From a virus, in the IMG/VR virus record IMGVR_UViG_3300021964_000295, positions 1 through 31,792 of that record: DNA of 31,792 nt; one strand, given 5' to 3'. Position numbers and translations under genes: made by a program. The notes under the pieces are model-generated. The model searched no databases, was not told where the DNA came from, and saw nothing but the letters and a program-made list of their open reading frames with translations. Below, one piece after another: positions 1 through 31,792 of the stretch (its first letter is position 1; each line of letters opens with the position of its first letter).

Positions 1-101
1 TCTTCAAGTTGGTCATCGTCCACATTAATTTCAATAACAGGCTTACCTAATGTTCTTAGAGCATATTGTTTTAATGTTTCTCTTGTACTTGGATTTGCCA
101 T
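1..101 (-). CDS. 13: Neck protein gp13 (N-terminal part only, cut by window edge)
   Basis: Only the first 33 codons are inside the window. The visible start reads MANPSTRETLKQYALRTLGK, followed by PVIEINVDDDQLEE. It matches the pattern of the T4 gp13 N-terminus, where an LK..ILRRLGAPIINVEL.PDQ stretch opens the protein. In T4, gp13 with gp14 closes the filled head and joins it to the tail. ATG at 101 is preceded by an AAGGT ribosome site and by a perfect late promoter at 119-126. Its position after the fibre genes agrees with T4 order (wac then 13). The assignment rests on a short N-terminal match recalled from memory plus synteny. A related marine-phage virion protein with the same N-terminus is the alternative. 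Confidence 0.7.
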   Translation of the reverse strand, partial: MANPSTRETLKQYALRTLGKPVIEINVDDDQLE

Positions 102-118
102 AAATTACCTTTTTACCA

Positions 119-126
119 TATTTATA
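119..126 (-). promoter_or_regulatory. T4-type late promoter TATAAATA
   Basis: Perfect TATAAATA on the minus strand, 17 bases before the gp13 start codon and directly after the stop codon of the 122-residue gene. The octamer is what the T4 late sigma factor gp55 recognises. Its location in a short gap, with a ribosome site between it and the ATG, matches the other late promoters in this window. Confidence 0.75.
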
Positions 127-495
127 CTATCCTAAAGCAATCGCTTGAGCAATAGCAAATGCTGTGCTAGCTCCTGCTGATGTTTGGGTGGAACCATCAT
201 CAAACGTAATTCCACTTGAACCAACAGTTATACTTGTAGAAGATAGACTAGATAAGCCAGAAATATTACTGGCTAAAGAAACGGCTCCAGAGGATACAGA
301 AAAATCACCTGAATCAAATGACGCAATACCTTTAATAGAGGCCGTAGCATCATTTCCAACGCCAATAGCTTTAATAGAGCCACTGTCGTTGATGTAAAAC
401 TTTTGAGCAGATGTATCAACACCTACCTCACCAGACGATAAATTGCCTGTTGTAGGTGTTGACGTCCCTCGTTTGAGTTTTATAACCGTCGCCAT
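127..495 (-). CDS. Small virion adhesin-like protein with Mtd-type N-terminus (122 aa)
   Basis: Probable virion surface or tail protein. Residues 1-45 (MATVIKLKRGTSTPTTGNLS, then GEVGVDT...KFYI) look like the N-terminal attachment domain found in major-tropism-determinant and other phage fibres: a short beta strand, then 'GE.GVDT...F.I'. Residues 48-75 (DATAS.KGIASF.S..F.VSSGAV) nearly repeat the C-terminal part of the neighbouring 692-residue protein. The last residues, AIAQAIALG, reappear at the end of the 131-residue protein at 15018-15413, 15 kb away. ATG at 495 follows a good AGGAG site. The gene lies 22 bases after the 692-residue gene and is probably co-transcribed with it. The receptor or role is unknown. 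Confidence 0.75.
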   Translation of the reverse strand: MATVIKLKRGTSTPTTGNLSSGEVGVDTSAQKFYINDSGSIKAIGVGNDATASIKGIASFDSGDFSVSSGAVSLASNISGLSSLSSTSITVGSSGITFDDGSTQTSAGASTAFAIAQAIALG

Positions 496-517
496 AATCT
501 AAACTCCTGACGACTAA

Positions 518-2596
518 TTAAAATGTTCCGCCGTCGATAGTTGTAACTGTAACAGCTCCACTTGATACTGTAAAGTTATCAGAACTAAATGAAGCAATAC
601 CCTTGTTTGATGCTGTTGCGTCTTCTCCAGTGATTGTCAATGAATTTGAAGCAATCGCTGTGACAATACCTTCACCATTTACAATAGTTAATGTTTCACC
701 AAGAGCAACGGCATCTGAAGAAGCGTCACTTCCTGTAATAGTAATTGAACTATTGGATAATGAAGAATTACCAATGTTTGATAATGTATTACTAGAAGCA
801 TCAATTGTTTTATTGGTTAAAGTTTTTGTATTATCTGTTGATATTACATCACTTCCACCCAATGTAGCAGTTGTGGCTTCTAAATTCGCAACTAAAGTAC
901 CAGTAGTGATTGTTAAGTTACCTGTTGAAGCACCAGTGAACGTTCCTGTTCCAACGATAAACTTATCAGCACTTTCATCAAATCCGATAAATGCGTTATC
1001 AGCATCACCTCTTTCCATTACGATACCAGTATCGTTGGCAGGAGAACCAGTCGTACCGTTACCTAATTCAAAGAGTGTGTCTGAAGCAACTGTGTTAGTT
1101 GTTGATATTGTTGTTGTTGTACCATTAACTGTTAAGTTTCCAGTAATGGTTAAGTCATTACCAATAGTAACATCACTAGGCAACCCAATTGTAAGTGTAC
1201 CAGAACTTTCACCAACTTCGATTTCGTTAGAAGTACCTTGTACAGTCAGTGTACCACCTAAAGCAACGTTAGTTGATGTTGAGCCATCGGTTACTGTAAT
1301 TGTTGAGTTTGTTAATGATGAATTACCAATGTTTGATAGTGTGTTTGAAGAACCACTAATTGTTTTATTGGTTAGTGTTTCTGTACCAGCTAAAGTAGCA
1401 AATGAACCATCACTTAACGCAGTGTTAAATTCAGCAGTAGTACCAGTTAAAGTACCTTCCGATAAATCTAATGTTAACGTGTTATTCGCACTATCAATTG
1501 TTTTGTTTGTAAGTGTTTGTGTACCTGATAAAGTAGCAACGGTGTTGTCAATAGCAAAAGTTACACTATCGCCAGAAACAGTTGAACTGATACCTGTACC
1601 ACCTAAGAATTGTAAAGTGTCTGCCTCAGTAATTGATGATGTAGTCGAACTATCATCAGCAATTGTAATAGTTGTCATCTGGTTGGCATTTTCAGAGTCT
1701 ATGTAAGCTTTGATTGCCTTAGCAGAAGCAAGTGTATCATCACTAGCAGAAACAGATGCTAAATCTGTATCAATAACACCTGAAGCAAAATCAGCAACTT
1801 CAATGTTTGATATTGAGTTACCTGTGCCGTTTGCGTCAAATGTTTTATTTGTTAAAGTGGCTGTACTTGAAGCAGTGATATAAGATTGTAAATCAGAAAT
1901 GTCTGCCTCAACAATTGTAATGGTGTTATTAGCAGTATCAATTGTTTTGTTTGTAAGTGTTTGTGTACCTGTTAGTGTCGCAACAGTATTATCAATCGCA
2001 AAAGTAACTGTGTCGCCTGATGCTGTTGAACTAATACCAGTACCACCTAAAAGTGAAAGTGTATCAGTTGTTAAACTAATAGATACTGAAGTTGAACTAT
2101 CATCTACTAAAGTTAAAGTAGAAGCAGCGTCACCAAATGTTAAGTTTCCTGATCCATCTGTTTGAAGAACTTGACCGTTTGATCCGTCACTTCCTGGCAA
2201 CGTAAAAGTAACTGTTGAACTTACACTGTTTGGTGATTTTAATCCTATAAAGTTAGTACCGTTATTAGTACCTTCATTAAATTTAATTGTGCCACCGATA
2301 GTTGATGAATTTCCTACAAGCAATTCATCAATTGCTTTGTTTGAATCAACAAGTATTGCTGAACTTGCCGTTAAAGTACCATCTACATGGTCTAATTTGT
2401 CTGTAAAATATTGTCCACCTATTACGGTTACGTTATTAGCGTCACCATTTCCATCAACTCCACCCTCTCCTACAAAGAGTCTATCTCCATTATTACCTTG
2501 TGTACCTGTACCATAAGTATAGGCTAATTCACCTAATTTAAGTGTTGATGGCGCCGTAGTTCCAGATGAACGTTTAATCTGAATTATTGTTGCCAT
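518..2596 (-). CDS. Large beta-rich tail fibre/adhesin-like virion protein, Mtd-type N-terminus (692 aa)
   Basis: Predicted fibrous virion protein. Residues 1-45 ([20 protein letters not shown], then YTYG...DRLFVGEG) resemble the Mtd-type N-terminal domain that anchors fibres to the baseplate. The body is Thr/Ser/Asn-rich with repeated TLTNKTI motifs (five or more copies) and 'DDSST' units. This is typical of beta-helical or beta-sandwich beads in marine phage structural proteins. Around residues 475-560 lies a distinct segment (GIVMERG, then [18 protein letters not shown]) seen in cyanophage-type tail proteins. The C-terminus ends TIDGGTF, close to the TFNGGSF end of the next gene upstream. 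There is a strong AGGAG ribosome site before ATG 2596. No enzyme motif is seen. It stands where T4 has its short tail fibre and fibritin genes, but there is no direct similarity I can see to either. Confidence 0.75.
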
Positions 2597-2615
2597 TTAA
2601 AACTTCTCCTGTTTT

Positions 2616-2852
2616 TTAAAAACTTCCACCGTTGAACGTTATTGTTCCTGTTTCTGTGGATATTTCTGTTTTTGTTACAAATTTGTCAGTGTTTGCATCA
2701 TATTGTAGAAGAGCGCCATCTTGTAGAGATGTTGCGTTTACATCATTTAAAGCTCGTAATCTGTTCGAACTTGTCGCACTTGGAACTGAAACAGATACTT
2801 GTTTCGGTCCTGATGATGCTGTACTATTAATAGTTGCTGTTACGTTAGCCAA
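2616..2852 (-). CDS. Small virion protein with TTG start (78 aa)
   Basis: A 78-residue Ser/Thr-rich protein (MANVTATINSTASSGPKQVS at the start) without signal peptide or membrane segment. A middle part reads NRLRALNDVNATSLQDGALL, followed by QYDA.TDKFV. This 'aLlqYDa.tdkfv' pattern is common in marine phage fibre connectors. It ends in TFNGGSF, similar to the end of the 692-residue protein that follows 19 bases later. The first codon is TTG at 2852, set by a strong AGGAG seven bases upstream; no ATG is available nearby in frame. A perfect late promoter lies 19 bases upstream. Probably a small tail or fibre-linker component, by context only. Confidence 0.65.
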   Translation of the reverse strand: MANVTATINSTASSGPKQVSVSVPSATSSNRLRALNDVNATSLQDGALLQYDANTDKFVTKTEISTETGTITFNGGSF

Positions 2853-2871
2853 TTTATCTCTCCTGTGATAA

Positions 2872-2879
2872 TATTTATA
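2872..2879 (-). promoter_or_regulatory. T4-type late promoter TATAAATA
   Basis: Perfect late-promoter octamer on the minus strand in the gap between the 113- and 78-residue genes, 19 bases before the TTG start. The AGGAG site lies between the two. Confidence 0.75.
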
Positions 2880-2906
2880 ATAAAATGATGTTGAAAAGAA
2901 TATTAA

Positions 2907-3248
2907 TTATGTAGTAACACTTGGAGAAACTGTAATAATTCCTTCGATAACTCGTGTAATTGTGCTGTCAGATGTTCTTAAAATTTCAACATCATAGACA
3001 TATCGTGCTGGTGCCTCTAAGGCATTGGTCTGATCTGCTGTAAGGGATAGTGTAATAACACCTGTGGTTGGTGTTCCGATTGCTGTTGTAAAAGAAACTC
3101 GTGTACGTGTAGAAGCATAGCCGAGAGCCATCTTAGCAGATGCCGTATATCCAGTCAGGTCAAAGACATCTCCGTTACTATCTTTGACCGTAACATCACT
3201 GGTAAAAGTGGCACCTTGTTCAATTCTAAGATTTGCTACAGCAGCCAT
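2907..3248 (-). CDS. Small virion structural protein, BppU-like beta-sandwich (113 aa)
   Basis: The sequence follows a pattern widespread in marine T4-like phages. It starts with ANLRIEQGATFTSDVTVKD, then has FDLTGYTA around residue 30, GVITLSLTADQT in the middle, and ends with a YVYDVEI...RVIEGIITVSP tail. The fold is probably an immunoglobulin-like beta sandwich such as the N-terminal domain of baseplate upper protein BppU. Its role would be an adaptor or decoration in tail or fibre. ATG at 3248 has no clear ribosome site, but the stop of the gene before it lies two bases upstream, so translation is probably coupled. Family membership is recalled from memory, not computed. Confidence 0.75.
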   Translation of the reverse strand: MAAVANLRIEQGATFTSDVTVKDSNGDVFDLTGYTASAKMALGYASTRTRVSFTTAIGTPTTGVITLSLTADQTNALEAPARYVYDVEILRTSDSTITRVIEGIITVSPSVTT

Positions 3249-3250
3249 TT

Positions 3251-3487
3251 TTATTTTTTAGTTTCTTCTTTTTTTTCTTCTTTAGGTTCGTCTTTTTTTT
3301 CGTGTTCTTCAAGTAATTTTTTTACTTTTTGATCGTAATAATTTGATAACACATCAATTTTTTCAATTTCAATAACGTGTCTTACTCTATTTTGAAGAAT
3401 CTCATTTTTTGCTACGACAGCATTTACCAAATCTGCTGGTAAATTTTCTGATTCGTATTCTTTGCCATCAATTGTTATTTTAGCCAT
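3251..3487 (-). CDS. Small conserved phage protein, DUF6447-like N-terminus (78 aa)
   Basis: It begins MAKITIDGKEYESENLPADL, a signature I associate with small cyanophage proteins of the DUF6447 type. A helical middle follows (residues 25-60). The tail, from about residue 58, is almost only Lys and Glu (EEHEKKDEPKEEKKEETKK), so the C-terminus is probably disordered or coiled coil. AAGGAG precedes ATG 3487. It is coupled to the 113-residue virion gene downstream. Function is unknown. A chaperone or connector for neighbouring tail proteins is possible but only by context. Confidence 0.7.
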   Translation of the reverse strand: MAKITIDGKEYESENLPADLVNAVVAKNEILQNRVRHVIEIEKIDVLSNYYDQKVKKLLEEHEKKDEPKEEKKEETKK

Positions 3488-3519
3488 TGTTTATTCACTC
3501 CTTATTATTTGAATATAGT

Positions 3520-3559
3520 TATATTAGTGTTGAAAGAAAAATCTAACAACACTAATATA
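3520..3559. other. 13-bp perfect inverted repeat in intergenic gap
   Basis: Arms at 3520-3532 (TATATTAGTGTTG) and 3547-3559 are exact reverse complements, with a 14-base A-rich loop. It lies in the 81-base gap between the 82- and 78-residue genes. A transcript from either strand could fold into a hairpin. There is no run of T after the stem on the minus strand, so a classical Rho-independent terminator is not shown. An RNA processing or stability element is equally possible. Confidence 0.7.
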
Positions 3560-3568
3560 TTAATTTAA

Positions 3569-3817
3569 TTACGCAGTGTAAGCTTTACCTGCTGTAATAG
3601 CAGCGTTAGCAGCAGTCATGTCTTCACTTCCCCAATCGCTTTTAGCAACCATTAGTTCTAAGTGTTCAACATTTCTATCTACAGTAGCTTGTTTGTCTTC
3701 AGCAGACTCATCAGCCATTTGTGTACCACCAATGATACCATTGATTAAGTCAACAGAATGACCCATAGCAGTGTAGTCTTGTGCTAACTGTTCTGCATCT
3801 CTTGTTTCTTCTGACAT
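3569..3817 (-). CDS. Conserved hypothetical acidic protein (82 aa)
   Basis: It begins MSEETRDAEQLAQDYTAMGH and is strongly acidic and helical, with a conserved-looking centre (SVDLINGIIGG) and end (ITAGKAYTA). I recall similar short proteins in marine T4-like phages, but no function. No membrane segment, signal or metal motif is seen. ATG 3817 has a strong AAAGGAG site. A perfect late promoter lies 35 bases upstream, so the gene is likely expressed late with the virion genes. A small virion or assembly protein is a reasonable inference. Confidence 0.7.
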   Translation of the reverse strand: MSEETRDAEQLAQDYTAMGHSVDLINGIIGGTQMADESAEDKQATVDRNVEHLELMVAKSDWGSEDMTAANAAITAGKAYTA

Positions 3818-3852
3818 TATTAACTCCTTTTAATTATAATTAAAGTTGTAAC

Positions 3853-3860
3853 TATTTATA
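3853..3860 (-). promoter_or_regulatory. T4-type late promoter TATAAATA
   Basis: Perfect octamer on the minus strand, 35 bases before the start codon of the 82-residue gene and just outside the end of the glycosyltransferase gene. It gives this gene its own late start separate from the enzyme genes. Confidence 0.7.
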
Positions 3861-4736
3861 TTACTTTTTACCTCGAATGGACACATAAGCCTTAAAGACT
3901 TCATCAGGATCCACCATGATATTTCGAGGATCGTTTTCTTTAAACTTACTTTCGTTCCATTCATTTTGTTTCATATGATAATGAAGATTGATATTTTGGT
4001 CGTAACCAAACTGATTAAATCGTGTATTTCCCCATAAAACAACACCTTTTGTCTTTGTTGATGCTGAAAAATGATTAATACTAGTGTCAATAGAGATAAA
4101 CCCTTTTGACTTTTTTAACATTTGATGTATCACAGCCCAATGTTCTGTACACTTAATTGTGTTTTGATAACCAGGTTCATTTGGCAGTGTCGTATCAATG
4201 ATTGTTAAATCTTTATATCTCATTTTAATCTTGTCAATAACTTGTTGAGCCAAATAAGGCGAATAGTTACGACCAGGATTAGAACTAACATATTGATTTT
4301 GAGGATTAAACATAACAGGAGATTGACCACCTGTAAACTGAACTAATACGTAATCGCCTGTAACACCATTTTGTGTCAACCATTCGTCTGCCTTTTTTTG
4401 ATGTTGGTCCGTATAAAGTTTTGGCTTCATAGACTCATCATATTCTATATCAAATAATCTACAATAAGATTCTATAATGTGTTCTTTACCAAACACAAAG
4501 TTTGATTTATAAGGTTCACAGTAATGAATATTATCTGATTTTAATAAACGTGGATCGTTTAATGGTATTGTTTGTTGTTCAAAAGCCATAGCGACTTCTG
4601 GATTGCCAGCGTAACAATCAACGTAAGGTGTCCAAATCTGTATTGGCTCACCAGCTTTTTTTGCTAATTTGGGTATTAAGGCAGTAAATGCCGTACATTT
4701 TCCAATGCCACCTTCAATTACATAAGTGTTTAACAT
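3861..4736 (-). CDS. GT9-like (ADP-heptose:LPS heptosyltransferase-type) glycosyltransferase (291 aa)
   Basis: Probable GT-B glycosyltransferase of the family-9 type, which transfers heptose or similar sugars in lipopolysaccharide synthesis. Visible features: an N-terminal 'EGGIGKC' loop (residues 8-14), comparable to the Gly-rich start of GT9 enzymes; a strand YVLVQFTGG at 129-137; and the C-terminal donor-site-like segment around 213-240 (FISIDTSINHFSA, then KGVVLWGNT) with Asp217 and His222 in the places of the GT9 D(T/S)...H motif. At 291 aa it is shorter than cellular heptosyltransferases (about 320-350 aa). GAGGAAA precedes ATG 4736. It lies between virion genes and next to a sulfotransferase, so it may modify fibres or the host surface. 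Donor and acceptor are unknown. Confidence 0.7.
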   Translation of the reverse strand: MLNTYVIEGGIGKCTAFTALIPKLAKKAGEPIQIWTPYVDCYAGNPEVAMAFEQQTIPLNDPRLLKSDNIHYCEPYKSNFVFGKEHIIESYCRLFDIEYDESMKPKLYTDQHQKKADEWLTQNGVTGDYVLVQFTGGQSPVMFNPQNQYVSSNPGRNYSPYLAQQVIDKIKMRYKDLTIIDTTLPNEPGYQNTIKCTEHWAVIHQMLKKSKGFISIDTSINHFSASTKTKGVVLWGNTRFNQFGYDQNINLHYHMKQNEWNESKFKENDPRNIMVDPDEVFKAYVSIRGKK

Positions 4737-4762
4737 AATATTTCCTCATTATCATTTTTTAG

Positions 4763-4798
4763 TTTATAATATATATAAGACTTTTATTATGCGTTTTC
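4763..4798. repeat. Direct repeat copy A, with fibre 3'-end remnant
   Basis: This gap segment is nearly the same as 5835-5874: both run from TTTATAAT to ATGCGTTTTC, with a few changes and a 4-base length difference. In copy B the last bases encode the end of the 801-residue fibre (…LENAS, stop). Here the same bases, read on the minus strand just after the sulfotransferase stop, still spell LENA followed by stops although no fibre gene is attached. The two copies bracket the sulfotransferase and the 66-residue gene. Confidence 0.6.
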
Positions 4799-4808
4799 AA
4801 GTGATGTC

Positions 4809-5606
4809 CTATATTATTTCTGGTTTATAGTTTAATTTTCTAATTTTTTTAATACAAGATTGTGGAATATAACTCATATAATCATATTCTTCTTTTTTAA
4901 TCTCTTTTGTTTTAATAGTATGTAAATTTTCACCATGTATTCCTTTATCCACATACTGAATACCGTTTACAGAAAAAGTATCTAAATCTGTAAAATAGTG
5001 TTTATAATATGGTATTTTTAAAAATTGATAAATTTTCTTTATTTCTATTTCTGTTTGACTTACTAAATGTTCATAACTTACAAAATGAACATATTTCATA
5101 TTTTCTAGTTTAGACATTTGTCTTACACAATGAATACCTGTAATTATATTTGAGTTGTTTTCACCTAACAAATAATTAATCTTATCTTCTCTTGTTAAAC
5201 AATTTTTAAACATATCTTTTTCATTACCTTCTTCAGACCATTTAATAAAAGAAGCTAAAACTTCAAATAAATCTCTCCACAAAAATAAAATTTTTATATC
5301 GTATGAATAATATTTTTTTAATAAAATTATACGACCCTCATCAATTAAATCTCTATTGATAATATATTTTTGTTTCCAGTCTTTAAAATAATTAGGTATA
5401 ATATTTTTTATCACGTTATTCAACGATTTATGATCTGGAAAATTTAAAAAAGTATTTGAAGTTTTTTTATTAGAACAAATATCATGTATCATATCAAATA
5501 CAATACTGTTTGCCGTTGTTGCTATATTTGGATTTTGATTTAATATAGAACCTAACAACGTATTTCCTGCTCTGGGCAATCCAGAGAGAAAAAAAACTTT
5601 TTTCAT
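4809..5606 (-). CDS. Sulfotransferase family protein (265 aa)
   Basis: Predicted PAPS-dependent sulfotransferase, moving sulfate to a sugar or protein hydroxyl. The 5'-phosphosulfate loop is clear near the N-terminus (FFLSGLPRAGNTLL, residues 5-18; Arg12, Asn15, Thr16). The 3'-phosphate-binding motif is at 107-123 (LFLWRDLFEVLASFIKW; Arg111 and Ser119 in the RD......S spacing). A late-family motif is at 176-201 (VSYEHLV, then FLKIPYY). Length suits a single-domain enzyme. It is visibly more AT-rich than its neighbours, with many A/T runs, hinting at separate acquisition. ATG 5606 comes two bases after the stop of the 66-residue gene, and its ribosome site is weak. It lies between fibre genes and a glycosyltransferase. 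The substrate is unknown: fibre glycan, host surface polysaccharide or something else. Confidence 0.8.
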   Translation of the reverse strand: MKKVFFLSGLPRAGNTLLGSILNQNPNIATTANSIVFDMIHDICSNKKTSNTFLNFPDHKSLNNVIKNIIPNYFKDWKQKYIINRDLIDEGRIILLKKYYSYDIKILFLWRDLFEVLASFIKWSEEGNEKDMFKNCLTREDKINYLLGENNSNIITGIHCVRQMSKLENMKYVHFVSYEHLVSQTEIEIKKIYQFLKIPYYKHYFTDLDTFSVNGIQYVDKGIHGENLHTIKTKEIKKEEYDYMSYIPQSCIKKIRKLNYKPEII

Positions 5607-5608
5607 AA

Positions 5609-5809
5609 CTAATCTTTTGTATCTTCTTTTAAATTTTTTACTTCTTCTCGTAAAACATCTGTATAATAGTTTTCAACTATTTGAAGATTAGATATATCTA
5701 TTTGAAGTTCTTTATTTTTAAGTTGGGTTCTTTGAATTTGCTCTAAAGCAATTTTGCCTTTTTTGGATAATTTATTTTCATCCAATTCTTCATCATCTAA
5801 AATAAACAT
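5609..5809 (-). CDS. Small coiled-coil protein of unknown function (66 aa)
   Basis: It has a highly charged, helical sequence (starting MFILDDEELDENKLSKKGKI) with a heptad-like Leu/Ile pattern in residues 22-60, so it probably forms a coiled coil. No known domain is recognised. It resembles in style, but not clearly in sequence, the 73-residue coiled-coil gene at 15413-15634. Its stop is two bases before the sulfotransferase start, so the two are translationally linked, and they share the segment bracketed by the direct repeat. The ribosome site is weak (GTGAG). A late-promoter-like TATAAATT (one mismatch) lies about 20 bases upstream. Confidence 0.6.
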   Translation of the reverse strand: MFILDDEELDENKLSKKGKIALEQIQRTQLKNKELQIDISNLQIVENYYTDVLREEVKNLKEDTKD

Positions 5810-5834
5810 AATAATTACTCACTTTCAGTTTTAA

Positions 5835-5874
5835 TTTATAATGTATATATAAAAGTTTTTTATGATGCGTTTTC
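5835..5874. repeat. Direct repeat copy B (fibre 3' end plus downstream promoter-like region)
   Basis: This is the original-looking copy of the repeat at 4763-4798. It covers the last codons and stop of the 801-residue fibre and the AT-rich gap behind it. On the minus strand it contains TATAAATT, one base off the late promoter. Together with copy A it frames about 1 kb holding the sulfotransferase and the 66-residue gene. Confidence 0.6.
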
Positions 5875-8265
5875 TAATGCCTCTAATCTAACTTTTAAGT
5901 CGTCATTTTCAGTTTTTAATTGTTTGACTGAATTTATTAAATACCAAATAAAATTATCGTTATCTACAGTTAAAACTCCTGTAGATTGTTCTTTTACCAT
6001 CTCAGGCATAATTTCTTGTAATTCTTGTGCTATAACACCTAATTGTACACCTTTTTTATTTACTACGGCTGCATCTGGATTTTCAAAATCTACTACTTCA
6101 TCTTTTGGTCTATATTCAAAATTTCTAATTCTAATTTTTGATATTTTTTCTAAACCATCATTATTATCAACAATATTCTTTTTAATTCTTCTATCAGACG
6201 TAGTGTCCCAAGTTGTTATATTTTTTCCATTAAAAGCACCAGAACTTCCTAAAGCAAAAAATGTTGCTGTGCCTTTTCCTGTAGCGTTATAACCTATAAC
6301 ATTTTCATCATTAATTGTAGCACCACTTGTTTTAGCAAATCCACCTATTAAAATATTCCTTGAACCGGTTGTTAAAATATTATTATAAGATCCTGCACGT
6401 GTTCCTACAATTACATTACCACCACTGCCTCCGTTAATACCACAACCAGCTTGATAACCTATTAGGGTTTGATTATCTGTTGTTGTATTATTAAGACCTG
6501 AATCTGCTCCTATATATACGTTTCTAAAACCTGTAGTTTGTGCACGACCGGCACATGATCCTACAGCTACTGATTCTGTTGCTGTTGTAGATAGTCGTAA
6601 TGCTTGAAAGCCAATTCCTGTATTTCTTTGACCAGTTGTAAGAGTATATATTGATAATTTTCCTACAGCAACATTATCAGATCCTGATGTGTTGTTTTCT
6701 AAAGATTCTCTACCTACAGCTACGTTTCCAGAACCTGTAGTTAATGTTTTTCCAGCTAAACTTCCTAAAGCAGTATTTTCTTCACCCTCTGTATTATTTT
6801 GACCAGCAGAGTTTCCAAAGAAAGCATTTTTACTTCCTGTAGTATTTGATATACCAGCACTAAAACCGACAGCAGTATTTAGAACACCTGTCGTATTAAC
6901 TTTTAAAGATTCTTTTCCTATTGCAGTGTTAGAATATCCACTTGTATTAGTGCACAATGCCTGTCTTCCCATAGCAACATTAGCATAACCTGTAGTGTTA
7001 TCTTTCATAGCTTCTCTTCCAACTGCTGTGTTTTCTGATGCAGTTGTATTAGCACTTAGTGCTTGATAACCTATTCCGACATTAGAACCACCTGTCGTAT
7101 TAGCATTTAAAGAACAGAAACCTACTGCTGTGTTGTTAGAAGCTGTGGTGTTGGCTCTTAATGCACAAGTACCAAAAGCTGAATTATTTGCACCTGTTGT
7201 GTTAAGAAAAAGTGTTTCCCAACCTGCTGCTATGTTGTTGGAAGCTGTTGTGTTACATTGAAGTGAAGCAAAACCTAATGCTGTATTTTGTGTACCTGTT
7301 GTATTAGCGTATAAAGAACCTCTTCCAACAGCAGTATTTTCATCACCAGTAGTATTACTAGTTAAAGAAAATAAACCTACAGCTGTGCTATTTCCACCTG
7401 TAGTGTTAGCACATAAAGAAAAATAACCTACTGCTGTATTATTAACACCTGTCGTATTAGAACATAAAGAATGATAACCAACTGCTGTGTTATTTGAGGC
7501 TGTGGTGTTAGCATTTAAAGAGCATCTACCCATAGCAACATTATTGCTACCAGTAGTATTAGTAGTTAAACTGTCATAACCTACTGCTGTATTATGTAAG
7601 CCTGTAGTATTATTTTTTAAAGATTGATAACCTAAAGCACTATGTCCACCATTTGTCGTATTAGCATTTAAAGATTGAAAACCTACTGCTGTAACTCCTG
7701 AAGCTGTTGTATTAGAATATAAACTACAACCACCTAACCCTACGTTTGATGTTCCTGTCGTATTACTAAATAAAGATTGAATACCAACTGCTGTGTTGTT
7801 GGCAGCTGTGGTATTTACTTTTAAAGCATCTTTTCCAACTGCTGTATTTTGATCGCCTGTTGAGTTAGTAGCCAAAGAACAACGACCTACTGCTGTGTTA
7901 CGAACACCAGAGGTATTAGCTGATAAAGACACATGACCTATAGAAGTATTATCAACTCCAGTAGTATTATTAGATAAAGAAGCTGATCCAATAGCAGTGT
8001 TATTACCACCTGTTAAACTTCCATCATCTAACGCTTGGTTTCCTAAAGCAACGTTAGAAGTTCCTACAGGATAATTACCATCTAGTTTGATTGTGCCATC
8101 TAAAACAACGGCGCCAGTTGTACTAATAGCAATATCACTGGCTAATTTAGCGCCTGTAATCGTGTTATCTAATACGTCTGAGGCAACAACAGTGCCATCA
8201 GCTATCTTTGCTGAATTAATAGCGTCATCTTTTATTGCGCCTGTGTCTATTTTTGTTAATGGCAT
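5860..8265 (-). CDS. Repetitive trimeric beta-roll tail fibre with S74 chaperone, fibre C (801 aa)
   Basis: Predicted receptor-binding or side fibre. Residues 1-45 carry SAKIADGTVVASDVLDNTI and AKLASDI, a linker frequent in marine phage fibres. From about residue 70 to 620 run about 32 copies of a 17-residue unit (consensus NTAVGxxSLxxNTTGxx), related to the head repeats of trimeric autotransporter adhesins, which form beta-rolls. The C-terminus is a peptidase S74 intramolecular chaperone. The motif SDRRIK starts at Ser690, with Lys695 in place of the endosialidase Ser/Lys self-cleavage pair; GVIAQE and a coiled coil (LKTENDDLKVRLEALEN) follow. Cleavage before Ser690 would free a 112-residue chaperone. 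Eleven Cys residues lie mostly inside repeats. The AGGAG site lies within the end of the preceding fibre gene. Confidence 0.88.
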   Translation of the reverse strand: MPLTKIDTGAIKDDAINSAKIADGTVVASDVLDNTITGAKLASDIAISTTGAVVLDGTIKLDGNYPVGTSNVALGNQALDDGSLTGGNNTAIGSASLSNNTTGVDNTSIGHVSLSANTSGVRNTAVGRCSLATNSTGDQNTAVGKDALKVNTTAANNTAVGIQSLFSNTTGTSNVGLGGCSLYSNTTASGVTAVGFQSLNANTTNGGHSALGYQSLKNNTTGLHNTAVGYDSLTTNTTGSNNVAMGRCSLNANTTASNNTAVGYHSLCSNTTGVNNTAVGYFSLCANTTGGNSTAVGLFSLTSNTTGDENTAVGRGSLYANTTGTQNTALGFASLQCNTTASNNIAAGWETLFLNTTGANNSAFGTCALRANTTASNNTAVGFCSLNANTTGGSNVGIGYQALSANTTASENTAVGREAMKDNTTGYANVAMGRQALCTNTSGYSNTAIGKESLKVNTTGVLNTAVGFSAGISNTTGSKNAFFGNSAGQNNTEGEENTALGSLAGKTLTTGSGNVAVGRESLENNTSGSDNVAVGKLSIYTLTTGQRNTGIGFQALRLSTTATESVAVGSCAGRAQTTGFRNVYIGADSGLNNTTTDNQTLIGYQAGCGINGGSGGNVIVGTRAGSYNNILTTGSRNILIGGFAKTSGATINDENVIGYNATGKGTATFFALGSSGAFNGKNITTWDTTSDRRIKKNIVDNNDGLEKISKIRIRNFEYRPKDEVVDFENPDAAVVNKKGVQLGVIAQELQEIMPEMVKEQSTGVLTVDNDNFIWYLINSVKQLKTENDDLKVRLEALENAS

Positions 8266-8273
8266 ACTACTAT

Positions 8274-10883
8274 TTATTCTCCTTTAAGAGTCTTAATTTC
8301 GTTTTGTAAAGTTTCAATTTTTGTGTTTAATTCTTTTATTGCATTGACTAGATACCAAGTGACATTATCAGGATTAACTGACTTAACGCCAGTAGATTCT
8401 GTTTTAACTATATCTGGTAAAATGTCTTCTACCTCTTGAGCAATTACACCAACTTGAACGCCTGGTTTATCAATAGCAGCGTGAGATGGCAGTTCTGTAA
8501 TTTCTTCAGGTGTTCTATATTCAAAGTTTTTAACTTGTAATTGATTAATCTTATCTAAGCCAGTTGTGTTATCTACAATGTTCTTTTTAATTCTTCGATC
8601 AGATGTAGTTGACCAAGATGATGAGTTGTTTCCTTGATAGACACCACCAGAAGAAGGAGCTATAAATCCTGTATTATTACCTTTACCTGTAGCTGTATTA
8701 TTACCAGCAGCTATTACTATTTCACCTGTAGCACCAGAACTTCCTGCTGCCGATAAATATCCTACATAAGTATTAAACGAACCTGTAGTTAAATTTGATG
8801 CTGACTGTCTAAGTATTGCTACATTATATTGACCAGTAGTTATTGTACATCCAGCTAAATAACCTAATATTGCGTTAAAACCACCTGTAGTTACACGAAG
8901 ACCAGCTTCATAGCCAACTGCGGTGTTGTTATTAGGTGAGATATTAGCACATAAAGAAGAAGTACCAACAGCAGTATTACCAGTTCCTGTTGTGTTTGCT
9001 TGTAAAGCCTGTTCACCAATTCCTGTATTACTTGCACCTGTTGTAGTTGTATATAATGCATTTCTACCAACTGCTGTATTAGAATTTGAATTGGTTGCTG
9101 AACATAAAGCCTTATCTCCAATCGCTGTATTGTGTGAACCAGTTGTAGATAATCTAAAAGCTTCTGTTCCAACTGCTGTATTACCTGAACCTGTTGTGTT
9201 TGTACCACCAGTATCATTACCAATATAAACATTATGATAACCAGTAGTAGTTGCAGCACCAGCGCCTAAAGCGTAAGAGCCACCTACAACAGTATTTCGA
9301 GTTCCAGTGGTTAATGATGAAAGAGCAGTTCTTCCTATTGCTACGTTATTTGCTCCAGTAGTTTGAGTTTGTAAAGCGTTATTACCCACTGCAACAGAAT
9401 AGCCGCCTGATGTGTTATAATACATAGTATCTTTTCCAATAGCAGTATTTTGAGTTCCTGTTGTGTTACTTCTTAAAGCACTATCACCAACAGCTGTATT
9501 ACTTGTTGCTGTTGTGTTAGCACATAAAGCAAAAGCACCTAGTGATGTATTATTTGTACCTGTAGTATTTTTACACATCGCCTGTCTACCGATAGCAGTA
9601 TTAGTGTGTCCTGTATTGTTTAATGTTAGTGCTTCTACACCCATTGCAACTGAATCATAAGCAGTTGTACCTGAACAAAATGCAGCAAGTCCGACAGCTA
9701 CATTGTTTGCTCCTGTTGTAAGATTTTGGAGTGCTGATTTACCAACTGCTGTGTTTGAATAACCTGTCGTATTAAGACATAAAGATAGATGACCAACTGC
9801 GGTGTTATTTGAGGCTGTGGTGTTACAAGTTAATGCTCTTGTACCAATAGCTGTGTTACATGAACCTGTTGTAGTTTGCTGAAGTGCTGATCTTCCTAAA
9901 GATACATTACATATTCCAGTCGTATTTTCATATGAAGCATAAGCACCTATAGCTGTATTGTTATCTGCTGTGTTATATCTTAAAGCACAAGTACCTACTG
10001 CTGTAAGTGATGTTCCTGTTGTGTTAGAACATAAAGATAGATAACCTACAGCTGTGTTGTTATCAGCTGTTGTGTTGTTTTGTAAAGCTGATTTACCTAA
10101 TGATGTATTAGCTGTACCTGTTGTGTTATTTAATAAAGTTAAAGAACCTACTGCTGTATTATCATTTGCTGTTATATTACAACCTAAAGCAGCTCTACCA
10201 ATTCCGACATTGTTAGTTCCAGTTGTATTTTTATTTAATGATTCAATTCCTACAGCTGTATTGTTATCTGCTGTTGTGTTACAAAATAATGAACAACGAC
10301 CTAATGCTGTATTTTGAACACCTGTTGTATTACATTTAAGTGTGTGATGTCCGATAGATGTATTACTATGACCTGTTGTGTTGGTTACATTAGATTGAAA
10401 ACCTACAGCAGTATTACAACCACCTGTAGTATTGTTTGAAAGAGCAGAACCACCTAAACCTACATTGTAACTTGCGGTAGTATTTAGATATAGAGCATTT
10501 AGCCCAAGAGCAGTATTATTAACTCCAGTTGTATTATTTGCTAAAGCAATTCTACCTACTGCCGTATTATCATTAGCTATATTACTACTTAGTGACGAAT
10601 ATCCTATAGCAATGTTATTATTTCCAGTTGTATTGACTCTTAAAGCACTTACTCCAATACCAATATTTTGAGTTCCTGTCGTATTGGCACAAAGAGCGTC
10701 TGAACCAACGGCAGTGTTATTGTCTCCTGAAACGTTAGATAACGCATTGTTACCAATCGCAACGTTTGACGCACCAGTTGGAAAATTACCGTCTAACTTA
10801 ATCGCACCATCTAAAACAGTATTACCTGTCGTAGAAATGGCTATATCGGCTTTTAAATTATCTCCTGAAATTTTAGTTGTCAT
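8274..10883 (-). CDS. Repetitive trimeric beta-roll tail fibre with S74 chaperone, fibre B (869 aa)
   Basis: Paralogue of the 801- and 1031-residue fibres. It lacks the N-terminal beta sandwich and most of the AKIADG linker of its relatives: after MTTKISGDNLKADIAISTTG it goes directly to the shared LDGAIKLDGNFPTGASNVAI segment. About 40 repeats of 17 residues occupy residues 30-700. The S74 chaperone starts at Ser761 (SDRRIK, Lys766) and closely matches fibre C (VDN..GL.KI, NFEYR, GVIAQE), ending in a coiled coil. It has 18 Cys, nearly all at variable repeat positions, the most of the three. ATG 10883 has an AGAGAG site. GATAAATA (one mismatch to the late promoter) is 16 bases upstream. How it attaches to the particle is not visible. 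Confidence 0.88.
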   Translation of the reverse strand: MTTKISGDNLKADIAISTTGNTVLDGAIKLDGNFPTGASNVAIGNNALSNVSGDNNTAVGSDALCANTTGTQNIGIGVSALRVNTTGNNNIAIGYSSLSSNIANDNTAVGRIALANNTTGVNNTALGLNALYLNTTASYNVGLGGSALSNNTTGGCNTAVGFQSNVTNTTGHSNTSIGHHTLKCNTTGVQNTALGRCSLFCNTTADNNTAVGIESLNKNTTGTNNVGIGRAALGCNITANDNTAVGSLTLLNNTTGTANTSLGKSALQNNTTADNNTAVGYLSLCSNTTGTSLTAVGTCALRYNTADNNTAIGAYASYENTTGICNVSLGRSALQQTTTGSCNTAIGTRALTCNTTASNNTAVGHLSLCLNTTGYSNTAVGKSALQNLTTGANNVAVGLAAFCSGTTAYDSVAMGVEALTLNNTGHTNTAIGRQAMCKNTTGTNNTSLGAFALCANTTATSNTAVGDSALRSNTTGTQNTAIGKDTMYYNTSGGYSVAVGNNALQTQTTGANNVAIGRTALSSLTTGTRNTVVGGSYALGAGAATTTGYHNVYIGNDTGGTNTTGSGNTAVGTEAFRLSTTGSHNTAIGDKALCSATNSNSNTAVGRNALYTTTTGASNTGIGEQALQANTTGTGNTAVGTSSLCANISPNNNTAVGYEAGLRVTTGGFNAILGYLAGCTITTGQYNVAILRQSASNLTTGSFNTYVGYLSAAGSSGATGEIVIAAGNNTATGKGNNTGFIAPSSGGVYQGNNSSSWSTTSDRRIKKNIVDNTTGLDKINQLQVKNFEYRTPEEITELPSHAAIDKPGVQVGVIAQEVEDILPDIVKTESTGVKSVNPDNVTWYLVNAIKELNTKIETLQNEIKTLKGE

Positions 10884-10899
10884 TGTTCTCTCTTATTAC

Positions 10900-10907
10900 T
10901 ATTTATC
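10900..10907 (-). promoter_or_regulatory. Candidate late promoter GATAAATA
   Basis: One mismatch to TATAAATA on the minus strand, just after the stop of the 198-residue gene and 16 bases before the 869-residue fibre start. That spacing matches the perfect late promoters of this window. Confidence 0.45.
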
Positions 10908-11504
10908 TTAATTAAATAATTCCCTTATTTGTATGGCAACACCAGAAGCAGGCGCTGTGCCAAACGTTAATGTTGTACCTGAAATCGTATAATCGGTTGT
11001 TGGTGTTTGCAATACACCGTTTTCTGTTACTAATACTGTATCAACCGTTACGCCATCGGTCACTGTAAATCCTGTTGTCGAGCCATCACCTGTGGCTGTT
11101 CTTGTGGTAGCAGCACCGATTAAATTTTGTCTTGTAATCTTTTTTAATGATGTCGTTGATGTATCATATAAAAGTAAAAAGTCGCCATCGTTTGCTGTTT
11201 CAGCTAATTCTGTTTGATTGGTAATTGAGTTCGTTCCAATCGTAGGTACGTCTAACGCAATACCTAAAAAGATAACAAACGTAGAAGCGCCAGCATCTGG
11301 TGCTTCAGAAAAGACAATAGAAGATCCACCACCTGAAAGAGTGTAAGCAGTCACAGGCTCTTGTGGAACGCCAGCAACGGATACTAAAATAGCAGATTCA
11401 GAACCAACCGCATAGTCCAATGAGAACGTAGTGGTACTACCATCAGGAGTGATGTTTTGTTTCTCATAGGCGCCCCAAGCGGGTGTTCTTCCGAGATAAG
11501 CCAT
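10908..11504 (-). CDS. Tail-fibre-associated protein with two beta-sandwich beads (198 aa)
   Basis: The protein has two similar beta-sandwich domains. The first (residues 1-90) opens MAYLGRTPAWGAYEKQNITP with a DGSTTTFSLDYAVGSESAIL stretch. The second (residues 135-198) contains TGDGSTTGFTVTDGVTVDTV, then GVLQTPTTDYTISGTTLTF. The same bead forms the N-terminus of the 1031-residue fibre (MAYLGKSP start) and the C-terminus of the 290-residue protein at 23342-24214. A short linker (residues 95-130: NSITNQTELAET, then LLLYDTSTTSLKKITR) joins them. Likely an adaptor that docks fibres or a small fibre itself. Its ATG overlaps the stop of the 1031-residue gene (TAATG), with a strong GAGGGAAG site. 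Confidence 0.75.
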   Translation of the reverse strand: MAYLGRTPAWGAYEKQNITPDGSTTTFSLDYAVGSESAILVSVAGVPQEPVTAYTLSGGGSSIVFSEAPDAGASTFVIFLGIALDVPTIGTNSITNQTELAETANDGDFLLLYDTSTTSLKKITRQNLIGAATTRTATGDGSTTGFTVTDGVTVDTVLVTENGVLQTPTTDYTISGTTLTFGTAPASGVAIQIRELFN

Positions 11505-14500
11505 TAATTACTTCCCTCTAAAGCATCTAATCTTGCTTTAATTGATTCATTTTCAGATTTTAATTCATCATTTTCAGTTTTTAATTCTTTTATTGCATTG
11601 ACTAATACAGGAACTAATCTTTCATATTTTAAACCATAAGCTGTTTCATCAGCATTTATATTAGCAAATAACATATCGTTTTTGTTATTGCCAAAACCAA
11701 TTTCATTCTCTAATGCTAATACGTCTTGTGCCATAAAACCAATATGAAGTTTTGGTCTTTTTTTACTTCCATCAGGAACTGCATTTAATACATCTTCTGA
11801 TGTTGCATCTTTTGAAACATACCAACTTCTTCTATCCCATTTGTAAGTCTTAGGGTTTAATTTTGTTACAAAATCTAAACCATGAGTAAAATCTTCTATA
11901 TCTGTTTTATCTCTTTTATCTGATGAAGAAATTGTTGTATCTGCACAATATAAATCATTTGTATTATTATCACCAAGAACAACATTATTAGAATCAGTAG
12001 TAATTAATCCAGATGGAGAGGTTGCTCTACCAGAATCATTACCTAATAAAAGGTTATTACTACCAGTTGTTACAGATATACCTGCTCCTTGTCCAACTGC
12101 TGTATTTTTTTGACCTGTTGTAACAGATTGAAGTGCAGCACCACCAAAAGCATGATTTTTAAAACCAGTTGTGTTACATTTTAAAGCACAAAAACCTATT
12201 GCCGTATTTTCTGTAGCAGTTGTATTAGAATATAAAGCACATTCTCCTACAGCAGTATTTTGACTACCTGTTGTATTTAAAAAAAGTGCTTGAAGGCCTG
12301 CCGCTGTATTACAATGACCTGTTGTGTTACAAGCAAGTGCAAGATAACCTGTAGCTGTACCATAATTTCCTGTTGTATTAGCCTGAAAAGCATTTGTACC
12401 TAATCCTGTGTTTCCTGTACCTGTAGTAGTAGCTGTTAAAGCTTGATAACCTACTGCTGTGGTCTGTCCACTTGTTGTTAAAGCATCTAAAGCATTAGTA
12501 CCTACTGCTACGTTTTGAGTTCCTGTCGTATTAGCTCTTAAAGATTGATAACCAACTGCTGTATTATTATTAGCTGTTGTTAATGATTCAGCTGATGATC
12601 TACCCAAAGCGACATTGTAACAACCTGTTGTTAAATTTTTTAATGATTCTGTACCTATAGCAGTATTTAAATCTCCTGTTGTACAATCTTCCAATGCAAG
12701 ATCACCTACTGCGGTATTTGCATCTCCAGTAGTGTTTGATGCTAAAGCACATCTTCCAACAGCAGTTCCTCTTGATGCTGTCGTATTAGACCTTAAGGCA
12801 CATCTACCTACTGCTGTGTTGTTATCTGCTGTGGTGTTACATTGTAAGGCATTATTTCCTAAAGCAGTATTACTTGCTCCTTCAGTATTTCCCAACATAG
12901 AGTTTTTACCAATTGAAGTATTATTTGCTCCTATAGTGTTAGCTATTAAAGCTTCTCCACCTACTGCTGTATTGTCTGAACCTGTTGTATTATTTCTTAA
13001 AGAACAAAATCCAACTGCTGTGTTAGTTGATGCTGTGGTGTTTTGTGATAAAGCACCTAAACCAATTCCGACATTAGCAGTTCCAGTAGTGTTATATTGT
13101 AATGCACCAGTTCCTAATCCTGTATTGTTACTTGCTGTTGTATTACTTTGTAATGTATTTTTTCCTACCGAAACATTATCTGCACCTGTCGTATTATCAG
13201 TTAAAGATTGAAAACCTACTGCTGTATTGCTTGAGGCTGTGTTAGAACTTAGAGAATCTGAACCAAAAGAAGTGTTAAAGTTTCCTGTTACATTAGAGCA
13301 TAATGACTCTCTGCCAATAGCTGTGTTACTACTTCCTGTTGTATTAGAAAATAAAGAAGCATAACCTACAGCTACATTAGAAGCAGTTGTATTATTTGTT
13401 AATGCTTGATAACCAACGGCAGTGCTATAGTTACCAGTGGTATTACTTGCTAAAGAATATGCACCTAAAGTTACATTTGCTATTCCTGTCGTATTAGTAG
13501 TTAAAGATTGAAAACCTACGGCTGTGTTGTCGGATGCTGTGTTTGCTTCTAAGGCTTGATTTCCCAAAGCTGTATTATTAGCACCAGTTTGATTTGACAA
13601 TAAAGCTAATTGACCAAAAGCAACATTATCATTTGCTGTAGTATTAGCTTCTAATGCTCTCATACCTACAGCAACATTATTTGAACCTGTTGTGTTACAT
13701 TGTAAAGCATCTTTTCCAATAGCAGTTAATGATGTTCCTGTTGTATTTACTTGTAATGAAGACAAACCTACAGCAGTATTATCAAAACCTGTCGTATTAG
13801 CACATAAAGATGACGAACCAACTGCTGTATTGCTTGAAGCTGTGGTGTTAGAAAATAATGACCGTACTCCTAATGCTACGTTATTAGAACCTGTTGTATT
13901 ACATTGTAAAGAACCTCTACCTAATCCTGTGTTATTAAAACCTGTTGTATTAGCCAATAAAGATGCACTACCGATTCCTGTATTACAATTACCTGATTCA
14001 TTATTACTTAAGGCACTTCCACCAATAGCAGTATTATTAACACCAGTTAAACTTCCATCATCTAATGCAGCACCACCTAAAGCAACATTACCTGTACCTG
14101 TTGGATAATAACCATCTAGTTTGATTGTGCCACCATCAAATGATAAACTACCTGTAGAAGTAATATCAATATCACTGGCTAGTTTAGCGCCTGTAATTGT
14201 ACCGTCACCAACATCAGCGGCAATTACAGTACCGTCGGCAATCTTTGCTGAAGTAATGGCACCGTCTTGTACTTTAGCAGTTGAAACTGAATTATCAGCA
14301 GGAACAACCACAGTGGTTGGCTCTGCTGAAATAATGACATAAATTTCTGAAGCAGCTGGTGGAGCAGCAGTAAAAGTTAATTGAGTAGCGTTACTACTTC
14401 CATCTAATTCTATGGTATAAGCTTTGCCCGAACCTGGCTCTTGTCTTACGTTATCAACAAAGACTTGTACATCATTTGGACTACCTACAAAAGCAGCACG

Positions 14501-14599
14501 AGAAAGTGTAAAGACAAGTGTCGATCCATCTCCAGTAAAGGTGTCTTTAACTGAAAATGATCTAAAAATTTCTGTTGGACTTTTACCTAAGTATGCCAT
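11504..14599 (-). CDS. Repetitive trimeric beta-roll tail fibre with distinct S74 chaperone, fibre A (1031 aa)
   Basis: The largest of the three fibres. Residues 1-95 are a beta-sandwich bead (MAYLGKSPTEIFRSFSVKDT at the start) shared with the 198-residue protein, probably the attachment part. Residues 100-145 hold AKVQDGAITSAKIADG and AKLASDI linkers. About 41 repeats of 17 residues follow (about 165-850). The S74 chaperone starts at Ser893 (SDKRDK, Lys898) but belongs to another lineage than in fibres B and C. It has GLDFVTKLNPKTYKWDRRSW, then IGFMAQDV, a longer insertion and GLKYERLVPVLVNAIKELK, with a terminal coiled coil. Self-cleavage would free 139 residues. It has 17 Cys, mainly in repeats. 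The AGGAAA site precedes ATG 14599, and the next gene overlaps its stop. Confidence 0.88.
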   Translation of the reverse strand: MAYLGKSPTEIFRSFSVKDTFTGDGSTLVFTLSRAAFVGSPNDVQVFVDNVRQEPGSGKAYTIELDGSSNATQLTFTAAPPAASEIYVIISAEPTTVVVPADNSVSTAKVQDGAITSAKIADGTVIAADVGDGTITGAKLASDIDITSTGSLSFDGGTIKLDGYYPTGTGNVALGGAALDDGSLTGVNNTAIGGSALSNNESGNCNTGIGSASLLANTTGFNNTGLGRGSLQCNTTGSNNVALGVRSLFSNTTASSNTAVGSSSLCANTTGFDNTAVGLSSLQVNTTGTSLTAIGKDALQCNTTGSNNVAVGMRALEANTTANDNVAFGQLALLSNQTGANNTALGNQALEANTASDNTAVGFQSLTTNTTGIANVTLGAYSLASNTTGNYSTAVGYQALTNNTTASNVAVGYASLFSNTTGSSNTAIGRESLCSNVTGNFNTSFGSDSLSSNTASSNTAVGFQSLTDNTTGADNVSVGKNTLQSNTTASNNTGLGTGALQYNTTGTANVGIGLGALSQNTTASTNTAVGFCSLRNNTTGSDNTAVGGEALIANTIGANNTSIGKNSMLGNTEGASNTALGNNALQCNTTADNNTAVGRCALRSNTTASRGTAVGRCALASNTTGDANTAVGDLALEDCTTGDLNTAIGTESLKNLTTGCYNVALGRSSAESLTTANNNTAVGYQSLRANTTGTQNVAVGTNALDALTTSGQTTAVGYQALTATTTGTGNTGLGTNAFQANTTGNYGTATGYLALACNTTGHCNTAAGLQALFLNTTGSQNTAVGECALYSNTTATENTAIGFCALKCNTTGFKNHAFGGAALQSVTTGQKNTAVGQGAGISVTTGSNNLLLGNDSGRATSPSGLITTDSNNVVLGDNNTNDLYCADTTISSSDKRDKTDIEDFTHGLDFVTKLNPKTYKWDRRSWYVSKDATSEDVLNAVPDGSKKRPKLHIGFMAQDVLALENEIGFGNNKNDMLFANINADETAYGLKYERLVPVLVNAIKELKTENDELKSENESIKARLDALEGSN

Positions 14600-14614
14600 T
14601 TTTTTCCTATATTA

Positions 14615-14980
14615 TTATACGTCTTCGAGTACAGATACCGTAGCGTCAATAGCACTTCCTGTACTTGATGAAACTCGTATTGCGTCATTATCTGTACCAT
14701 CACCTTGAACAACGATTTTATTTCCTGACATGACTTCTAAAGAAGAACCAGCAGGAATAGCAGCGTCTTTTACAATATAAACATCATTTGAACCGTCATA
14801 GTTGTCTAAAAAGACACTCGCTGTGACACCTGATGTTGATTTGTTGGCAAGAGTGATACCGATAACGATTGATTCCATCGCTGTGCCACTTGTTGAAGGT
14901 ACTGTGTAAACAGCACTTGCTGAAGCACCTGCGGATGTATTGACACTTGCAACTGTAAATCTTTTAAAATCGTTAGCCAT
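14615..14980 (-). CDS. Small virion structural protein (121 aa)
   Basis: It follows a pattern I recall as common in marine T4-like phages. It starts MANDFKRFTVASVNTSAGAS, has a strand pair TAMESIVIGITLANKS and TASVFLDNYDGS, an IPAGSSLEVMSGNKIVVQ turn, and ends in ATVSVLEDV. All-beta, no Cys, no signal. It is probably a decoration or tail-surface protein; its exact place in the particle is not known to me. It has a strong AAGGAAAC ribosome site and two perfect late promoters in tandem upstream, which suggests high late expression. Confidence 0.78.
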   Translation of the reverse strand: MANDFKRFTVASVNTSAGASASAVYTVPSTSGTAMESIVIGITLANKSTSGVTASVFLDNYDGSNDVYIVKDAAIPAGSSLEVMSGNKIVVQGDGTDNDAIRVSSSTGSAIDATVSVLEDV

Positions 14981-14995
14981 TTTGTTTCCTTTTAA

Positions 14996-15014
14996 TATTT
15001 ATACACTATTTATA
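14996..15014 (-). promoter_or_regulatory. Tandem pair of perfect late promoters
   Basis: Two exact TATAAATA octamers on the minus strand, at 14996-15003 and 15007-15014, separated by three bases. They lie before the 121-residue virion gene, with leaders of about 10 and 20 bases. No other gap in the window has two. Confidence 0.75.
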
Positions 15015-15017
15015 ATA

Positions 15018-15413
15018 TTATCCTAAAGCAATTGCCTGAGCAACAGCAAAAGTTTCAGTAGATACTGCTACGCCATTAATAGTTAATGAAGCAGAATCTA
15101 AACTTGTTAATCCTGTAATCGTACTACTTAAATCAACTGTTAGCGTATCTGTCGCTGTTACAGTCGCATTTAAATTAGAACCACCTGAAATTCTAAATAC
15201 GTCACCTGAACTAATTTTTTGAGTTGTTGAACTATCATCAGCAATTGTAAAAGCAGTAGTGACAGCACTATTAACTTCATTGATCGCACCAACCACACTT
15301 GTCGCTGTAGTAGTTAATGATGATGGATCACCTATATCCGTTGAAGAAAGACTGTTAAAGGTCGTTCTAAACGTTTCTAAAGTATCTGATAATGCTACGG
15401 TTCTAGCGGCCAT
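15018..15413 (-). CDS. Small beta-rich virion protein, shared C-terminal AQAIALG motif (131 aa)
   Basis: Residues 1-55 are helical and Ser-rich (MAARTVALSDTLETFRTTFN, then AINEVNSAV), a pattern seen in phage fibre or tail proteins. Residues 56-105 hold one DDSST-type beta unit ([20 protein letters not shown], then GGSNLNATVTATDTLTVDL) like those in the 692- and 290-residue proteins. It ends ETFAVAQAIALG, nearly identical in protein and DNA to the end of the 122-residue protein at 127-495. ATG overlaps the stop of the 73-residue gene (TAATG). Likely a small tail or fibre component; role unknown. Confidence 0.72.
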   Translation of the reverse strand: MAARTVALSDTLETFRTTFNSLSSTDIGDPSSLTTTATSVVGAINEVNSAVTTAFTIADDSSTTQKISSGDVFRISGGSNLNATVTATDTLTVDLSSTITGLTSLDSASLTINGVAVSTETFAVAQAIALG

Positions 15414-15634
15414 TATTTTTTAACTACCTCTTTTATTAAATTCTTTATTTCTCTTAATTCTGCCTTTAAATTATTTATTTCTTTTACGGTGTTTCTTATC
15501 TCATCACCTTGTTTTTCTCTAGCTCTTACTCTTGCCATATAAATTTGATATTCACTTTTATTTGTATTAATAATAGCGTTAGATCGTGTATCTCTAACTA
15601 AATTATCATGTCCTTTTACTTTTAATATTGTCAT
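15413..15634 (-). CDS. Small basic coiled-coil protein of the virion operon (73 aa)
   Basis: It begins MTILKVKGHDNLVRDTRSNA, with a short beta-type head (residues 1-25) and then a long charged helix (40-73; EINNLKAELREIKNLIKEV) with clear heptads. I recall similar short proteins in cyanophages, always beside structural genes, with no assigned function. It is placed between the 2065-residue baseplate protein (gap of one base) and the 131-residue gene (overlap), so the three are translated as a unit. A trimeric coiled-coil connector or assembly factor is plausible. Confidence 0.72.
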   Translation of the reverse strand: MTILKVKGHDNLVRDTRSNAIINTNKSEYQIYMARVRAREKQGDEIRNTVKEINNLKAELREIKNLIKEVVKK

Positions 15635-15635
15635 C

Positions 15636-18600
15636 TTATACAGCTAAAGCAATTCCTCTCATATCTTTTACAATTGGAGGTGTTGCCGAGTTAGTTCCTT
15701 TTAAAACAATTTTAAATTGAAAAGTTGAATATTCTGTTAAATTATCAGCAGTATATTTGTATTCTCTAAATTCATCTTCATCTTCAGCAGGCGTTACAGC
15801 AATATCTTCTTCACCGGCAGTATTAAAAGGTATCCAACCAAGTGTGTTAATATCTCTTACTTCTTCCGAAGAAGTTAAACGATAGAATACACGAATACTT
15901 GCTGTTGATTGAACATTAGCAGTCAATCTTAAATCAATTGACTCAGATGTGTTTTCTAAAGTAATAGGTCTTGTACAATACACAGCAGCCGTTGATGTAC
16001 CTGTAGCTGCCGTATCGTCAACAAAATCAGGTGTGTTTCCTGATGTTGGACTGTTTAATCTATTTTGAACAGCAATACCACTTATTCTTTGAACATCAAT
16101 TACAGGCGATAATTTTGTATTTGTTGTTGTTAATGAAGCATTAACAAATAAAGATTTACTACCTGACATTTCATTTGTTTCATTTATACCACTTGCGACC
16201 ATTTGAGGTGCGTCAAAGTAAATATTATCACCAACTGAAATAGGTATTTGATTAGCGGCAGTTGTTAAACTAAATTCTGATTGTGATGTAGAATGTATAG
16301 ATTTTCCTGATGTTGGTCTCATTGTGTAAGTAATACCTGTTTCAGGAACAGTTAATGTTTGAATGTTAACGTTCATTACATCTATCATTCTGTTTTCTGT
16401 AGCTCGAATATCTGAACCGCCTGTATCACCTGTAGCAGTCGCACTAGATGAAACGGTAATATCATAACTATCTAAAGTTATATTTGAAATACTTGTGTGT
16501 GTAGCATTAATTTCAGAACTTGGAATTCCGTTTAATGTTCCTGAAGTAACACCAGAAATTGTAACATTGTTATCAGTACCGTGCATTCCATGATTTGGAT
16601 GGAACACTCTAATCACATTTGAAGTATTTGTTGTTCGTAAAGCATTATATCGTAATGGCACGGTTGGTAATTCTTTATTCACAAAAGTAACATTACCTGT
16701 AACATTACTAAATTCAGCACGATTAATTTTAAATTTAATATCTTCGTTTTGTTCTGCCGTCCAAGTTGAACCGTTTTGTGATTTAAACATCACACCAGCG
16801 TATGGTTGTTGTGATATTGTTCGATCAGAACCAACTTGATTTTGTCCTATTCGTGCCACCCAACAATTATAATCTTGTGAGTTTGCTAATAACACAAAAG
16901 AATATTCAACGTTTTGTTGTATGTACACAGGACTTGGAAATGTAAATCTTGTTGCTACGCTACTATCTGAACTTACATTGACATCTTCAGGATTTAATAT
17001 AACTTCAGCAAATGGCAATATTCTAGGAGCAGGATAACCATTAGCAGTTTCTCTTATCTGTAACGTAATAGGCACATTATCATCTTTTGATTGAAAGTAA
17101 ATATCAATAGATGTTAAAAATAATCCACCAGGATCATCAAGTAAAAATGTTTGTGCTAAAGGATCCCACCAACCAACAACAGCATCACTTTCTTGTGTTG
17201 ATGTTCTTGTAACTCGTCTTCTTTCTGTAACGTTTTGTCTAACAACTTGTGCTTCTCTTGTAGAAACAACGGTGTTTTGTACAGTTTCTAAACTTCCTTG
17301 TGCCGTATAATCTGCTTCTGCTGATGTAGCAACCTCAGAATTTCTATCATCTGTTGATGAACTTGTTAACCTAAAGACTCTTTTACCTGTTCGCCATCTT
17401 GGGACAGTAGGAGCAGATCCTTGAGGAAATCTTCTAGCATTTCTATTTGAAGCATCTGGTATTGTAAATGTTCCTGTTAACTCACCTTTAGAGTTTGAAA
17501 TAAACGGACCACCTGCTGAAGCATCACCTGTTTTTGTACAATAATCTGAAATTGCTATATCATCAAAGAAAGGAAACACTCTTGTATTTGGTTTTAATCT
17601 TTTTGCTGTAAATGTAATTGTTCTACTTCTAATAAATGGAATAAACGCAACGTTTAAAACTCTATCACCAAGTGAACGTCTAACAACTCTTGGAACAACA
17701 GTTGTTCTCACACCTGTTCTGGATTGTCCAACAACTTGTGATGTTGTTGTAACTACTCTTTGTGTAATAGCTCTAACACCCTTACCACCGTGTGTACCTG
17801 TTCCTCTTCTAGGATTTTCAGCTCTCCAAAATTGTTCTCGTATTCTATTACCAGCTTGTGTTGAAGTTTCATTAGGAGCGCCTACCCAAAAATCTTGCCA
17901 TTCATTCCATACAGTTCCTTGTGAAATACTTGTAGAGTTAGCAGGCAATCCTCTTTCTGCCAACATAGTATCAAATGAACCTTGTTGGTTAATAACTAAA
18001 TCTGGTCTTCTTCTTGTTTCTTTCCATTCGTCTGTAGATGGATTTAAATCAATTGTACCTACCCAAGTAAATACGTTAAATGGATTAACGTTAACAAACT
18101 TACTAGCATATTGTTGTTCAACAGCTGTGACTTCCGTATAAGGTAAAGTAATTAAATCACCTGTTTTTTTATAATTTTGTGATGTTCGATCTGTGTCTGT
18201 AATCAAAGTATCATCACTAGCACTTCCGTCAGTTGTTTTAGTTCCTGTTGAATTAGCTTCAATAAATTGAATACTCTCAGAATCAAAAGTTGGGTGTAAT
18301 TCACCTTTTGACATATCCATAGAAACTTTATAATCTGGATTACCTACATCACCAACTCCGTGACCTGTAAAGTCATCAACAATAAATCCATTTTTAAATC
18401 TATCAAAACCGTTTGCGTCTTGTATTTGTAATGATGAAGCCTGAGTTTCTAATAAAGATAATTGAGTATAATATTCGATATTGTCAATTCTTCTTTCCAA
18501 TTTACCAATATCTCTCATTGTATATCTTCGATTATCAACTGTTTCAATTTCTATTTCATCTGGATCTAAAGTGTATGCTTTAATATACAGTGTGTATAAA

Positions 18601-21600
18601 TGCATAGCATTTTCTAATGCTTTTGGATACGGTGGGTTTAACGCCGCTGAACCTTTTGAAATTTTAAAGTTGCCGTCTTTGTCTAAGAAAATTTTATCTA
18701 TTCTTGGTAAGTAATATTCTAAATCACAAGTTAAACTTGTGTCAAATTTAACAACGTCAACAAGTGAAGCACCTGTGCCATCAAAACTTCTATCTTGTCC
18801 ACCTGAATTAATTGTAGAAGCATCATCTACTCTTGGTCTAAAGTCTAAACAATCTCTTAATCTAAAACGACCGCCTGTAGTATCTGAAAAATAATCTGGT
18901 ATATCAGCGTAATTGATAGAAGCATATGAATCAACATCAAAATAATCACCAGCACCGTGTGTATAATAAGCAAAACTAACTAATACTCTACCTGTTGGTG
19001 CCAATTCGCCTGTTTTTAATTTTAATCGACCAATGTCATAGAAGTTATCTCTTTGACCTGTGTCTAAATCAAATCTGTTTGTAATATCGGTGTCTGATGT
19101 TGTCGCATTGGTAGAAAAATCTGCTGACATATAAACGTTATTAATTTGATAAACGTCAGCTTTACCTAATCCAATAACACCTGATTCAATTTCAGTTTGA
19201 TCTGTTTTTTGTACAGTTGTTGTCGTAGGTGTTTTTGTTTTTGAACCAGCTAATTGTCTGTTAATTGTAGCAATTACTTTAATTTCAGCACCAGCACCAT
19301 AAGTAGAACCGTAATCAAGTGTTAATGTTGTATCTCCACTAACTAAAGCAAATATAGGATTTCCGTCATCATTATTACCTGATGTTGTTAATACATCACC
19401 GTTAGTAAGTGAACCACCACCTGATATAACTGAAACAATATAGTCAACATCACTTTGTCCAACAAAGTTTTCATTAGCTCCTGTATTAAATGTAACTTGT
19501 CCAGATACTAATGTTCCAACAAACTGTCTTCGTATTTCATAATTTGTATCTGTTAAACCAGAATTAGCAGTTGTTTTTAAAGTTTTAACATTTGAAAATG
19601 GCAGTCTAAAGATGGCTGTATTTCTAGCAGGATCTTGTATTTTACCTCTTTGTCTTGTAACAACTGTTTTTGTTGATACATCACTACCACCAACAGCAGT
19701 CGATAATTCTAATTGTGTATTGGATATAATAGATTCAACTAATCTGGTAACTGAGTTTCCAGCATCAGTTGTAAATTGAATAGAGTCGCCTATTCTTAAT
19801 TCTTCATTAAATAAAGTACCAAAACCTGTAACTGTTGTTCCACTATTTGCTACTGATATTGTTCCTAATAATTCTAAATTAGAGCCGTATGTAGCAGTCG
19901 TATCAGCGTTAGCAGCATAGATTGGCGAACCTGCCATATGTAAAGATTTAACAAATGAGAAATCAAAAGTAGTAACACCTTTAAATCCTACAGCATCAGC
20001 TTGTACAGTTGCTGTATTACTAGATGTTCCGCCTGTAATTGTTTCTCCTGGTGAAAACTCTCCAATAACACTTGATACAACAACAACACCGTGAGCGACT
20101 GTACCACCAGAACTCCATGCTGAAAAGCCTGAAGTATCTATCGAAGTCGTACCGTCTGTATCATATAATTCAAAGCTATTTGTGCCTGGATTTCTTACTG
20201 TATAAACGTTACCGTTTAATTCTGTCATACCTGAAACGCCAGTAATTGTAACTTGTTGACCTTCTTTAAAGTTGTGTCCTGTGACTGTGACTACTCCAGG
20301 ATTTGCTTGTGTGACACCTGAAGGACCAGATATAGTTCCACTTTCTGTTGTTGAAATTGATTCAAATGTAGCAGTAGCACCTGAAGTACCACCTGTAATA
20401 ACTTCTCCAGCAGGTGTAAATGATTGAGCAGTTGTAATGTTCAAGTGTGTGAACATATTAATATCAAATAGATAATGACGATAGATCGAAGAAGTTGCTA
20501 ATATAGCAGCAGATGCCGTTCCTGAAACTTTTTCAAATCCTCTAGTTTTTGCTCTACCAATAGTAGGAACACTTGAACCTGATGCAGAAGGAGGTGTTGA
20601 AGCACCTGTTTTTTCTACATCATACAAATTTACTAATTTAAATGCTTCAGTCGATCCTGAAACTTGACCAACATCTGGAGCACCGTAAATGTCTGTTACG
20701 TTTACATAGTTTCGAATATCGTAACGTGTGTTAAAATTATTTTTTGTTTCAAACTCTCTAGCTTTATCAATGTCAACGTAAGTTGTTCCAATAGTTTCAA
20801 TTTCATAACCTTTGACATATGCTTTTCCTGGAGAAAAACCAGCAGCTAATTTAGCTTCATCTCCATCATCAGCAGATGTATATACACCTCTATTACCAGC
20901 ACCGTCATCTAAATGTTCTCTAATTTCTAACTCAAAATCTCTAACAGAATAATCACCAGATTCGTCAAATGTTCTTCGAGCAAGTGTATCTTCTAAAACA
21001 GCATAATCAGTTGTTCTTACCTGGTTTTGAATAACTCCATTTTTTAATCTAATTAATTCTACAAAGTTACTATCTTCGGTACTTGTTAAACTTCTTTTTG
21101 CTAAAGTTAAGTTAATTTTAAATCTGTGAGCACCTGGAGCGTTTGTGTTTGAAACACCTTGAGCATTATCATTTAAAGAAGCATCATCATTGGATGTAAT
21201 AAATGATTCAGTAATTTCTAAACCAATACGATAACTAGGTGTGTTTGTGTATTTGTCTAAAATGATTGTTTGTTCATCTACTTGTACGTGAAATCCATTA
21301 ATGTAATAAACACCTTGATTTACATAAGCAGCTGAACCTGTAGCAGTGGCATTTGATGTTTGTAGAGTAACTGTTGTAAGTGTACTATCTGCTAAAACAC
21401 CTGATAAAACTTCAGCATCATTAAATGCTAAATTTGTTCCGTCAGTACCACCGTCAATATATTTTACATATAAAGTATCTGGATCTGTTCCGTCTGTAAC
21501 AACTGCGCCAATTACTTTTGCTTGTAATCCTGTGTCAGCACCTGTAAGTGTAACACCAACAAAATCTGATAAAGAAGTGGCGCCTGTGTAACTTGCGACT

Positions 21601-21833
21601 TTAACAGCATAATAATTAACATCATAACCAGACTCGCCTGGTATTACCATCGCACCTTTTTCAAAAATATGGTCAGATAATCTTTCAATCTGATTTTGTA
21701 AAATGGATTGTGATTGTGTTAATTCTCTCGCCTGTACTGCAAATGATGGTCTAAAAAGAACCCGATGAAACTTTTTGGATTCTGTATAGTCATCATAATA
21801 AGGCGTCAAATTAAAGTCAGTTGGACTTGGCAT
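15636..21833 (-). CDS. Very large baseplate-associated protein, DUF4815 type (2065 aa)
   Basis: The N-terminus (NLTPYYDDYTESKKFHRVLF, then FAVQARELTQSQSILQNQIE) is the hallmark of DUF4815 structural proteins of marine myoviruses, placed at the baseplate or tail-fibre base. Along the chain: beta beads 'F.PGETITGGTSS.TA' (about residues 470 and 590); an E1-FCCH-like bead with VTGHNFKEGQQVTITGVSGM (about 505-580); another bead with FHPNHGMHGTDNNVTISGV (about 1740-1800); a basic segment rich in Arg and Val (about 1355-1420); and a beta-rich C-terminus ending RGIALAV. The position just after gp8 is that of T4 genes 9/10, but I see no direct gp10 similarity. It has a strong GAGGAA site and lies 10 bases after the gp8 stop. 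Confidence 0.85.
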   Translation of the reverse strand: MPSPTDFNLTPYYDDYTESKKFHRVLFRPSFAVQARELTQSQSILQNQIERLSDHIFEKGAMVIPGESGYDVNYYAVKVASYTGATSLSDFVGVTLTGADTGLQAKVIGAVVTDGTDPDTLYVKYIDGGTDGTNLAFNDAEVLSGVLADSTLTTVTLQTSNATATGSAAYVNQGVYYINGFHVQVDEQTIILDKYTNTPSYRIGLEITESFITSNDDASLNDNAQGVSNTNAPGAHRFKINLTLAKRSLTSTEDSNFVELIRLKNGVIQNQVRTTDYAVLEDTLARRTFDESGDYSVRDFELEIREHLDDGAGNRGVYTSADDGDEAKLAAGFSPGKAYVKGYEIETIGTTYVDIDKAREFETKNNFNTRYDIRNYVNVTDIYGAPDVGQVSGSTEAFKLVNLYDVEKTGASTPPSASGSSVPTIGRAKTRGFEKVSGTASAAILATSSIYRHYLFDINMFTHLNITTAQSFTPAGEVITGGTSGATATFESISTTESGTISGPSGVTQANPGVVTVTGHNFKEGQQVTITGVSGMTELNGNVYTVRNPGTNSFELYDTDGTTSIDTSGFSAWSSGGTVAHGVVVVSSVIGEFSPGETITGGTSSNTATVQADAVGFKGVTTFDFSFVKSLHMAGSPIYAANADTTATYGSNLELLGTISVANSGTTVTGFGTLFNEELRIGDSIQFTTDAGNSVTRLVESIISNTQLELSTAVGGSDVSTKTVVTRQRGKIQDPARNTAIFRLPFSNVKTLKTTANSGLTDTNYEIRRQFVGTLVSGQVTFNTGANENFVGQSDVDYIVSVISGGGSLTNGDVLTTSGNNDDGNPIFALVSGDTTLTLDYGSTYGAGAEIKVIATINRQLAGSKTKTPTTTTVQKTDQTEIESGVIGLGKADVYQINNVYMSADFSTNATTSDTDITNRFDLDTGQRDNFYDIGRLKLKTGELAPTGRVLVSFAYYTHGAGDYFDVDSYASINYADIPDYFSDTTGGRFRLRDCLDFRPRVDDASTINSGGQDRSFDGTGASLVDVVKFDTSLTCDLEYYLPRIDKIFLDKDGNFKISKGSAALNPPYPKALENAMHLYTLYIKAYTLDPDEIEIETVDNRRYTMRDIGKLERRIDNIEYYTQLSLLETQASSLQIQDANGFDRFKNGFIVDDFTGHGVGDVGNPDYKVSMDMSKGELHPTFDSESIQFIEANSTGTKTTDGSASDDTLITDTDRTSQNYKKTGDLITLPYTEVTAVEQQYASKFVNVNPFNVFTWVGTIDLNPSTDEWKETRRRPDLVINQQGSFDTMLAERGLPANSTSISQGTVWNEWQDFWVGAPNETSTQAGNRIREQFWRAENPRRGTGTHGGKGVRAITQRVVTTTSQVVGQSRTGVRTTVVPRVVRRSLGDRVLNVAFIPFIRSRTITFTAKRLKPNTRVFPFFDDIAISDYCTKTGDASAGGPFISNSKGELTGTFTIPDASNRNARRFPQGSAPTVPRWRTGKRVFRLTSSSTDDRNSEVATSAEADYTAQGSLETVQNTVVSTREAQVVRQNVTERRRVTRTSTQESDAVVGWWDPLAQTFLLDDPGGLFLTSIDIYFQSKDDNVPITLQIRETANGYPAPRILPFAEVILNPEDVNVSSDSSVATRFTFPSPVYIQQNVEYSFVLLANSQDYNCWVARIGQNQVGSDRTISQQPYAGVMFKSQNGSTWTAEQNEDIKFKINRAEFSNVTGNVTFVNKELPTVPLRYNALRTTNTSNVIRVFHPNHGMHGTDNNVTISGVTSGTLNGIPSSEINATHTSISNITLDSYDITVSSSATATGDTGGSDIRATENRMIDVMNVNIQTLTVPETGITYTMRPTSGKSIHSTSQSEFSLTTAANQIPISVGDNIYFDAPQMVASGINETNEMSGSKSLFVNASLTTTNTKLSPVIDVQRISGIAVQNRLNSPTSGNTPDFVDDTAATGTSTAAVYCTRPITLENTSESIDLRLTANVQSTASIRVFYRLTSSEEVRDINTLGWIPFNTAGEEDIAVTPAEDEDEFREYKYTADNLTEYSTFQFKIVLKGTNSATPPIVKDMRGIALAV

Positions 21834-21843
21834 TTATATTCCT

Positions 21844-23304
21844 CTAAAATTCAATTATTAATTTAACATTTTCTGTTTGGTCTGAAGCTCTTGTGATCGG
21901 TGCTCTATTTTCTACGTATATCACATCTCCCTCATCTTCATCAATTTCTGCTGTAGCATAACCTGAAACAAATACTACATCATCTACTGTACTTGTAACT
22001 GAAGTGTCTGGTGTACCTGTAGCACTTGAACTTTGACCTGTAATTACGTTAGCACCTGAAAAAGCAGTTAAATTAGCATTACTGTCTATTCCGTGATCGT
22101 TAAATCTTGTTTGTATATAATATAAAATTCTGTTTGTAGAATCCCACTCAACAACTTTACCAACAGCACCTGTTGTTGTCTGATTGATTTCTTCATCAAC
22201 TGTAAAAGTTCCTGGAGAAGGAGAAGAAGCAAATGTTACAGCTTTCATTCCTCTTAATGTTGCTGTAGAAGCAGTTGATCCTGATGATTTAGGATTTTTA
22301 ATTAACATTATTCTTCTAAAATCATTTGATGTTGTAAAGTCACCTGTATTTGAAGTTTCATCTCCTTCAAAGTTTACATTTAACATTACATAATAAGCAC
22401 CTAATTCTCTCACAGCATTAAAACCGTGACCGCCTTTTGGCTCTATGATACAATCTAATTCAGCACCAGTTAATGAACCACCACCAGCAGTGTTAATATC
22501 AGCAACTCTTATATAAGCATAAGTGTATCCTGAACCAGCGTTTGTAACTGTAAGAGATGTAATTGTACCACCTGAAATAGTAACTGAAACAGTTCCTGAA
22601 GAACCGTCGCCTTTGATTGCGATACCTGTATGAGTTCCGTCAGTACCACCAGTACCACCTTCTTTTATTTTTACTATGTTAATAGCACCATCAGTAGCAG
22701 CGGCAGAAACAGTAGCGTTTGTTTCTACTGCCATAAAATCTGTAGAAAGGAAATTTATTTGTTGTGTGGCAGTTAATGAATATATATACTTCCATTTGTA
22801 TCCGTCAGCAGTTGCTAAAATAGATGAAGAAGTGCCTGTTGGTTTTACAGTAGAAGTAGCATTACTATTATTGTCTAAACATTTGTAAACATTGAAATCG
22901 TCTGTCACTACATAAAAAGTAGCATCCCATAAATTTGTAGCACCACTATTTGCTGATTGTGTAGTTGTTGTTCCTGTAACTCTATTTCCATAATCGTGTC
23001 TATAGTAATCATAAACTGTACCTGATGTCCAGTTTCTTCTAGGAACTACGTATGATAAATCAGATGAGTTAACTTTTTTAGCAGCCAACATATCATCATA
23101 ATAATAGTATTCGTCAGCAATTGAGTCAACAGGAGATAAAGGACCTGTATCAACACCTTCGTTTGTTGTTCTTAAATCACCACGTGTAAGTGTACCGTAT
23201 GGTTGTGGTCGACCAATACCTAAGTAATAAGCGTCTGAAGAAAATGAATCCGTAAACTGTTCAGCGTTATTGTGTCTAAATTTGTTTGTTATAATTGCTG
23301 GCAT
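21844..23304 (-). CDS. 8: Baseplate wedge subunit gp8
   Basis: Homologue of T4 gp8, a dimeric wedge protein that binds gp6, gp7 and gp10 in the baseplate. The N-terminus (ITNKFRHNNAEQFTDSF, then YYLGIGRPQPYG) and the segment at about 130-180 (LWDATFYVVTDDFNVYKCLD, then YKWKYIYSLTATQQINFLST) are the typical marks of this family in marine phages. At 486 aa it is longer than T4 gp8 (334 aa) because of beta-rich insertions after residue 190, including a bead (VDEEINQTTTGAVGKVVEWD) like those of gp7. It ends in a strand-rich tail with ENVKLIIEF. It follows gp6 and gp7 in T4 order. GAGGAAA site and a perfect late promoter lie upstream. Confidence 0.88.
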   Translation of the reverse strand: MPAIITNKFRHNNAEQFTDSFSSDAYYLGIGRPQPYGTLTRGDLRTTNEGVDTGPLSPVDSIADEYYYYDDMLAAKKVNSSDLSYVVPRRNWTSGTVYDYYRHDYGNRVTGTTTTQSANSGATNLWDATFYVVTDDFNVYKCLDNNSNATSTVKPTGTSSSILATADGYKWKYIYSLTATQQINFLSTDFMAVETNATVSAAATDGAINIVKIKEGGTGGTDGTHTGIAIKGDGSSGTVSVTISGGTITSLTVTNAGSGYTYAYIRVADINTAGGGSLTGAELDCIIEPKGGHGFNAVRELGAYYVMLNVNFEGDETSNTGDFTTSNDFRRIMLIKNPKSSGSTASTATLRGMKAVTFASSPSPGTFTVDEEINQTTTGAVGKVVEWDSTNRILYYIQTRFNDHGIDSNANLTAFSGANVITGQSSSATGTPDTSVTSTVDDVVFVSGYATAEIDEDEGDVIYVENRAPITRASDQTENVKLIIEF

Positions 23305-23326
23305 AATTTCCTCTTAATTTCTATTA

Positions 23327-23334
23327 TATTTATA
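23327..23334 (-). promoter_or_regulatory. T4-type late promoter TATAAATA
   Basis: Perfect octamer on the minus strand, 22 bases before the gp8 start codon, in the short gap after the 290-residue gene. Confidence 0.78.
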
Positions 23335-23341
23335 CAAGATT

Positions 23342-24214
23342 TTAAAACTCCTTAATCACTATAGCAGCCGATCCAGCAGGTGCTGAAGTAAAGGTTAATG
23401 TGGTTCCTGATACTGAATAATCAGTTGTTGGCACTTGAAAAGTACCGTTTACGAACACTAATACACTATCAGTTGTTCCTGAACTTGCTAACGTAAATGC
23501 CACAGTAGAACCATCGCCTGTAGCAGTTGTTGTAGCAGGTTTTAAAGCAATTGTACTATCAACGGCAACTGAAATTGTATCACCAGATATAGTTGTATCA
23601 ATACCTGTTCCGCCTGTAATACCTAAAGTTTCTCCTAATGAAATAGTTGTTGATGTTGAACTATCATCAACTAAAGTAATACCTGAATTAGTTAATGAAC
23701 TATTTGGTATACTTGAAACTGAAATGGATAAACCATCACCTGAAACAGCTGTATCTACGCCAGTACCACCTGTGATAGATAATGTTTCGCCTAATGAAAT
23801 TGTTGCTGAAGTAGAACTATCATCAACTATTGTAATGTCTGAATTAGTTAATGAAACTGAAATTCCGTCACCTGAAATAGCTGTATCTACACCAGTACCG
23901 CCAGTGATAGATAATGTTTCTCCAAGTGATATTGTGGCAGATGTTGAACTATCATCTACAATTGAAATAGATGAATTTGTAAGTGATGAGTTAGCAATAT
24001 TTGTTAATGTGTTAGAAGAACCACTAATTGTTTTTGTTGTTAATGTTTGTGATGCTGTTCTTAAAACAACATCATCACTTGTAAGTGTAGTACCGTCGCC
24101 TAATAATGTATAGATTTCATCAAAGTTATCATTGATTTTACTAGCGCCATCTCTAAGATTATCACCAGTTCCGTCGTTTGCGACTGTTCCTCTATCTAAT
24201 GCTTGTTTTGCCAT
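23342..24214 (-). CDS. Beta-rich baseplate-region structural protein with internal repeats (290 aa)
   Basis: The N-terminal segment (ALDRGTVANDGTGDNLRDGA, then KINDNFDEIY, residues 5-38) is a known phage tail motif of the 'NDGTGD.LR.A..K.N.NF.E.Y' type. [18 protein letters not shown] unit follows, then three near-identical repeats of about 43 residues (VDDSSTSATISLGETLSITG, then GTGVDT..SGDG.S, residues 85-210). The C-terminal bead (residues 225-290; ATGDGSTVAFTLASSGTTDS, then TDYSVSGTTLTF) matches the 198-residue protein. It is placed between gp7 and gp8, which are adjacent in T4, so it is an extra component here. AAGGTAAC ribosome site and its own late promoter are present. Confidence 0.78.
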   Translation of the reverse strand: MAKQALDRGTVANDGTGDNLRDGASKINDNFDEIYTLLGDGTTLTSDDVVLRTASQTLTTKTISGSSNTLTNIANSSLTNSSISIVDDSSTSATISLGETLSITGGTGVDTAISGDGISVSLTNSDITIVDDSSTSATISLGETLSITGGTGVDTAVSGDGLSISVSSIPNSSLTNSGITLVDDSSTSTTISLGETLGITGGTGIDTTISGDTISVAVDSTIALKPATTTATGDGSTVAFTLASSGTTDSVLVFVNGTFQVPTTDYSVSGTTLTFTSAPAGSAAIVIKEF

Positions 24215-24236
24215 TAATTGTTACCTTGTTTTGTAA

Positions 24237-24244
24237 TATTTATA
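24237..24244 (-). promoter_or_regulatory. T4-type late promoter TATAAATA
   Basis: Perfect octamer on the minus strand, 22 bases before the start codon of the 290-residue gene, immediately after the stop of the gp7-like gene. Confidence 0.78.
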
Positions 24245-24246
24245 TC

Positions 24247-27126
24247 TTATCCTTCATCAAATCTTAAAGTATTTGAATCAAAAGTATCGACATTTGAGTC
24301 AAAAGTATCTATTTCATTTATTCTAATAACCTCAGTAGGAATTGCTACAAAAGTTTTTAAATTATCATGGTCTGAATCACCGTAATCTTCTATCGTAAAT
24401 CTTTCACCATTCAGTGAATTATTAAGACCAGTAACTCTATGTTCAGCCCAAGCAGCCATTGTCATCGCTTGTACAGACGGAGATACACCGTAACCTGGAT
24501 TAGCACTTTCAATAGCACTATATGTTGCTAATGTTTTACCTCCACCATATAAACTATCAAATGGCTTGTTGTATATATTCAACGACTTTAATCTTGGTCC
24601 ACAATAAGCATAACCAAAATTATAATCATTACCTCTAAAGTTAATAGGTATTTCTATAATAGGTAACTTTATTAACATTTTGTGAACTAAAGTTAAGTCA
24701 CGTGTGTTTGGTGTAAAGAAATCATTTGTACTATCATCAAATAATGGATCAACACCTGTTTCTGGATTTACTCTTAATGTCGTTCCATCATCTTCAGTAC
24801 CAAGTCTTCTTCCAAAAATAGTTGTAAACAATGTATTGATGATAGAGAAGATTGGATCATCACTTTCACCAGATACAATGCCATCCACTGGCGATGAAAT
24901 TTGAGCAGATATTTGAGTTTGTAATGTAACTTGTCCTGTAAAATAATAACCAGCAGAGTGCATTGTTTTCTTAAATGAATCTCTCCATTCATTAATAACA
25001 CGACCTATTTTAATTACATAAGAATAATCTTGGTAAATTAAGTTGTCATGTATTCTCATTGTATTTTCAGAAACAAAACCATCCTGATTTACAAAGTCGC
25101 CACTTGTTGTTGCTAAAGCACCTATTGTTGCTGATGATGTTGATTGATCGAATAATTTTATATTTGCTGTTGTACTTGTTGTAGCACCTGTAATCGTAAC
25201 GTCTGTTCCAAATGTTCCTGACGCCTGAGATAACTTTAATAAATTACGTGTGTTATCAAAAAATGAAACAGTAGCAGTGATTGTTGTTGAACCATCAGCA
25301 CCTAAAGCACTTACAGTTTCACCTGTTAAAAAACCAGAACCTGAAATATTTGTTAAAATTAAATTTGTTGGAAGTACAAGTGTAGGAGGTGTTGGCGACT
25401 GTTCAAAATAAGCACCGTATTCAACGACTTTAATAGATTGTACTCGACCTATTTGTGTTCCGTAAGCTAAAACAGAAGCACCTGAACCACCTGATGAATC
25501 TGATACTGTTACAGTTGGTAATGAAATATAACTTGAACCTTCAGATACAATTCTAATATCAGTAATATCACCTGTGCCTGTGCCACTTTCTTGTACAATT
25601 TTATTTCCTGTGTATGGATCGCCCCTTACAGTTTCATTTTCTAAAACAATATGTTCTTCTAAAATATTTTCTATATCTTGTAATAGATATTCTATATTTT
25701 CTTCTTCAGCAGCTAAGTCACTATCTTCCTGAACCAAGTAATTTCCATCTTCTAATATAATACTACCTTCTTCAGTATTGCCTTCTAAAACAAAAGTGTA
25801 TCTTCCATCTTCAGAACTTTCTAATATTACTGATCCACTATTATCTTCTAATAATATATTTGATGCCGTGGCTTCTTCTTGTGTAAAGCCTCCATTAACA
25901 ACGGCTACTTTTGCTCTAGTATTACCACCACCTGTGTTTGTATTATTAAAAATAATATCATCGCCAATTTCATAACCTGTTCCGCCATTTTCAATTACAT
26001 ATGTGTCAATCCCACCCCGACCAACACCGTTTATTTGAATATTAGATGATTCTCCACCTGTTTCTGTGATAGCAACATTATCATTTGCTGAATATAAAGA
26101 ACCATCATTTATAATTGATAACTCAGTAGGAATACCAGTAACTATTGTTTTAATAAACAAATCATCTTCGTCTGTTTTTGTTCCTCTAATTTCTTCACCA
26201 ATTATAAATGTACCGTTTGTAGTTTCTGGATTTAAAATAAATTCTGTTACTAAATTAGCACCTATTTGAAATTTAAAAACGTTTTCAGGTATCGCTGTAG
26301 CACCTGATGTTTGTCCTGTAATTGTACGACCAATTAAATCTGTCGAATCACCTTCACTATCAATTGATCGTAAAATATTTTCTATTCCCCAATTGCCATC
26401 CGATGCTCGTAATATACTTTCTCTAGGATAAGTTGTTTCTGAAGGCTCATCAAATAGTAAATTAAAAAATACTTTATGAGCGTCAGCAGTTCCTTTACCT
26501 TTGTAAAGTGATTTTATATTTTTAATTAATGTTCTTTTGTTAACATTTGAATCTAATTGTTCTGGTAATGTACTTAAAAATTCATTTCTAAATTTTGTTA
26601 AAAAGTTTGAAATAACTTTATCTGGATCTCTAAAGTTTAATAAGTGTTGGATATTTTCTACAGGATTAGGTTTGTAATTATTAATGATACCGCTGGCATT
26701 TGATGATGAACCTAAAACGGTTTCACCAACTATAAATTTGTCTTGTGCTGAAATAAACAAACGACCATTTACTAAATCTTCGCCTAAAATAGTTGCTGTA
26801 GCGTTTGAAGTTTGTCCAGTTATTGTTTCTCCACGTGTAAATTTACCAAATACAGAACTTTCTAATAATATTTTGTCGCCTTCATCTTCTAGTGTTCTTT
26901 CAGAACCTACACGTGTACTATTTAATAATAAAACGTTTTCTTGGTTTGTTTCTGTTTCTAAAAATATACCATCTGTAGTTTGAATAGAAGTAATAGATAA
27001 TTCAGCGGACTCCATAAATGTGTAGTACGCTTTAATAAATTCTAAAAATTTAGGATGTTGCTCTAATACAAAGTCAGGAGCCTGACTATTGATAAGATTG
27101 GATATTTTATCCGTAAACTTTGCCAT
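24247..27126 (-). CDS. 7: Baseplate wedge protein gp7-like (959 aa)
   Basis: The N-terminus (DFVLEQHPKFLEFIKAYYTF, then MESAE) and a helical part at about 155-225 (HLLNFRDPDKVISNFLTKFR, then LIKNIKSLYKGKGTADAHKV) are typical of the marine-phage protein in the gp7 position, the wedge initiator. T4 gp7 is 1032 aa. It contains several 'F..GETI.GQTS.ATA' beads (residues 90-145, 270, 620) and an unusual acidic stretch (about 425-500) full of ILLED/ILEDG-like strands and Glu. The C-terminal third (FKKTMHSAGYYFTGQVTLQT, then GYAYCGPRLKSL) looks globular. Position between gp6 and gp8 supports the call; direct similarity to T4 gp7 is not obvious by eye. ATG 27126 has a poor ribosome site and lies 10 bases after the gp6 stop. 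Confidence 0.72.
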   Translation of the reverse strand: MAKFTDKISNLINSQAPDFVLEQHPKFLEFIKAYYTFMESAELSITSIQTTDGIFLETETNQENVLLLNSTRVGSERTLEDEGDKILLESSVFGKFTRGETITGQTSNATATILGEDLVNGRLFISAQDKFIVGETVLGSSSNASGIINNYKPNPVENIQHLLNFRDPDKVISNFLTKFRNEFLSTLPEQLDSNVNKRTLIKNIKSLYKGKGTADAHKVFFNLLFDEPSETTYPRESILRASDGNWGIENILRSIDSEGDSTDLIGRTITGQTSGATAIPENVFKFQIGANLVTEFILNPETTNGTFIIGEEIRGTKTDEDDLFIKTIVTGIPTELSIINDGSLYSANDNVAITETGGESSNIQINGVGRGGIDTYVIENGGTGYEIGDDIIFNNTNTGGGNTRAKVAVVNGGFTQEEATASNILLEDNSGSVILESSEDGRYTFVLEGNTEEGSIILEDGNYLVQEDSDLAAEEENIEYLLQDIENILEEHIVLENETVRGDPYTGNKIVQESGTGTGDITDIRIVSEGSSYISLPTVTVSDSSGGSGASVLAYGTQIGRVQSIKVVEYGAYFEQSPTPPTLVLPTNLILTNISGSGFLTGETVSALGADGSTTITATVSFFDNTRNLLKLSQASGTFGTDVTITGATTSTTANIKLFDQSTSSATIGALATTSGDFVNQDGFVSENTMRIHDNLIYQDYSYVIKIGRVINEWRDSFKKTMHSAGYYFTGQVTLQTQISAQISSPVDGIVSGESDDPIFSIINTLFTTIFGRRLGTEDDGTTLRVNPETGVDPLFDDSTNDFFTPNTRDLTLVHKMLIKLPIIEIPINFRGNDYNFGYAYCGPRLKSLNIYNKPFDSLYGGGKTLATYSAIESANPGYGVSPSVQAMTMAAWAEHRVTGLNNSLNGERFTIEDYGDSDHDNLKTFVAIPTEVIRINEIDTFDSNVDTFDSNTLRFDEG

Positions 27127-27135
27127 AATTTTTTA

Positions 27136-28998
27136 TTATGTGCTGTAACTAGATGAAGTTGTGTATCCTACTCCAGCATCAGCAGATCCTCCTACAAAAG
27201 TATCAGCAGACACAGTAATGTTTGAATTGGCAGTATCTAATTCTAAAATTTGATTTCTTACTGGTACAATATCATTAGAGTTAGGTTGTACTGTAATTTC
27301 AATTACTGAAGAAGCAGAACCACGGATATTTTCAACACTTGATACATTTAAAGAATTTATAGTCACAAGACCTGTAGCATAATTAATTGTACCTTGTGTA
27401 TTATTAACATATGTTCTAACAGCACCTACTAGATAATATCTTCTAATATTACCAGATCCATCATCATCTAAAAAATAAACATTAGTTGTATCACCTACTA
27501 CTTTAAATCCTGATGATTCTAAAATACCACCTTCGGCTGATCTGTGTCCTGTGTGTGGATTGTAAATAGCATTTCTAAATTCTATATCATATCTTGCTGA
27601 TGTAGCAATTCGTGGTGTAAATGATTTTCTAATTCTAATTGTTGAGATGTTTGATAAAATACTTGTATCAGTAGCATCTATTAAACCAGTAACTTTTGAG
27701 TATCTAAAAATACTATCAAATTTTTGTAAATTATCTGTATTGTAATTATTTAAAGTCGTAATAACATTAGACTTAATTGTATCATCATCTTTTGTAGTTG
27801 CCTTTTCATCATATTTAACATTTGATGTTATTAATATTTTTGTAATTTCAGGATCAATAATTTCTGGTCTTACTGAAGCAACATTATATTTTTTAAGTTG
27901 AGTAACGATACTAGATTTTGTAGCAGCTGTTAAAGTTGAACCTGATAAAGGTAATATTGATATTTTAACTAAACCATATTCTGGACTTTCATCATCTTCG
28001 CCACCCCAAGCACTTACAGATTGTATATTAGGATAAATTTCTCTTACAAGTGTTTCGTAATCAGATGTTGTTACGGCTCTATCTTGTCTAGCATATTGTA
28101 ACGGTGCGTTATATCGAATTGACTCTTTTGATTGTGGTTCTGAACCACCTTGAGCACTTGAAACTGTAGTTAGCGAAACATTTGAAAAAGCACCAATACT
28201 GCCATTTAATGTAAATGAAGAAGCACCATTAGCGTCTGTTTTATTTGTAACAATATATTCTAAATTAACAATGTTACCATCATCTAAAGCAGTTCCGATA
28301 ATTCCGTCACCAAAATAAACTTCAAACTTACCATCTTCTACTTCTTGTACAAAATAAACTTTTGATGTTGAATCTAATTCTAAAATTCCATCTGCTTTTG
28401 TAAATGTTCTTGTTGTTGAATCAGTAGATGAATTTTGTACTGTCACTTTTAAAGTAGAAGTATCAGCACGATTAGTCGGTATTATAAATCTTTGGTCAGG
28501 ATCTGTAGAGTTAGCAGTATATTTAAAAGTTGTTAGTGTTCCTTCGTAAATAGGAATACTTAAAAATCTATAAACACCGTTGACAGGTGTTATTGTGTGA
28601 TCGGCATTTGTAACAAACTGATATGAGATACCATCAATAGAAGTTGTAAACACGGTTCCTTTATCCATTGTGATAGAAGCACCTGTAGCATTATTTACCA
28701 GAATATCAATTGTTGCCGTTGGAGCTTTTGCTGATGTTGGTGTATATCCTAACATCTTGGCAAGTGAAACAATATTTTTTCTTATGTCAGCACTATCTAA
28801 GTACATTTCATTTGCTAACATATTAGCATTGAAGCCTAAGTAGTGTGTGTTGTAAGCTAAGACATCTAATAAAATAGATAAACCTGAACCTTCAAAGTTG
28901 TAATCAGAAAATTCTGGTTGTTTTTGTAAAAAAGTTTTTAGATTACTTTTTATGTTATCAAAATCTAATTCTGAAATATTTAATTTATGATTTGCCAT
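27136..28998 (-). CDS. 6: Baseplate wedge subunit gp6
   Basis: Clear T4 gp6-like protein. Two gp6 copies per wedge form the inner ring that links the six baseplate wedges and widens on contraction. The N-terminus (LNISELDFDNIKSNLKTFLQ, then FEGSGLSILLDVLAYNTHYL and GFNANMLANEMYLDSA, residues 6-70) is diagnostic. LAKMLGYTP..A.AP.A follows at about 80-95, and the baseplate-J-like middle includes SIRYNAPLQYARQDRAVTTS and YETLVREIYPNIQSVSAWGG (about 290-335). Its 620 aa compares with 660 in T4. The start is two bases from the gp25 stop, with a distant AAGG, so it is probably translated from the gp25 message. Confidence 0.93.
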   Translation of the reverse strand: MANHKLNISELDFDNIKSNLKTFLQKQPEFSDYNFEGSGLSILLDVLAYNTHYLGFNANMLANEMYLDSADIRKNIVSLAKMLGYTPTSAKAPTATIDILVNNATGASITMDKGTVFTTSIDGISYQFVTNADHTITPVNGVYRFLSIPIYEGTLTTFKYTANSTDPDQRFIIPTNRADTSTLKVTVQNSSTDSTTRTFTKADGILELDSTSKVYFVQEVEDGKFEVYFGDGIIGTALDDGNIVNLEYIVTNKTDANGASSFTLNGSIGAFSNVSLTTVSSAQGGSEPQSKESIRYNAPLQYARQDRAVTTSDYETLVREIYPNIQSVSAWGGEDDESPEYGLVKISILPLSGSTLTAATKSSIVTQLKKYNVASVRPEIIDPEITKILITSNVKYDEKATTKDDDTIKSNVITTLNNYNTDNLQKFDSIFRYSKVTGLIDATDTSILSNISTIRIRKSFTPRIATSARYDIEFRNAIYNPHTGHRSAEGGILESSGFKVVGDTTNVYFLDDDGSGNIRRYYLVGAVRTYVNNTQGTINYATGLVTINSLNVSSVENIRGSASSVIEITVQPNSNDIVPVRNQILELDTANSNITVSADTFVGGSADAGVGYTTSSSYST

Positions 28999-28999
28999 C

Positions 29000-29425
29000 T
29001 TATCTTAACCTTTGTAAAAAAGTTGTTACAACTATTGGGTCTGGAACTCCTCTAACGTAAAAATAAATTTTTACTTCTAATCTGTTTTTATCATCATCTT
29101 GCTCTAGTGAAATATCATTTAAAGCAACACGTGGTTCAAAGTTTGTAATTACTTCTTCTATTTTTCTTTTTAAAAAAATGCCTGTAATTGGCGTAAAAGG
29201 TTCAAATAATAACTCTCTAACTCCACACCCTATTTCAGGATGAAATGGTCTCTCGTAAAAGTTTGTTTGAACTAAATTACGTACACTTCTTTTTACAGCA
29301 TCTACGTCTTCAATCTTAGAAATATCGTTAGTAACAGGATTTCTTGTAAAATCTAAATCTAAATCTTTAAAAGTCCTGTTTGACCTTTTACTTTTATTAG
29401 TAGATGAAGCATCATAGTTTGCCAT
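29000..29425 (-). CDS. 25: Baseplate wedge subunit gp25 (lysozyme-like GPW/gp25 family)
   Basis: Member of the GPW/gp25 family, the sheath-initiating wedge component. The core FKDLDLDFTRNPVTNDISKI, then VKRSVRNLVQTNFYERPFHP and EIGCGVRELLFEP (residues 19-78), is typical, including the 'ERPF.PE.G' motif. A C-terminal EVKIYFYVRGVPDP strand follows. Length (141 aa) fits T4 gp25 (132 aa). It comes before gp6 as in other T4-like phages. A perfect late promoter is only 8 bases upstream of the ATG and no Shine-Dalgarno-like sequence is visible, so the message may be almost leaderless. No other in-frame Met lies near the N-terminus. Confidence 0.93.
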   Translation of the reverse strand: MANYDASSTNKSKRSNRTFKDLDLDFTRNPVTNDISKIEDVDAVKRSVRNLVQTNFYERPFHPEIGCGVRELLFEPFTPITGIFLKRKIEEVITNFEPRVALNDISLEQDDDKNRLEVKIYFYVRGVPDPIVVTTFLQRLR

Positions 29426-29433
29426 AACAGTAA

Positions 29434-29441
29434 TATTTATA
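29434..29441 (-). promoter_or_regulatory. 25: T4-type late promoter TATAAATA, very close to gp25 start
   Basis: Perfect octamer on the minus strand. The ATG of gp25 lies 8 bases downstream, against 15-35 bases at the other late promoters here. With the usual distance from -10 box to start site, transcription would begin about three bases before the ATG. Confidence 0.65.
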
Positions 29442-29455
29442 ACACATTTTAAATA

Positions 29456-29884
29456 TTATGGAGCAACATAATAATCAGCACTAGGATCTACTGATTGATC
29501 TAAACATACGTTATTTTGCCAATCATAAAAAGAACAGCCACCATTACCAGATATACTATCACTTTCATTATAAGGTACTTGTGATCCCCCGCCACCATTT
29601 GCAAATACATTAATAGATGATGTAGCAGAAGCATTAGGAACCCAACTTCCGTGACCTCCTGTAGCATCTCCTAATCGGTGTACTGCAATTCCATTACAAA
29701 ATACATTTGGTGAACCAGAAGTTGCTGGATCTCCACAACCTGTAGAATCCCCTATTCTTATTAATGCCCTACTGTTTACGTTAACATTAGGAGATCCCCC
29801 TACATAAGTGGTTCTATGAAATGGATTGGGAGTAGGACTAGCGTGTCCAATGTGTGAATCTCCAACTCTTACAATTCCAGGCAT
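29456..29884 (-). CDS. PAAR-domain spike-tip protein (T4 gp5.4-like, 142 aa)
   Basis: PAAR-repeat protein that caps the central spike of the baseplate and helps pierce the host outer membrane. Visible: MPGIVRVGDSHIGHASP at the start; repeated 'GSP.V.VN...' turns (residues 30-37 and 57-64), each with 'R.GD' strands (RIGDSTGCGDP, HRLGDATGGHG); and His12, His14, His69 and His78 plus Cys50 as possible metal ligands. PAAR tips bind one zinc or iron ion. Residues 100-142 form a tail beyond the PAAR fold (GNGGCSFYDWQNNVCLDQSV) with two Cys. It lies upstream of gp25. The start is two bases after the stop of the 59-residue gene, with no good ribosome site, so it is likely coupled. Confidence 0.88.
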   Translation of the reverse strand: MPGIVRVGDSHIGHASPTPNPFHRTTYVGGSPNVNVNSRALIRIGDSTGCGDPATSGSPNVFCNGIAVHRLGDATGGHGSWVPNASATSSINVFANGGGGSQVPYNESDSISGNGGCSFYDWQNNVCLDQSVDPSADYYVAP

Positions 29885-29886
29885 TT

Positions 29887-30066
29887 CTATATACTTTTAA
29901 AAGGAATTGGTCTTCCGTCAGGATATCTTATAATCTCATCATTTACTGATCCTGTCATAATAGCACGACCATTTGAATTATAGTATTTTACTGGTTTTAC
30001 TTCTTCACCATTAAAATATCTTTTACGTTGATCTGAAATTATGCCTCTTTGTTTTATTCCCGCCAT
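29887..30066 (-). CDS. Small conserved-looking basic protein (59 aa)
   Basis: Encodes MAGIKQRGIISDQRKRYFNG, then EEVKPVKYYNSNGRAIMTGS and VNDEIIRYPDGRPIPFKSI: 59 residues, basic, no membrane part. I do not recognise a domain. The tidy context supports a real gene: ATG 30066 with GGAG seven bases upstream inside the previous gene, a one-base gap to that gene, and a two-base gap to the PAAR gene. It may be a baseplate spike or assembly accessory, by context only. Confidence 0.7.
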   Translation of the reverse strand: MAGIKQRGIISDQRKRYFNGEEVKPVKYYNSNGRAIMTGSVNDEIIRYPDGRPIPFKSI

Positions 30067-30067
30067 A

Positions 30068-30229
30068 TTAAGCTCCGTTAAATAAGTTTTCGGGATTTTC
30101 TATCTTTGTTTCGTGTCGGCAGTGTTTACAACACTCAATTTGATACTTATTACCAAATTCATCAACCACATCTTGTAAACAAGTTGTTCCACAATGACAT
30201 TGATGACCACAATTTTGACAAGTTTTCAT
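30068..30229 (-). CDS. Mini zinc-ribbon-like protein (53 aa)
   Basis: Encodes MKTCQNCGHQCHCGTTCLQD, then VVDEFGNKYQIECCKHCRHE and TKIENPENLFNGA. It has eight Cys and four His in 53 residues: CxxC at 4-7, Cys11, Cys13, Cys17, then Cys33-Cys34 and CxxC-like 34-37 followed by His. This pattern predicts binding of one or two zinc ions. An AGAGGGAA ribosome site precedes ATG 30229, and AATAAATA (one mismatch to the late promoter) is 18 bases upstream. It opens the spike/baseplate operon with a one-base gap to the 59-residue gene. It could be a regulator or a structural zinc knuckle; nothing seen decides. Confidence 0.7.
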   Translation of the reverse strand: MKTCQNCGHQCHCGTTCLQDVVDEFGNKYQIECCKHCRHETKIENPENLFNGA

Positions 30230-30247
30230 ATTTCCCTCTTTTTGAAC

Positions 30248-30255
30248 TATTTATT
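30248..30255 (-). promoter_or_regulatory. Candidate late promoter AATAAATA
   Basis: One mismatch to TATAAATA on the minus strand, between the stop of the lipoprotein gene and the ribosome site of the zinc-ribbon gene, 18 bases from the start codon. Spacing matches the perfect sites in the window. Confidence 0.45.
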
Positions 30256-30456
30256 TCAAAATTCACAACTTGTTTGTAAAGCTTTCATTTTATTTACATC
30301 AATTTCTCTATCTGATTCGACTGATTCGGCAATTTCTTCACCAATTTTCTCTAAATCGGGTCTAATTTTACAATTTTCCAGTGTTTTTTGACAAGAAGAA
30401 CAAAATAAGAACAAAAAAGTCAATAAAACACTGAAAAACAAGGGTTTTTTTCTCAT
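30256..30456 (-). CDS. Small predicted lipoprotein (66 aa)
   Basis: From ATG 30456 the protein begins MRKKPLFFSVLLTFLFLFCS, then SCQKTLENCK: a positively charged start, a hydrophobic core of about 15 residues and a lipobox-like end (LFCSSC, lipidated Cys near 21). The mature part is about 45 residues, acidic and helical (LEKIGEEIAESVESDREIDV). I chose this start because AGGAAA lies just before it; a longer frame upstream has no ribosome site and would bury the signal peptide. A secreted phage lipoprotein beside late genes could be an outer spanin or a superinfection-exclusion factor. No partner inner spanin is seen, and the usual Pro-rich spanin body is missing. Confidence 0.6.
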   Translation of the reverse strand: MRKKPLFFSVLLTFLFLFCSSCQKTLENCKIRPDLEKIGEEIAESVESDREIDVNKMKALQTSCEF

Positions 30457-30484
30457 TTTTTCCTGTTTTTTCGGGATTTTTCGC

Positions 30485-30513
30485 TTTACAAAACGAATTT
30501 TTTCCCTTATATT
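30485..30513 (+). promoter_or_regulatory. Sigma70-like promoter of the plus-strand cluster
   Basis: TTTACA at 30485-30490 and TATATT at 30508-30513, spaced 17 bases, one mismatch each to the host consensus. Predicted start near 30520, 27 bases before the first plus-strand gene. It lies in the divergent gap (30457-30546) opposite the late module. Confidence 0.6.
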
Positions 30514-30546
30514 TAGTATGTAATGATTAATAAGAAAGGAAACACT

Positions 30547-30717
30547 ATGAAAGTAAAAGAATGGGCTTATGAAGAAGCCGAAAAAGCTGTTGATGCTATT
30601 ATTGAAAAGTATCAAAACAAAAAAATCAATTATGACCAAGCTGAAAAAGATATTTTAGCTGTTCAAAACGTTGATATGTTAGGTATTGACGAATATAACG
30701 TTTGTGAGGTACTTTAA
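30547..30717 (+). CDS. Small acidic protein, first gene of plus-strand cluster (56 aa)
   Basis: Encodes MKVKEWAYEEAEKAVDAIIE, then KYQNKKINYDQAEKDILAVQ and NVDMLGIDEYNVCEVL. It is probably all-helical (residues 3-42) with an acidic end. ATG 30547 was chosen because AAAGGA lies six bases upstream; the in-frame upstream ATG at 30523 has no ribosome site. Its stop TAA overlaps the next ATG. It is downstream of a sigma70-like promoter, so it is likely early. No known domain; function unknown. Confidence 0.7.
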   Translation: MKVKEWAYEEAEKAVDAIIEKYQNKKINYDQAEKDILAVQNVDMLGIDEYNVCEVL

Positions 30718-30896
30718 TGAGTAGTTTTTTTGGTATAGTAACAATCTTATCTGCTATTTTTGCTGTTGGTGCCATTGAAGATTGTGGTGGTGCTTGTATC
30801 GGTAATGAGAACTGGACAGCATTTTTTATTTGCTTGACAATTATGATTATTTGTGGTATAATGACTATATTAACTATGAACAAGGAAGGACAATAA
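30717..30896 (+). CDS. Small two-helix membrane protein (59 aa)
   Basis: Encodes MSSFFGIVTILSAIFAVGAI, then EDCGGACIGNENWTAFFICL and TIMIICGIMTILTMNKEGQ. Two hydrophobic helices (about 4-20 and 36-53) are joined by a short loop with Cys23, Cys27 and Trp33. It is probably an inner-membrane hairpin. ATG overlaps the previous stop (TAATG), so it is coupled. Its second half contains a perfect sigma70 promoter, which makes the DNA serve two purposes. That overlap also leaves some doubt that the frame is translated. Early phage membrane proteins of this size often affect the host envelope, but nothing specific is visible. Confidence 0.6.
   Translation: MSSFFGIVTILSAIFAVGAIEDCGGACIGNENWTAFFICLTIMIICGIMTILTMNKEGQ
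30834..30862 (+). promoter_or_regulatory. Perfect sigma70 promoter inside a coding region
   Basis: TTGACA at 30834-30839, 17-base spacer, TATAAT at 30857-30862, with TG one base before the -10 box (extended -10). Predicted start near 30869, about 30 bases before the 79-residue gene. It is the closest match to host consensus in the window. Confidence 0.8.
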
Positions 30897-30899
30897 ACT

Positions 30900-31139
30900 A
30901 TGATGATAGAAACATTAAACAAAATGAGTATCACTCAATTAAATGATACAAAGGCTATTATTGATACTCTTATAAAACAAAAAGTAAAAAATGAGATGAA
31001 AGTTGGTACTAAAGTTTTTGTAGTACAAAAAACTAAAAAAACTCCAGGTGTCATTACTAAAATTATGAATAGTAAATGTTTAGTAGACCTTATGGGTAGA
31101 ATTTATAGAGTACCAATGACAATGTTGGAGGTACAATAA
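30900..31139 (+). CDS. Small conserved protein with KOW/SH3-like barrel (79 aa)
   Basis: A helical N-terminus (residues 1-33; LNKMSITQLNDTKAIIDTLI) is followed by a small beta barrel (KVGTKVFVVQKTKKTPGVIT, then KCLVDLMGRIYRVPMTMLEV), like KOW or SH3-type barrels that bind RNA or protein. I recall proteins of this layout in cyanophages, with no proven role. ATG 30900 (a second ATG follows at once) lies about ten bases after GAAGGA. It is directly behind a perfect sigma70 promoter, so early expression is expected. Its stop overlaps the next start. Confidence 0.72.
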   Translation: MMIETLNKMSITQLNDTKAIIDTLIKQKVKNEMKVGTKVFVVQKTKKTPGVITKIMNSKCLVDLMGRIYRVPMTMLEVQ

Positions 31140-31501
31140 TGATAACTGTAACAAAAACTGCTGAAACTTTAAACGAAGGTATCAAAAACTTGATGTCTGG
31201 TGCTAAAGATGATTATGTAAGAATGTCTACCTCTGGTGGCAGAGAACTTACTGGTTATTCTAAAGAACAAGTTGAACAATGGGATATGAAAACAAGAGTT
31301 ACACAAGGTAAAAAATATATTAAGGTTGTACAAGATACTGGTGTTTTTTGTTTTATCGTTAAAGAAGACTTTAAACATTTTAAAAAAGGTGATATATTAA
31401 AAGCTGCTGGTTGGAATGCGCCTGCTTTAAACTCACCAAGAGGAAATGTACTAACAGGTAACTATCCAATTCAATGGACTGGACCTTTATATTTAAAATA
31501 G
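31139..31501 (+). CDS. Conserved hypothetical protein of marine T4-like phages (120 aa)
   Basis: Residues 55-120 (QGKKYIKVVQDTGVFCFIVK, then FKKGDILKAAGWNAPALNSP and GNYPIQWTGPLYLK) form a compact beta-rich domain. I recall 'FKKGDILK.AGW.APA.N..RGN…WTGPLYL' from cyanophage hypothetical proteins. Residues 1-50 are helical. The GGAGG site at 31127-31131, seven bases before ATG, is the best in the window and lies inside the preceding gene. No enzyme motif is seen. Probably an early gene; function unknown. Confidence 0.78.
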   Translation: MITVTKTAETLNEGIKNLMSGAKDDYVRMSTSGGRELTGYSKEQVEQWDMKTRVTQGKKYIKVVQDTGVFCFIVKEDFKHFKKGDILKAAGWNAPALNSPRGNVLTGNYPIQWTGPLYLK

Positions 31502-31509
31502 GAGATATG

Positions 31510-31770
31510 ATGAATAGAAGAAAAAAGATTTTTGAGAGAATAGTTAATCCTCTTTTATCAAAATACTTAACAGATCCTTGGGGCAAAGAAGTTTCTATTG
31601 CCAAAGGCATTCCGATAAAATATCTTAAATATTTTAAAGAAGTAAGTAATAATAAAAATGCTATGAATATCAGATACCGATATAGAGGCACATCAAAGCC
31701 AGGTTATCGTAGAGATCCTAGTTACGTGTTAATGGGTTGGGCTGATACATTTGCTATTTACGAAAGATGA
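31510..31770 (+). CDS. Hypothetical basic protein (86 aa)
   Basis: Begins MNRRKKIFERIVNPLLSKYL and ends in an Arg/Tyr-rich part (IRYRYRGTSKPGYRRDPSYV, then LMGWADTFAIYER). Strongly basic, so nucleic-acid contact is possible. ATG 31510 is preferred over 31507 because AGGAG at 31500-31504 is then five bases away; the longer frame from 31474 overlaps the previous gene and lacks a site. Its stop overlaps the next start (ATGA). I do not recognise the family. Confidence 0.68.
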   Translation: MNRRKKIFERIVNPLLSKYLTDPWGKEVSIAKGIPIKYLKYFKEVSNNKNAMNIRYRYRGTSKPGYRRDPSYVLMGWADTFAIYER

Positions 31771-31792
31771 AAATAGATCAAACTTTAAAATG
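31767..31792 (+). CDS. Start of a further gene, cut by window edge
   Basis: An ATG overlapping the previous stop (ATGA) opens a frame reading MKIDQTLK before the window ends. The overlap matches the other junctions of this cluster, which is the only support. Confidence 0.4.

Follow-up and report, generated by a model that had tools for sequence, protein, structure and literature searches.

Anatomy of the fibre locus

The window considered here, the 31,792 nucleotides of IMG/VR virus record IMGVR_UViG_3300021964_000295, carries three S74-chaperoned fibre genes (1031, 869 and 801 aa); the contig is pelagimyophage-like, and they belong to its host-recognition cluster. Every feature given below lies on the minus strand of the window. 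The cluster starts with a VrlC-type baseplate protein (15636..21833; 62% to phage Mosig), followed by the fibres, a sulfotransferase and a glycosyltransferase. Pelagimyophage host-recognition clusters are described as having fibres directly after VrlC together with genes for sugar enzymes (PMC7029224), and the best explanation is that the fibres belong to a pelagimyophage-like (SAR11-type) virus.

Fibre 1 (P0001, 1031 aa; 11504..14599) consists of an N-terminal attachment part, a linker, an N-cap, about 40 repeat units and an S74 intramolecular chaperone (11504..11923, motif SSDKRDK); its conserved N-terminal residues 1-145 (14165..14599) were delimited by DNA comparison with the sister contig L006, and its 17-residue array (12056..14089) contains 16 cysteines. 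Between fibres 1 and 2 lies the adaptor-like P0004 (198 aa; 10908..11504), which matches the T7-type tail fibre N-terminal domain (PF03906) weakly and over residues 135-195 only (28.4 bits, cut-off 25.2), and which has a relative at the equivalent gene position in another locus, L186. Fibre 2 (P0002, 869 aa; 8274..10883) is without the N-terminal attachment part, has 18 cysteines in its array (8724..10772) and none outside it, and ends in an S74 domain (8274..8603) with the motif TSDRRIKK, as does fibre 3 (P0003, 801 aa; 5860..8265; S74 at 5860..6198), which has a linker and N-cap in common with fibre 1 (84% DNA identity over the N-cap) and 10 cysteines in its array (6367..8055). Downstream follow a charged 66-aa protein (5609..5809), the 265-aa sulfotransferase P0005 (4809..5606; Pfam Sulfotransfer_3, E 2.9e-9, over the cut-off), which has relatives near the glycosyltransferase in four other loci, the 291-aa P0006 (3861..4736), a GT9-like member of a fibre-linked glycosyltransferase family, and a conserved 82-aa protein (3569..3817). 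The gene for the last of these comes after the glycosyltransferase, or straight after the fibre where a locus has none, and it was rejected as a partner of the glycosyltransferase alone because it also follows fibres without one.

A sequence-only reading of this DNA had described three tandem, repetitive S74 fibres with about 113 units of 17 residues, and the open reading frames, a unit scan and Pfam all bear this out. Peptidase_S74 (PF13884) is C-terminal in all three proteins (43.0, 53.4 and 50.1 bits, cut-off 22), with an SD.R.K motif in the S74 domains, and a position-specific scan found 106 exact-length units (37+36+33), compared with 1.5-2.3 per shuffled protein; the total reaches about 113 once the 16-residue units, one 21-residue unit and the first unit of fibre 2 are counted. 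The unit was called uniform, which is nearly right: with 94 of the 103 spacings at exactly 17 and the rest at 33 (17+16), 18 and 38 (21+17), the occasional unit is 16 or 21 residues long. The consensus is N-T-A-V-G-x-x-A/S-L-x-x-N-T-T-G-x-x, with variable positions 6, 7, 10, 11, 16 and 17.

AlphaFold2 models of modest confidence put unit positions 2-4 and 11-12 in strands with the variable positions between them, in agreement with the suggestion that these sit at turns. The shaft of each fibre would be a stack of 17-residue beta-solenoid coils, followed at the C-terminus by the S74 chaperone domain, and the virion-attachment domain is carried by fibre 1. As for the trimeric beta-roll of the YadA type that was also proposed, the best solved structural match of the modelled solenoid outside the S74 domain is the trimeric adhesin head BpaC (7o23; Foldseek E 8.5e-4, TM only 0.24), but Pfam YadA_head gave no match to the fibres even at E 10, a second model of the array only gave no significant match in a structure search, and the sequence search for solved relatives of the array returned only matches of the S74 domain, to MyRF. 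The solenoid, its handedness and the trimer are therefore best regarded as predicted. A literature search on phage beta-roll fibres with S74 or YadA head repeats found no paper combining all of these features.

Prevalence and variation of the arrays

Such arrays in three paralogues had been thought rare, and this did not hold: 17-mer arrays are widespread and often tandem, since 351 phage records match P0003, other loci have three and five arrays, array proteins reach 2540 aa and PHROG families for these fibres already exist. The same reading took the fibres to be unusual YadA-type beta-rolls that vary by exchanging repeat units among the three paralogues. Three tandem genes with near-uniform arrays invite that idea, as do the higher-order repeats of two or four units in some relatives (74-77% DNA identity) and the 17-residue indels by which more distant relatives differ in unit number; near-identical relatives have the same number of units. 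Within the window, however, unit DNA identity is 0.541 within genes and 0.540 between them, codons at the fixed residues are scrambled, and there are no co-linear runs between the three genes and no shared run that beats shuffles, so that unit exchange or duplication between them is rejected for recent time; together with how common arrays and tandem sets are, and with the missing YadA_head match, this makes the account as a whole highly improbable. What is replaced is the distal part of the fibre as a whole, not unit by unit: over fibre 1 the sister contig keeps about 90% DNA identity (flank included) as far as codon 145 or so and 42% beyond it, where its shaft is unrelated. The N-cap, array and S74 domain would thus form a distal cassette that is swapped as a block at the linker.

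A glycosyltransferase family linked to the fibres

P0006 lies outside the stretch that the sequence-only reading covered, behind the sulfotransferase, and neither this fibre-linked enzyme nor the cysteines had been noticed. Its assignment to glycosyltransferase family 9 is tentative. P0006 itself scores 19 bits against PF01075 (cut-off 22); of 41 family members, 35 reach an E value of 0.01 or lower with this profile, the strongest 1.9e-8. A C-terminal D-x-x-x-x-H donor motif (D217 and H222, invariant in 41 sequences) aligns with the D/H motif of WaaC/WaaF, within a profile match of 43 columns. WaaC has its catalytic Asp in an N-terminal G-D motif, and where this is expected the family has an invariant G12-K13-C14, aligned by eye only and outside the profile match. 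In NCBIfam the only models to appear were those of LPS heptosyltransferases and a single unrelated one, all far under cut-off, with no match to the autotransporter O-heptosyltransferase (Aah/TibC) family; PHROG gave no match for P0006, and the family found only chance matches, and hence no relative, in the PDB.

Among 50,697 phage records, P0006 has relatives in HTVC111P and HTVC112P only, and each of these two genes overlaps a 17-mer fibre gene at its end. Single-sequence queries with P0003 and P0006 found no relatives in viral contigs, and the family was collected from these with an alignment of three glycosyltransferases as query, by glycosyltransferase similarity alone. A 17-mer fibre nevertheless lies within 1.5 kb of the glycosyltransferase gene in 86 of the 96 cases in the loci collected, mostly upstream at -99 to +10 nt, and several of the genes without such a fibre are at contig ends. 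Plasmids and three bacterial genomes with arrays contained no such glycosyltransferase, which is a weak test.

Surface cysteines and the glycosyltransferase gene

Cysteine-studded 17-mer fibres almost always have a glycosyltransferase gene nearby, usually adjoining, and arrays without the gene have almost no surface cysteines. Counted over the six variable positions, surface cysteines per unit are 0.30-1.29 in 91 arrays with the gene in the locus and at most 0.05 in 44 arrays without it; in a set selected by array (21 with, 28 without), the minimum of the former is 0.31 and the maximum of the latter 0.05. Cysteine makes up 8.4% of variable positions with the gene and 0.0% without it (p 1.5e-21), the next residue in this contrast being Arg at 5.5 versus 3.6%. 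In the glycosyltransferase-linked arrays cysteine is nearly confined to positions 6, 7, 10, 11, 16 and 17, and units with a single cysteine are over-represented (712, with 658 ± 18 expected). In syntenic loci, fibre-glycosyltransferase-small protein (49 arrays) and fibre-small protein (20 arrays) do not overlap in surface cysteine. The link was first spotted post hoc; in a new scan, with the threshold of 0.25 set beforehand, 43 of 48 arrays agreed (p 6e-9), 20 of 24 with the gene at or above it and 23 of 24 without the gene below it.

Mere co-descent of cysteines and glycosyltransferase in one phage lineage, with no functional link, appears very unlikely. On a tree of the S74 chaperone all eight supported independent pairs agree (p 0.008), although that tree was built on few columns and, because S74 and arrays can be parted by recombination, its switches might be S74 swaps onto a single array lineage. 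Between arrays the variable positions have diverged to saturation (identity about 10%), so that cysteines would decay without selection; cysteine stands at 2.93% in the glycosyltransferase-linked arrays and at 0.37% outside the arrays of the same proteins, and one N-cap type occurs both with and without the gene (L104 and L110).

Alternatively, the enzyme might modify Asn, Ser or Thr of the N-T-T-G turn, with the cysteines serving otherwise, for example in disulfide cross-links. Most units do contain N-T-T, and Thr is somewhat commoner in the linked arrays (0.85 versus 0.74 at position 13, 0.78 versus 0.62 at position 14), yet N-T-T-G is nearly as frequent in arrays without the gene. Cysteines at the same position in neighbouring units are slightly above chance (108, against 91 ± 8), an excess too slight for a disulfide ladder to be favoured, and their scatter, the scarcity of three-cysteine units and the avoidance of cysteine at adjacent positions 6/7 and 10/11 are ill-suited to designed disulfides, which leaves this alternative distinctly improbable.

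The glycosyltransferase could also alter a host surface polysaccharide, for superinfection exclusion or receptor masking, and would then stay with the fibre, since a fibre has to match its receptor. The many glycosyltransferases of pelagimyophage host-recognition clusters have been read in this way (PMC7029224), and the fold class of P0006 is that of LPS heptosyltransferases; left unexplained are why surface cysteine tracks the gene while no other residue shifts comparably, and why the gene sits at a near-constant position straight after the 17-mer fibre in unrelated phages. I consider this unlikely. That pelagimyophages often have cell-surface sugar genes in this region, that P0006 is 1.1 kb from fibre 3 and that 5 of 48 arrays missed the preset threshold all count against fibre glycosylation.

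Discussion

Fibre glycosylation is nonetheless the reading I favour and hold to be reasonably probable: P0006 would glycosylate cassette-exchanged beta-solenoid S74 fibres of a pelagimyophage-like virus, probably on surface cysteines. The coils would receive a sugar from the enzyme, with the turn-position cysteines as likely acceptors, the sulfotransferase encoded nearby may modify this sugar further, and the repeated glycan on the fibre surface could serve receptor binding, shielding or protection. The covariation suggests that phages with such fibres attach sugars to them through cysteine, and the odds tip only slightly towards a marine phage module in which a GT9-like enzyme S-glycosylates turn cysteines to build a dense glycan coat, surface cysteines being gained and lost along with the enzyme. 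Phage fibres are usually taken as bare protein; were this correct, some abundant marine phages would recognise their hosts partly through a glycan invisible in sequence alone, and unnamed phage glycosyltransferases would, as a family, gain a substrate.

Parts of this arrangement are familiar. The 17-mer unit presumably has its G-x-x-A core motif in common with YadA-type trimeric autotransporter heads (YadA, BpaC), which are short-repeat beta-solenoids as the fibres are predicted to be, but its repeat is 17 and not 14 residues long, Pfam YadA_head is absent, and it builds an S74 phage fibre instead of a protein with an outer-membrane anchor. The heptosyltransferases Aah and TibC of the autotransporters AIDA-I and TibA are GT9-related, are encoded beside a repetitive beta-solenoid adhesin and modify Ser on 19-residue repeats, a gene arrangement much like the present one, although P0006 is without an NCBIfam match to their family. 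The enzymes of glycocins belong to another glycosyltransferase family. Glycocins such as pallidocin carry a sugar on Cys, as predicted here, with small bacteriocin peptides as substrates (PMC6405829); few proteins are known to carry glycans linked through Cys, and with 10 or more predicted sites in each chain a fibre would stand out among them as unusually rich. S74 (endosialidase-type) fibres such as T5 pb1 (PMC4690869) have the C-terminal S74 domain, the Ser-Asp...Arg...Lys motif and a repetitive fibre before it, while the fibres described here have a long 17-residue array as shaft, cysteines at the turns and a linked glycosyltransferase gene. Mycobacteriophage glycosyltransferases act on virion proteins, capsid and tail tube (Freeman et al., 2023, as cited in PMC12691614 and PMC12363180); the enzymes are phage-encoded in both cases, those here differing in being GT9-like, with receptor-binding fibres of marine phages as predicted substrate and Cys as predicted acceptor. 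Further counterparts are the Pelagibacter phages HTVC111P (gp52-gp53) and HTVC112P (gp48-gp49), in which the annotation of these genes stops at tail fibre and glycosyl transferase, and which have genomes of 31-32 kb and no sulfotransferase in between, and in which a cysteine-bearing 17-mer fibre, a glycosyltransferase (56 and 55% to P0006) and a small protein form one run as in the window. Both phages are cultured, and the prediction, a specific one, can be tested on them.

The fibre genes and their arrays

Three fibre genes lie on the minus strand of the 31,792 bases of this virus record, fibre 1 (11504-14599), fibre 2 (8274-10883) and fibre 3 (5860-8265), with the 198-aa adaptor-like gene P0004 (10908-11504, minus strand) between the first two. 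An iterated unit profile scan found 106 units of 17 residues in the three proteins, versus about 2 per shuffled protein, and the total reaches the roughly 113 of the sequence-only reading once 16-residue units (mostly missing one Thr of the N-T-T turn), one 21-residue unit and the first unit of fibre 2 are added; the S74 ends it described are also there, Peptidase_S74 being C-terminal in all three fibres. The N-terminal domain of fibre 1 is common to other fibres of the region and absent from fibres 2 and 3. When fibre 3's C-terminal half is modelled with AF2 (pLDDT 77), one strand appears per 17 residues, and the model matches MyRF-ICA in its S74 part and the BpaC head in its solenoid. An array-only model (pLDDT 66) gives each coil two strands (unit positions 2-4 and 11-12) and had no significant match in a PDB search. 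These models and structure matches make the array a likely beta-solenoid, and I infer that it would form a trimeric left-handed beta-roll.

Such arrays had been called unusual but are not rare: fibre 3 is matched by 351 phage records, and three PHROG families match the fibre proteins with E below 1e-80. Loci fetched by similarity carry three arrays (L107), five arrays (L113) or one protein of 2540 aa (L108); 17-mer arrays also occur in bacterial MAGs (Bacteroidota, Verrucomicrobiota and others), and the predicted fold and S74 are spread across phages and giant viruses.

In pelagimyophages, a hypervariable host-recognition cluster containing tail fibres and glycosyltransferases begins at VrlC, and YadA-domain proteins are found in the structural operon (PMC7029224). 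The window fits this layout, with fibres followed by a sulfotransferase (P0005) and a GT9-like glycosyltransferase (P0006, hereafter the GT; 3861-4736, minus strand), and the gene next upstream of its small structural genes encodes a baseplate protein of the VrlC type, with 62% identity to that of Pelagibacter phage Mosig and 45% to that of HTVC008M. Elsewhere on the minus strand, a 122-aa protein (127-495) has a weak match, under the Pfam cut-off, to Mtd_N (major tropism determinant N-terminal) and may be a further fibre-type gene where the contig ends, and a 113-aa protein (2907-3248) matches the PHROG 'L-shaped tail fiber protein assembly' (E 7e-20). A small GDGST-type domain, possibly a common docking domain, recurs in fibre 1 (14165-14599, minus), the adaptor (10908-11504, minus) and the VrlC of locus L186, and probably also in a gp10-like protein of the same PHROG (23342-24214, minus).

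Block replacement rather than recent unit exchange

The proposed exchange of units between the fibre genes left no recent trace: for pairs of units, DNA identity is 0.541 inside a gene and 0.540 across genes (maximum 0.84), fixed residues have scrambled codons, and the window's three arrays have no four-unit runs common to two genes beyond those of shuffled order. In the collection of arrays, pairs that are nearly identical have equal unit numbers, and those further apart differ by indels of 17 residues. In some lineages arrays grow by block duplication, as seen from higher-order tandem repeats of 4 units (204 nt, 74%; L090:9959-12697) and 2 units (102 nt, 77%; L126:7502-11710).

What is exchanged as a block is the distal part of fibre 1. 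A sister contig (L006), with a VrlC 91% identical and the same fibre 1 start and upstream genes, is 90% identical to the window up to position ~14166 (codon 145) and 42% thereafter, where its shaft is a different type that lacks 17-mers. The breakpoint falls within the linker TGAKLASDI, a stretch in which the DNA of fibre 1 is almost identical to that of fibre 3. In many marine phages an N-cap, GTIKLDGNYPTGTxNVALG, precedes the array after unrelated upstream sequence (conservation 0.64 for the N-cap, 0.16 for the linker). Two loci (L186, L166) retain both the MANDFKRF gene and a MAYLG or MAYIG fibre, with an adaptor of the P0004 type further along, but their fibres are of other types; no 17-mer arrays were seen among 80 VrlC-selected loci, many of which end shortly after VrlC.

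A glycosyltransferase that travels with the fibres

Among phages, fibre 3 is matched best by two that infect Pelagibacter, HTVC111P and HTVC112P. Each carries a 'putative glycosyl transferase' gene after the fibre gene, with overlapping ends; the two products are 56 and 55% identical to P0006 and are its only relatives among 50,697 phage records. Searching viral contigs with an alignment of the three GTs gave 157 relatives, of which 80 were kept, and across all loci compared a 17-mer fibre lies within 1.5 kb of 86 of 96 GT ORFs, mostly in the same orientation and at -99 to +10 nt (counting L231 and L250, whose arrays have too few units for the array analysis below). Several of the other ten have only a few hundred bases upstream (such as L228, L239, L246, L254 and L211); the true distance exceptions are L218, L274 and L108, the last two among the more divergent GTs. 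The GT relative of L218 (2202-3101) sits amid 2OG-Fe oxygenase-like genes and apparent T4-like phage neck genes, and its fibre may be encoded in another part of the host-recognition cluster. The C-terminal D/H motif of GT9 is retained in the family; aligned by eye, G-K-C stands in place of the G-D of LPS heptosyltransferases, which is compatible with another acceptor without proving one.

Cysteines in the arrays follow the glycosyltransferase

When unit composition is compared between arrays with and without the GT, the single large difference is Cys, at 8.4% of the six variable positions in 91 arrays from GT loci against 0.0% in the 44 GT-less arrays (p 1.5e-21), the second-largest difference being Arg (5.5 versus 3.6%). 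Taking these positions as surface, from their variability and their place between predicted strands, surface Cys per unit is 0.30-1.29 with the GT and at most 0.05 without; in a subset selected solely by array similarity, the minimum of 21 GT arrays is 0.31 and the maximum of 28 others 0.05. Outside the arrays the same proteins have 0.37% Cys; the window has 44 Cys in its arrays, 2 in the rest of the three fibres and 0-0.41% in other structural proteins. Among named phages, HTVC111P and HTVC112P have 0.40 and 0.44 Cys per unit, and Venkman, CRP-1, CRP-7, CRP-831, P-SSM2 and three others 0-0.08. Where a Cys-rich array has no GT in its locus, it mostly sits at the edge of a contig (L116, L120, L106, L100).

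An 82-aa gene (3569-3817, minus strand) allows a syntenic comparison, as it comes after the GT in most loci that have one and, in 23 GT-less loci, is close to the fibre, usually directly behind it: Cys per unit is 0.32-0.78 in the order fibre-GT-small (49 arrays) versus 0-0.21 in fibre-small (20), with full separation. Its family (RNVEHLELMVAK core), perhaps a fibre assembly factor, has members at 100 loci, in most cases immediately behind a 17-mer fibre or its GT, and has no PHROG match. On an S74-domain tree, which has few columns and whose domain may recombine, 17 changes of GT state are needed, 8 forced by supported branches, and 8/8 independent pairs agree with Cys. A scan of new data by the small protein, with a threshold of 0.25 Cys per unit set beforehand, placed 20 of 24 GT arrays at or above it and 23 of 24 GT-less arrays below. 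Read by position post hoc, the GT-less array over the threshold (L358) has Cys at core positions 8 and 12 only, and the GT arrays under it still have Cys at variable positions; position 6 carries two Cys in another GT-less array (L366).

Two small charged proteins (5609-5809 and 3251-3487, minus strand) have similar starts of the I-D-x-x-E-x-x-E/D-x-x-L type, and 17 other loci have a similar small protein downstream of their GT.

The simplest account would have the GT modifying the fibre's cysteines. Cys pairs at positions 6+7 or 10+11 are avoided (no avoidance was found at 16+17 in the same unit analysis) and single-Cys units are over-represented, which favours separately modified sites over disulfide pairs. 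The sulfotransferase P0005 (4809-5606, minus) adjoins the GT, between it and fibre 3, and relatives lie near the GT in four other loci, all with divergent GTs (L108, L249, L267, L274), so that a sulfated sugar on the fibre glycan is possible. Candidate roles for such a glycan would be receptor binding, shielding and fibre protection.

Autotransporter heptosyltransferases, which are GT9-related, modify Ser residues in repeat adhesins. A search of open-access papers turned up no description of a phage enzyme that is dedicated to fibres and Cys-linked. Cys-linked sugars are known from glycocins (PMC6405829), and in mycobacteriophages, according to the citing papers, capsid and tail-tube proteins undergo phage-encoded glycosylation (Freeman et al. 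2023, cited in PMC12691614, PMC12363180).
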